This document shows, piece by piece, positions 1-64,000 of a stretch of DNA of 64,000 bases; position 1 is the first letter of the stretch, and every line of letters begins with the position of its first letter. The position numbers were made by a program, and so were the translations under genes. Below the pieces are notes generated by a model. That model had not been told where the DNA came from. It saw nothing but the letters and a program-made list of their open reading frames with translations, and ran no database searches. The DNA comes from Cymbomonas tetramitiformis (lineage: Eukaryota; Chlorophyta; Pyramimonadophyceae; Pyramimonadales; Pyramimonadaceae): positions 1-64,000 of the forward strand of contig LGRX02027133.1 in NCBI GenBank assembly GCA_001247695.2, given 5' to 3'.

Positions 1-391
1 TCTAGATGTCACCCTGCTGAAAAGCGGGCTGAGCCCCTTTGTGGGCGCGCTATAGCAGAGGGAGTAGCCCCTGGTGTTTTCACTAGCCTGCTTTGCAGGG
101 ATACCGCACTCTCAGGACTTTGTCCCCTTTGCTAGCGTAAATGTTTTATTATTATTATTAATATGGACCAACATAGCGGAATTTTGGGGTTGGTTGCAGA
201 ATTTTCGGGCGCGTGCAGAATTTCCCGGGAAATGATCCGAATCCTTAGAGAGATCATTTCAGTTCTTGTTCTGTCATATTTTCTCAAGAAATTCTACACA
301 CCCGACCATCGCCATCGGAAATTTGTCGCCAGTGTGGCGACAAATTTCCGCCTGCTTCTTCTACAAAAATATGAAGGAAAAAAATAGCAAT
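1..391. other. Intergenic, no gene seen
   Basis: I see no supported gene here. Short inverted and direct repeats begin near 300, where a small palindrome around TTTGTCGCCAGTGTGGCGAC resembles the larger hairpin that follows. The open frames are short and lack coding character. Confidence 0.5.
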
Positions 392-582
392 CTACATCTA
401 CATCTATAGACAAATAACCCATGGCGACAAATTTCATATTTCTATAGAAGAAGCAGGTAGGGTTTTGTCACCATGGGCCAAACCCTAAATTGCCCATGGC
501 GACAAAAACCCACCTGCTTCTTCTACGTATAGAAATATGAAATTTGTCACTATGGGTTATTTGTCTGTAGATGTGGACGTAG
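392..582. repeat. Hairpin (inverted repeat), MITE-like
   Basis: Two arms of about 87 bp (about 392-478 and 492-582) are reverse complements of each other with few mismatches, around a 13-bp centre. Each arm carries the words ACAAATAACCC, GGCGACAAA and GAAGAAGCAGGT. A further partial direct copy lies at about 585-640. The structure is that of a small foldback or MITE-like repeat. No target-site duplication is evident. Confidence 0.7.
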
Positions 583-1241
583 CTGGCGAAAATTTTCATA
601 TTTATATAGAAGAAGCAAGTGGGCTTTTGTCGCCGTGGGTCATTTCTCATTTGCCTGTATGAAGACATAAACCCACCTACTGAGTTCTGACCAGGCAGCC
701 CTGGCAGGCAGGCCCTTGAGTCAGAGGTTCCAGACTGAGATCGTGACTAGGGTACGTGCACGGGTACAGTAGTTCGTGTGACCGTTCCGGGTTTAGGTTT
801 AGGTTATTAAGTCATCACTTCTCTTAATTCAGTTTAAGTGGTTATCCATTTAACACCGTAAGGGCGAATTCGTTTTTAGCAGTATGGGATCGGTATGAGG
901 GCGGAAACATGCATAACTGCCACGGTAGTCAACTATTGGATTTTTATGAAGTATTGGTGTCCATATCGGGGACTTGGGCGAAGTCCCGCTCAACCCTTCA
1001 ATGCCCACCAAACTTGGTTTATCGAGTGGGGGACTTTGTGGAAAGTGCAGGGGTGTTTTGCGTCCAGGTGGCAAAAGCGTGCTCTATTGAGAGTGCTCTA
1101 AAGCAAAGCTGGCAATTCAGATTCAGTTCAGAAATTCAGAGTTCAGATCGTAATTCAGTTCAGTTCAGTTCATATCGTAATTCAGACAAATTCAGACAAA
1201 AATGCGATTCAAGCACATTTGAGCAAGGCTCCTAATCGGTT
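583..1241. other. Non-coding; divergent copy of neighbouring terminal repeat
   Basis: No gene is supported. The stretch at about 688-800 shares words with the terminal repeats of the following unit (AGGCAGCCCTG near its start and GACCGTTCCGGGT near its end), so it looks like an old diverged copy or solo terminal repeat. Around 1110-1200 there is a short run of ATTCAGTTCAG-like repeats. Confidence 0.4.
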
Positions 1242-3707
1242 TGCTGAAATCTGTATAGGCAGCCCTGACCGGGAGTCCCGGTGCAGGCCCCTATGACAGA
1301 TTCCTAGGTAGCCAACACTGGACCGTGACTGATCCGTAAATCTGTGCTGTGACACACCGAGTGTCACAGGTAGCTAGACTCGAGACCGTTCCGACTCCGT
1401 GACCGTTCCGGGTATATCTAGCTTAGGGTTTATTTCTTATACGAATTTATCTATATTGGTTCTATCTAACGCTGCACCCACTCGAGTTCTCGTATCGTGC
1501 CTGGACGAGTTTCTTTTAGAATACCATTATGTTAGGGCTGATATGCGAGCCCACAAATATTGTACAATATCAAATAAACATTGTGCTGTTGAACGGCACA
1601 CACAAGTGTAATAGTATAGCGGGTTGTGAGTGCAGTCTCTGTATGAAGAACTGCTTGAAGCCCAACGCTTCCTCATCTTATACCATATGTCTCCTATCAT
1701 CATAGATAGTACCGCCATTGGGTTGTGAACCCGAGACATAGGTTGAACGACCAGCATGGTGATAACGAATAGTTCGTTCATGCTGTGCATGCGTGTTCCG
1801 CACATGCTTAAAGCAAAGATGGTTCTTGTTTGTACTTCAAGATGTATCTTGCTTGTCATCTTCGAGTTCGACGTACGAACTCTCGATGACAGGGTCATTC
1901 AAGTCTTTCCTTGAATAATGACAGATGATGTGACATTATCATCTGACGACAGGTACAGTCATGGTCGACCGTACTTACGACTGTCATAATAATATATGAC
2001 GCGACCGACTGTCATAATAATATATGACGCGACCGACTGTCATAATAATATATGACACGACCGACATGACATGACATGACATGACATGACATGGTATGAC
2101 ATGTCTGACAGGTATGACACGTATGACATGTATGACACATATATGTCATCGGTCATGACCCTGACAGATCTCCCCTCTTAAAGGAGTTGTGACCTCACAA
2201 CGGGCATACCTTTGTATATGTCTACGATGTCTTTGTTGTTGTCGCTTCTTGCTGGTACCAGTCTTCTTACACCGATTTGAGGCGTCCCTCATGGTGTTTT
2301 TAGGTTATTGGGGGGAACTGAGTCCACTTTAGTCCCTCACCTTACAGTTCTCAGGATGTAGCCCACCTTTGAAGGTTCAATGAATTGCGTTTCGTGATGC
2401 AGATTGACGCTGGATTACTGATTGATCCACACGTATCGTGCGTCAGAGTGACGATTCAAAGCATCCGAAGTCTACGTTGCGAATTATTCGCGCTAGCCGT
2501 CGACGCTTTTGCGAACGATGATCCCACGATTTATAATCGAACGATTCTCGGCCTGGTATAGTGCACCCAACCCTTCCTCCCCTCCTTAAGCTACTTTGGA
2601 GGATCATAGGTAGCGATGGGGAGCCCGATTTTGGGGCTTGTTTTTAATGCAAACGGAGAAGGCCCTGCTTACGAGATATCGGAGGGTCTTTATAAGTCCA
2701 CTTTAAATCCTCACCCGTCTGCCAAACTCCTGATATGGTCCAGTACGCACGCTTTGACGAACATCTATCGCGATGAGTGAGAATGGATTCGCCACGTACT
2801 AATGTGAAATTTCTTTAGTTATGTTTGTCAAGGACAACTTAGGATCACAACTCCGTCTACCTCAGTCCCGTTCCCGGTAGCTTCGGATGACTGGCCAAGA
2901 ATCCGATGACAAACCACGGCTTTGGCAAAGGTAGCATATAGCAGTTTCTCACAGATATTGGTACCCGCACATGCGTATCTGTGTAAGGGTATGATTTATA
3001 CAAGGCTCACTACACCTTAGCAAGGAAGGATCAATTCCTGCTCCTGTCATATCAATTTGATGCAGGGTAAAAATGTTAGGGATATAACCCTGCAGTTCTC
3101 GGGTTGCAGCCCATTGCACCGAAGGTGCATCGCAGTCTTTGGGATGCAGCCCTGCAGTCCTTGGGATGCAGCCCTGATATATATGTGACCGATGGACGAA
3201 AACCTCTTGGGTACATGTTTCCACGGCCTGATTATTATTTGGTCGGCAATTTATTGGCAAAAGTCATCGGCTATCAGCTTTTGACTCAGAAGCCACAATG
3301 TTATAGAAGCTGCGACGACCTATTGAGCATATGCGGCAGTTATGCCTTCAGCATACGTAGACAATATGATTATGTGGAACTTATAATCCCACTTAAGTTG
3401 CATCATGATAAATTTATCCAGGTGTTAACAAGTGTTCAGGATTTGATAAGGGGTACCGGAATATCCTAGCACACCAGATATTAGATAGTCCCGTACTCTT
3501 GTGGATAAACTGTATAAGATAAATAAACCCTAAGCTAGATATACCCGGAACGGTCTCGGACGGTCTCGGAGTCTAGCCTACCTGTGACACAGCGTGTGTC
3601 ACGGTACGAACCTACAGATCAGTCAGCAGTCCAGTGTTGGTCCTAGGGATCTGTCATAGGGGCCTGACCGGGACTCCCAGTCAGGGCTGCCTATACAGAT
3701 TTCAGCA
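1242..3707. mobile_element. Unit with ~205-bp inverted terminal repeats
   Basis: The sequence from 1242 (TGCTGAAATCTGTATAGGC) to about 1450 recurs in reverse complement at about 3505-3707 with roughly 90% identity by eye. Shared words include GCAGCCCTGAC, GACCGTTCCGGGTATATC and TAGCTTAGGGTTTATTT. It is either a DNA transposon with long TIRs or two LTRs in inverted orientation. I recognise no transposase inside. The interior holds short tandem repeats and weak open frames (for example 3104-3469, plus) that match nothing I know. No clear target-site duplication was found. Confidence 0.6.
1978..2110. repeat. Tandem repeats: 28-bp unit x3, then ATGAC pentamers
   Basis: Three near-identical 28-bp units built on GACTGTCATAATAATATATG are followed by about seven ATGAC pentamers. 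It is a simple-sequence block inside the inverted-repeat unit. Confidence 0.85.
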
Positions 3708-4035
3708 CACCACCCCAACACTGTGGGTGGTGACTGGCTAGGAGAGTCAGAAAATGTAAGGCTGTTAGTGTTAGGGCAGGAGCTAGGTGACAAGTCTAAC
3801 TGCCAATCCAACTGTGCTATTCTGATACACAAATTGGAAACCTCTAGGTAGCACGTGAACAAAAGCATACGGGCAATTAAGGCACCGCTAAACAAGTGAA
3901 AGGAACCGTGCTAGCAAGTCAGTTTGAAGATTGTAAAGTAGTCAAAGCAAAACATAAACCAGATTGAAGAAGTCTTTGAGGTCACAGGAGTTCTGCACAC
4001 CACCATGTTGGTGTGCCTCCAGAGTGAGCAAGAAG

Positions 4036-4638
4036 TCAATCGACAGTACCAAAGTAGTTAGCGGTGGCCTCACGGAAGTCCATCCCATAATAGGAAGTAA
4101 AGTAGCCAGCTCCATAATAGTACTCCGCATCAAGAGGACCACTCTCATGTAAGGCCATGCCGTAATAAAATGCCATGCCGAAACCCAAATCCGCTTGAGC
4201 TAAATCCCGAAATGCTAAAAAGCTCAGGCTGTCAGGAGGCTCGGGCGGCTGAAGCTGTGGCACATCGTCAGTCAACAAGAGACCCTGAGCCGGCATCACC
4301 GAGTCAACAAAATCATTCGTAGAGCAAAATGACGGAGCTTGCCAATCGAGATCACCACCAGGCGAAGGCACCTCCGTAGCCGGTGCACATGCCGACACAG
4401 CAGAAGCTGTGGATGCCGAAACAGCTACACCTGCAAAAGAAATGCAGAAGAGGGAAAGCATGGCGAGAGCGCCGATTGCCGGCGTGCCAAAGCCGAAAGG
4501 CGGCACACCGCACCCGATAGCACCGGACGGAGCTCGCGGCTTCACCGCGAAAGTACCGTCGGCGTAATCCTCGTAGTCGTCCGTGTCATAGCCTGTCAGG
4601 TCAGACGGGTGGACGGCGGCGTGATTCACCGTCTGCAC
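4036..4638 (-). CDS. Open frame downstream of gag, function unknown
   Basis: A 200-residue frame follows the gag-like frame in another phase after a short gap. It starts with an acidic Tyr/Asp-rich segment, then a hydrophobic Ala/Ser-rich stretch (roughly residues 48-80) that could be a membrane span, then a Tyr-rich tail. I see no protease DSG/DTG, integrase or reverse transcriptase motif, so this is not a normal pol. It may be the C-terminal part of the gag protein after a frameshift, or a decayed pol start. A small hairpin (GCACACCA and TGGTGTGC arms, 3995-4016) lies just beyond its 3' end. Confidence 0.35.
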   Translation of the reverse strand: MQTVNHAAVHPSDLTGYDTDDYEDYADGTFAVKPRAPSGAIGCGVPPFGFGTPAIGALAMLSLFCISFAGVAVSASTASAVSACAPATEVPSPGGDLDWQAPSFCSTNDFVDSVMPAQGLLLTDDVPQLQPPEPPDSLSFLAFRDLAQADLGFGMAFYYGMALHESGPLDAEYYYGAGYFTSYYGMDFREATANYFGTVD

Positions 4639-4651
4639 GAAGCCTCCGAAC

Positions 4652-6372
4652 TCACCGCATGTCGCCTCCCGTGGTGGTCACCCGCGCCGATTGAGTTGGC
4701 GCGGGCTGTACATCCTTCACCTGCGAAACAGGCATAGCAGGGGCCGGCACGGCGGACGCCGATGCCGCCGCACCACCTGCCGGAACCTGCCCCTCCGGTG
4801 TGATCCCCGCCGCAGCGGCAGGGCCACACACCAGAGCCGATGCATGCTCCTCAACCGCACTCCCAGGAACAAAGGACGCGTGGGTGTAATGTACCTTTTC
4901 TTGGGCGGCCTGAACCTCAGAGGTGAGGGCATCAAGCCGCCGCAAGATGTCCTCGTCGTCGGTCCCGCCAGAAGGCGGAGGCGGCACGCTGAAGCCGTAG
5001 GCCGACACGTCGATGCCGCCAACCCCGCCCGCGGAAAGCACAGCGGGAGGACCGTAAGCCGACGCCGCACGGGCAAAGGCCTCCGGACCATCATCCGCAG
5101 CCTCCTGGAAGACCTGCACAAGTGCCAGGGTGTGGAGACCCTCCGCATCCTCCTCCTCAATAGGAATGCAGAAGGCCGCTGCCGTGGCCGACGAATGCTG
5201 GCGCCCACCAAGAGGGCAGTCGCGGTACGCGTGATAGGCGTCCCCCTTGCCCGCCTTGCGGCAACGGTGGCAAAGGGGCTTGGCCTTCATGCTGTCCCTG
5301 TCAAACCCCACAGACGGTGCCGGGTGCACACCCACCCGATGGCCTCGCGGATGCTGCTTACCGCGCGGCTGCGGCTGCGGCTGTCGCTGAACCGCGCCCG
5401 TGCGATTGCCTTGCACGAGCGCCTTCAAGGCGGCGATCTCGTCGAGCAGAACGGCGTACTCAGACGACGTGATAAGCGCAGAGGGCTTACCGCCCGCCCC
5501 CAGTGTCTGCTTCTCACGCACTGCCGCCCCATCGTCCGACTGCGCCCAGGCCTGAAAGATGGCCACGACGAGCGCCTGGAGCGAGCGGAGAGTCACCCCG
5601 CCGAGGTCACCCGCAAGCGGGTACCGCACCTTCACCGCAGCGTAGAAGATCGGGTCGAGGCGGTTGTAGAGCGACAACTTGCGGGTCTCGTCGGTTGGCT
5701 GCCAGTCAGGAGCGCGGTTATCCCGCACCAGACGCTGCTCACGAGCCAAGATAGGCTGCGGGTCAACGCCTGCGGGATAACGTAACGCCGCGTGCTCCTG
5801 CCGGTGGCTCTCACGTAGGGCCGTCGGCACGCTGCCCTTGATGATGTCGATGAGAGCCCGACGCCCATCTCGGTCAGCCGAAGAGTCCGTACCCCGAAGC
5901 CAGGTGTCGGCCACAGAGTTCCGCTCCACGACGAGGGCCAAGACGTCATAGAGGAGCCCATTCACCTTCTCGATAACCAGAGAGGTGGGGTCGTCGAGGT
6001 CAAAGGGAGCCAAGTCCAACCCAGCGGACTCAAACTCGGTCCGAAGCTGCACCACCAACTCGGAGAGGCGGTCGGTGTCGTCGGTACCACGATAATGATG
6101 TTTCTTGGAACCAAGGATATCCTCGCGGATACCCTTGGCCCAAGCCCGATGCAACCTCCCCTTGTAGACCACGTCAACAGCGGCGTGCTGGTCAACAAGA
6201 GATGCTTCCGCAACGCGACAGCGGTGTCGGAGTTGCTGGAAGGATTAGGGGGCACCACAGGCGGGGTGCTAGCGGTTGGGGTGTCCCGAACCGCATCTAT
6301 AAGCCGAATAGAGGCGTCCAAGTCGGAGTCCCTCAATAGGCGCTTGCGAGCTCGTGTAGATGTCGCCATACT
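4652..6372 (-). pseudogene. Gag-like protein with CCHC knuckle, frameshifted
   Basis: The likely start is the ATG at 6372 (MATSTRARKRLL). The frame is good to about 6240, then continues in another frame from about 6185 to the stop at 4652, so one frameshift must be assumed. The middle is alpha-helical in character like a retroelement capsid. At about residues 285-303 of the main frame there is a zinc knuckle of the form C-x2-C-x9-H-x4-C (CHRCRKAGKG then HAYRDC). The tail is Ala/Pro-rich. The domain layout fits the Gag of a retrotransposon. I find no protease, integrase or reverse transcriptase nearby, so it is a gag-only or truncated element. It ends abruptly against the viral sequence to its right. 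Confidence 0.6.
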
Positions 6373-6504
6373 TCTGAAAGCCAGAGAAAAGATGATGCGC
6401 GGAAGCACGTTCGGGTGTTGTGGCGGAAATGGAGGGAAGACGCAACGGCAGAACGTGCGGAGCGGCGTAAAGAGTGTGCGGCACTTGCAAATGTCGATGT
6501 GGTC

Positions 6505-7414
6505 GATACATTTTGAATACCTGGCTTTCTATATTGGGCGAGGCAGAACCATCATATATTGACACAAGCTTGCTTCCACCAGTTCAGATTAGATTGTACT
6601 TGCATGGACCTGAAGTATTAGGAGCTTATGTCGAAAACAGTGCACCCGGAACGGAACTCACGCCAAAAGCCCAAGAAGCTTTAATATCATAAGGAAAATT
6701 TTCATTAACTGACCTTTACTTCACCGTAGAAACGATTACTTTCAGTTCAGGTGTCTACGATGCAGCCGATGAATCAAAATTGCGTGACGGTTTCCTCGAA
6801 ATTCCGTATAAGAACTATTTTTCATTTTTTGAAGGTTCTAATACCATGGACAAATCCACAAGATTTTCGTTGAGTTCACAATGTATCGATAGCATATATG
6901 CAGTTCAACGTCCAGGGGACGTTATCGGGGCAAGCCTAAAGGACTTATCAAACTGGATAACACATGTGGTACAACTTACTTGCCGGCTTATTTTAGGTTT
7001 TCTGCCGGTCAGTTGAAAGATCTACAATTTAACTTGAATAATTTGTTCGTTCCTAACTATAGAGTCGACCCCCTTGCAGCATTCAATCTGCTCACTATCG
7101 GTAAAGCTGACAACTATGGCACGCTATCGGGTTGTAAGATTAATAGTTACGAAGATTGATTGAACAATCAGTTTATCCCAATGGTACGTTTGAACCTCCC
7201 GTCAGAAATGGGCGTCCGCAGCCTTACTGGCTTGGATTCACGGGGATTGTACAGTTCCTTCTATTTCCAAACAAACTTTGAAGCAGGGATTGACGGAGAC
7301 CCATTACAAGAGCCGGTTGACCTCCGAGCAGGCGGTAACGAGGTAACGATTATTTGCGAAACGACGGCCGTTCTTCGTATTGGTCAAAACCGTGTCATCG
7401 AAACTGTATTTTAA
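6505..7414 (+). pseudogene. PLV major capsid protein, C-terminal half, broken
   Basis: The reading starts near 6505 with no N-terminal half. It includes EAEPSYIDTSLLPP and FLEIPYKNYFSFFEG, then a segment ending VLRIGQNRVIETVF at the stop at 7414. These features, and the closing beta-rich segment with a GLDSRG-like turn, fit the C-terminal jelly roll of major capsid proteins of polinton-like viruses. There are in-frame stops near 6690 and 7157 and a frameshift near 6955, so the gene is dead. The left edge abuts the gag-like retroelement, which may have removed the N-terminal half. Base composition is AT-richer than the host exons. The family assignment rests on remembered motif pattern, not an alignment. 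Confidence 0.7.
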
Positions 7415-7450
7415 AACGCGGTTAATAGTATACAAATATGGCACAGCAAC

Positions 7451-7463
7451 CTGGATTGGTTGG
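7451..7463 (+). repeat. Target-site duplication, left copy
   Basis: CTGGATTGGTTGG is repeated exactly at 18499-18511. It lies inside codons 5-9 of the small viral gene whose ATG is at 7438-7440. Confidence 0.88.
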
Positions 7464-7864
7464 CCACTTTTCGATGAACCGTCCAGGCGTGCCACCCCGC
7501 CCGGAGCGGGCCGCGGGGCAGAAAAACGGTTGTTAGAAAATTAGTTCCAGTGATTCTTTGTGGGATATTTTTCAAATATCTTGCGACAGCTACGACCAGC
7601 GACACACATGAAGAGGAAGGGAAGGCAGGTGCGCGAAAGGTACGGGCCCACGCTGTCGAATTTCCGCCGGCAAGGGGCACTTTTCCTGCAGTGCAGAAGC
7701 GAAAGCACCCCGAAATTCACTCGAAAACTCACATAAACAGAAAAAACAGAGCTGGAATTCACTTTTTTTGCGCACCCAGAAAAAAACGAAAAGTTCGGGA
7801 ATTATTTCCAGACGAAATACGTGAAAATAAGGAGACCCGGAAGAAGCTAGAGCGGTCACGGAAG

Positions 7865-9818
7865 ATGCAGAACGTCCAGCACAACAGGCAGCAGCGTGGG
7901 ATGGCACCACCAGGCGCGGAAGGGGGGAGTCGAGAGACGGAGGACAGGAGGGTCATGCTCGAAATTCACAAAGAGTTTATGGCAATGAAACCAGCCACGT
8001 TGACGTCATTCACCGACGGGGCGAAGCTAACGTTGCCAATGAGCGAAGAGTTTGACGAGCAGCGTAATCTAACTGTGAAGCTTGAACAGGCACGGGACCC
8101 GACGAACACCAAGTCCAAGTAAGGCCCTCGAGAACTTTTATTCCGAAGAATTGAAGGACGTGCGGCTGTCGTACACCAAGTGGGCGAAGGGGTACCCACT
8201 GGAAACGCCGCATGGGACACTGGACGAGGCGGGCCACATTCGTTACAGCCTCCTTAAAAACTGCACCACGATAGACGGCAAGAACCTCGACGAGAATGGA
8301 TTTTTGGTTAACGACTTCCACATTACGGTTGGGCCTATGCGGGTGCCACCCCAGCAAGCGGTCGAGTTTCTGGGTCACATGGAGGCAGTCCTTCGAGGCC
8401 TTCATCGAGAGCACCAAGACAGACACATGATCTCCAGACAGTCGCCTCCGAGGCCGCGCTTTCATCAAGGGAGGGTGGCGGCGCTCGACATAAAGTTCAC
8501 CAAAACTGAGTACGCCACCACGGTTCTAGCGACCACCCTCCCTCTCCTCCCGGTGAACTGCTACCCGATAGGGGGAGACCTCTTCACGCAGGATGAACCA
8601 GTTTTTCCGCGGGTACGCATCTATGACGTCGCGACGAGAGGTGGGTCGGAGAGTAGAATGCTTCACGTATTGAGTGACGAACTGAAAGGTAAAAGCATCA
8701 CCGACCTGGAAGAGAGCCTGCTTGAGGTGGAGGGTCTGGAATCGGCTCAAAAAGGACACCGGCTTCAGCAGCGAGTAGCTTCCATCGCGGCAAACTGGCT
8801 GAAGTTGGTGGCCGTTTCCGAGGAGGCCGCACAGAAAATCGAGACCGGCACGGTACGTATACCTGGAATCAACGACTACGAGGTGCAACGGGTGGCCCTC
8901 ATCAAGGACGTCGACAAACTGGCGGAGACCGAAGTGGTGGTGGTGGACACGGGCTCAGTCATCGACCCCGAGTTCGACACAGAGGCGTTGGTAAGAGCGG
9001 TGGACGACGTGTTCGAGACTGCGTTGGGTGAAAACGAGCATCTACTACCTCACCTAGCAGTGCCATCATACCCGGCTACGGACAAGAAGGACGTGGCCTC
9101 TTTTGCGCGACTTCGGCAGCTGTACAAAGGAAGGCTCTTTTATTTCATCGCCAGTGAGGAAGCCTATAGGTGGCTGACATCGCAGGAGGGGTCACAAGCG
9201 AAAGTTACCGTTGACCATAAAGGTATGTATTTCTACTTGAGGCCATCCGACTACTCGCGCAACGGCAAGCGTGGACGTGGGCGTCAGCAGCGACCTGTGG
9301 GCATCACGCGTGACGACACGGTAGTACAAGCACTCGAAGCAAAACTGGGCACCTTCGCCGAGGCAGTCAAGGCGGCGACCGCCAGCCGTGGAGGTGAACT
9401 TGGGGGCGACACCGAGAGCGCCATACAGGATCTTGGGCGTCAAGTCAACGTCCTCAGCGACAAGGTTGAAAAGGGCTTCGCGGACACGGTCGACAACGTG
9501 AAGAAGGTGAACGCGTCAGTCGACAACGTGGACAAAGGGGTCACCAAGATCATCGACCTCACTGGCAACGTGCTCAAACGACAAGACGCACATCTTGAGC
9601 TGGCGGAGAATCAGAACAAGGTGGCCACGGCTATGCTTCAGAACTTGATCAAGCTCAACAAGAGCGCGGGAACTCCGACCCCGATCCCGCCATCCACTGG
9701 CACTGGAAGGCGTAAGAGGGGTGCGACGGGAACTCCTGCATCTGACACGGGCGCTGACACGGACACCGATATGGACACGGTGAGCAGCCAAATCGAGAAC
9801 CTCAAAAGACTTAGAAAG
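7865..9818 (+). CDS. ORF1-like protein, one frameshift, possible donor site at end
   Basis: An in-frame ATG is at 7865 (MQNVQHNRQQ). Upstream in the same open frame is a basic cluster, PRKKRKV near 7780, resembling a nuclear localisation signal. That frame stops at 8122, and the coding signal continues in another frame from about 8120 (KALENFYSEELKD), so a frameshift or small intron is needed. The following ~560 residues are well mixed and soluble in character. They end in a long amphipathic coiled-coil region (about 9440-9690) and a Thr/Asp-rich tail. A perfect-looking splice donor, AAAG|GTGAGT, sits at 9818/9819. Beyond it the frame stays open but turns into repeat-derived, low-complexity sequence. 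I recognise no family. By position it would be the nucleic-acid-binding or structural ORF1 protein. Confidence 0.5.
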
Positions 9819-10759
9819 GTGAGTAAAACAAAGCACCCCACTCAAAAAATCAACTGTCTGAAAGAGGGGGAACCAACGGGAGAAAAACGGGCGCTGAGTA
9901 GCGGGGTTGAGGTGGAATACATCAGGAAAGCGAGACAAAGAAGGCAGGAAGGGGCGAAAAGAAGTGAAAACAGATCAGAGGCTAAGCAACTGAAGAAAAG
10001 AGAGTGCTGGAAGCAGCACGAGAAGGGGAGAGCGGAGAATCAGCACGAGCCCTCTCCATCATCCTTGCGAGTATTTTCCAGCAGTACGGCGATCGACTGG
10101 AACCATATGTCTGAAAGTAGTGTGAAAAATGGTCAGTACGGGGCTCATCCTAAACGGGTGGAAGTATGTACACAACAGAGCAATCTAAAAATATGTATTA
10201 TGTGCATCACCCGTAACTGCCTGATATTTTGTGAAGGGAAAGAAAATCATAAGGTGAAAAGGGTGAGCATCCTGACACATCCTGTATGCACAAGTAGGGG
10301 GGAGAAGGGGAACATCCCAAGGGCACCAACACACGTTGGCATGGTCCACACACAGCCACAAGGGTGTGCCACTTGCTATATGAAAATATACAGCATACCC
10401 ACCCCAAACATCAATCTCAGCACCAACTGGAAACATCCTGACTGGATAACATACTCCATACACATAGGCCAACAGGAAAATAGAGGTCAAAATGATACCC
10501 AGTGTAAAAGAAATAAGAAACTCAGTATGTATAAAACTATACCAGCCCCTGAGATAGTAGCTCAACTAGTTGAGTATTTGACAGAGGTGTATGAAGCTTG
10601 TTCACAACAGGCTCAGTGGCGAGATAACACACAAGCAAGCAGTGAACAACAAAAGGCAAGTAGGTGCAAATATTTCCAGAGGGCTGATAAGTACACAGAG
10701 GCTTGTCACACACACATAAATTGGCAACACATGGTTCACAGGGACTACAGCAATAAAAC
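9819..10759 (+). other. Purine-rich open sequence after a splice donor
   Basis: The frame of ORF1 stays open here, but codon content changes to Lys/Arg/Gln/Asn-rich with no domain. With the GTGAGT at 9819 it reads better as intron or spacer. The plus strand is strongly poor in T and C, which by itself suppresses stop codons. Confidence 0.4.
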
Positions 10760-12620
10760 AAACTGCTCGGCTGCACACGAGAAAATAAGAAGAAACCCTA
10801 ACTCAAAGGGGACATACCTACAGAAAAAGGGGGGAATATGGGCACATGACGGCAAAACTGGACTAAATTTTTTTGCACAATGCCTACAAATGGTGAAACG
10901 AGAAGGTGAGGTGGAAATGAGCATGAACGGACGACATTGGGCATTTAGCGAATTGCTCCAGGAGCTCTACGTTAAAATAAGAACTTTTGCAAAAACAACC
11001 AAAATGGACAGATATTTTGAGGGGACACTCAAAGGATGTATACAAACAAGTATTGACGAAAACAGAGCTCAGAAATGCAGTAAGGAGGCTATGAGAGGGT
11101 TTCAGTTGTACGTAACGCGTAACAAGGGGGGCAATACGGAAGGAGAAACACATAAGCAAAGGAGGTGCACAGATAATAATGGCCATGGAAATGACATGCA
11201 AGGCACACTAAAGAATAGGGAGCCGATTGAAGCAAACTGCACCGCAATATACGAAAATAAGAGAGGAAACCCTAACCCGGAGGGGACATACCTACAGGAA
11301 AAGGGGGGAAAAGGGGCACATGGCGGCAAAATTGGGCTAAAATATTTTGCACAGTGCCTACAAATGATGAAACGAGGAGGCGAGATGAAAACACGCATGA
11401 ACGAACGACATTGGGCATTTAGCGAATTGCTCCAGGAGCTCTACGTTAAAATACGAACTTTTGTAAAAGTGACCCAAATGGACAGATATTTTAATGGGAC
11501 ACCTAAAGGAAGTGCACAAACAAGTATTGAGGAAAACGGAGCTCAGAAATGCAGTAAGGAGGCTATGAGAGGGCTGCAGTCGTACGTAACGCGTAACACA
11601 GGGGGCAATAAGGAAGGAGGAACATGTGAACAAAGGGGGCGCACAGAGAATAATGGACATGAAAATGACCCACAAGGTACACAGAAGAATGAGGAGTCGA
11701 TTGGAATGACTTACACGGCAATATACGGGAGAATGAGAGGAAACCCTAACCCGGAGGGGATATACCTACAGGAAAAGGGAGGAACAGGGGCACATGACGG
11801 CAAAATTGGACAGAAATATTTTACACAATACCTACAAATGGTGAAACAAAGAGGTGGGATAAAAATAAGCGTGAACGGACGACAATGGGCATTTAGCGAA
11901 TTGCTCCAGAAGCTCTACGTTAAAAAACGAACTTTCGCAAAAACGACCCAAATGGACAAATATTTTGAAGGGACATACACTTAAAAGGCATGCACAACTA
12001 AATATTGAGGAAAACGGAGCCCAAAACTGCAGTAAGGTGGGAGTGAGGAGGCTGAAAGCGTATGTAACGCGTAACGAGGAAAACGATACGGAACGAGAAA
12101 CACAAAAACAAATGAGGTGTATGGGGAATAATTACCACTATAACAACTCACGAGACACACTGAAAAGTGAGAAGCCGATTAAAACAAGCTGCGAGGCTAT
12201 ATGCGAGAAAACGAGAAGAAACCCTAACCCTGAGAAGGTGTACCTACAGGATGAAAGGGGAATGGAAGCACATAAAGGCAAAACCGGACAATTTTTTTTG
12301 CACAATACTTGCAAATAGCGAGATGCAGAAGGGGCATGAAAATGAGTGCGGACGGACGACATTGGACATTAAGCGAATTGTGCTGGATGCAATTCGAAAG
12401 AAAACAAAGTTTTTCAAAAATGGACCTCGGAGCGAAACATTCGCAGGGGGGACCCAAGGGGGGTACACAGAAATATAGGGAAAGGGGCGAGGCTAGAAAA
12501 TGCAGTAAGGAGAGCAAAGGAGGGCCACACACAAGTGTAACGCGTAACAAGGAAAATGACACGAAGGGCAGAGCGCGTGAAAAGTGGCGTAACGAGCGAA
12601 ATGCAAACAATTCACGGGGG
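10760..12620 (+). repeat. Four diverged tandem copies of a ~475-bp unit
   Basis: Landmark words recur with a period of about 475 bp. GTAACGCGTAACA-like words occur at about 11109, 11583, 12063 and 12539. TTAGCGAATTGCTCCAG-like words occur at about 10947, 11420, 11892 and, degenerate, 12369. AAACCCTAACCCGGAGGGG-like words occur near 10795, 11270, 11742 and 12220. The third and fourth copies carry stops in the shared frame. These could be 5' or internal regulatory repeats or intron filler of the element rather than protein. Confidence 0.8.
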
Positions 12621-12662
12621 GAAAGTTGGCAAAAGACGGACCGTACCCACGATAAAGTTGCG

Positions 12663-14567
12663 ATGAATAAAGTAATACTCGTAATTTGCGTTATGACCAC
12701 GGTCCTGACAAGAGGTAACATGAGAGGACGAAAAAGACTGGGCCAAAAGCCAATACAAAATACACAGACAACGGATTGCAAGGAGGCTGGCAAGAGGACG
12801 GAGGCAGCAGGGCGAAATGAGGCACCGGCAAGGAAACGTGCTGAGCGTGATACACAGACGAAGAGCATGGCGACAGCAGAGACAACCCTACAGAGAGCTG
12901 AAATAAGTGAGGGTGGGGAAGGGTTGCCAAGAAGGAAGGATAATAGAAACCATGAAACAATACCGCAAAGACCCACAAGGGGCCCCAGGTGGCTCGTCAC
13001 AGAGGAAGAGGGGGAACAAAGAGAGAGCTTCAGAAGGAGCTTCACATATTACCTGAGAGCGAACCGAAGGGAGCATGCATATGCATACAAACGAGGAAGG
13101 AGATACTGGAGGGAACACGAGATGGGGAAAACATGCAGGTGGGTACAACGCACCAAATATGACAGGCCACAACTGGTGAGAAGCAGGCAGGCGGTGAGGC
13201 AGGAGACAGAGGAAAAAAACCAAGATACGTGGATGCGAAGACACGGAGAGGTGCGCCGCATGACAGGCGAGATGCGCCGCATAGCAAAGATGGAAGGGGC
13301 CCAACTGATGGCTATGCACGTGACACTAGATGCGCTAAGCATGCTGGTTGAACAAACGCAGAAGGCACAACAAGTAATAAAAACCCCACAACAAAAAGCT
13401 ACACAACGGCACCCTAATGAATTGGTACATACCATTGGAGAGGGCACGGCAGTAACACACGAGGAAACCCTTGGCACGAGACTCAGCCAGCAGGAGGCCC
13501 TGAAAGAAAAGGATAAGGGGAAGGACGCCACAGCGCCACAACAGCCCTCCCATATTGGGGGAGGGACACGCCCGGCCAAGGGAATGGAAGGGCAGTACCC
13601 TAGAAACTCTGTCACGCAGGGGATATTTGCAGAGGATGGAAAGCTGAATATGTACCAAGTGGACCTCGCACTTGAGAAACTGGAGGAAAACCCCCCGGGG
13701 TCAACAACTATACAGGAGATACTAAGACTACTGAGGGGAAACGACGGAAGATTCCTAGAAATGATAAAAGGAAAAGTCACAAACAGGGGCGGCACACAAA
13801 TACCCGTAATAGGCAACGGACACTGGTTGCTACTAATGATAGGAGTCTGCGGCACGGGGAATAACCGCACGCTGCAGGCCTATGTATACGACTCTATGGG
13901 CGTAGAAAAGCACACGCGAAAGAAAACCGCCTCGAGGCAAATGGGGATGACGGAGGAACTACAAACAACAATAAACGGATGGGCAAAAGATAACAAGGAA
14001 GCGATGGGATGCCAAGAAGCCAGGGCCACGCTAATGTACGACAAGCACCAATATGACGCATACAACTGCGGTGTCTGGGTAATATACATTGCGGAATTGT
14101 GGCAAGCGCCAGGGGACCACTGGGGCCATGAGCGGAACAGAAAGCTGAAACCTGAGTATGTGCAACCAAGGAAAACAGGAGAGCTGGAGAAATACACCAG
14201 AAGCACAAAGGCAATGTCGGAAATAAGAAACTGGCCAACGCAGATAAAGGCGCTACACGAGGCAGGGAACAGCCTGAGGGACATAATGCAACTGATGTCC
14301 ATGTACCCGCTGGCCAACCAAAAGAAACACTTCGAGGAGGCAGGGGTGGAATGGACGGAACAGGAGAAGGAAGCCCTGGGTATAGGAGGAGTGGACCATG
14401 AGTGGGAAGAAGATGACATGATGGGGGAATGGACCCCACAAGCAAGTGCCGGAGAAGGGCTGATACAGCTGGACGAACGCAAATGGGCAAAACAGGAGGA
14501 CCCGATGGAGGCGCCTGACCGGGAAGGAACCCACGCACCTACCAGGATACTGGCCAGTAGACAGTAA
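12663..14567 (+). CDS. Ulp1/C48-like cysteine protease of the element
   Basis: The frame is open from the repeats. The first reasonable ATG is at 12663 (MNKVILVICVMTT), giving a hydrophobic N-terminus followed by a long basic region. The C-terminal third has the catalytic pattern of C48 (Ulp1/SENP-type) peptidases: His in GNGHWLLLMIG (codon 13821), Asp in YVYDSMG (codon 13890) and Cys in YNCGVWV (codon 14067), in the right order and spacing. Such proteases process SUMO-like conjugates in cells and occur in many transposons and large DNA viruses, where they may cut the polyprotein. The frame ends at a single TAA (14565-14567) and stays open in the same phase downstream, so this may be the N-terminal part of one polyprotein. 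Confidence 0.75.
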   Translation: MNKVILVICVMTTVLTRGNMRGRKRLGQKPIQNTQTTDCKEAGKRTEAAGRNEAPARKRAERDTQTKSMATAETTLQRAEISEGGEGLPRRKDNRNHETIPQRPTRGPRWLVTEEEGEQRESFRRSFTYYLRANRREHAYAYKRGRRYWREHEMGKTCRWVQRTKYDRPQLVRSRQAVRQETEEKNQDTWMRRHGEVRRMTGEMRRIAKMEGAQLMAMHVTLDALSMLVEQTQKAQQVIKTPQQKATQRHPNELVHTIGEGTAVTHEETLGTRLSQQEALKEKDKGKDATAPQQPSHIGGGTRPAKGMEGQYPRNSVTQGIFAEDGKLNMYQVDLALEKLEENPPGSTTIQEILRLLRGNDGRFLEMIKGKVTNRGGTQIPVIGNGHWLLLMIGVCGTGNNRTLQAYVYDSMGVEKHTRKKTASRQMGMTEELQTTINGWAKDNKEAMGCQEARATLMYDKHQYDAYNCGVWVIYIAELWQAPGDHWGHERNRKLKPEYVQPRKTGELEKYTRSTKAMSEIRNWPTQIKALHEAGNSLRDIMQLMSMYPLANQKKHFEEAGVEWTEQEKEALGIGGVDHEWEEDDMMGEWTPQASAGEGLIQLDERKWAKQEDPMEAPDREGTHAPTRILASRQ

Positions 14568-17500
14568 CTGGACAACCCTGCAGACCCAGACTCGAAAGTA
14601 ATACAATACGAAACTCAGTGGACGGACAGTGAAGGGAACGTGCTGAGCACGTGGAGCACTGAAGAGACAATTAGAAAACACATACCGGAACACAACCCCA
14701 CAGGGAACCGAAGATGGGAAGAACTGGTGGAGGAATGGGAAGGGACCAAACAGGATGAAAGGACCAAAAGCGGGCCCGTGAGTGAAATACTAGCAGGCAA
14801 GCCGAGAAGCGAGCAAAGGTACTGGAAGGAGGTCACCCACTTGACGATAACCACGGGGGAAACAAACCCAGACCAAGACATTAAACAAACACCGAACACA
14901 AAAAACAGGCAGCTGCGTACTGAAGGCGACACTACCTACTGTTATGAACCCAACGGAGGTCTGATAGGCACCCTCAGCACGGTAAAAGTCAGGGAACTAT
15001 ATAACAGATATACCAGAGAGGTGGGAGATGGAGCGGTGCAATGCCCGACAGGGAAACAGCTGGCCAAAAGGCTGAAATTGAAACTGGAGCATAAAATACA
15101 TGTTGACACGTTTGAGGAGGAAATTGCGCAGCTACTCATAAGATACTCCAGCAAGGCAGAAATGAAGCACAGAAAACGAAACCTGCAGAACCACTGGACC
15201 CTTCCCCCAGAAATGATGGAGGCGGTCCAAGCAGCTACGGGGGCCAGGACAGAAGTATTTGCCTCTCCACTCAACGTACATAAAAACACTAAGACATATT
15301 ACTCGCAATACCCGAGAGACTCGGTCTTCGGGGCTGCTGGTTCAGCCTGGGAGGCGCAATGGGGGCAACTGGGGGCATACCAATTCAACCCGGAATACAC
15401 GGCCGAAGACCTCCACAGGGCACTAAAGATGGCGATAAACGCTACAAAAACAGCCAAACCCGTCCTAGGGGTGGGAATATACCCTACGTATGCAAAGAGT
15501 CCGTACAGAAAACTACTAAACAAGCACATGGGATACAGGGTACACGAGTTACTCGAAGTGAAGGAGGGGCAGTTTACCTTCCTACCACCGGACCATTGGA
15601 TGCAAGACAACCTACAAAAGCCCAAGCAGTGTAACTGGAACATGAGGATATTGGTAGTTGCAAATGCGGCGGGATGGAGGAAATTCTGCCCAAATGCGGT
15701 GAGAACACACGACATATTCAAGGCCCTTCTCAGATGCCCACAAAGCAAGGTCAGGACGGTAGGGAGGGCATGTTACATACACAGGCCTCTCACACTCAGG
15801 GACACGGGCAGACAGCCCAGGTCGATTACGGAATGGGAGAAAGACTGCGTCATAGACCCGTCCCCATGGACGAGTCATGAACTGCCCGTACTGCGCGCAT
15901 TACCAGGAGAACAAGTGGAGAACCATGTAGAAGAGATTATTGACCGCTGGATGGAAGACAGGGGGAGGGAAGGTGAACCCAGGGGAGGGGACAGGGGACC
16001 CAGACCCTCAACGATGGATGTCTTGGGGGCCAACACCACGTGGAGTAGGGAAGAAATAAGTAGAGATGCACTTAGAAGGTGGGCGCTGCAATTCGCGAAC
16101 CCAAAAGCGGAAGAAGGGGACATGGAAGGGGACCAGTGGTCACAGCGGGAACGGGGTGAAACTGAGGAAGTAGAACCACAGCCTGAGAGTCAGTGGGACA
16201 ACAACGGAAAAGGATACCCAGAACCTGACAGAAGATTCAACAGGAATGAAATGGTCTACACAGACGGAAGCCAGAGAAAAGTCAAAAGAGAAAATGGGGA
16301 ACAGGAGGAGGTAACCGCTGCGGGAGTATGGGACCCAAGAGGGGGGCAGAATGCGGAATACATGCAAAGATGGCAGGGCCACTGCCAAACGGTCAACAGG
16401 GCGGAGCTGACAGCCATATATATGGCACTAATGCTGGAGGCCAATACCGGCAACACAGAGGTAAACATATGCACAGACAGCTTGACCTCGCTTTACCAAA
16501 TACAAAACATGAAAAGAAGGCCCCATGTGTTGGAGAAGCATGTGCACAGGGATATACTCTGGAAAATAATGAAACAAATACAAACGCTCAACGGGGAAGG
16601 GACCAAGGTGGCACTATATAAAGTCAAAGCACATGTGGGGATACACGGAAATGAAAAGGCTGATGAGGTGGCAAGAAAGGCCTGTGTTGAGGGAGAGTAT
16701 GGCTTCAACCACGACAACACTGACACGGTGAAATTACTTGCCGTATGCGAGGCCACAGGAAGGCAATTGGAAGGTCACCAGGCAGTACTTAACCACGTAA
16801 CAAAACGAGTACGGGAGGCAAAAATGACGGGGAAAACGAACATAATACAAAGACTGAAAAGGAAGCTAGAGACTGGACCAGAGGAATGGGAAACCAAAAG
16901 ACAACGCATTGAAAGAATGGAAGCTGAGCGAGCAAGAAGAAACGGAGAGCTGGAGGAACCAGGGGCTGAAGAGGGAACTGGGGAAGACACATGGCCGGAA
17001 GAACTAGACATGCAGACACAGGAAGAAGAAATAGAGATTCTGCGAATGGAACAGGAAGAGGAAGCACTGATTGAGGCACAGGGAGTATGGGCAACACCAC
17101 AGGAGGGTGACGGAAACATGCCCCTGTCGACGGGGAAGGAAGCAGGGATGCACGAGCAGGAAGAAGACAGGGGGATAGAGGAGGAAGAAACAAGGTTGAA
17201 CCAAGAGGAGGGAGTGACACTTGTGCGGGGGCCTCCACAGGGAGTTGATGAGCCACTGGATGCCCAACAGCATGCCGAGCTGCGGGAAACGCGGGGGACA
17301 GGGCCACCAGAAACCCGGGACATAAACATGGAGACACAACAGGAGGAAGAAGAAGAGCTGGCTGCAATGGCCCAACAACAAGAGGAGGCACAGGAGGAAC
17401 TGGTGACAATGCACGAAATGGCACAGCAGCAGGCGGTAGCACAAAGGGAAGCACGACTCGCAGGGGAATGGAGGAGGGCCTCGATGGGAAAGATAAGGGT

Positions 17501-18413
17501 AGCAGTACAGGAGACGCCGGAGAAATACATGCAACACCTGAAAGGGGACACAGCCATGCATAAACTCTCCAACGAGTACTGGGAAAAGGGGAACGAATAC
17601 CTGAATGAACATGATGTGACAGTCCTATTAAGATGTAGAGCGAACAAATTGCCGGCGGGCCCCTATAAAAAGTGGAGAAGAGGGATGCGGACACAAAAGT
17701 GTAAATGTTGCGGGATGCCTGGGCAGGTGAATGCAGGGGGTTTCATACGCACGGCCCATGTACTAGGGGGATGTACGGAAAGGGAAATAAGGAACATGGT
17801 AATAAGCAGGTCGGACGAGACCACCAAAATGATAGCAATGGGTATGAATAAAGGCAGAAAAGGGGGATGCATAATAAGGACCCATGCGGGGAGGAAAGGG
17901 TCAGGGATGAATGCAGGCAGACCAATAGAAGACTTCCTACTCACAAGAGGGCAATGCAGAATGGATGGGAGGAACCACCCGGCACCGGAACATAGAAAGG
18001 ACACCATACCGCACTTTGTGGACATAGTAATGCTAGAAGGAACCGAGAAAGGGAATAAGCAGCCGGGGTACACACACCAACAAGCAATGGCGGATGCCGG
18101 GCATATACACCTAATTGAGGTAACCTATACGGATGAAATGAGCTGGGAAGAGGCACTAAAAACGAAGTATACGAAGTATGCACCATTGGTAAAGCTACTA
18201 GAATTGTACGGGTACAAGGTGACGCTACATGTGATGGTATTCGGGAACACGGGTACGATATATGAACACACGGAGAAGATTCTGACCAAACACCTAGGAT
18301 TCGACAAACAGGAAGCACTACACCTGCTCAGAAAGATACATGACCTTGCTACGGGATATGCAGTTAGCCTTAACAGACTATATAGGAAAAAGGTGGACAC
18401 CGAACCGGATTAA
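14568..18413 (+). CDS. PCIF1-like MTase / RNase H / restriction-like endonuclease
   Basis: This 1,281-codon frame is in phase with the protease frame, across one TAA. Domain 1 (about 15180-15800) resembles the PCIF1 family: EVFASPLN, then FGAAGS, then a motif-IV position reading NPEY at codon 15387, where the family has NPPF. Domain 2 (about 16250-16690) is RNase HI, with YTDGS, NRAELTAIYMA, ICTDSL and VKAHVGIHGNEKADEVARKA giving the acidic set and the His. A Glu/Gln-rich coiled-coil linker follows (about 16900-17480). Domain 3 (17698-18400) has a Cys/His knuckle (KCKCCG then TAHVLGGC) and an R2-type PD-(D/E)xK endonuclease pattern: HFVDIVML, HLIEVTYTDE and KTKYTKYAPLVKLL. PCIF1 proteins methylate cap-adjacent adenosine. 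Here the altered motif makes activity uncertain. No reverse transcriptase is visible. Confidence 0.75.
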   Translation: MDNPADPDSKVIQYETQWTDSEGNVLSTWSTEETIRKHIPEHNPTGNRRWEELVEEWEGTKQDERTKSGPVSEILAGKPRSEQRYWKEVTHLTITTGETNPDQDIKQTPNTKNRQLRTEGDTTYCYEPNGGLIGTLSTVKVRELYNRYTREVGDGAVQCPTGKQLAKRLKLKLEHKIHVDTFEEEIAQLLIRYSSKAEMKHRKRNLQNHWTLPPEMMEAVQAATGARTEVFASPLNVHKNTKTYYSQYPRDSVFGAAGSAWEAQWGQLGAYQFNPEYTAEDLHRALKMAINATKTAKPVLGVGIYPTYAKSPYRKLLNKHMGYRVHELLEVKEGQFTFLPPDHWMQDNLQKPKQCNWNMRILVVANAAGWRKFCPNAVRTHDIFKALLRCPQSKVRTVGRACYIHRPLTLRDTGRQPRSITEWEKDCVIDPSPWTSHELPVLRALPGEQVENHVEEIIDRWMEDRGREGEPRGGDRGPRPSTMDVLGANTTWSREEISRDALRRWALQFANPKAEEGDMEGDQWSQRERGETEEVEPQPESQWDNNGKGYPEPDRRFNRNEMVYTDGSQRKVKRENGEQEEVTAAGVWDPRGGQNAEYMQRWQGHCQTVNRAELTAIYMALMLEANTGNTEVNICTDSLTSLYQIQNMKRRPHVLEKHVHRDILWKIMKQIQTLNGEGTKVALYKVKAHVGIHGNEKADEVARKACVEGEYGFNHDNTDTVKLLAVCEATGRQLEGHQAVLNHVTKRVREAKMTGKTNIIQRLKRKLETGPEEWETKRQRIERMEAERARRNGELEEPGAEEGTGEDTWPEELDMQTQEEEIEILRMEQEEEALIEAQGVWATPQEGDGNMPLSTGKEAGMHEQEEDRGIEEEETRLNQEEGVTLVRGPPQGVDEPLDAQQHAELRETRGTGPPETRDINMETQQEEEEELAAMAQQQEEAQEELVTMHEMAQQQAVAQREARLAGEWRRASMGKIRVAVQETPEKYMQHLKGDTAMHKLSNEYWEKGNEYLNEHDVTVLLRCRANKLPAGPYKKWRRGMRTQKCKCCGMPGQVNAGGFIRTAHVLGGCTEREIRNMVISRSDETTKMIAMGMNKGRKGGCIIRTHAGRKGSGMNAGRPIEDFLLTRGQCRMDGRNHPAPEHRKDTIPHFVDIVMLEGTEKGNKQPGYTHQQAMADAGHIHLIEVTYTDEMSWEEALKTKYTKYAPLVKLLELYGYKVTLHVMVFGNTGTIYEHTEKILTKHLGFDKQEALHLLRKIHDLATGYAVSLNRLYRKKVDTEPD

Positions 18414-18455
18414 GAGAAAGGATGGGAGAAGAGTCATGGGGACTCACAAAGCCCC

Positions 18456-18498
18456 ACACCCCGAAAAAGGGTGTCTCTTTTTCTTTTTCTTTTTCTTT
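18456..18498 (+). other. 3'-terminal hairpin and (CTTTTT)n tail
   Basis: ACACCC (18456-18461) and GGGTGT (18469-18474) can pair around the loop CGAAAAA. They are followed by repeats of CTTTTT up to the target-site duplication. A 3' stem-loop plus microsatellite tail is what many non-LTR retrotransposons use for template recognition. Confidence 0.7.
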
Positions 18499-18511
18499 CT
18501 GGATTGGTTGG
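18499..18511 (+). repeat. Target-site duplication, right copy
   Basis: An exact copy of the 13 bases at 7451-7463. Removing the element and one copy rejoins the viral frame without a phase change. Confidence 0.88.
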
Positions 18512-19163
18512 TTACAATATGATGAAAGACGTAGGTCCCAATGTGGACAGACAAATTCACACTGCGACGATGTTTCAAATGTCAGGTTTTAGACCGGTTA
18601 TGATGCAACAGCTACCATGTAAAACAATCAATGACATCACATATCCACCATTTAGGATAAGCAACGTTCATCCTCTGGCTGGATACAAATCTTATACTTT
18701 AGGACATGGTGAAAAGCTTTCTCAAAAGATGGAAATGTTCCATTTCCCGATGAATTTCGGAAATGAATTGAATGCCAAAACATTAACATACACGAACACC
18801 ACATTCCGAACAGTAATCAGAGATGGAACACTGATACAATTAACAAAGGATGACGCACAAAATCAGATTATCTTAGGTGCTGGTAACACAATTGTTCGGT
18901 TGCCGGAATGTGTACCTGCTATCAAGGGTAAAATGTTTACAATTTATAACGGGACGGCTGCTTCCGGTCAAGGGGTTATTGTTCAGAAGTTTGCGGGTGA
19001 CAGAATACATGGATATTCAGACACAACTAACGGCGATATCCTTTTAGAAAATGGTACACCAAACGGTAATACTATAACAAGCGTTACGCTGATTGCATCA
19101 GGCGAAAGGACGTATCAACCAGGTTCAACTACCATTGTTGACATTCCAGGAATTTCAAATTGA
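18512..19163 (+). pseudogene. PLV fibre-like gene, 5' end split off by the 11-kb element
   Basis: The ATG and first codons are at 7438-7463, right after the capsid gene. The remaining ~217 codons are here, in phase across the target-site duplication. The rest of the frame is free of stops up to 19163. The C-terminal part (from about codon 125) reads like tail-fibre or penton-associated proteins: repeating beta-strand units with NTIVRLPECVPAIKGKMF and IVQKFAGDRIHGY-type segments. I cannot name a family. Its position directly downstream of the capsid gene fits a viral structural operon. It is a pseudogene only because of the insertion. Confidence 0.65.
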
Positions 19164-19197
19164 TATGTGATTTCAACATCTTATCGGAATACGGCAT

Positions 19198-19221
19198 AAA
19201 ATATAAAAAGTATAATATACA
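19198..19221 (+). promoter_or_regulatory. AT-rich TATA-like region before the large fibre gene
   Basis: AAATATAAAAAGTATAATAT lies immediately upstream of the ATG at 19222, in the only gap between two viral frames. It fits an AT-rich late-type viral promoter, but nothing else supports it. Confidence 0.3.
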
Positions 19222-20700
19222 ATGTCAGCTTTCGGTTCAAATCTAATAGTGAAAGAAATTAACAGTAGACCATTTGTAAATGGCACGGGTCCAGCCGATA
19301 CTCTAACGTGCGATACCGTTGTGTGTCAAACTACAGGCAGCGTAGACTCGCCGTTAGAGACGATGCATATCGGCTCGGACATACGCTACCAGAACGATAT
19401 CAAATTCATAGATACTCAAGACCCATTGAATGAACGAGAACAAATGTCCTTGTTGACAGATGGGTCGCTAAAAGTACACACATCAATCAAATTCAACGAC
19501 TTCGTGTTGAACAACCCGGTTTCCAGATCACGATTGTCAGCAGGTCTCGATGACCTCGATGCTTCTTTCGAGATTAAAAGCTTAGACCCTGTTGAAGAAA
19601 CACGAGTCTCATTTGGGGAAACCGGTATTAATGAAATTACATGTATGCAAACGACAATCAATATAGAGCCACTCGGCAGTGGCCTATTAATCAACGACGG
19701 TCCACTCGTGCTCAACAGCGGTGACATTACATGGACTGCAGGCAAATGCCGCGGGGACGGAAGTCTGTTGACCAACCTCCCTTCAGGTGCAAATCGGAAT
19801 CTACAATCAATGACTGACAAAGGAAGCACTACCACAAACAGTATTACTGCATCAGCATTTGTTGGTAATGGTTCTCAATTGGCGGGGGTACCCCTTCAGC
19901 CTGATACTTCCACACTTCAGGATGTAACAAACAGAGGAGCCATTAGCGATGTTACTGATATTTCATATAGCGGTACGGGTACGATGAATGTATCTCAAGA
20001 GACATAAACCGGAAATAATCTTAGAATTGAAAGTGGCTCTGGTGGTTTCGGTAAAATATCAATTGGAGAACAAACTCAAGGATTTGTTAATTGCGACCAC
20101 ATTGGAGACCGTTCTATAGCAATCGGCCGCAATGCATTATCTATTAACAATACAACAAGTAATGATACGATTGCGATTGGTTCCGGTTCGTGTAATAGTA
20201 ATTGTGGTGACTATGTCGTGTCTATTGGCGACGACTGTGGTCAGGTTAACTGCAAAGATGCAGCAGTGAACATCGGAAAATATGCAGGTGAATATACAGC
20301 CGGTGAAAGTTCCATAAACATAGGTGCTTTGGCTGCACGGAGCTCTACTCAAAGTGCTGTAAACACCGATAATACAATCGTTTTGAACGCGAGCGGGGTT
20401 AAATTGAACGCCGGTGTCGCAAGTAGTTGCTATATCAGACCTATCAGGGCCAGTCCTGATGTGGGTTCAGAAAGTCTACAATTGTATTACGATTCAGCAT
20501 CAAACGAAGTTAGAAGTGGAGCAATACTTCAAGGCTCCGTAGGTACGCTCGCGCAAGTGGTCGCAAATGGCGATACAGCTTCAAATATCAATCTTAATGG
20601 GGACTTAGATGCAGCTGGCATCATTCTATCCAATTCATTAAATTACGCTTATCCAAGTTCAACCGGCTCACTCACACTAACGGGTGTTCCTTTGACGCTC
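19222..20700 (+). pseudogene. PLV large fibre/adhesin-like protein with one in-frame stop
   Basis: The ATG at 19222 (MSAFGSNLIVKEIN) opens a frame that runs to 20862, apart from a single TAA at 20005-20007. The N-terminal part has beta-strand repeats (NRNLQSMTDKGSTTTN, then LQDVTNRGAISDV). The middle resembles trimeric adhesin head repeats (SIAIGRNAL, TIAIGSGS, VNIGKYAG, INIGALAA). The end has RPIRASPDVGSESLQLYYD, a pattern common in fibre proteins of large algal viruses. Viral character fades near 20700, which I take as the right edge of the viral fragment. It is a surface fibre by analogy only. Confidence 0.6.
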
Positions 20701-20862
20701 ATCACGAAAGCGTATGCTCATACCACGCTAAGGGAAAAACCTCGGGAAAAAGTTCAAGGCCTCCTGGCACAAGTGCAATATTCCTGGTTGCCCGAAACCG
20801 GCGTCGGTATTCAAGGTGGTTGGTGGGTCGACTGGAGTGCTTTTCATTCACTTAAAGGGTGA

Positions 20863-21283
20863 CCACCCTGGCATTGCCCAGGAGTTGCGGCTCGCCTCGA
20901 GCAGTAGGAAACTGATGAGCATGGGACTGGATGGCTCGTTGGTCGATATATTCACGTTCGCTGAATCCCTCGAACACCATATCCGATATGTGGTGTGGCT
21001 TGTGACCGACCTTGACCATTTTCATAAGTCTATTACCCACAAGTTTGGTTAAGCCATTTAAGTCGGGTTACCACAACTTAGTGGCCGCACGATTTCTGCG
21101 TGATTGCCAGAACAGATGCTATATCTCATTAGCTCAAAATGACGGCAAAAATGTCCTCTTTCGCACACGTATATGCATGACAGGGCAAGCCCAATTTATC
21201 GGTTGGAAAATTGGTGGAGTATGCGAGGGGGTGCAAAAATGTGTGGGATTTTCAAGGAATTTTCGGTTGTGGCATACCTATGC
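20863..21283. other. Non-coding, nothing recognised
   Basis: No supported gene. There is a small palindrome, ACACCATATCCGATATGGTGT-like, near 20975-20997. Confidence 0.4.
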
Positions 21284-21690
21284 TACTTCAACGCATCTTT
21301 TGAGGGTCAAGATGACCTCGGATCGAATTTTTGACAAGACCTTAGCAAAAGAGCAGCTCGATCACTTCCTGACACAGGTCTCCAAAATTTCATAGGAGCT
21401 TCGAGGAAGCCGCCATGTGCTTTTAAAGCTACGTTGGGTTAACCCATCTGATGCTTTTAAAGCTAAGTTGGGTTAGCCCAACTTAGTAAAAATGACAAAT
21501 ACCCATGCTACTTCAACGCATATTTTGAGGGTCAAGATGACCTCGGATCATTTTTTTGACAAGACATCAGCGAAAGATCAACTCGAGAAATTGCACACTT
21601 GGGTCTCCAAATTTTCATGGAAGCTTCGAGAAAGCCTCCATGTTCTCTTAAAGATAAGTCGGGTTTACACAACTTAGGTGCGGGTAATAG
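21284..21690. repeat. Two diverged direct copies of a ~190-bp sequence
   Basis: ATGCTACTTCAACGCAT and GAGGGTCAAGATGACCTCGG open each copy (about 21288 and 21507). Both end with AAAGCTAAGTTGGGTT-like words, which occur twice more between the copies. Confidence 0.7.
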
Positions 21691-23640
21691 ACATCCATAT
21701 TTGTCTGACGGTTGCGTATCACTCCGGCAAGACTGTTGTCCACCTGCGATGCGTGCCATGAATGAGTCAACTTCATTGTGAGCAATAGTGAAAACAAACA
21801 GGTAATCATCATGGCATACATCGGTAAGACAAAAACGGGTGGCATGATGGGAGCTGCATCAACGATATCAATCAAGGACAACTTTAATTTGGCACACACC
21901 AGTTTGCATAAATACGGATTTCACGCAGGTGTGCGTGGCGGCATGCTGCTGTGACTGAAATCATAAATCGGACCTCGAGGGAAGCTGGATAACGACAGTT
22001 GTCGTATCGCTTGGAGATGGACGATGACACCAGAGTTGGCATCATCATGCCAAAAGGATTCAAGTCCGAATCTTCGAAAGTTAGTATCTCTTCAAGTTGG
22101 ATTAGCATTTCGGAGACCAGTGTCTTGGGCTTGGACGGCATGCCGTCATTATTATTTGCAAACGTATATGAGAACCTTAATCCACCTCTTCTTTGGGCCA
22201 CCTGTCCGATCCAAGTAGAGAACGCAAATAAATGGGTCCCATATGGAAGGGCACAAGCAGAAAGCGAGCAAGATTCATGGCCCACATTGCTCAAATCGTG
22301 ATCGAAAGAACAAGGGTGTGCTACCTGCTCCAGCAATTTGTTTGTCCTCAAGATGTGATCAAATCTGAGCGATGCGTAAGCTTGTGTTGATGTCTGAATC
22401 TCCGACATTTTGCCAACCAGCTGCCTCAATTTCATCTTAGACAGGCGTTTCTCTGCGGTGAATGATAGCGGACCGGAACCTTCACTCGGATCGGAAGCTT
22501 CACGCGGAAACCGCGTCTCCACGATGAGCGCTGCCGTATCGGCCAATTCAAAGCGCGTGCCAACATCCTGGTGATCGTGCCAACAGACCCCACAATACGC
22601 ACCGCTCTTCATTCTTTGGAAGGGGCGCAACACTTTGCCCCAACTCACTTGAAGCAACATCGTGAATGGGGGGTCTTGTTGGGCCCTTGAATGGGGGTTC
22701 TTGTTTGGCCGTTGAATGGGGGGTCTTGTTGGGCCCTTGAGAGCTAGCAAAGTCGAGCGAGCAATACTATGTCATGCATAAAGTTGAGGGCATACCTCAA
22801 GCTCCACCACTGTCGGCGATCTATGGTGAGACACCGATGATGAGATACCTCCCGTCTTCCTTTTTGGCACCTCTCTAACCTCCTGCGATCCTAGCCCCAC
22901 CACCACGCAACATCGCTACGAAATCTGCATTTCTGTGGCGCGTCATCGACGTAATTCAACGAGACATGGCACGGTCTCCACACCCCCAAATACGGCCACC
23001 GATGCTCCTGCGGACGCAAGGGAGGCAAGATTGGCTACCCGCGCGACGCCCGGAATGGAGGGTCATACAGCACAATGCGTGGGTGCAAACACAGCACGCA
23101 CATCGCACATGCTCCGCCGGGCTGCGCCACGCACCTTGGAGGCGGCAATGAGGTCTCTCCTGGCTTCACTCGTGGCTCGTCGTCTGGCATGGCGAAGTCC
23201 CGCACACACAGCGAGTGAGTCACGCGAGGTCGGAGCTAGCAAGGCCAGCAACCCCAAAAAGGCAGTCGTACCTCATGCGTGCTTTCTTACTGGTGCAGCC
23301 AGGGCAAACCCTACCTTCAACCCTAAGGAAAGAAGCCACGCTCTGGTGCCATGTCTGCCCAGGTGTCTGGCGCGGACACTGGCCAAGGACTGGCTGATGC
23401 AGCCGGTGCTGGGCAGCCGCGTGTGGCACTGCCCAGCGAGGCACGCACAAAGGATGTAGCGTGCCCAGGGGTAGATGACGCTGGAGGGTGGGGATGTGGG
23501 GGCGGGGTTGGTGAGACTGGAGGGTGGGGGTGGTGCTAGAGAAGGTGTGCGAAATCGGTGGGCGGTCACAGCCTTCCCCGGCTGTACAGGCTTACGTCGG
23601 CCGTGCGGCAGCAACAGATCATGCAAGTACAGACCAAGCT
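21691..23640. other. Unassigned region with short tandem repeat
   Basis: At 22660-22745 there are about three copies of a ~31-bp unit, GGGTCTTGTTGGGCCCTTGAA. A minus-strand open frame (to 22750) includes this repeat and has no recognisable domain, so I do not call it a gene. The rest shows nothing I can support. Confidence 0.4.
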
Positions 23641-23647
23641 ATCACGA

Positions 23648-23985
23648 GTGGCTGGGCGTGGCAGGGGACCCCGGGTCGCCCTTGTCAAAGCATGGCAGGG
23701 CACCCTGGGGTCGCGCTTGCCGAGGCGTGGCAAGGCACCCGGGGTCGCGCTTGCCGAGGCGTGGCAGGGGACTTGGGGTTGCGCTTGCCGAGGCGTGGCA
23801 GGGGACCCGTAGTTGCGCTTGCCGAGGCGTGGCAGGGGACCCCGGGGTCGCGCTTGCCGAGGCGTGGCAGGGGACCCGGAGTCGCGCTTGCCGAGGCGTG
23901 GCAGGGGACCCCGGGGTCGCGCTTGCCGAGGCGTGGCAGGGGACCCTGGGGTTGCGCTTGCCGGCGAGGCGTGGCAAGGGAGGAA
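23648..23985. repeat. GC-rich minisatellite, ~35-bp unit, about nine copies
   Basis: The unit contains GCTTGCCGAGGCGTGGCAGG followed by GGACCC and a variable few bases before GGGGTCGC. Unit lengths vary by one or two bases, so no single frame is kept. The long frames on both strands here are by-products of the repeat. Confidence 0.9.
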
Positions 23986-24512
23986 ATGTTTCGATTGGAG
24001 CATGCGGAATACTCGCAATTTCAGAAGTGGGCACTGTCCGAGCTGACCCCGAGGCACAGACTGCGACCAGTGCCGGTTCGAACCCGCCATCCGAGAGAGC
24101 TGCAAGCCTGACACGTGTACAAGTAAGAGACATAGAACTCCACTCTGCTCTTTTGCGTGAAGCCTTGATGTATGCTCCGACATGCCGGGACGCGCGTCGT
24201 GATTATCACGGTCTGATTTAGTTATTGGATACCTCGGTCGCTTGGTACAAATCGCACAATGCGTGGTGGTAAGCCAGAGTGAATACTAATATCCTCTGTG
24301 CTCTTTTGCACTTCGGCGAAACCTCATCATCCGACCCAGCCTCTCCGTGACGTCCCAATGAGCATGGAACATTGGATTGCCCGAAGCGCATGTGAGGTAA
24401 CCGCGCTTCATTTAAGGAAGGCTACGTCGTGTGCATTATGCATACGTGCGCGTGGAAGATTCGTCATGAGAAATCGAACGCTTGTGCGGCGGCTCTTGTC
24501 GCGCATGCATCC

Positions 24513-27500
24513 CTATGCCGGTGTGCCCGGCGGCACGAGCCCCCAACACCCAGATGAGCCCGAGCGACGGGTGACGACGGCGATGGCGCGCCTCATACTC
24601 TGTTTACGCTGCCTGTAAACAGCGGACGCCGTGAGCAAATCCTCGAGATCCTTCTCGGAATAAGCTTGGCCTCCCCTATCCACATACAGCCGCTCCTTTT
24701 TCCGTGGTCTCAGGTCCCCCTGTGACACGGAACTTAGAAGACTCCTCATACTCCACGTCTGGTACAGTATTCCATCGCGCGCTTGGATTGTTGACAACCG
24801 CTTCAAGTTCTTCTTCCTCCGCTCGTGTCTCTCCTCCCCGTGCTTGAGGAGTACCACAACGCTCTCCATCGCCGGCCATTCTCTTAAAATCTTGCGCTTA
24901 ACACGATTCCTGAGGACAATGCGAACGTCCTACACGAATGCGCCCCCCTCCCCTGCACTCAACGTCTGCCCTCACAGCCCTGCTTGGGGGGGAAGCCACG
25001 GGGGCCCACGTTGTCACTGCACGCTCCTTCACCTGCTACGCATACTTCCGATCATAGAGAACTGATAAGCTCGAACCAGATATTCATTCAGGCATTGCGT
25101 CAGAGCCACTCAATCCGTCATTGGGAAGGGAGCGCCCCTCTTCAACACGCCGAAGCGGCCGCGCCCTAAACGACTGGGATCACTCAGCGCCCAATTGCCA
25201 CTCGCTCCGAGAGGTGGATAAGGCGGGGTGGAGCTCGGGGCAGGTTGGCGAGTCCTGTCAATCGCAGTCGCCGTGCTTTTTTTGCGCAATCATCAACCGC
25301 AGGCTGACCCCCCGAGCCCACAACCCACGTCCAAGGTGGCCGCATTTAACGCAGCCAGGAGCGGGCTCGGGGGGTCCCGGGGCACCTGAGCGATAGTGTT
25401 GGAGCTGCGAGCGTCCTTCAGGTGATCCATCAGCACGTCGCTGAGCTGCGCGAAGAGGAAGTTCGCAATGCAGATGGGGAACAGGAACACGAAAAGCGTC
25501 TGGTAAAGTCGGAGGAGTCCGCCAACGAGCGGGCCCAATTCCCAGCCCGGGACGGCCAAAAGCTGCGGGCAGTCGGGTGACGCAGACGTGTCATGTTCCG
25601 CGCGAAGACCACCTTGTCACACCGAGCAAAACGCTTACTTGCAGAGGGCATTGTGCGAGCCTGCGCCCATGAAGGGCATGGGGGAATGCGCAGGGGGCGC
25701 GCCGTGCGCTGAGGACTGCCGCGCGTTTGCACAGCGGGTCGAAGGAGAGCGGCGACGCCGCGGGGAGGGAGGGGTGCACACCACATGTTCGCCGAGCAGA
25801 GCCATTTCGAAGAGGGTGCTCGTGCCCTTTTGAAGGGTGCTCACGTGATGCACAAACGATCCGATGGTTATCTGGTAGAGCACCGCGAAGCTCGCCACCA
25901 CGATGATGGAAGGCAGCGCGAGATTCATGACCGTCACAATGCTATCTCTGCGTGCATCCGCGGTGGGGCAGTGTCAGAGCCGGGCCCTCGCTGCCACGAC
26001 GTCCCCAAAAGCCCCACTTGCAACAGATCCGCACCGTCCACTACAAGGGATTAAACAATAACGCGGTTCAAGCAGACGGTGGTTGGCCCCCCGTGTGGTC
26101 CTCGGAAAGGTGCGTGCGCCTTCCGTCTTGCTCTTGCTCAGATCGAGGTTGCCAGGCGGGCCTGATACCAGCAGCTGAATTACTAATCTGACCCTTCTAC
26201 CTTTTCGTATACATTAGCCCCGAGCAAGCGCTGGGAGGGGAAATCGCTCGAGACCCATCATGTGTGTGCTTATCCTTGGACCGACTAGCTTGGCACACCG
26301 TAGCCGCAAACGATCAGCTGCACTATGTACCCTCACCAGGGATCAAAGGATTCAGCACACACTTCGGAACACTTATCTGGATTCTCCGGAGCTCACTAGT
26401 GACGGATGTGGACCCCTAAGCCTTACTGGGCCACCTGAGCCCATTTGCAACTGCATTGCCGGCGCGCTGCTGCTGGGTCGTGTGTGCGCGCGCGCGTGGG
26501 CACGATTTGTAGTGCGTTGCGCTTTGCCGTGGTGCGCTGGGCTGCGGCATGCTGAGCAGTGTGGGTGGGGAGCAGGCATGTGTGAAGCTCCTTGGTCGCT
26601 CCATAGGGTGCTTCGCTCTCTCATGGTATTCACCGGAACGATTAGTCCGGCACCGGAAGGCTCTGATGTGGTATCTGAATACGTGTGGGCATGGGCGTGC
26701 CTGGAGCTCCTCATCACCACCGCGAGCCGTTTCTGACCATACGTGATGACGCCCAGCTGTACTATTCTTGTCAAGAGCTGCGCGCCATACAGGTAGAAGA
26801 GGTATCGCAGAAGCTGCTGCAGGAGCTCCACCGAGGCCACGTCCTGCAGGTACTGGTTGAACCCGTCATTGTGTTCGGGGCGCGCCCACGCGGGGATGGC
26901 ACTTGGGCTTCCGACGTCCGCTGTCAGGGCGCCTTCCACCGGCCCGCGCGATGGCAGAAAATAGTTTGCGCCGGCGTAGAGGTCGTGGTACACCTCATAC
27001 GGGGGTTGCATTTGCACGAGCTTGGTCATGTACCACAGCGTCATCGCGAAGTAGGCGACGGTGAACATCTGGACGAAAGCTGCAAAGAGATTCGCAAGCA
27101 CGCTCGGACGGCATAGATACGTCTGGAGATGGGCCAGCCTAGTGCCGGACGTCGCCGATCTGCCATCACCCTCCCACGAAAAGGTTCAGATTCGGCGCTC
27201 GTCCGCCAGGTATCCTCGCACTTTCGAAATCTCAGCCTCGTGCGAAGTGCGATGTTGTGCGCAACATGTCACAGGAGGCTGCGCGCCGTGTGAGGCTGGG
27301 CCCCACGCTGGCTGATGGCGACATTGCGACTGGAGCCCTCAGAGGCGATTGCGCAAGGGCCACAGGGCGTACCGCTTCTTGGCGACGTGCATGACCAGGC
27401 TCGTGACCTGGTATCCCAACTCCAGGGCCCCGCCCAGGATCCATGATAGGTGGATCAATAAATTGTACACGCTCGCAAACGTATATTCCACGGCGTTGGC

Positions 27501-28169
27501 GAGTTGCTCGGTGCAGACGGACGAGACATGGTACTCGGTCTCAAACTGGCCCGTGGAGCCGTCCCACGTCAAATCCACGAGAGTCCAGGTCTGGATCTCG
27601 GAGTTCCACAGCACGAACTTCACCCCGATGCGCTGCACGAAGCTGTCCACCGCCTGGCCGTCCTCCATAAACTTGAATAGCTGCGCTCGCACAACCGCAT
27701 TCCCGCAACCGTCATCAGCAACATCCCGCCCGCGCTGGTTTAAGTTGTAGATCTCCTCCGGTGACACGATCTCAGATCGCGTAGCACCCTAGTCCTACAA
27801 ACGCACGTGGAGGAATCCCGACGAATCACGCACCTGCTTTGCACGATACCCGCTGAGACCGGCGTCTACAAAGAAAGGGTACACGTCTGCGGGGAGGCTC
27901 TGCAGGGAACGGGGCCTGAAGGGCAGCGGTCGCCGTCTCGAGGTCTTCCTTTGTACGCTCATCATGTCCGACCCTATGCTGGTGTTGTAGAAGGCGCCCA
28001 TGTCATCCTGCAGCTCGGGCCTATCATCGCCACATCACCGCATGCCACATCCCAACAGGGCCCAACATCCCAACATCCGATTTTGTGGAATGAGCCGGGC
28101 AGAGCTGATGATGGAAATGGAGTAGATCAAGACCGTCGATGACAGCGCCGCATGCACAATCATGCCTGC
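24513..28169 (-). CDS. Polycystin-like cation channel, C-terminal exons
   Basis: Probable exons, each with fitting splice signals, are about 28169-28080, 28007-27807, 27770-27373, 27122-26743, 25947-25785, 25562-25386 and 24929-24513 (stop). The first encodes a membrane helix (VLIYSISIISSA). The next two encode an extracellular loop with FYNTSIGSDMMS and VQRIGVKFVLWN. The fourth has helices with FAAFVQMFTVAYFAM. The fifth has a pore-like segment (STLFEMALLGEHV) after a helix. The sixth is an S6-like helix (TLFVFLFPICIANFLFAQL). The last is a basic cytoplasmic tail. This order matches PKD2/TRPP channels. The S3-S4 part between 26743 and 25947 was not found, so exons may be missing or the gene damaged. 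Upstream extracellular exons at 43-57 kb have the same strand and could belong to it. Confidence 0.6.
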
Positions 28170-29410
28170 CTGCATCAGAGGGCCAGGCGTGAGATAGCCC
28201 CTGGCATTCACGCAAGACGCACGACGCACCTAGAGTAAGATTCTCGCCTGGACGTGAGGAGGGCATTTTGGAAGGTTGCGGCTCATCTTCGGAGGCCAAG
28301 AGTGCGAAGCGATCTTAGAATAAGAATGCGAGCTTGCTTGCAGAGGGAAGAATAATCAGAATAATAATAGTAACGCACATTCATGTTTCGATTTGTGAGG
28401 TCATCTCTGCCCGGCGGTGAGGGAGGGCTAAGTGTTCGAGGCAAAGGACACGAGATCATATTTGAGGACGGAGGATTGGAGGTCGTCTTCGAAAAACCGC
28501 GCGGTCTCCTTTGAAAGGGAACCTTCATGAGGCCGTCTTGACGAGCGGCGAGGGCCGGGAGCCACAGAGCGGTCCTCTTCAGAGGCGGCAGTCGCGAGGT
28601 TGCCCGCGAAGGAGGATGCACGACTCTCCGCGAGCGAAGCGAAGGATGCGAGGTGGTCGCTTAAAGTGAGGCCACGTCATTTGTAAGCGACGCCATGGGA
28701 GCGGGCAGGGCGCGAGGGTCTGTCATTCACCTGTACAACCGGCTAGACGGCCGGAAGACGGGGTCGGTCCCATATGGCTGCCGGGCGGCGCCAAGCATGC
28801 ACGGAGCCTCCAACTGCTGGAAGCGGGAGGTACACTCACCCTCCGCACCGCGTGTGACATGGAACAACATGCCTGTGGTATCCCCTCCCAAAAGTAGGAA
28901 AAAGCGTAAACTCGCGAAGACAGAATTTTTGTGTGGTGTCTGCTGCCGACAGAAAAAATCGGCCATATTGAAGGAAGTGGGCGCTCTCAGGCTCTGCAAT
29001 GGGCTGCTCAGCTCCAAGCTGCTTGACACTCACGGCTCAGAGCATGCCTTGGCGGTTGAGTCCAATGAGTAGTAGCGCGTGTGCCCAAAGACCTTGCGTG
29101 GAGATCAGCGCGCCAGGCCCGCAGGTGCGAAGGAGGGGAAAGTGATCAGGCAGTTATACCGCCCATCAGAAGCTGACGCCGGCCGCCGCCCAGGTATCGC
29201 AGTGGTGCAGAAGAAGGCTCCTGCAGCACCGTCGGATCGTCGGCTGGAGGCAGCTCGGCGCTGCTGTGCTTTTGCCAGTGACGGGTGGAGGCGCCCAACC
29301 CGCTCTGATGCCCTTCCCACTTATCGCTGGACTCGGAGGTCCTCGAGGATGCCACCTGGCAGCGTGTAAGGCAACCAACGCTAACTCAGCTCAGAGAGTT
29401 GTACATCAGA
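28170..29410. other. Intron or intergenic, no exon identified
   Basis: GC-rich sequence with only short frames and no recognisable domain. It lies between the polycystin-like exons and the CACTA element. Confidence 0.4.
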
Positions 29411-29445
29411 CCCTACAAAATAGGGATTATTCCAAAGGCTTGGAC
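29411..29445 (+). repeat. Left terminal inverted repeat of the CACTA element
   Basis: It begins CCCTACAAAATAGGG and pairs with 40584-40618 at 33 of 35 positions. Confidence 0.93.
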
Positions 29446-29766
29446 GGCACCATTCCGGGCGCCCGGAACCGTCCTGAAAATATTTGGTAAAATTCCAAGC
29501 CTTTGGAAACCGCCGGGAATTACAAGGTGAAGCTTTGGGTTTTTCCCTAGGAGTCCTATGGGGTTCCAAGCCGACGATCCTACGGGGTTCCAAGGGGCTG
29601 GACCGAAATTTGTTAGTCCAATGGGTCCTGGTCGATTCCAAGCCGTTGGACCTATGTCCTCGGATTACGTATGACCGAAGTCGTCGGTCCAAGGCGGTTC
29701 CAACGGTTTGGAATTCATTTTAGACAATTCCAAGCCTTTGGAACTTTCCAGTCTGAGGTCGGCAGT

Positions 29767-30270
29767 CTGAAATCGGAGGTTCAACGGCTTGGAACCCCAT
29801 TGGACCGGTCTCCGCGCAGCACGGGCGTGGTTTCAAAAGATTCCAAGCCTTTGGAACTTGCTAGTACGAGTAATGAAGCTCGAACCCGGAGGCTCAACGG
29901 CTTGGAACCCCATTGGACCGGTCTCAGCGCAGCACGTGCGAGGGTTTCAAAAGATTCCAAGCCCTTGGACCTTGTTAGTACGAGGAATGAAGCTCAAACC
30001 CGGAGGCTCAACGGCTTGGAACCCCATAGGATCGGTCTCTGCGCAGCACGGGCGTGGGTTTCAAAAGATTCCAAGCCCTTGGACCTTGTTAGTACGAGGA
30101 ATGAAGCTCGAGCCCGGAGGCTCCACGGCTTGGAACCCCATAGGACCGGTCTCTGCGCAGCACGAGCGTGGGTTTCAAAAGATTCCAAGCCCTTGGAACC
30201 CCATAGGCCCAGTCTCTGGGCAACACGGGAGCGTGTTCCGAAATTCCAAGCCCTTGGAACTTCCCGATCT
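29767..30270 (+). repeat. Left subterminal array, ~114-bp unit x4
   Basis: GGCTCAACGGCTTGGAACCCC recurs at about 29780, 29892, 30006 and 30120, with TTTCAAAAGATTCCAAGCC between copies. Because 114 is a multiple of three, the array makes an open frame with 38-residue repeats. I regard this as accidental. Confidence 0.85.
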
Positions 30271-30626
30271 GAGAGCGGAACGCTATGAGCAAGTGCTTGA
30301 CATATAGACTGATAATTCTCTGGACCGATCATTCTTGCTACGTGCAGTTCAAGACCGTCCAAGCCTTTGGAACGATTATGGAAGTGATATCTTATGGGGT
30401 CCAGGCTTAGTCCAATGGTTTGGAACCGCTTCGGAACTTGCGTTTGACGGATTCCAAGGCGCATCCAAGCCTTCGGAACCCCTTTGGAACTCCAGGTAAG
30501 TTAGTATTATCTGTACAATGCATGTTATATATTACAGTATATTTACAACTGGTAGGTTCTGACTTGGCAGCACGTGGAGCTCAACGAGACCGATACACTA
30601 CCGCCTCGAGCGAGGCAATAAGTTAA

Positions 30627-33600
30627 CTAATCTTCGTCATCAGAACTACTATCGCCGATGTCGCCGACAAAATCGACGTGGCGGTCAAGCACGACGGCAA
30701 GCACGTCTGTCCGATGTCGAATATTTAATGGAACCTTGTTACCGGTATACCGCGCAAGCCGCAAAGGCTTCCATGGGATGGGCGCCACGACCACTTGATT
30801 GTTGATGTCCTTCGCTTCGATGAATGCATCTTTGGTTTCCCATGGCATATCGGTGCGCAGGTAGATGTTTTGCGTGACCGCATCGGAAAGAGCAGCTTCG
30901 AGGGGAAACCATCTACACTTCACAAGAATATATGTGTCAGTGTGCACGACAAGCTTGACGACCTTCAGAATTTCGCCATACCTGCCATCAGAAGTGAAAG
31001 AATCATGAACACCTGCAAATCGAGATCTACAAGGACGCTTTGGTCCGGGCGTCCGGAACCGTGTGGCAGCATGGTTCCGGACGCCCGGAACGTCTCGAAC
31101 TTTTGAATATTTAAACAGATTTAATGAAACGTAGCTTGACCATGGTCCAAACGGCCGGAACCTACACTCCACTCTTATACAGACGTCTGGAACATGTATA
31201 GTTGGCATGTCTCACCTGTCCTGGTCGTCTTCTTGCTGCTTCTGTACATTCCAGACTTTAAAGACAGACTTGAAATATCGATGACAAGTAGCCTTGTTCA
31301 TGTCCCTTTCCAGCGATCTGTAATTAAAATTGCGAACTTTGACGTAAGCATACTCTGTCCACATTCTCGGTGGTGCCAAGGCGTAACTCATTTCCATCTC
31401 CGTAAACGGAATGACTTCCCCTGTGACGGGGCTCTTGCGCCAGGTTTCAGGTTGATGAAGTATCGGCCTCGTCAAGTTTTGACCTGGGCCACTGCCCCTG
31501 CCGCGACGAGCCGCCAAGCGACGTCGGTTTTGTCTAATGTTCCTGCATGGTCCAAATGCCCGGAGGCCACGTTCCGGGCGCTTGGACGTTAGTTCCGGGC
31601 GAGGGGAACACCAATAAACTGCGTACGTGAATGATTAGTCAAAAAAAGCTTCGGTCAAGCAAACATGCATACCTCGTGTAATGGTCTTCAGCACGATTAA
31701 ATTCTCTGACAATGTTCCCGTACCACTCCACGTTTGTAGCCAGCCAAGCTTGTATCTCCTTCTTATCATCTACGCACCGCAAAACGGAAATTTGTTAAAC
31801 AATGCGTGCTTTTGACGATCTAATTCCAAACGCCCGGAACCAAACCGGAACCTGGGTCCCGGGCGCCCGGAAGGGTGTGGATGGAACGAGCCCTATTGGC
31901 TTGGGCTTTGTCTAATGAAAGGTCCAAGCATATTCCAACCGGTTGGACCCTGCTCAATGATACGTTTCCAAACCCCTGGACCGAAATTGGACGATATGCA
32001 CTTAAGTCTGGACAGTACCTGGTGTCGAGTAGACAAGTTTGCCCTTCCTCTCGTTGCCGGTCGCCAACATCAGGGACACGGTGTTCTCGCTACGTGGTTG
32101 GCTAATGGTTGGTGGCGAACCATTCGCCTGTAGCAACTGGTATAAGCCGCGTACCAGACTTACCATGCGTTTCAACTCCACCCCTTTCATCATGCTGGCG
32201 ACAGGGTGCGAGCGAGTCCTGATGATCCGTCTCAGCTCGCCGAAGAAGCTCTCTGGAGCGAACATCCAAAGATCGGGAACTGGTCCTTCGTCACGCATCT
32301 GATCCGGAATATGAACGAGCTGGTGCGTTGCAATGACGAAAAGCTCAGGCGAGAGCTCAGCTTCCATGATGTCACGGACTTCCAATACCCTTGTCTTCAA
32401 GGCGTCCATGCCAGTTTTATGATGCTGAACCGCACGCCCAAAACGGAATAAATCAGTATAGCCTGAATGAATAGGTTCCGTGCTACCGGAACATTGATCC
32501 AATGTTGGTCCGGCCGCCCGGAATTGTGGTTCCAATCCGAAGCATATGAACATGAGCAACAACCATGAAGCAGGTCCGAACGTCCGGACTATGGCCTCCA
32601 AACGGTTCCAAGCGCCCGGAACATGGGGTAAGCAGTGTTTATACTCACATCGATATCAATGGTTCTGCTCACAATCTCGCGGACCACCGTCGTATATTTC
32701 CCAACGTAGGAAGCGAATTCCGGTTGTAGCACATGGCCATCACTGTTCATCCACGCGCTGACAATCGACATGAGTCCACTTGTGATAGCAACTACGCCAT
32801 GATGTGCTTTCAACTTGCGTGGCGTAGTTTGCGTTCCCGCCTTGATTTGCAGAAACTTCCTCCCAATCGGCCCCGAATCTCGGGTAAACTTGAGCCCTCT
32901 TACCCATGGGATAATCTCCTTCAAGGCCTCCTTAGAAGGGGACCACGGAGAGGGTTTCACTACAAGAGATCGATCCCACACACACGCACACAACCTATCC
33001 TGGTTCAATACGAAACCTATACAATCTTAATTCATTCATGAAGAAACGTTCCGGGCGTTCGGAACCCACCCTCCAACGTGTGACAGGGGTGTGGATTATC
33101 TACATTCGTTCAGAAAATAGCATTCCGGGCGTTTGGAACCCGTTATCCAACGTGTGACAGGGGTGTGGACCATCTACATTCATTCAGGAAATAGCATTCC
33201 GGGCGTTTGGAACCCTTACACCACCGTCTATCAGGGGTTTGGACCATCATAATATTGGACAGGTGGTGTACTCACATCTCAGCCGTTCTGCTGGGCTCCG
33301 GTTGTCATTTTCATTCCTCCTTGGTATAGGAATAAGCCACGGCCTGTGCATCTGATAGGCCCTCGCAAAGTTTCGGCACTTTAAATTCCAGTCATCACCG
33401 AGAATCGCTGACATAATCCGGCAGGAGTTGTTGGACAAGATGTGCATGACGTCGAAAAGCAAGTCGCGTGGCAAATTAAACTTCACAATCTTGGTAAAAG
33501 CACTCGATCCTTTGATCCCACTCCGTGCCATTTTGTCCTTAATGACTTCCGGATGCATACCCGCTTCGATCATCCCGTCGTGCAGGTGCTGCAACTCCCT

Positions 33601-36060
33601 CACTTCTTTGTCCGTTCTCATCGCTGGCTCTTCACCTGCAAACATCATAAAAAACACGATACAGTTGAAAGAATATTGTGTAAAACCACGAGTACACAGG
33701 TCCGGCCGTGGGGTGCATGGGTTCCGGGCGTGTGGAATTACTAGCTTTGATCTCTCCATATTTTCCCTATAATGGTCCAACCGGCCGGAACCGGGGCTCC
33801 CGACGCCTGGAAGTACAGTCAGAAATATTTTGAAATCTGTCCAACCGTCCGAATACATACTAGGAAGAATGCAGCAGGGATCAGACTTACTTGGATTTTG
33901 TTGTAGCATCTGCGCGTAAATCGTCTTCTGCATGCAAGACTCTGCCTTTGTTGTCCCGACAATCCAACATTTGGAACATCCCATCCTCGCGTTTGTTCCA
34001 TACACGTTCCCCGCTTCGGTCAATCCGACATAATCCTCGAGCACCTTGTACAACTTGACTCGAACGGTGAAAGGCTTGTTTTCGATAACGTCCCACACCC
34101 GGCAACCGTTCTTTTCGATGTCAATAATCTTGTCCACGAACTTGTGGTAGAAGAGTTGGGCATCTTTGGGTTTGCCATCAATAATGCCCCAAAGCACAAT
34201 GAACTCGCTTTTGCCTCGAAGATGTGCAGGGTAATTCACCACTTGGCAGGTTATAGGTGTCACAGATCCCAGTTTATCTTTGAATTTCTCGATGCCGTCC
34301 GCGCATAACACCACAGAGAGGTTGCGCTTGTCCTTGAAGAACTCCGGGTCCTCGAGCATGGTCCTCTGCCAGCTTCGTGAATCTACACCCGCACTAACAT
34401 GTCTTAGTCCAACCGGTCGGATTAGGTATTCCACACGCTCGGACTATGCTAAGACAACAAAACAGGTTGTTGTAACATATCCATTACGACCAGACACGTA
34501 TTCCACACGGATGGAACGCCATTCCGGGCGCCCGGAACGTGCCATCCATGCAGATTTACTCGCAATTATCTTTGTTAATCTACATCCGCAAAATTCCAAA
34601 CGGCCGGAACGTTTGGTCCACACGTTTGGACTATACCAAGACAACCAAAATGGGTGTAGTGACATATCCAAACGGCCGGACGCATGTTCCATCCGGGTGG
34701 AGGCATGGATCCGGGCGCCCGGAATAGGCAATCCATGCAGTCTAATTGACAGTGTTTACTCACCTAATATTCCAGTGCTTCTGACGATCGGCTCATCCAA
34801 GTCAACTTTCTCCCATGAACGTGCCATCTGTGCCTGCACCGGATCCATGAAAAGGGCCTCCAGTATCCTTGTCCACGGCCACCAGCGGAAAACGCACTTG
34901 GCCCTTCCGGGTTCCCACTTGCCATCGACCATTGATGGCTCCTTGAACCGGCCGTGGTTGCATTTCGGACACGTCGGTGCCTCTTCGGGAAGCAGATCTT
35001 TGAAAAGAAAATTGCACTTCTGGCACACATCCATCTCGTTGTACTTCATGAGGAAATCCTTGAAAAACCGCACGCACGCTTGGTAGGTATGAGGTAGTGC
35101 TACCTCGTCATCGGTCGAGATTGATTCATCGTCGACCTCCAAGCCGCATACTCGACGTCGCAGAATTTCCAGGATTGTGTCAAAGTACGCCTGGGTCGAG
35201 TTATGGTTGGAGTGGGCCTCAAGTAGATCCAGTATGAAGCGGTTTGCAAGGGTAGTCGATTTGTCATGCACATTTTCTCCCTCCTGCAATTTAGTCACAC
35301 AGCATCTGATTGATTTTGGTCCAGAGGGGTTCCACACGTAAGGACGCACCGTTCCAATGACTTGGAATAGTGATATAGTGCAGTTTTCGGAAGGCATTCA
35401 ATCTGTGCGTATTGAACTTACCATGATGAATTCCGGGTCCCTTGTTCGGTCGTTTTCACGTTGCTCGCGCGCATCACTTTCCTCCTCCTAGAATACGGCG
35501 GGCATCCACTCCCATCAACCCAGCAATCCTGAACTAATAAGATGCGATGTAAGAATCTGGCTTACAGTGATGGCTCTAAAGGTGTTCCAAAGGCTTGGAC
35601 GATGCTTGGACTCTTCTTCGTGGGGGAATCCAAGGTTGTTCCAAAGGCTTGGACGGGGCTTGGATATTGTTAAACAATGGTTCCAACGGCTTGGACGGGA
35701 TTTAGAACTCACCGAGTCGGACGATGCATACTCAATCGGGCTGAAGAAGTTTTCACGGATCTTTCGGAGCATCCGTTCGGCATGGTCATGAAGATATGTG
35801 TCATCCTCGTGTTCTTCCTCTTCGTCCGTCTCTGATGGTGGATCCGTCTCACCGTCATCATTCACACTTTCGGCACCGTCAAGAGAGTCGTTTTCTTCAT
35901 GATCTCGGTCATTGGAGAGGCGTGCGACGGGCGGATGTAGGACCAAATGCCGCTTAATCTGTCTTTTGGAGTAGCAAAATCGGAGTCTGCATTGATCGCA
36001 TGGGCATGGAGTGCCTTCCGCGTTCTCGTTTCGAGCTAGTCCACGCCTTTGCCTAGCCAT
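30627..36060 (-). CDS. CACTA transposase (Transposase_21/TNP2-like), 10 exons, intact
   Basis: The ATG is at 36060-36058. Exons with GT-AG borders are 36060-35713, 35487-35422, 35283-34764, 34382-33891, 33635-33276, 32959-32649, 32424-32019, 31769-31673, 31542-31216 and 30981-30627. They sum to 3,282 nt and stay in phase throughout, giving about 1,093 residues. The N-terminus has a C2H2-like finger (CDQC then HLVLH) and an acidic region. Exon 3 has paired Cys motifs (CQKC, CPKC) and the Transposase_21 start. Exons 4-5 carry the likely acidic catalytic positions (LCADGIEKF, KVLEDYVG, LLFDVMH). Exon 7 matches the DUF4218 signature (ATHQLVHIPDQMRDEG, then WMFAPESFFGELRR). Exon 10 matches DUF4216 (YGEILKVVKLVVHTD). 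The protein would cut and paste the element. No stop or frameshift is visible, so it could be active. Confidence 0.88.
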
Positions 36061-36660
36061 TATTCCTGCGAATCCATGTAAGAAGTGTGAGTTGTCTGAC
36101 CGGACTTGTAAGGTTTTCAGATGCATTCCGGGCGCCCGGACCCATGGTCCGGCGCGTGGGAACGTAGTTCCGGGCGGTCGGAATTAAATACCTTCAACAT
36201 TCGGCAAAAGTCCGGTTTGTCACCTTTACATCAGGGTTTCTACGTTTTTAGGCACAATCCGGGCGCCCGGACAGGCCAGGGATTACGGTGTCCATCGGTT
36301 TGGAAAAGCCATCTTAAAAATCGACTAGGTCCACTTCTGGGGATTAATCCAGAGGCTTGGAAGTCCATTGGAATGGGACATTTGCTCCCACTTGAAAAAT
36401 TCCATGCCTCTGGAATTCCAAAGTGAAGCATTGGAATCGCACAAAGTTATTTAGAACGTTTTGAGGATTGCAAAAATCACCTAAGGACCAATATTCCAAC
36501 GGGTTGGCCCACTTAAACCAATGGCATGGAACTTTTTTGGTAAAAATCGACTAGGTCCACTTCTGGGGGTTTATCCAAGCCCTTGGAAGTCCATTGGAAT
36601 GGGACATTTGCTCCCACTTGAGAAATTCCATGCCCCTGGAATTCCAAAGTGAAGCCTCTT

Positions 36661-37150
36661 ATTTCAAAGCTTAACACTTGGCTGTTTTTTGTGTAAAAAG
36701 CCCAAAAAACAAAATTTCGGAAAATTTTCTGTTTTTTTGAAAAGTGGACATATGTTTGGCCCCGATGTTTTTGATATGCAGCGACGTGAAAAATGCAGAA
36801 AATTTGTTTTCTACCGTCAATTATGCACATCTTACGGGAAATTTCTAAAAATAGAGCTGCGACGAATTCTGTAGAAGGATTTGCTCCAAAAAAGGAACAG
36901 TCCCGTGAACGTCGGCGTTTTTTTGCTATCGACCCGATCCCAGGGTGTGGAATTAACGAAGACCGTCAGATTTTTCTGGTAGTCAAAATGAAACATCTAA
37001 GGGTTCCTATAGTGCACATGCACAAGTAATCGGCTGGTAAATTAACGAAGACCGTTCGATTTTTCCAGAAATCGAAACTCAAAATGGCTAAAGGTGATAC
37101 AGTGAACAGGAGGGATGTGCGCACATCCCAGCTGTCCACCGTAAACCTTT
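36661..37150. other. Spacer between the two divergent transposon genes
   Basis: This part lies between the minus-strand transposase start (36060) and the plus-strand gene (37488) and probably holds promoters. It lacks the TTCC/GGAA palindromes, which stop near 36650. A short direct repeat (TTAACGAAGACCGT) occurs at about 36953 and 37043. A doubled segment with TCGACTAGGTCCACTTCTGG precedes it at about 36321 and 36547. Confidence 0.4.
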
Positions 37151-37212
37151 AATGGGATTCGAACCCATGACCGCGAGCTCTGAAGAGCGACGGCTTACCA
37201 TCTGGACTATCG
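37150..37212 (-). tRNA. tRNA-like remnant with pol III A and B boxes
   Basis: On the minus strand, TAGTCCAGATGG fits an A box and GGTTCGAATCC fits a B box, at tRNA-like spacing. The T arm folds perfectly (ATGGG/CCCAT with loop TTCGAAT). The acceptor stem, D arm and anticodon stem do not pair, so this is a decayed or tRNA-derived (SINE-like) sequence, not a working tRNA. It lies just upstream of the plus-strand gene in the transposon. Confidence 0.5.
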
Positions 37213-37487
37213 ATAAGTCAAGATGGAAAACACGGCAGCGATTGCAATGTCATACCCGTCGACGGAGGACAGAGGTGACAGCAGTCGCAGGTCCGCTCGA
37301 AATTCAAAATTTCGTAAAAGAGCGCGATAACGCGATCCAGTCGCTCGGACCAATGCACCAAGCCGCCGGACCTGCCTTGGAACAGATTTGCGGCCGTTGC
37401 GGCCGTTGTGCGTTAAAAGAGAGTCAAACTCTTTGCAGCACACCACCGTATTCAAGCCGTACCGCAGAAAACCCACACCGTAGAAAA

Positions 37488-39255
37488 ATGACACGACTAC
37501 TAAGGAGAAGCGATAGGAAGACCCCACCGCCAAAACAAACTGTAAAGAAAAAGCTGCTGGACAGGTCGCCGCGGCAATCTGCTTTGACCGATACGAAAGA
37601 CTCCACCACCCGCGCTCTAATGGCAAGAATCGCGGAGATGGAGCAACGTCTCTCCTCTCATCCGCAGTCTTCAAATCCCCCCGCCGCAGTAGTAATGCAG
37701 ACAGCTGGCGGGGTTGCTGGCCCCACGCAAGACGACATCAACGACATGCGTTCGCATGGCCGGGACATTATCGAGAAGAGAATGGAGAAAGGCGACATAC
37801 CGGTGGGAGCCACCTCCTCGCGATTAAAAAGCTCCTTAGTCCGCGATGTTATCGAGGAGATTCACGCGGTCACGCCGTCTGTCCCGAAACGCCAAGTGAG
37901 CATGTACCTGACCAGCCGCTTAGCGTATTTGAAAATACCAAGGCCACAGAAGGACGCTGGAAACAGAAGTTCACCAAACAATTTCCGGACGGGTACTTCG
38001 CGCGCTACGAAGGCCCCGCAAGGGGCTTCCGATTATTTGGAAGAGCCGAGTCCTTGATCACCGCTGCTGAGACCGAGGCGATCCTCAACTTCCAGGAGGC
38101 TGGGCGTCCGAAGTCGGGGCCGCTCTATGATGCCGTAAAATCTATCAATGGATGGACAAAGGAGTCCATCCCAGACGATGGACAAGGCGAAGAAGAAGAG
38201 AAGAAAGTCAAGGTGGAGGAGCCCCCTCCGCAAAAGCAAAAGGTGTGTACTGCCGCTGGAACCGTGGTTCCAAACAACTGGAACTGTGAGTCCACGGGTT
38301 TCTTTAAGTAACTTTATTTCACGCACGAGCACGGGCCTATTCCCAGCGTTTGGAACTATTTTGGAACCCCTTTGGAACTCCTTTGGAACCGTTTTTTAAA
38401 TATCGTCCAAGCCTTTGGAACCACCGTTCCACCCGTGACTGACATATTGTTGTGTCTTTCGTTTCGAATATACAGGAACCGTTGACCGAGAGCGAAGAAG
38501 ATGGTAAGCTCACCAGCGGTCGCTTCGTCGAAATATTCCACGGTGCCCAGAAGGGGCACAAGTCGCGGCCGCCAGCGGACACGGATTCCTTCACGAACAT
38601 CTCAAAGTTTTGCATCGCGCGCGGTTTGTTAGACGTGGTGGGGGAGGGCCCAACGGGCATGGCAAGTCTTAAGGGACTTGTCGTGCCCAAGGACTGCGTG
38701 GAGGTAACCCTCTACGCAATAAAGGACGAAGAAGACTACATCTTCCGCATGCTCTCCCACCATGCGGAGGGCATCAAACTTTTAAAAAAGAAAATGGGCA
38801 AGGAGGCAAAGATCAAGGGCGAGGACCTCGCCCACGACGACTCCTCTATTGTCCCCGCCGTAAAAAACAAGCCCACTGTCTGGTTAGTCCCTACCCATTG
38901 TTTTACTATTTTCTTTTTACTTACGCGTATGTGTTGTTTTACGCAAACCACACCGTCCCAGGTTTGGACGGGCCGTTCCAAGCCCTTGGACTGACCGTTC
39001 CCGCCGTCTGTACTCCGCAGGATCCCCACAAAATATGTAAGAAACAGCACGGTGCAAACCGATAAGAACGTCGACTTCGGCAAGAAAAGGAAAGCTGCTG
39101 CTCCTGAAGGAAGCAGCAAGCAGCAAAAGAAAGAGGAGGAAGAGAAAAAGGGTGAGGAGGTCGTCGACGAAAAGGAGGGTGATGAGAAAGATGATGACGA
39201 GGATGAGGATGATGAAAAAGGGGATGAGGATGATGAGGAGGATGCGGCAGCATGA
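37488..39255 (+). CDS. Second CACTA gene, TNPA-like accessory protein, one frameshift
   Basis: The likely ATG is at 37488 (MTRLLRRSDRKTPP). Exons are 37488-38242, 38476-38882 and 39021-39255 with good GT-AG borders and consistent phases. Exon 1 needs one extra T in the run at 37928-37930 to join its two good frames (through TSRLAY and then TKATEGRWKQKF), so it is either a real one-base deletion or a sequence error. The protein of about 465 residues has a basic N-terminus, a short coiled coil, a central folded region (KQFPDGYFARYEGPARGF; FCIARGLLDVVGEG) and a strongly acidic Asp/Glu tail. I recognise no named family. By position and composition it is the DNA-binding helper expected in a two-gene CACTA element and may bind the palindromes. 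Confidence 0.6.
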
Positions 39256-39589
39256 CTGCTATTTTTGTCAGAATATAGAGCTTGTTAGATCCCAGACAAT
39301 AGAGCAATAGAGAACCTTTACGATTCTTTGTGTAAATATTTCAAACAGCAATACATATCAATAGCACCTTTGTATTGCATATGCATAATAGCAAGCTCGT
39401 GGACCAATGGTTCCAAGCCCTTGATACCTGTTTGTATGTATATAGAACAAAAACAGATTGGGACCATAGTTCCAAGCGGATGGACCTATACCGGTCCTTA
39501 CGGTTGGAACCGTAGTTCCGGGTGGCTGGAACATTTTTGTAAATAACCACTATAAAAGGTCCCATTGAGTTCCAAGCCGACGTCCAAAC

Positions 39590-40390
39590 GGTTCCTAATG
39601 CAGTCCAAACGGTTGGAACCCGTTTGGAATGTCGTCATTATATGGTCCAAGCCGCGTCCAGGCCGCCGGAACCCCTTTGGAATCATTAATCATAATATGT
39701 CCTACCGGGTTCCAAGCCGATGGTCCAAACGGGTCCTAACGCGTTCCAAGTTATGACCAAGCCGCTGGAACCCGTTTGGATTGTCGTTATTATATGGTCC
39801 AAGCCGCGTCCAGGCCGCCGGAACCCCTTTGGAATCATCAATCATAACAGGTCCTACGGGGTTCCAAGCCGACGGTCCAAACGGGTCCTAATGCGTTCCA
39901 AGCTGTTGCCGAGCCGCTGGAACCCGTTTGGAATGTCGTTATTATTTGGTCCAAGCCGCGTCCAGGCCGCCGGAACCCCATTGGAATCATCAATCATAAC
40001 AGGTCCTACCGGGTTCCAAGCCGACGGTCCAAACGGGTCCTAATGCGTTCCAAGCTGTTGCCGAGCCGCTGGAACCCGTTTGGAATGTCGTTATTATTTG
40101 GTCCAAGCCGCGTCCAGGCCGCCGGAACCCCTTTGGAATCATCAATCATAACAGGTCCTACGGGGTTCCAAGCCGACGGTCCAGACGGGTCCTAATGCGT
40201 TCCAAGCTGTTGCCGAGCCGCTGGAACCCGTTTGGAATGTCGTTATTATTTGGTCCAAGCCGCGTCCAGGCCGCCGGAACCCCATTGGAATCATCAATCA
40301 TAACAGGTCCTACGGGGTTCCAAGCCGACGGTCCAGACGGGTCCTACGGTATTCCAAACCGACGGTCCAACGGCTTGGAAACCGATTGGA
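39590..40390 (+). repeat. Right subterminal array, ~153-bp unit, about five copies
   Basis: AATGCGTTCCAAGCTGTTGC-like words recur at about 39740 (diverged), 39891, 40044 and 40194, with AAGCCGCGTCCAGGCCGCCG in each unit. Every unit holds several TTCC/GGAA half-palindromes. Confidence 0.88.
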
Positions 40391-40413
40391 ATTTTATGTA
40401 AATTCCAAGGGGG

Positions 40414-40510
40414 TTCCAAGGGCTTGGATAGCAAATGTCCAGGTCCAAGCCCTTGGACCGCGGCTTGGACGGGGCTTGGACCTGGACATTTGCTGTCCAA
40501 GCCCTTGGAA
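40414..40510. repeat. Perfect-looking hairpin near the right end
   Basis: Arms of about 38 bp, beginning TTCCAAGGGCTTGGA and ending TCCAAGCCCTTGGAA, contain GCAAATGTCCAGGTCCAAG and its complement. They flank a short centre that contains CCGCGG. Confidence 0.85.
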
Positions 40511-40583
40511 TTCCCAGTGTTAACGCCAACGCCTCTCAAACACATACCTGTCCTACCGGGTCCTATGGGGTTCCAAGCCGACG

Positions 40584-40618
40584 GTCCAAGCCCTTGGAAT
40601 AATCCTTATTTTGTAGGG
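40584..40618 (-). repeat. Right terminal inverted repeat of the CACTA element
   Basis: It ends TTATTTTGTAGGG, pairs with 29411-29445, and is followed by AGA, the repeated target triplet. Confidence 0.93.
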
Positions 40619-40621
40619 AGA

Positions 40622-42999
40622 CAGCACACTCATGATGATCCTGGTGTAGGCTTTGAATATGGAGGCGGAAAAGCACACGCACGCTTCCCCACCCGGCATC
40701 TAATGGTTGAGCAACATATGGGGCGGCCGTGTCAAGCTCTGCAAGCAGGGAGCCGCGTCCTGGGAGACTCCATGCTGAGCGGCTGAGCGGCTGAGCGGGG
40801 TGAATGAGCGGAAGCTCGGTTGAGCCAAACAATGCGCTCCTTGCACGCATACACTGCCGCAGAACGCTGCATAGAAACAGGGTGGACTGTGGTATACTTG
40901 GGTTAGAGCAAATGCAAGCAGGTGCAGTATAATTGTGATATGATTGGGGTAGAGCACATGCAAGCAGGTGCAGTATAATTGCGATATAATTAAGGAAGGA
41001 TACATGCAAGCAGGTGCAGGTCTCATGGCATCAGAGGCTCGCACCCGTCCATCTTCTCAGGGCAGCTTACCCGGAGGAGCTCTCGCCGGCGCTCAGTGCT
41101 ACCAAAGCTGCCGAGAGAAAAATGGATTTCGTAGCTATGGCCAGCGCACGTTGAGTCTGATTTATTCTTTCCGGCGAGATACTCCACTCGCCTGATGTCA
41201 TTGCCATTCTTATCTTTTACGATGTCCGCATGATCCTGCGGACAGAAGACACCAGTCAATGCTGGCAGTGGGCAATGGCATGGGCCTGACAGGTGCGGGG
41301 CATGTCGCTGGCATTAGCAGCATGAAGGGGCCCCTCGATGGATTGGAGTTGGGTAGCGTCTCTAAAGGTGAGGGTTGCCAAACACCAGGGACCTGCTGAC
41401 TCCACCGGGATGTGGCACCACGCCGCCGCATATCGGCGACTCTGGTCCTCCGTTGGCGGACGTTGGCAATTCGGTTCTTGAACCATTTCATCGGATTTTG
41501 TGTGATAGTGTCAGATTGTGCGGCACCGATTGGTGGACGCATGAGTGGTGATGAAAAAAGGGCGCCAGGCCCGACATCCAAAGGCAGCCTCGCCATTGGC
41601 CCAAAGGAGGAAGCAGCATGCAGGAACCGGGCGGAGGATCGGCACAGAATTGTGGGCAGCAGCAGCCGAGAGTTGTGCGCGTGCTCGATGCGCCTTGAGA
41701 AGGACCCGTCATCATCGCAGTGGGGAAGCTGGCGTAACAAAATGCATCACAGGCTGCGGCGAGCACGCGGCGGTCATCCTCATCGAGTGGTATATGCATC
41801 ACAGGCAAAGGCAAGCACGTGGTAGTCATCATCATCGAGTGGCACATGCATCACAGGCTAAGGCGAGCATGCGACAGTCATCATCATCATCGATGGGCGC
41901 AAACACATGGGTACTGTGCACCCATGGTGGGGACCGGCGCGCTGCACATGCACCCTGGCGGACGAAACCGGGTGCGAGCAAAGACTATAAAAAAGAGCTC
42001 TATCTCGAGAGGGCCCCGCATCGAGTCCCAGGCCGTGAGGCACGGCCAGATACCTGCAGGGCCTCCGTCAGATCTTGCCTCTCGGCCAGCTTTATCCCCT
42101 GCGCAGCCTCGCCCCACCTGCCTGACCTTAAGGGAATGCCCTCCGACGTAATGCCACGAGTGTAAGAAACGAGCGCGGCGTGGAATGTCGTCTCGGCCGT
42201 ACGGAGCGTCACGACTCAAGGGCGTTTGACCGAGCCCGCCATGGAAGGCAAAGCACTTGCACAGGAAAATCGGCCCTGCCAATCAAAGGGCCGTATGCGC
42301 TGTGCGTCTAGCACGGTTACCATACATATGCAAACGAGACTCTTGCAATTTCCCAATCTACGGCCTTGGCACTCAGGACACTCCCGTATCCCTGCCCACG
42401 TGTGACTACATGCGCCGCCACAGCGGATATCCCACGGCTGCGAGTGGGTCACAGCAGATCACTCGCCTTCAGGGTATTGTATGACCCTAAAGGGGGTATT
42501 GGTCCCCTACTGCACAGTTGGATATGGGGCTATGATCACGGAAAATGTTGCCAAAAGCCGGATTTTGCCCGAACTTGATCTCAAAGACTTTTAGGGCTAC
42601 ACTACACATGCGTGCAACCCTAATAATTGACATCGCAGGGCTTGGTAACAGATCCCCATCAAACACACTGACCAAAAGCCGTCCGCAGATTTACTCCAGA
42701 AATGACGTGCCGCTGCAGGAGTTGGGAACTCCCATGGACACCGTTTATTCACGGAAGGAGGCAGACCACGTGCTAGCGAGATCACGCAGCGATCGGGTCA
42801 CCACTCTGCAGTCACCGGGCGGCGGCCTTCGACCCTATGGCCGTACGTTTCTCGCATGATTGAGATTCTGTCTCTGCGTTACTGCCCGCCGGATATCAGC
42901 ACGTTTGGAAGTTTTGTCCGCGTGCCGGATGCAGGCCACGTTCACAAGATGGAACCTAGGCCCGAGGAGCAGGTGCATGGCCGAGTTGCTAGAGCAGAC
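40622..42999. other. Intron or intergenic with two short tandem repeats
   Basis: At 40905-41020 a ~52-bp unit with GCAAGCAGGTGCAGTATAAT occurs three times. At 41742-41905 a ~55-bp unit with TGCATCACAGGC and GTCATCATCATCGA occurs three times. I see no exon I can support. Confidence 0.5.
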
Positions 43000-43305
43000 C
43001 TGCATCGTTTGCGCTACCAGCAACCGGGTGTCCTCCGGTATGACTTCGTAAGTTGCGATCAGACGGTCGTACTTCTCCGCGAGGTCTTCGAGGGCGGCCA
43101 TCAGCGCATCTGCGTTTTCCTGCTCCTCTTGCTGCAGCCCGTCAAACAGCGTCAACAGCCGTTCCTTCCACTCCCCCGGGCTCCCATCTGCGACTTTCAG
43201 CGACTCCAACGTGCTCTGGATGTCATCGCTCAAGCCAGCGTATTCTTCCCCAAGCTCTGTCACCTCTTGCCTCAAGCTTGCCCGCAGCGCCGCCGCCTCA
43301 TCCAC
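43000..43305 (-). CDS. Single coiled-coil exon of the host locus
   Basis: A 306-nt exon is bounded by an acceptor (GCGCAG before 43305) and a donor (GATGCAG|GTCTGC at 43000). Its 102 codons are strongly heptad-like (LRQEVTELGEEYAGLSDDI, then WKERLLTLFDGLQQEEQENA). It lies between the extracellular exons at 47-57 kb and the channel exons at 24-28 kb. If it belongs to the same gene it would be an intracellular or linker coiled coil. It could equally be a separate gene. Confidence 0.5.
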
Positions 43306-43538
43306 CTGCGCACTCACCACACGTCCGCCCCTCCCCCGTGGGTCTTGTGGGCCAACATGCGATACCCACCATTTACGGTGCACATGATGGGTGGGTTGGT
43401 GTGCGCAAAGTGCGCTTAGACCCGAACACCATCCCTGCGTCATGAGCGCCATTGTGCAGAATGACCTCATCCCGCTGAATATGAAACATATGTTCAGTAT
43501 GATACCCTTTATGAGAGCCCCTTACCCCCAACACCCCC
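43306..43538. other. Non-coding flank of the LTR element
   Basis: It includes CCCCACCCATC-like simple sequence and a C-run just before the target-site duplication. Confidence 0.4.
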
Positions 43539-43543
43539 CCTAC

Positions 43544-43953
43544 TGTTGAAATCTGCAGTGTCTGCTGATCAGTTTGATGTAAAGCATGACTGTCTAGGCC
43601 TTGCACAGCAGTCAGGATGCTCAAACCCTGAAGGAACCCTGAAGAAACCCTATGAAACCCTTAGATCTAGATCTAGATCTGCTGAACTAATCGTGGCCGT
43701 TGGATCATATGATGACCATCGGCAAGACACAGTGTGTAATAGTTCATCGGCCCATCGCAGACGTGTCACTGCAGTCGTTATGAACTCGACAGTGGCACGT
43801 CAGACTCTATTTAGTGAACTTTCACTTAGACTGCCCAATCAGTAATGATTGGGTGCTAAAGTTCGTGGCGTTTCAAGCTGCGAACTGCTATATCTTTTGA
43901 GAATGAAAGTTTTCGCTCGCTTTTTGCAAATAACCCTGTACTGAATTCCAAAA
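43544..43953 (+). repeat. Left LTR, 410 bp
   Basis: It starts TGTTGAAATCTGCAGTG and ends GAATTCCAAAA. It contains AGATCTAGATCTAGATCT, which differs in copy number from the right LTR. The outer end is TG but the inner end is AA rather than CA. Confidence 0.9.
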
Positions 43954-44036
43954 GGTTATGGGCCCACTTACATTGTAAGTGAGGATCCATTTTTGTTTAT
44001 CACGCAAATTTTCCGCTGCGTGTAAGAGAATTCACT

Positions 44037-46241
44037 ATGGTCAAAGGGAGTAAGAGCTATAGCCAAGCTGCGACACCGCCACCTCCTGGTGGCGCGCCAG
44101 AATGTGAAGTGTCATATTCTGGCGAGTCGTCTTCGCGAGATGTTGCGCTGAGTAGTCAGCAGGAGCAAATCTCGGCGCTTACGGAAATGGTGAAAGGTTT
44201 GAGTGCTTAGCTCTACGATATGCGCAGCCTTAATCACCCAGGTCTCAGCGCCACTCCTGTCCCTGAGGACAAACATCTCACTTCGTCGCCCGCTGGTGGG
44301 CGACGTCCTTTACCAGGTCTTTCTCATATGACCAAGGGGCTTTCCGCGGACTCGTACTTTTCTGGCAAGGAAACTGACCAGGAAGGAATTTGGGACGAGT
44401 TTTGTGCGAGAATTAAGCCTTCTTTGCGCCACCCTTCTCTTGCGCTACTGCTTTTGGAATCTACTCCGCTCCATATGGTGAGGGGGGATGAACTCTATCT
44501 TGAGGAAGCAAATCAACTGTTTTATGACTTCATCTGCCGTGTTACCACTGGCACTGCGAACGCTGTCGTTCGCAGCTACGAACAACATTCTGACGGTCAC
44601 GGAGCTTGGCTTGAGCTATCCAAATTGCGACGCAACACCAGCGTCGTCTACTTCATCACCCAAGTGAATAAGCTGCTGTCGCTACCGAAACAACTCTCGA
44701 GACTTGCCCCTCCTCTCCCAACGTTTTTGGAGTCGAAGGAGACTCTTCGGCGTATACGCGAGTACTCCGCGAACGCGCGCGTTACTCCTTCTGGCAAGCC
44801 TCTGTGTATGGAGACGGTTGAGACCATATTTTCTGCCATGGCTATTGTGCGACTGCACCCCGAGTATATGCTCCTCAAGGCCAAATTCATGTCTGAGACC
44901 CTGCCGACCGCGAGTGTGCTGTCGGACCAAGTCACATCTCACTACGACACCATACTCGCCCCGCGTGCTGCCGTGACGCGCGCTGCCCTCGCAGTGAACC
45001 ACACCGGCGACAATTCTGAATCTGAGGCTGCTGGCAAGGTCCCTTGCTCTATCTGTCACAGACGTGGCCACCCTTCTACAGATTGCTTCATCAAGAACGT
45101 CGAGAAGCGGGAGGCGTTCTTCGAGAAGGCTTCCCCCTCTACCAAGGCGGCAATTCTTAAGAAGGTTGCGCACTACGAGAGGCATGGTAAATTACCGAAG
45201 CCTGGTGAGCACCTTGGTGCTGCAGCTAGGCAATCTGAACTTCATCCTGGACTGGAAGAGGCTGGTGAGGTCCTTTTAGCCATTCGGGAGGCTGGTCCAT
45301 CTGACTTACACCCTGGTCTGAGCGAGACCGGTGAAGATATATATGCCAGTTATTTCGGCTCTGGGCTATTGGAATCTGGTAATTCTAGCATCTCTGGCTC
45401 GCTGACCCTTTGCCCGGCCTCGGGCCAGCTATCGACGTATCAGGACTCCGAACTGGTGGAGTCATCATTAATGGACGGTGCACAATCTGCCCTGAGCTCA
45501 GGGTCAGCTGGGGCTGGTAATCTCAACATCTCTGGGTCGCTGCCTTCCAGTTCGACCCCGTGCGAGCCCTGGATATCTGGTCGGGGCTCTGTACCTGTGG
45601 AGTCCCAGTCCTCTGTGTTCCCGGTACTCAATTACTACTCTGTCCTGACGGAGGTGGGCGAGCCTGAGGTTGTTATATCCCACACTGCTGGCGAGGAGGA
45701 GAAGCACTCTGATACTGGTGAGACTTTATTTGCTCTCCGTGAGAGTGGGCAATCTGACTTATACCCTGGCCTGGAGGACACCGGTAAGGCTTTATTTGCT
45801 CTCGGTGAGGGAGGGCAATCTGGTAAATCTGCCTTTGTGGACCCTCCATCCTCTAGACTCGCCCTCTCCGACAATTATTCAGTGCTGGACAGAGTGTTGG
45901 CGGTGCCTACTGATGCTACTGCTCGCTGTGCTAAGGTGGCCGGGGGGGTGGTGGATCCTGACCTGCAAGTTGCGCCCCGCTCCACTATGGACAAGAGCGC
46001 TGTTCTGGATTGTGGCGCCACCAAGCACATCTTCGACTCTATGAAGGTGTTCACCGAGGATGATGATGGTGATCACTTTGGTGACAACTTTGATGACTCC
46101 ATCCCCGATCTGGACTCGGGCTCCGACTCGCATGAGGATGATGATCCCGAGGCTTGTCAGGTTGGACTATCTGGACATCCTGAGCTTTATCCTGGACTAC
46201 GAGTGGATATCTTGACAAGCTACCCCGTGATGATCAAATGA
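44037..46241 (+). pseudogene. Gag with CCHC knuckle and protease start; one in-frame TAG
   Basis: The ATG at 44037 opens a 735-codon frame with a single TAG at codon 58 (44208-44210). The capsid-like region (about 44350-45000) has copia gag character. The zinc knuckle CSICHRRGHPSTDC (near 45047) is a standard C-x2-C-x4-H-x4-C. The following ~300 codons contain repeated modules of the type LHPGLEEAGE (about 45240, 45308, 45761, 46188) and a doubled ISGSL segment. Near 46000 the sequence AVLDCGATKHIF matches the start of a copia aspartic protease, with Cys in place of Ser in the DSGAT motif. The protease then breaks off into an acidic tail. No integrase or reverse transcriptase is present. Confidence 0.8.
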
Positions 46242-46244
46242 AGA

Positions 46245-46420
46245 TTGAAGGGGCACCATCCCCACAAACTGGAGCTGAAGGGGCACCATCCCCATATCAC
46301 TGGAACTGAAGACTGAAGGGGGCACCATCCCCATAAACTGGAGCTGGAGGGGCGCCATCCCAAGAACTGGGCATTGCTGACTGAAGGGGCACCATTCCCA
46401 AGAACTGGCAGTAGGACAAC
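46245..46420 (+). repeat. Tandem GGGGCACCATCCCC repeats
   Basis: About five copies of a 26-40-bp unit, (A)CTGGAGCTGAAGGGGCACC followed by ATCCCC, lie between the gag stop and the polypurine tract. Confidence 0.85.
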
Positions 46421-46444
46421 TAGGCAGTCACCCTTTAGAAGGGG

Positions 46445-46856
46445 TATTGGAATCTGCAGTGTCTGCTGATCAGTTTGATGTAAAGCATGACTGTCTAGGC
46501 CATGCACAGTAGTCAGGATGCTCAAACCCTGAAGGAACCCTGAAGAAACCCTATGAAACCCTTAGATCTAGATCTGTAGATCTGCTGAACTAATCGTGGC
46601 CGTTGGATCATATGATGACCATCGGCAAGACACAGTGTGTAATAGTTCATCGGCCCATCGCAGACGTGTCACTGCAGTCGTTACGAACTCGACAGTGGCA
46701 CGTCAGACTCTATTTAGTGAACTTTCACTTAGACTGCCCAATCAGTAATGATTGGGCGCTAAAGTTCGTGGCGTTTCAAGCTGCGAACTGCTATATCTTT
46801 TGAGAATGAAAGTTTACGCTCGCTTTTTGCAAATAACCCTGTACTGAATTCCAAAA
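46445..46856 (+). repeat. Right LTR, 412 bp
   Basis: It is almost identical to the left LTR. It starts TATTGG where the left copy has TGTTGA, so the outer dinucleotide is mutated, and it ends AATTCCAAAA before CCTAC. Confidence 0.9.
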
Positions 46857-47072
46857 CCTACCGCGAAGCCCGTGAGCTCGATGCTGACCGCTCTGCGGGG
46901 AGGCTTGGAGCTGGGCTCGTGCGCCTTGGATCCGCCGTGCGCCTGTTGTTGCCGTGCGCCGTCCTCGCGCCATTGTTTCGGTGTGGGCACGTCCACGTGT
47001 GCAGCCTTGGAGAGATGCCATATTCGGTCGTGGAATTGCTGGCGCATGGCGCGACGTGATCCAGGCGCCCAC

Positions 47073-47565
47073 CTCCGATGTCTGCCGCGAGGTGGTGGCC
47101 TCTTCGGAGGCTTCGGCGATCTCCGTGGTGATGTTGACGCCGTTGGCTGCCGCGGCTTGCGCTAGGGCCGTGGTCATGCTGTCGCCCTCCGTTGAGGCCA
47201 CTAGCGCGGCGGCAACGGCCTGCGCGTGCTGCATCAGGGCGTCGTCAGACTCCACCGCCTGGGTGTCCAGGAGTCGCCGCGCGCCTGCACTGCTTGTTGA
47301 CGTCGCTGCCACTCTCGTAGTCAGACTCATCTGGATATCCAGGAAGAGCGCTCCCCGCTGCTCAAGCGCCATGCCCGTGCCGCCACTCGAGGATGGCGCC
47401 GCCGCCGTCATTCCCGCCGCATCCCTCACCGTCACCGATATGACAGTGACATCCTCCGGCAGCAGCTCCTCGCCACCAGTTGTGAGGCTGACGTTTCCCA
47501 GCAGAGTCGCAATTCCCTGTTTCCCACAACCGGCGACCGAAGCGCACTCCCGCTCAGACACACAC
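47073..47565 (-). CDS. Extracellular exon with SEA-like region, host locus
   Basis: The exon runs from an acceptor (GGTTCAG before 47565) to a donor (CGGAG|GTGGGC). It opens with a Cys-rich segment (CVSERECASVAGCG). A region then follows in the style of algal secreted proteins: LLPEDVTVISVTVRDAAG, a Ser/Gly linker, LFLDIQMSLTTRVAATS, the RRLLDTQ motif, and an Ala-rich helix ending GVNITTEIAEASEEATT. I cannot name the domain. It has the same strand and style as the HYR-like exons upstream. Confidence 0.5.
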
Positions 47566-48554
47566 TGAACCGCACGAGGCACGCTGACGCATGGGCTGCC
47601 AGGTCAGGACAGCCCGCCATCACCCCAGCGGATCAGAGAAGCTGGCAGGAAGGAGGCACGCCCGTGATAGGATTCCGCATTATACACAGAGAAAAGCAGC
47701 ATGGCGGATGGTGTGGCCCACACGCATGAAGCACTGCTCGATACGCAACGTTGTGGATCACCACTCATGTGCCATGGGACACCGGGTATGACACGGGCAC
47801 CGGGTGTGACAGGGCGAGAGCGTTTTCGGGTGGCATGCCCCCCAGGGCGCTCACTTAACGCATAGTGAGTTGCGCCCGCAGATTCGATGCATGGAAGCAG
47901 AAACCAACATACCGCACCCTGCCTCACCTTGCTGCAGCGGCAGACTGGTCTGCTCCATTCTTCAAGAGGCAGTACCCGTGAGAAAGGTACCACGAGGACG
48001 GCGCGGCCACACTTTCATGGTCTCACATGCCTCAAGTGGTGAGCTTTGAACGCTTTGAAATGCTGGCCAGAATCAAGAAGGATATCATCGAAGCGAGTTT
48101 GTGCCGGCACGCATAGGCACACTCAGGAATGGATACCCGCCTCGGCGCACAGAATGTTCGAGTGGCGCTGTAAACGCCATTCAGTGCCAGCTTGATCCTA
48201 TATGTGTACAAACAGACACGGTGCACGCAAGGACACGCACAGATTCGGACGAATCGGAGGATCCAACGGCCCTCTTCCGCCAGCAATATTCTCCGGTGCT
48301 CCGTATGAGCACAGAACAATGCATGTGACGATGGTGAAGGTGCACTACTCAGAGTAGCCGCGCAGGAGACACATGCCCAGGGCGTGCTGCTATGCAAGGG
48401 GCGGGTACCTCGGCTCGACAGCTTCTGAAGAACGCAGAGCTCCGGCGCGCAACGCGGGGAGGACACTCACGGCAACGTGCGGGGCGGAAGCGGCGGCAGG
48501 CTTATACCTCCCGGAAAGCGGCGTTCTCTGTGCTATTACCATCGGCCAGCCTCG

Positions 48555-48716
48555 CAGCTTCCTCTTCAGCTGTAAGGACATTCGTGGTGCCTGCGGACAT
48601 GTTCAGCGTGGTCTGCACGATCGCTTCTTCGGTGACAGCGATGTACTGTCTCGAGTATGCTATATTTTCGCTGCTATCAATCGCCGTGAGCACGTATCCA
48701 TATTTGCCTGCTCGCC
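48555..48716 (-). CDS. Short extracellular-type exon, host locus
   Basis: The open stretch encodes VLTAIDSSENIAYSRQYI, then TTLNMSAGTTNVLTAEEEA, an Ala/Thr-rich piece similar in tone to the exon at 47.1-47.6 kb. Borders are approximate. Function unknown. Confidence 0.35.
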
Positions 48717-49424
48717 ATTCAGGGCCCCTTTGCTCAGGCCAAGGTCTGGCTCACTCTTATTTCCGCGGCATGCTCAGGGAGGGGGGCTACGAAGCGTGGA
48801 TCAGGGTGAGGTACTCCCAGATCACCCAATGTGGGGGTCGACTGCACTGGATTCCTGCCTGGGCGTTGCAGAATCTCCAGGGGCGCATGGCGGGCAGGCC
48901 AGGCAACTAGACTGCGCTTGTCATCAGGAGCTAGAGGCAGGGCGGCTGCGGTGGTGCCTGTGCCAACGGCTTCTTCTTGGAGAGCATTTAGGGCCTAACC
49001 TAGCCGGTGGGGCTGGAGCCAGCTCGGTACGCCAAGCGGGCCAGAGAGTCTGTCAGGCACTCCCCTGGTCGCTGCGCAGGGATGGGAGAGCAGGCATCGT
49101 GTGGAACGCAGTGCACGTGATTGCTCGGGAGAGTAGTGCAGCCGCAGAAGGCGCACAGGGCGACGCCACCCTGGCAGCCTGAGGCAGGGCATAGGTGGGG
49201 AGCGTGCGAGGTGCACGAGCCTTGCCGCAAAGCATGCTCTAGCCCAGCCGCTTCCCTCGAGCTGCAAACCACCCGACAGTCTCGAGAGTCGCTCGCTCAG
49301 CCAATGGGAGAGGAACAGGAGAAATACTTTCAGGCTTGCAAAAAGTGGATACGCGGAGTGGACAATTATCGAGGAGCTCGTGCGGTGCATCTTTTTGCCA
49401 CCTGGACGACTGCGGCGAACTTAC

Positions 49425-49779
49425 CCGGGAAACAGAGGTGGGATTGCTCGGGGCTGCATTTATTTGAGCTGCAGTCGTCGCAGAGCATATCCTGCCGCAG
49501 CACGATGGAGGCCGACACGTCCCCAGAGACGTCGTCGGTGGCCGTCGCCAAGCAAATGTGCGGGGGGCCCAGATCCGCGTCTGCAGAGGAGTTGCAGCGC
49601 CCGAGGCTCGCGGATGTCGTGGCATTTGCATAGATGACCCGCGCCGTGGCGGAGTGCAGCATGGCGATGACGGGGGGCGCAGTGTCGGGCGAGGCTTGCT
49701 GGGAGAGCAGCGTGGCGCGGGTCTCGCACGGGATGTCCGAGCAAGCGAGGTCATCGCACAGCTCCTCGCCGCTTGCGCA
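49425..49779 (-). CDS. Cys-rich linker plus HYR-like half-module exon
   Basis: The exon runs from an acceptor (GACCAG before 49779) to a donor (CCGG|GTAAGT). It has a Cys-rich linker (CASGEELCDDLACSDIPC), then TAPPVIAMLHSATARVIYAN and ATATDDVSGDVSASIV, the pattern of the first half of a HYR/DUF5011 module, then a second Cys cluster (CDDCSSNKC). It is part of a series of similar exons on this strand. Confidence 0.55.
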
Positions 49780-50328
49780 CTGGTCGTGGCACCACACCAT
49801 CCCCCACGAAGCTAAGCCCCATCGATGCTTGAGCCGGAGTGCCGCACTTACTGCCCGGCATGGCTGACATAGGATGCACAGCTCTGCGCTCTGTACAATG
49901 CATCCGGCCTGTCGCCGAGCCTGCCCTGCCGCGCAATCGTTTTTTCCTGAACAACCAGCGCATCGCGCTGAGATAATTTGAAACCCCATCGGACTGCTCT
50001 CGAACAACAAAGCTCGCATCGCTCTCAAATTACACCCGTTGAATTTGAGCCACTCGCCACTCCCTTCCCTGTTGACCTAACCTTCAGCGCCAACACTAAA
50101 ATACAATGATTTGTGTCTGGACTTGATCACGGATGGAACGCACCCAGCACACACCAAATGAGCGGGAACATCATGGGCCACGGAAGGTCTCCAGTGTCGT
50201 GTACATGTTAGGGTATGTATCAGAGTGCCCATGCGCCCGCATAGCGCCAGGTGGCAACGCTTTGGTGCACTCACCGGTTGGCTGATGGTCACCGTGCGTG
50301 ACGCGCTTGCATTTTGTGCGGGCGTCAC

Positions 50329-50731
50329 GTGGAGTCGAAGACCAGGAAAACGACCTCGAAGATGGTTCCCACCGCCGCGCTTGTGTTGAGACAGCCTTGG
50401 AGGCCCTTCGTCTGCCACTCGTGCCCTGCGCACCCGCTGCCCAGACAACTCTCCGGGGGGCATGCCAGCACACGTGCCGTCAGATCGCCGTCTTCCGTGT
50501 CATTGGCCGTCGCACCCGGCTCGCACAGCAGCTCCCCGCCAGAGTTCAGCTCTTCGCCCTCCCTGCACTCGCGGTACTCGCTGTGCTGCTTGACGCTGAC
50601 GTACGCGGTGGGGACCGCTGCAGTGAATAGTAGGGTGACAGTTGGCAGCGCGTTCACCACTTTCTCCTTGTCGATGTCCAGACGGGACAAGTCCTCAATG
50701 CACGTTCCTTGTACGCTGCACGAGACATCAT
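50329..50731 (-). CDS. HYR-like and Cys-rich exon, host locus
   Basis: The exon runs from an acceptor (CTCCAG before 50731) to a donor (CTCCAC|GTGACG). It contains CSVQGTCIEDLSRLD, a variant strand segment with AAVPTAYVSVKQHSEY, a Cys-rich linker, NDTEDGDLTARV (the acidic loop of a HYR-like module), and a third Cys cluster (CPPESCLGSGC). The order differs somewhat from its neighbours, suggesting divergence. Confidence 0.5.
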
Positions 50732-51003
50732 CTGGAGGAGAGAACATTCGGTCAGCTTCGCAGGTGATGCCGGCACCTTTGTCTTCATGAAGGGCGTGGC
50801 GTCACACCAACTTCCACGAGGAATATGACAATATGCATTTGACGCCGCAGGCGACACAACGGCGCGCGGCATCTTTTATGACTGTGTGCTGGATATACCT
50901 TTCCCTCTGTCAGCGCCGCAACAGAGATCCCGCTCGGGACGTCATGGTGACTCGGCAACAGGGGTGCCCTAGCATGGCGGGTGTGGGAGGTCGTAACACC
51001 CAC

Positions 51004-51200
51004 CGGCACAAAGGGACTCTCCCATGGGGCAGGCTGCGATGACCGTCAAATTGCGCGTCACGCAGCTATTGAGCCCCACGCTGTTGGTCACCGTGAACAC
51101 GATGGCGTGGGTGCCAGGCAAGTTGGTGTCGATGGAGCATCCACTCAGCCCGAGGTTTGCAAAGCGGTTCGCGACGCCGTCCGGGGAGCATGCGACGACC
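51004..51200 (-). CDS. HYR-like C-terminal half-module exon
   Basis: A 197-nt exon between an acceptor (GCTGCAG) and a donor (GCCG|GTGGGT). It encodes SIDTNLPGTHAIVFTVTNSV and then CPMGESLCAG, the second half of a HYR/DUF5011 module plus the start of a Cys-rich linker. A foldback repeat begins 50 bp upstream of its acceptor. Confidence 0.55.
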
Positions 51201-51249
51201 CTGCAGCCGCGGCGCTCCAAGAACACTCGGCATCGGTTCATAGGACAAG

Positions 51250-52320
51250 ACCCAGGGTACTTCACTTATCCTGTCAATCGGTACAGGTATACAGATCGCC
51301 TCTGCACCGTCTCGATCATCAGTGAATCCCCGTCCCCTATAATAGCTTGGCGCAGCGCAAACTACTGCAAGCCATAGTTACGCATCACTTGTCCCCACCA
51401 AAATGCAGTGATCTTCTTGGTCACACAGACCTCTTCCATATAGGACAAGAAATCTGTGATTTTATCTTCCACACTCGTCTCACCCACGTTTTGGACTCGC
51501 TTGACATCATCTTCATGCCACTTTTGATGATGCTACCCCTAGGGTCCATGCAGGGACTGCCATCAGCCACAGCAGTAGCTCATGGACTGCCAGGAGGTTC
51601 CACCCATCGTAGTGAGGATGAGCAGGTTTCCAGGTGCGTCCATAAAGGTCGGTGTGACCACTGTCTCCTGACCTTTGTTCGGGACAACTTTGAGCTTTGC
51701 TTTCCAGATGCGCGACAACTCGCAGGTACTCATTTGTAAGGTCCTCACCATTCTCCTTGACGGTTCAAAACCATGGTTTGGTAAGTTTGGAAGCATGAAG
51801 GTAAGGTTTGATAATGGTGAGGACCTTGCAAACGAGCACCTGCGAGTTGTCGCGCATCTGGAAAGCAAAGCTCAAAGTTGTCCCGAACAAAGGTCAGGAG
51901 ACAGTGGTCACACCGACCTTTATGGACGCACCTGGAAACCTGCTCATCCTCACTACGATGGGTGGAACCTCCTGGCAGTGCATGAGCTACTGTTGTGGCT
52001 GATGGCAGTCCCTGCATGGACCCTAGGGGTAGCATCATCAAAAGTGGCATGAAGATGATGTCAAGCGAGTCCAAAACGTGGGTGAGACGAGTGTGGAAGA
52101 TAAAATCACAGATTTCTTGTCCTATATGGAAGAGGTCTGTGGGACCAAGAAGATCACTGCATTTTGGTGGGGACAAGTGATGCGTAACTATGGCTTGCAG
52201 TAATTTGCGCTTCCCTACGCCAAGCTATTATAGGGGACGGGGATTCACTGATGATCGAGACGGTGCAGAGGCGATCTGTATACCTGTGCCGATCCACAGG
52301 AAAAGTGAAGTACCCAGGGT
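51250..52320. mobile_element. Foldback element: ~505-bp inverted arms
   Basis: The arms at 51250-51753 and 51813-52320 are reverse complements with very few differences, around a ~59-bp centre. The outer ends read ACCC(A/T)GGGTACTTCACTT. The interior encodes no recognisable protein. It is a foldback or long-TIR non-autonomous element. No convincing target-site duplication was seen. Confidence 0.88.
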
Positions 52321-52786
52321 GAAGGACCTTGGGCGTCCCACGACTATGCCGCCGTCGTAGCATAGGGAAGAATGGCAGGTGGGAAGCGCACGCGGCACTT
52401 CCTCAAACGTGGATAGCGCCGAGCCTGTGACTCGCCCCACCGCTCACTGCTGATATGCACAGCACACGCAAAATGGCACGTGCGAGGAATCGGAATAGCA
52501 CTAGATGGGACTTGAGAAGGTCTAATGAGGAACTTAGTTCATCCGTTATAGTGAGATGCAGACGACGCGCGGCGGGCTTGTCGGGCAGATGTTGAGGCGC
52601 TGAAAAGTGTGGAGAGAGACGCTAAGCGAGGACACACCGCCTGGAAACACTCAAAACCACCGGGCTGGCGCATTCCAAAGTCGATCACTTAGCACACTTT
52701 GTTTTATTCTGAGCGCTCGAAAGAGGATCGGAGATGTAGGTTTGCTTCCTACCGCCCGCATCCTCGCTGGCACCTGGGGCCCCCAC

Positions 52787-53274
52787 CTGTCTGTCAGGTC
52801 CCCATCCACGTCGTCGGTTGCGGCTGCCCCGCGATCGCAGGTCAGACTGAGAACCGCGTGCTCCACGGGGCACGCCGCGTAGGGCTCCCCCTGGGGCACC
52901 GAAATCGCGGCGGGCCCGATCAGCTCAATGTTGGGGGTTGTTTCGGGCTCATCCGGCACCTCCTCGTCCTCAGTGATAAAGCCTGGGCACAGCTGGCCGT
53001 CACTTTCGCTGCAGACCGCGCTCCCATTCGCGCTGGAGTGGCACACCCTCTCCCCCATCGATGCGCATGGGTTGTCCACGTACACACGCCGCTTCACGTC
53101 AGCCGCCTTGTTCCCCGCAGAGTCGGTCACGCTGTACGTGATGACATATGGTTGGTCGGTGGGTGTCGCCACCGCGGTGTCGACCAGCTTGCCTCCGTAA
53201 CTCGCGATCGCGTGGCTCAAGTCGACGTCCACGTCGTCGTGGGCACGCACGCCAGGGTCCGCCCACGCATCGCC
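52787..53274 (-). CDS. HYR-like exon: half-module, Cys linker, half-module
   Basis: The exon runs from an acceptor (CCTAGCAG before 53274) to a donor (GACAG|GTGGGG). It has the end of one module (WADPGVRAHDDVDVDLSHAI, then YVITYSVTDSAGNKAADVKR), a Cys-rich linker (CASMGERVCHSSANGSAVC), an acidic spacer, and the start of the next module (TPNIELIGPAAISVPQGEPY, then AATDDVDGDLTD). The pattern is that of HYR/DUF5011 Ig-like modules of secreted or surface proteins. Confidence 0.65.
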
Positions 53275-53594
53275 CTGCTAGGTCCCCAACTCATGGCACA
53301 TTAGCGCGAAACAACGATTTGAGCCGGATGCAATTTTTGATACGTCAAACCTGCATCACGAGTTTATAGTGCTCAAAGCCTTCTCTGGTCATGCAGCGCC
53401 GCGAACCACAAAGCATGCGTCGTGGCCGAGTGGCGAATATCCTATTCCGCGCGCCGGGTGCCTCCGAAAAATTCACTGCGGCGCAATCGTTCGCATGAAG
53501 CAATGCCCGTGGCAGAGCGCGGGGCCCTCTGCCAGACATCCACTTGACACCTAGGCGCGCGCTGTGGTCTTGCTCTCTCCGAGCGGTGGCGCAC

Positions 53595-54038
53595 CTGCAG
53601 CAGGTGGTGCAGCATGACAGCGCACCCGGCAGTGGTGACAGCCCTTTGGCCGTCTCCAAGCAGGGTTAAGGTGGGCGGGGTGTTGTCTGCCTCCGGCTCA
53701 AAGTCGTCCACCACGGAGCTGGGCTGTGCGTTGGAGGCTGCGATGAATGAGGTGTCGAGACACTCGCACACCACCTCAGCCGCGGAGTCTCCAGTGCCGT
53801 CCACGGCTGCCTGCTCCTCGCAGATCGCACAGGTGTCCCCTGATGCGATGTTGTCGCACAGGTAGGAGGGGGGCTCGCAAAGGGGCGTCACAGCCACCTC
53901 ACGTAGCGCTGTGGCACGGTTCCCGGCGGCATCCGTGGCGGTGTAAGTGATGCGGAAGCGGGCCTCTGGATCGGTGACGCAACATGTGTCCACGTCACTC
54001 ACCCCAGCCACCGTCACCTCCACTTCGTAGCCGTCGAC
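53595..54038 (-). CDS. HYR-like exon: half-module, Cys linker, half-module
   Basis: A 444-nt exon with an acceptor (ATTCAG) and a donor (CTGCAG|GTGCGC). It encodes VDGYEVEVTVAGVSDVDTCC, then FRITYTATDAAGNRATALRE (second half of a module), a Cys-rich linker (CEPPSYLCDNIASGDTCAIC), and NTPPTLTLLGDGQRAVTTAG (start of the next module). It has the same layout as the exon at 52.8-53.3 kb. Confidence 0.65.
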
Positions 54039-54615
54039 CTGAATGATCGACCAGGACCCCAGGACACCCAGCCTCAGCATTCCCCCTCGTCCTGCGCTAT
54101 TCAGCACCATGCCACACACAAAGCGCGCCAGCCGAATGTGTGATACATTGGCGTGGTGCGTGCTTCGAGCTGGTCGTTGAGGTCGGCAAATGGCGGATGC
54201 GGCAGGTCAGATGTTCTCAACAGAGCCTGAATGGCGAGCGGGCCTTTCAGGCACAAATGACGAACCAATGAGGAGCTCTAAAAAACGCACTGCATGCCAA
54301 GGTGGGGGAACCCTGTCAGCTCCCTACCTAATGCGGTAAAGCACCAAACTTAAATCAGGATCGACGGCCATACGTTTCATATCTTAGGAACTACAGAAAG
54401 TGCGTGATGTAATCGAGCGCGAACTAAGCGGTGCGAGTGAACAGAGAAACTCGGAGGTGAGGGATCGGATGATTGCGGATCGGAGCGATGCATTTGAACT
54501 CTGAGTCTGAGGCGTGAGAGAAAAGGGAGAAGCCTTTAGTTGGTATTCGAGCCGGCCGGGCGCATTCGAGCAGCTCGGGCACTGCGAGATCACAGCACGA
54601 GATAGCGAGTCGCAC

Positions 54616-55478
54616 CTCATCGTAAGCCAGCACCCCGGCATCCACGTAGCTGTGGGTCTGGAGGATCTCTGTGTAGACTTTCCCCTGAAGCGTAATCTCG
54701 GGAGGTTCGGTGTCAGGGGGGGGTAAGCGCTCCTCGTACGCATCCTCGTACATCAGTTGAGCCACCACAATCACAGGGGGCGGAGGGAGGGGCGGACGCG
54801 GGGACGGGGGTGGACGTCGACCAGGGGCGTTGGGAGGCAGCGGTTGAGGAATAGAAGGGGTTGCACTGGAGACGGAGGGCAGGGAGAGAGGGGTTGCTGG
54901 GGGCTTAAAGGTGGTAGACAAGGCGGAGGGGTGAGCAAGGAGGCGGGGGGGTCTATGTAGACGATCTGGCTGGTGGAGATGCAGCACGCTGTCAGGGGGC
55001 CGTATGTGTCGACGAGGGCGACGAGTATGGCGGAGGGCGAGCGTGCCAGGTCGTCCACAAAGTCCGTGGCAGTGCCGGTGGCAAATGGAGAGAACTGAGT
55101 GGTGGAGGTGACGCCAACGCTGCCAGCCGAGATTGAAGTGATGCTCACGTCCACCGTGGTCACGCCTGCGCCAGCCGCTACTTGCACCGTGAAGGCCTCT
55201 ACGAAGGCAGCCCTGAAGGTGTCTTCCTCGAGGGCGGTCGCATCCAGCGATGAGAACGAAATCGTGGCCTCGACTGCATCCACGAGGATGGTGCCAGGCG
55301 CGTGTGGTGGTGGAGGGCAAGGCGGAGGAGGCGGAGGGGTCGGTGGTGCTGGAGAAGGTAGTGGGGGGAGGGGTGGGAGAGGGTGGCGGGGTGGGAGGGG
55401 CGGGGGATGGAGGGGGCGGGGGGATGGAGGGGGGGGGGTGGCGGGAGAATCGGTGGTGGACGGGGTGGGCTGGGCCAT
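54616..55478 (-). CDS. SEA-like region, Pro-rich linker and first HYR-like half-module
   Basis: Two frames are used. The first (to about 54900) has PPHAPGTILVDAVEATISFS, then TFRAAFVEAFTVQVAAGAGV and LVALVDTYGPLTAC, an alpha/beta region like the adhesion/SEA-type modules of algal surface proteins. After a Pro-rich stretch the other frame gives TEPPEITLQGKVYTEILQTH and YVDAGVLAYDE up to a donor (GATGAG|GTGCGA at 54616). The frame change falls in low-complexity Pro codons, so an intron or an indel is possible. Confidence 0.5.
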
Positions 55479-56940
55479 GTGCTAGTCGGCGAGCTGGTAG
55501 GGGGAGCTGTGGGTGAAGAGGTGGTCGGCGTGGCAGTGGGCGATGCTGTGGGAGGAGCTGAGGGTGAACTTGTGGGGAGTCTGGTTGGTGAGGCAGTTGG
55601 TGAGCCAGTGGGCCCGCCGGTGGGCGTCACTGACGGTGTGGCAGTTGGTGTGACTGTCGGAGATGTTGTGGGCGAAACAGTGGGGCCTAAGGTGGGGCCC
55701 ATGGTGGGCGACGTGGTAGGTGGCATGGTGGGAGCCATGGTGGGCACCACGGTCGGCGACGCTGTAGGCGGAACGGTGGGAGCCATGGTGGGCGACACGG
55801 TGGGCGACGCGGTAGGCTGCATGGTGGGCGTGGCAGTGGGTGTTGTGGACGGTGATGCAGTAGGCTGTGCCGTGGGAGACATGGTGGGCGGTACAGAGGG
55901 GGCTGCAGTGGGTGTTCCAGTGGGTGGCGTGGTGGGGCTTGGGGTGGGAAAATTCGTGAACGGGGGGGGTGAAGGAGGAGGCGGAGGACGAGGAGGGGGA
56001 CTAGGAGGAGGGGGGGGATGGACGGTATTGACAGTTGCGTTGATGTGTGAGATCGGGACACCGCTTGCGGATGTGAAGACTGCGACACCTTCAAGCAAAG
56101 TGGTGCCTACACTAAACCCGCACATGGTGATCGCACAGCTGGTGGCGTCTGAGCACATGGTGGCGGTGGTCCAGCTCCAGCTCAGCGACTGTGTGCCAGC
56201 TGGTATGCTCAAAGAGCTTAGGGACAAGGTGGACATCGTTGAGGGTAGGCCGGTGACGATGATGCACGTAGTGCCGGTAGATCCCGTCCAGTACACCAGC
56301 ATCGCATCGCGGGGGCCGGCATGGGTGAGAGTGATGATTGGCGGGGGTGGGCTTGGAGGAGGCGGGGGAGCCCTAGTCGGGCTGCGCGATGGCGATGTGG
56401 TGGGGGCAGCCGTCGGGGACAAGGTGGTGGGGTGGGTGGTAGAAGGGGCGCTTGTGGGAGGCGTTGTGATGGGGGAACTGGTAGTTGGGTGCACGGACGA
56501 GGGAGCTGCTGTCGAGGGTGAGACGGTCGGCACCGGAGTAGGCGCACCGGTCGCCGGACTTCGAGTTGGGGTTACGCTTGGACTTGAAGTAGGTTGATGG
56601 CTAGGGGTAAGGGTGCTCGGGGTAACAGTGGGCTGGGCCGTCGGAGATACGGTGGTTGGAGACACGGTGGTTGGAGATACGGTGGTTGGAGACACGGTGG
56701 TTGGATACGGTGGTTGGAGACACGGTGGTTGGAGATACGGTGGTTGGAGATGGTTGGTGGTTGGTGCGGTGGTTGAGACACGGTGGTTGGATGGACACGG
56801 TGGTTGGAGACGGTGGTTGGAGACACGGTGGTTGGAGACACGGTGGTTGGAGACACGGTGGTTGGAGACACGGTGGTTGGCGACACGGTGGTTGGAGACA
56901 CTGCGGTGCCGCTCACCCCTCTCCATCTCAATCCCACTAT
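55479..56940 (-). CDS. Thr/Pro-rich stalk with one folded insert, host locus
   Basis: A long minus-strand frame made of PTxxPT-type repeats (SPTMAPTVPPTASPTVVPTM and similar) and PPPPSPPP runs encloses one globular segment (about 56040-56320: IITLTHAGPRDAMLVYWTG, then CSDATSCAITMCGFSVG). Such sequences are typical of hydroxyproline-rich extracellular glycoproteins of green algae. No credible start or signal peptide is visible, so the N-terminus is missing or lies upstream of the copia remnant. Confidence 0.5.
56640..56905. repeat. Minisatellite of GACACGGTGGTTGGA units
   Basis: About fifteen units of 13-16 bp, GAGACACGGTGGTTGGA, encode VSPTTVSPTT on the minus strand at the edge of the Thr/Pro-rich region, with unit-length changes that shift frame. 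Confidence 0.85.
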
Positions 56941-57549
56941 TGGGCAATTGCAGGATGCCTGCGGGGACCTCCCATCTCGCTCTCTTCCCCAAGGGAGGCG
57001 TGATGCGAAAACGAATGAGACGATTGCAAGAGAGCAGGCAGAATCGAGATAGAGAGTAGCCGATAATTATGCGGGTAGGAATAAGCTGATCTAATATAGG
57101 ATACACTTATCTTATAAACACAATTGCACTGCTGATAACTCATCACACTGATATCATTCAAACCATAACAACGGAATGGCGGCAGCTTTCATATCTGCTG
57201 CCTTTATTGTTCTGTGTTCCCGCCAGATATCTACGGGTTGCTACGAGTACATACTCTAGTCACTACAGTCGACAGTGACACAGTCGACTGTTCAGTCATA
57301 GGATCCATGACCACGGCCGGCAGACTCTGCCGTGCCCGTGGAATGCATTTGTGTGTACTATATCAGTGTTAGGTTGTAGCACAGTATGACAGATGATAAT
57401 ACAGAATGACAGATGACTACAGGTCAGGTTTTCCTACTCCTCCGTGCTTCGGAAAAAGCGAAGTACAATCTGACGAAGCACCAGAAACCTGTCAGTCGGC
57501 ATGGACTTCGTGAAGAAGTCAGCCAGATTCTCTGCTGATGGCACCTTCA

Positions 57550-59719
57550 CTATCCAGGAGATACAGCCCAGCTCAGCCACCTAGCGGTCCCGCACTGCAA
57601 TGTGCCAAGAAGCACTGTTATTGAGAGCGCTCTCCGCCTGGATGACGGATGCATGGTTGTCCCCGTGCAGCACCACCCGGAGCTACACTGAGGCAAACTC
57701 TCAAAGCAGATTGACCACGTGCTCGATGTCCCGAGCCGTCTCTGAGAGTGCAACCAGCTCGCCGTCCGCGGTGCTCACAGCAACGGTCTTCTGCAGCTTG
57801 GATGAGTAAATGACGGTGCTGCCGTTGAGCCTCACCAGCGAGCCCGTCACAGACCGGCGCGTAACTTTGTCCGCTGCATGATCAGCGTCCGAATAGGCCG
57901 AGACGACGAGCTCAGCAGTGTGAGACGCCGGTGAGCTGCATTGCCGAGTCAGACAATCGTCACTAGTTCCCTTCAAATACCGGAGCACTCGCAGAAGATG
58001 TTGCAAGTGCGTCGCACCGTGACAATGCGAGAACCGCGCCAGATAGCAAACCGCCGTCAAGATGTCCGGCCGCGTGCAGCGCCCCAGCCACATAAACTCC
58101 GTGGCCAAGTTCGCATAAGGAACGTTAGCCGTAGCATCCTGCGGGTCTGCCAGTGTCAGCGAAAGCTTCGGTTCCATAGGTGATAAGGCAGGATTGCAGT
58201 CCGTCATGCCGAACTTCTCCAGCATACGGCGAATGAGACCATGCTGACTCATACGGCATTCTCTCACCAGGCCTGCGTCACGGAAGGTCATGCGCATACC
58301 CAGAATGTCAGTCAGTACACCTTCGTCCACACTGGGATAGGCGCTGTTGAAGGACGTGAAGAAAGTGTTCTTCCACGCTTCGCTGGACGTCAACACAAGG
58401 AAGTGATCAACATGAATATAGATGAAGACGATGAGCTCGTTCGGTAGGAAGATGTAGAAAAGACACGGGTCGACGTTCGAGACAGCGAGCATAGTATCAT
58501 ACTGCAGCAGCCACCGTTTCAACGTGAAATACCACACTCTCGGAGCCTACTTGAGCCCATACACGCTCTTCGCCAGCCTGCCGAAATGTGTCCCGCGCAC
58601 CATACGGCCGTCCGGTCACCTAACATAAAGAGGAGCTGCGACGTCCATTTCGCTGTACAGAAAGCAGGTCACAACGTCCATAATGAACGCCAGCAGACCC
58701 AGGATAAGACACAGCTGAATCAGAACACACAGCGTGTTGAGCTGCGTGCACGGGGAATACACCTCCTCATAGTTCACACCATGTGATTGCTTGTTGCCGA
58801 AGACAACCCAGCGAGATTTATGCTTAGTAAGTACATTTGCAGCATCGAACTTCGGCTTGTAGATAGCCTTCATTCCAAGTGCTTTCACACCCGCTGGAAG
58901 ACTCTTGACTGGCACGATTGCCTGCTTCACGTCGATGAGCGCGCACTCCTCCTTCTTGTCTGACGCCCGCCACTCCTCCGCGTCCGGCGCATTCACGAGC
59001 TGTGGCCAGTTCCTCGGACTCGTTACACCATTAGGCAAGCACTGCTGCTGAACGGCTGCCAAGGCCACGTGTTGCACCTGGAACCAAATAGAGGTCACGG
59101 CGACGTTCACTGATTTCCCCATGCGCCCACAATGCCGCAGCAGACGCACCTGATAGGGCAGCCTGTGCTCCTCTCGAGCATTGGTGCAAACAAAAGCGCT
59201 CTCCCATTCTGCTCCCGACGTCAGCTGCACCTCTGCAAACGCAAATACAGGATAGAAACGATTGACAGTCTGCTCGCTGAGACACGCCCTGAGTAGCTCG
59301 AGGTTGGTAACACTCTGCTCGAGAAAAAAACTCACCGGTGCCCAAAACGTCGCACGCGTGTCGCCCGAGCGCGACTGAAGTCTCACAACACCTGTGAACT
59401 CGTCAGAGTCGGAGGGCGCGTACGCAGCTATATCAAGAACCAGAGTCGGTGAACCAGTGAACTTCTCGACGTACGGTGCATCCATTTGAACACAGACGAA
59501 TAACGACTGCAGTGGTACGACCACTGAAGGATCCCAGCTGAGCACCAGCTTCCCTCGATCGTTGACACGCTCATCGAACCGTGCCATCCCATATCGTAGA
59601 ACCTTCTTCCTCTCCAGGCAGTAGAGAAGATACGAAGTTGATCGATCGTCGTGGTGTCGCTCGATCAGCCAGTTTAGTGGGCAGGCTCGCGTCAATAAAT
59701 CAAATAACCAAATAACCAA
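57550..59719 (-). pseudogene. Copia reverse transcriptase and RNase H, broken
   Basis: The frame at 59719-58616 carries the RVT_2 start (KPKFDAANVLTKHKSRWVVF, then FIMDVVTCFLYSEMD). After a stop it continues at 58537-57701 with IHVDHFLV where an active enzyme has YVDD, so the second catalytic Asp is lost. RNase H follows (SAYSDADHAADKVTRRSVTG, then SSKLQKTVAVSTADGELVAL). Stops and frame changes make it non-functional. Confidence 0.85.
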
Positions 59720-61082
59720 AGATACGAAGAGTGCTCAAATCCACCTTCTGGTTCAACACGTCCATAGTAGACCTCATACCGAGCTCAGCCTTCACCAAAC
59801 GGTTCAGCAGATACACAGCGTGACGAAACGCCAGTGGCCACATACTTGCAGGGAGACCCGCAGTCATAAGCATGGCCCTGGCCTTGGCCTGCAGAAGTCG
59901 ATTGTACGACTCCACTCGTGCATTGTTCTCTTGGAGATACGGTGCTGTCGTACGCTGAAGGATAACGCGCTGCTTGCAGTACTCGGCCGTCTGAACCGCA
60001 ATAATAGTCGAGTCGTTGTCAGACTGCAGTACCAGCAAGTCCAGGTCGTACACGATCTCCTCCACATCCAAGTCTCCCCCCAGAATTGCTCTGCCAGTAG
60101 TTCGTACTACGTCTCGATAGGCCTGCAGAGCTATGAGATACTGCAGCTTGCGGCCCCAGAAATAAATGCACCCGAGTCCAGAGTAGTCGTCCACGTGTAT
60201 CGTGTATCCACGGGAACCACCCAGCGATATCTGGAACGGGCCACCGTGGTCCATGAAAGTGAGCTGCCCAAGTCGTGTAGATGCCTGTCTCTTCTCCGCC
60301 GTCTTCCTCACGGACTTGGGTACACGTCCCCGGTCCATCGCCTGTGAAGGCCTCGTCACCTTGGACACCTGGCACGACATACATTGCTCAGAGCACTGCG
60401 TCACTTCACTAGCATGCAGTTCCTCAGAGCTCACACCGAAGTCCACACCTTGCATATCCATGACGAGAATGTATCTGTCACAGATGTGTCCAAGTCGTAG
60501 GTGAGCAAGCACTTTTGCATCAACACGTCCCACAGTGAACTGGTCAAGGTAGAACACCGTAACTGGCCACGGCGTGCCCTGCGTCCGGACTCGTCCCGGC
60601 TCCGACTCCGTCACCTCGTCCACACGATAGCACTGGTCTTTAGATGCCGAGAAAATAACAGTGCCCTTCGAGTACGTCTCAAGCTCCTCCAGCTTCTTGG
60701 TCAACCCCCACCAGTCAGCATTAGGCCTGTGCGGGAGCACCAGCAGGAACTTGGTGTGCTCTGGGTCCTTCGGAAAGTCCGTGAAGATTTTCACCAGAAG
60801 TCTCGCAATAAAGGTATCCACGTAGGGCATGTTCGCATAAAAGGCTCGACCCGCCAGCGTGTGATCGAAGACCGAGTCCTCCACTGAGTAGAACTCCGGT
60901 AGGTGCGCATTGTGCTTATCAGCACCCATATCCACAGCGAAAGGACCCTTCTCCGCGTTCCAGCGCTGAAAGTCGGCGAACTTCCAGTTGACAACGTCAC
61001 GGAACACCTTCTTCTGCACCGTAGGACACGCCGTCTCAGCAGCAAAGGACTCCGGTAACATGAAGATTTTTCCGTCCCGCAC
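59700..61082 (-). pseudogene. Copia integrase, single long frame
   Basis: The HHCC zinc domain (HLRLGHICDRY, then CSEQCMSC) is followed by the rve core with the acidic triad in QLTFMDHGGPF, LLVLQSDNDSTI and LQENNARVESYN. The frame of 460 residues is free of stops, but it is cut off from the protease by a stop and from the reverse transcriptase by a frameshift. Confidence 0.85.
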
Positions 61083-61143
61083 CAGTCGTACTCACCAGTT
61101 CACGATCAAGTGGCTGCCCGTACAGTTTATACTTGTCTTCGAG

Positions 61144-61761
61144 TCACACCGCCGACAGAAGATTAAAAGGTGAGTCCGGCACGTACTGCGTCTCCACACT
61201 GAGCATGTCAACCTTGCCAGTTGCATAGTTCCACAAATTGACGAGCACCACACCGGCACCCTTCGACGCCGTCACTTCCCCGGCCATGACCTTGAAGTTC
61301 ACGGCCTCCTCAGCACGAACCGTGCCCCCCTCGAAGAAACACAGGTCGTTGATCACGTTCCGTGTGGCCATAGAGTCGTAGTGAAGCACTCGTTGCTGCA
61401 CAACCTCCACGGTGCTGGCAGCCACAGACGCCTGCTGAGCAAGTTCCCGTTGTAGATCAACTAGGTCACCTTCCGATTGAGCTACTCCGTACACCCACGA
61501 GTCTTGCAACACGTCTCCTGTGTACACACCAAGTTGATCACCGCAGTTCTGCACGGCCAGAAAAGCACACGGTACCTCATCATGCTCCTCCGCCTCCCAG
61601 ATTTCCTCGTCCGTCATTTTGCCAGCCATCGATGACACTGCTGCCGCAACCTTCTCCACTACCTTGTCATTCTTCGACTCCAGGTGACGTTTCTTCCGTT
61701 TAGCATACCGATCTCTACACAGTGCTTTCTTCGCAGAATTCATCTTGATGAACTCCTCCAT
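61144..61761 (-). pseudogene. Copia protease region
   Basis: A basic stretch is followed by the aspartic protease start, VLHYDSMATRNVINDLCFF. The usual DSGAT motif reads DSMAT, so the active-site Gly is replaced. LWNYATGKVDM and the closing SPFNLLSAV match the end of the domain. Confidence 0.75.
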
Positions 61762-61764
61762 CTT

Positions 61765-62193
61765 CTAGGAACACATAAGCCAGCACGACTCTGATGAATG
61801 CCCACCGGAGCATACGGCGCATACTAGGTGCTTGCTGTCATTCACCTTCTTCTCCGCTTCCCGTCGTCGATCACCGAGCAAACCCTTAGCCACTGCCACT
61901 GTGTCGGTATCGTCTGCAGCCGCTACATAGTCTCGCGACGGGTTGCGCTCTTGTATCACGTTGACATAGAAAAATTCACAGTGTTGTTGTAACAAGTCGA
62001 ACGTCGGCTTCGCCTCTCGACCTAGGTCAGCAACCACCGTTGCATACTCATTAGGCAGAGCCAAAACGGCAAACGCCAGCGTCATTACCTCGATTGTTCT
62101 CCTATCCAAACGTTCTCCAACATACGGGCAGATAGACAATTGTAGGTCTGCAAAAGCACTGAGCTGCTTAACTGGATCTGACGTTGAGTTCAC
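61765..62193 (-). pseudogene. Copia gag, C-terminal part with zinc knuckle
   Basis: It resembles UBN2-type gag (VMTLAFAVLALPNEYATVVADL) and ends with a knuckle CAVCSGGHSSESC (C-x2-C-x3-H-x4-C, one residue short of the norm). The N-terminal part is missing. Confidence 0.75.
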
Positions 62194-62210
62194 AGTTAGG
62201 CTCGTTAGAT

Positions 62211-62806
62211 GATTCCTTCATTGACGCCGCCAACTGACCAAATAGCTGGGGTTCCGCACATGCACGCGATTTACGATAGTGAGGATGCGCCGCCTGGGGT
62301 CAGGCGCTAACCATTCAGGGCAAGGGTCTCGAGAGGGATCTACTGTGTGCAGACCGCTATCTGAGGTGCCTCGGCACGACTCCTACCGCGGTCAAGCAGA
62401 GAACAGCCCCTCAACCCGCAAGCGGGGAGAAACCCATCTCCTCCCGGGGGGACACTGGCCGACACGTGAGGACCACGAGTTACGATGTCCTGCGCTGCTT
62501 CACGGCTTGCCTCTTGGAATGGGACCTGACCCGGCTCCTCTTCTTCGGGGGAGCGGCTTCCGGGGGGCAGAGGCGGGGGCGGAGGCGGGGAAAAATAACA
62601 TTTGTTTGCATTCTGGTCTGATGCGATCTTGATCTCATGCATTTTGCTCTACGAATAAATGCAATGCATGCCCTCACCCGCAAGTACTGAACAAGTCCTG
62701 AAGCAACAAGCATGCAAGCGCGCCTGACCGTCAAACCATACCTGACCGTCATAATAGGCTTGACCGCCGTAGCACAGTACCCCTCACGCAGCCTTGCCCT
62801 TAACTA
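62211..62806. other. Non-coding, nothing recognised
   Basis: The frames here are short and Pro- or Arg-rich without a domain. Confidence 0.4.
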
Positions 62807-63403
62807 TTACGGGCACGTGAGTTGCACTGACAATGCTGTGGTCAAGGCCTCACCTGACGTCGGTGGAGCGGATGGTGCAGCGGTCCGTGAATTGAAGTAC
62901 CAAGCAATCTTGTCATCATTGAATGAGGCGGACAGCACGTCGATGTCCCCGTCGCCATCCACGTCTGCTGCATACACTGAATATGCACCATCGGCCAGTG
63001 TGCTGATGACCTGCTGGCTGCCGAAGCCCCCGCTCCCATCGTTTGCATACCATGCGATCTTGTCCTCACCCGCTGAGGCGGACAGCACGTCGATGTCCCC
63101 GTCGCCATCCACGTCCGCTGCATACACTGATAGTGGACCATCGGCCAGTGTGCTGATGACCTGCTGGCTGCCGAAGCCCCCGCTCCCATCGTTTGCATAC
63201 CATGCAATCTTGTCATCATTGAATGAGGCGGACAGCACGTCGATGTCCCCGTCGCCATCCACGTCCGCCGCATACACTGACCTTGCACCATCGGCCAGTG
63301 TGCTGATGACCTGCTGGCTGCCGAAGCCCCCGCTCCCATCGTTTGCATACCAGGCGATCTTGTCATCATCCCTTGACGCGAACAGCACGTCCTTTGTCTT
63401 TGT
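62807..63403 (-). CDS. VCBS/FG-GAP repeat protein fragment
   Basis: The minus-strand frame encodes three full 50-residue repeats plus a partial one. Each has DDKIAWYANDGSGGFG, then QQVISTLADG and VYAADVDGDGDIDVL. DxDxDGDID is the calcium-binding loop of FG-GAP/VCBS beta-propeller repeats of cell-surface and secreted proteins. A propeller needs about seven blades, so most of the gene is missing or lies in other exons. The repeats are nearly identical at the DNA level (150-bp period), which points to recent tandem duplication. It could be the 5' part of the locus to its left, beyond the copia insertion, or a separate gene. Confidence 0.7.
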   Translation of the reverse strand, partial: TKTKDVLFASRDDDKIAWYANDGSGGFGSQQVISTLADGARSVYAADVDGDGDIDVLSASFNDDKIAWYANDGSGGFGSQQVISTLADGPLSVYAADVDGDGDIDVLSASAGEDKIAWYANDGSGGFGSQQVISTLADGAYSVYAADVDGDGDIDVLSASFNDDKIAWYFNSRTAAPSAPPTSGEALTTALSVQLTCP

Positions 63404-64000
63404 CTTTGTATGTTTTAACCGGACACCGTAGTAAACATCGTCGACCCCCTATACCGCTGAAAAGCGGATAGTGGCGTGAGTGCACATCACGGGGGCAAGC
63501 CCAGGTCCAGCAGCCCCAGTCCATCCCCGCACCGCAGGGGGGGCTAGCCCCAGCCGTCGGGGGGTCCTCAGCGACCCGAAGGAGCGCGATTAGCTCGTTC
63601 CCCCGTCATTCAGGCGCTGGTGACGGTACGCTACGGGCCGTTTCGGGACCCCGATACCCTGCTGTGCCACTTTGAACATCGTCGTGCCACCGCCGGGTCG
63701 CGGGGCGCAATGTATGGCACAGCGATCGGCCGCCCCCAGTGGTGCATTGGGTGAGAGCTACCCTCGGGCCATGACGCACCCTCGGACCCTGCCCGCACAC
63801 ACCGCTGGAAACATGTCCTTGTTGCAGTGCACAACCTGCGGAGAGGAATGGTGACATGCAGCAGGGGGCGCGGAGGGAAGGGTGACGCAGAAGGGGACTC
63901 GCAGGACAGGGGACAAGACACCCAAGCCAGAGGCGAGCACTGTTATCACCCTATAGCCGAGGCCAGGGCCGGTCACCCCGGGACGAGGAGGCGCAAAGCA
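63404..64000. other. GC-rich non-coding end of window
   Basis: I see no gene. A small hairpin, CCGCTGAAAAGCGG (about 63447-63460), resembles CCTGCTGAAAAGCGGG at the very start of the window, perhaps parts of one repeat family. Confidence 0.4.

Follow-up and report, generated by a model that had tools for sequence, protein, structure and literature searches.

A probable internally deleted member of an unusual LINE family with a PCIF1-like domain in Cymbomonas tetramitiformis

Introduction

How does an element with the termini of a non-LTR retrotransposon come to be without a reverse transcriptase (RT)? This question is raised by a locus in the window, as we call the whole 64-kb stretch of Cymbomonas tetramitiformis DNA that was analyzed. 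An earlier sequence-only reading had proposed that a PCIF1-like methyltransferase (MTase) domain, preceded by a Ulp1-type protease, occupies the place of the RT in an element with an R2-type endonuclease, and had considered either a non-autonomous element with a borrowed RT or a new class. It had suggested profile searches and an alignment of further copies, and had named RT-bearing sister copies as the finding that would speak against its proposal. The question of an RT-less class is answered here by direct comparison of copies: the locus very probably holds a copy from which an internal segment has been lost, and the LINE family to which it belongs is an unusual one, a giant non-LTR retrotransposon of Cymbomonas that is young and present in many copies.

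Results

Termini and insertion site

The element copy occupies positions 7464–18498 on the plus strand (11,035 bp), with ends that are common to full-length copies, and its sense strand is rich in A (0.344) and poor in T (0.152). It is abutted on both sides by a 13-bp target-site duplication, CTGGATTGGTTGG (7451–7463 and 18499–18511), a sequence that occurs exactly twice within the 64-kb window. At the 3' end, a plus-strand hairpin (ACACCC-loop-GGGTGT, 18456–18474), recognized by eye from the sequence and not by folding, is followed by a (CTTTTT)n microsatellite tail (18475–18498). Other copies, where our script located this part, end in the same hairpin and a CTTTTT-type tail of variable length. 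Duplication, hairpin and tail are all present where the sequence-only reading had placed the ends of the element. A search against Rfam returned two matches, both under the gathering score.

The insertion site is an open frame within a GC-poor stretch. When the flanks are joined without the element, a single uninterrupted plus-strand frame results, which starts with an ATG at 7438, is split after 7463 and resumes at 18512. The frame preceding the insertion looks to us like the terminal part of a capsid gene from a polinton-like virus, and Pfam found nothing above its cut-off in three right-flank frames; insertion into a polinton-like-virus gene is a lead. The Cymbomonas genome paper mentions a polinton-like virus whose 16-kb insert includes a retroelement (PMC10675990); 16 kb is also the size that we found for long copies of the element.

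Elsewhere in the window, direct repeats of ~410 bp that are 98% identical (43546–43953 and 46447–46856) flank an ORF of 673 aa (44220–46241) for which Pfam gave no match; perhaps this is an LTR-type element. The minus strand carries a copia-type RT fragment (58619–61082; RVT_2, E 2.1e-12), and an adjoining frame weakly matches Dam adenine methylase (2.3e-5, under the cut-off). A Transposase_21 (tnp2 family) frame also lies on the minus strand (33250–34434, E 1e-16). An inverted repeat with 411-nt arms, 97% complementary and 54 nt apart, spans 51345–52220.

Coding regions of the window copy

All features described in this section lie on the plus strand. The N-terminal, ORF1-like coding region (7865–9833) is matched by the Cymbomonas protein P0039 and is under purifying selection in sister copies. 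The match changes frame near 8110, and the window copy is therefore frame-broken at this point. The region is followed by 2.8 copies of a 474-bp (158-codon) tandem repeat (10781–12117) and by a C48/Ulp1-like cysteine-protease region (13800–14102), in which the motifs GHW, YDSM and HQYDAYNCG fall, by eye, at the catalytic places of what we assume to be the C48/Ulp1 spacing. The protease announced ahead of the PCIF1-like domain is thus represented by a C48-like region, with a Peptidase_C48 match that stays under the Pfam cut-off (E 0.0058), and a comparison of the region with the PDB by sequence gave no protease match. In P0045, a C48-like stretch (132–231) and an APE domain (492–595) follow each other within one protein.

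An in-frame stop at 14565–14567, where P0002 reads on, splits the downstream frame, which had been taken as continuous from 12663 to 18413. Beyond the stop lie the PCIF1-like (CAPAM-fold) region (14838–15800, bounds approximate; Pfam match 15099–15512), an RNase H domain (16245–16685; Pfam and profile match) and a restriction-like endonuclease (RLE) region with CCHC finger and PD..E residues (17481–18410; alignment and profile). In the suggested profile searches, PCIF1_WW (E 1.2e-14) and RNase_H (E 1.7e-17) exceeded the Pfam cut-offs in the window copy, RVT_3, an RNase H-like model, stayed under its cut-off (E 0.00076), as did Peptidase_C48, and RVT_1 was absent at E ≤ 10 within HMMER's filters. 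APE likewise gave no Pfam match in the window copy. The absence of an RT from this copy was therefore correctly noted, as far as Pfam finds such domains.

Numbered in the frame that begins at 14568, the CCHC residues of the RLE region are C1045, C1048, H1064 and C1069, and the PD..E residues are D1152 and E1184. Across an alignment of 15 sequences, the first two cysteines and the histidine are invariant, the last cysteine is nearly so, and the PD..E positions are present. The profile built from these sequences matches the R2 protein 9nl2 (E 5.3e-11), with its best stretch in the RLE region; the same profile also matches RNase H1 and PCIF1 (6irv, E 9.7e-9). Ends, duplications, RLE residues and R2 match all agree with the proposed non-LTR retrotransposon with an R2-type endonuclease. 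The CCHC finger and the PD-(D/E)-type endonuclease lie C-terminal to the RT, which is found upstream in sister copies.

Sister copies carry APE and RT

The contigs of the 851.7-Mb assembly (25,745 contigs) were searched with a query from the 3' end (18200–18498, 299 bp). This gave 1001 first-look candidates, the best 40 of which were scored and proved to be at least 98% identical. Sequences were fetched for 30 of the 39 scored matches besides the window, namely ten copies with ~20 kb each and the junction regions of 20 more. In six of the ten long-range copies, the match to the window reaches 14105, is followed by 4,969–4,979 extra bp and resumes at 14104, which places a deletion junction with a 2-bp overlap (AA) at 14104–14105 on the plus strand of the window. 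Among these six, C1709 matches the window only from 12440, and C19045 has a diverged 5' part, its 5' end not having been located. In tblastn searches, APE was found in six of the ten long-range copies and the whole RT query in seven of them (partial in one) and in 12 of the 20 further junction regions (partial in one); the remaining fetched regions gave shorter matches or none. In a 3,197-residue part of C24924, Pfam identified Exo_endo_phos (1.1e-7), RVT_1 (5.1e-30), PCIF1_WW (6.1e-14) and RNase_H (7e-17), in this order. The alignment of further copies thus yielded the RT-bearing version, and the MTase does not take the place of the RT, as relatives have an RT with the MTase downstream of it.

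Compared with C24924, the window copy lacks a segment of 4,974 bp including the AA overlap, in which sister copies have APE and RT. This corresponds to 1,658 codons and the fusion in the window copy therefore stays in frame. Splicing was ruled out as the origin of the deletion because the boundaries are not GT-AG. A 300-bp query spanning the junction gave 697 candidates, the best 40 of which were scored, a procedure in which a full-span match should outrank half matches. The window alone matched from end to end; each of the remaining 39 scored matches either ends at base 147 or begins at base 146.

A new RT-less class is ruled out by these results, sister copies with an RT being precisely what had been named as speaking against it; those found here have APE as well. 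It is also most improbable that the window copy belongs to an amplified non-autonomous family in which endonuclease, RNase H and MTase are kept and the RT is supplied in trans. One would expect such a family to show one internal structure at several insertions, and the junction was found in one of the 40 matches scored out of 697 candidates. The window copy does have intact termini, a duplication and an in-frame fusion, and internal deletions also occur in C3878, where a duplication was recognized by eye, and in C18746, but the breakpoints of these two differ from that in the window, copies with RT are common, and the window copy carries its own stop and frame change.

Among the scored matches, the nearest relatives of the window copy on the 3' side over ~600 bp are C19030 (99.5%) and C4119 (99.3%), both with RT, and the closest 5' match is C12251 (99%). 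Compared with four long copies in ten stretches, identity is 92.7–98.0% upstream of the junction and 97.0–98.7% downstream. As identity differs across the junction, the window copy may be a recombinant and not a simple deletion. A chimeric contig would show the same shift, and in a repeat-rich genome (68.3% interspersed repeats, PMC10675990) a 16-kb copy could have been collapsed at the AA microhomology during assembly. We consider such an error unlikely: the two target-site duplications match, so that both element ends belong to one insertion. The closest 5' and 3' matches lie in different copies, as they would also do for a real recombinant. An internally deleted copy is the reading that we prefer. 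Its deletion may have arisen by template jumping during insertion or later at the 2-bp microhomology; if it preceded insertion, the RT would have come from a sister copy.

A giant frame under purifying selection

Three long copies measure 16,015, 16,003 and 16,004 bp; C718, as bounded, comprises 15,529 bp, with about one 474-bp unit less and approximately the first 10 bp absent. A single frame runs across the element as bounded, including the 474-bp repeats, in C24924 (5,188 codons), C718 (5,145 codons) and C19045 (5,085 codons), and is interrupted in C22791, C19077 and C1709, i.e., in three of the six long copies. The frame that had been described for the window copy is therefore the 3' part of a larger one, which in some sister copies extends over the whole element. 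In C24924, this frame contains five stops in 5,338 codons as compared to 90–318 stops in the other five frames, and composition alone would lead one to expect ~246 stops in 5,188 codons. To our knowledge, a frame of ~5,100 codons is among the longest single reading frames of any LINE. When the RT was used as a query, 26 of 150 scored matches (the best 150 of 3041 first-look candidates) resided in frames of 5,000 codons or more, ten of them in the family of the window copy and 16 in a second family at 86% identity. Many of the 150 scored matches belong to the second family, a large number of them at the same score, and one of its frames has 8,508 codons (C17766); the family apparently reflects a recent burst of another giant LINE.

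Changes relative to the majority codon were counted in seven aligned sequences (six copies and the window). N/S per site is 0.10 for the PCIF1-like region (7 N, 19 S) and 0.99 for an acidic linker (29 N, 8 S), a difference with a Fisher p of 7.7e-5 that, like all selection p values here, is optimistic because the copies share ancestry. The ratios for RNase H (0.13), C48 (0.14), APE (0.14), RLE (0.18) and RT (0.22) are similarly low, as is that for the N-terminal core (0.13); the value for the repeats, 0.78, is not significant (six sequences for both the core and the repeats). A separate count with nine sequences from 14104 on again gave 7 N and 19 S for the PCIF1-like region.

First-look candidates numbered 1001 at the 3' end, 697 in the middle of the element and 44 in the N-terminal region, loose counts from three queries of differing length. 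A gradient of this kind is the pattern expected from target-primed reverse transcription with 5' truncation. Of the traits of RLE-type non-LTR retrotransposons, target-site duplications are thus directly visible, and 5' truncation appears solely as this loose gradient. Duplications of ~10–14 bp were seen by eye around C24924, C3878 and a nested copy, and of 8–11 bp at C718. The nested copy is a long one that sits, in C22791 and C19077, inside another copy of the family at the equivalent of window positions 17772–17785, with a 13-bp duplication; the two contigs perhaps represent one duplicated locus.

Protein relatives

With the 14568–18410 frame as query, 37 proteins were found. The nearest relatives with a species name are gene models of Cymbomonas tetramitiformis. 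Precomputed annotations list RVT_1 together with PCIF1_WW in five of them (P0007, P0027, P0028, P0031 and P0034), and domain scans place RVT_1 upstream of PCIF1_WW in all five. The RTs of P0007 and P0037 match R2 first and then L1 in the PDB. Two queries against viral contigs retrieved no relative. P0032, a metagenome protein from a contig of 38365 bp, combines PCIF1_WW, a C5 cytosine DNA methylase domain and RNase H.

The PCIF1-like domain

The structural match of the PCIF1-like region is to the PCIF1-type Rossmann MTase fold and covers residues 417–668 of human PCIF1. The motifs ASPLN and FGA are present, and NPEY (15387–15398) is found where PCIF1 has NPPF. None of the 35 relatives having that alignment column contains NPP[FYW], and N-P-x-Y is absent from 12 of the 35; in the most diverged rows, which residues fall at the motif depends on the alignment. 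Disruption of NPPF lowers the activity of PCIF1 (PMC6318281), and the cap is bound by a helical domain of PCIF1, as described in a review (PMC10544176). This helical domain lies outside the structural match, and Pfam did not detect a WW domain in the window copy. The idea of a cap-adenosine methylase that marks the element's own RNA retains the PCIF1 fold as its basis and is weakened by the lack of NPPF, which PCIF1 needs, from all 35 relatives.

More broadly, the domain could be an active adenine methylase whose substrate is the RNA of the element, modified at the cap or internally, or its cDNA. In view of the same motif losses and of the unmatched cap-binding domain, we regard this as a possibility somewhat short of even odds. 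Alternatively, the domain may have lost its methylation activity and act within the RT complex by binding RNA or as a structural component, which in our estimation has about an even chance: the motif drifts across relatives, and P0037 and P0038 from Haematococcus still match the family profile (E 1.2e-21 and 1e-14) with NVPA at the position of the motif, but the SAM-side motifs remain conserved among the Cymbomonas proteins, and the drift hinges on the alignment of the most diverged rows. A bolder proposal, which we consider rather unlikely, is that a captured and still enzymatic PCIF1-type domain methylates the element's own RNA or cDNA from within a ~5,100-residue polyprotein that is cut by its own Ulp1-type protease. 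If true, green-algal dual-endonuclease LINEs would have a polyprotein like that of a virus and an epitranscriptomic writer of their own.

Discussion

The long copies of the family, ~16 kb in size, would in some cases encode one polyprotein with the predicted order N-terminal domain, 158-residue repeats, C48-like protease, APE, RT, linker, PCIF1-like domain, RNase H and RLE. By analogy with known LINEs, APE and/or RLE would nick the target, the RT would copy the element RNA starting from the hairpin and (CTTTTT)n end, RNase H would remove the template and the second strand would be cut with a stagger of ~10–14 bp. More tentatively, the putative C48-like protease may cut the polyprotein, and the PCIF1-like domain may bind, and perhaps methylate, the element's own RNA or cDNA.

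A PCIF1-fold domain is a regular and selected part of a high-copy green-algal LINE family, with relatives elsewhere. With this family it can be tested whether retroelements carry domains that modify or read RNA, and whether LINE polyproteins are processed by a protease. Among the titles and abstract openings listed, mostly of non-subscription papers, none reports PCIF1 within a retrotransposon; the survey by Iyer, Zhang and Aravind (2016), which deals with adenine methylases of eukaryotes, could mention it.

Compared with PCIF1/CAPAM itself, the domain described here has NPEY for NPPF, gives no WW match and is without a matched cap-binding helical domain. Other retrotransposons also carry methylases, namely cytosine DNMTs in dinoflagellates and charophytes and Dam-like MTases in DIRS elements (PMC5890265); these belong to MTase families other than the PCIF1-like one.

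By domain content and mode, the Cymbomonas family appears to resemble the Dualen/RandI LINEs, with a C48-like region reminiscent of the NeSL protease. Dualen/RandI elements unite APE and RLE and possess RNase H (PMC4640811), a combination shared by the Cymbomonas family. RNase H and a C-terminal RLE are present in the window copy itself. An APE N-terminal to the RT is not found there, and is a feature of the family because sister copies have APE. In green algae, RandI families have non-A repeats at their ends, for example (ATT)n and (CTATTT)n, and the end of a SINE linked to RandI-2 is (CTTT)n (PMC3747384), similar to the (CTTTTT)n of the Cymbomonas family. Compared by description only, the Cymbomonas family differs from Dualen/RandI in its size of ~16 kb, a single frame near 5,100 codons, the C48-like protease, the 158-residue repeats and the PCIF1-like domain between RT and RNase H.

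We know of neither APE nor MTase in the NeSL and Utopia-1_TSP LINEs. These elements combine an RLE with a Ulp1-like cysteine protease (PMC4640811), and in this respect they resemble the Cymbomonas family with its RLE and putative C48-like protease; in the latter, however, the putative protease is positioned ahead of APE and RT within a far longer polyprotein.
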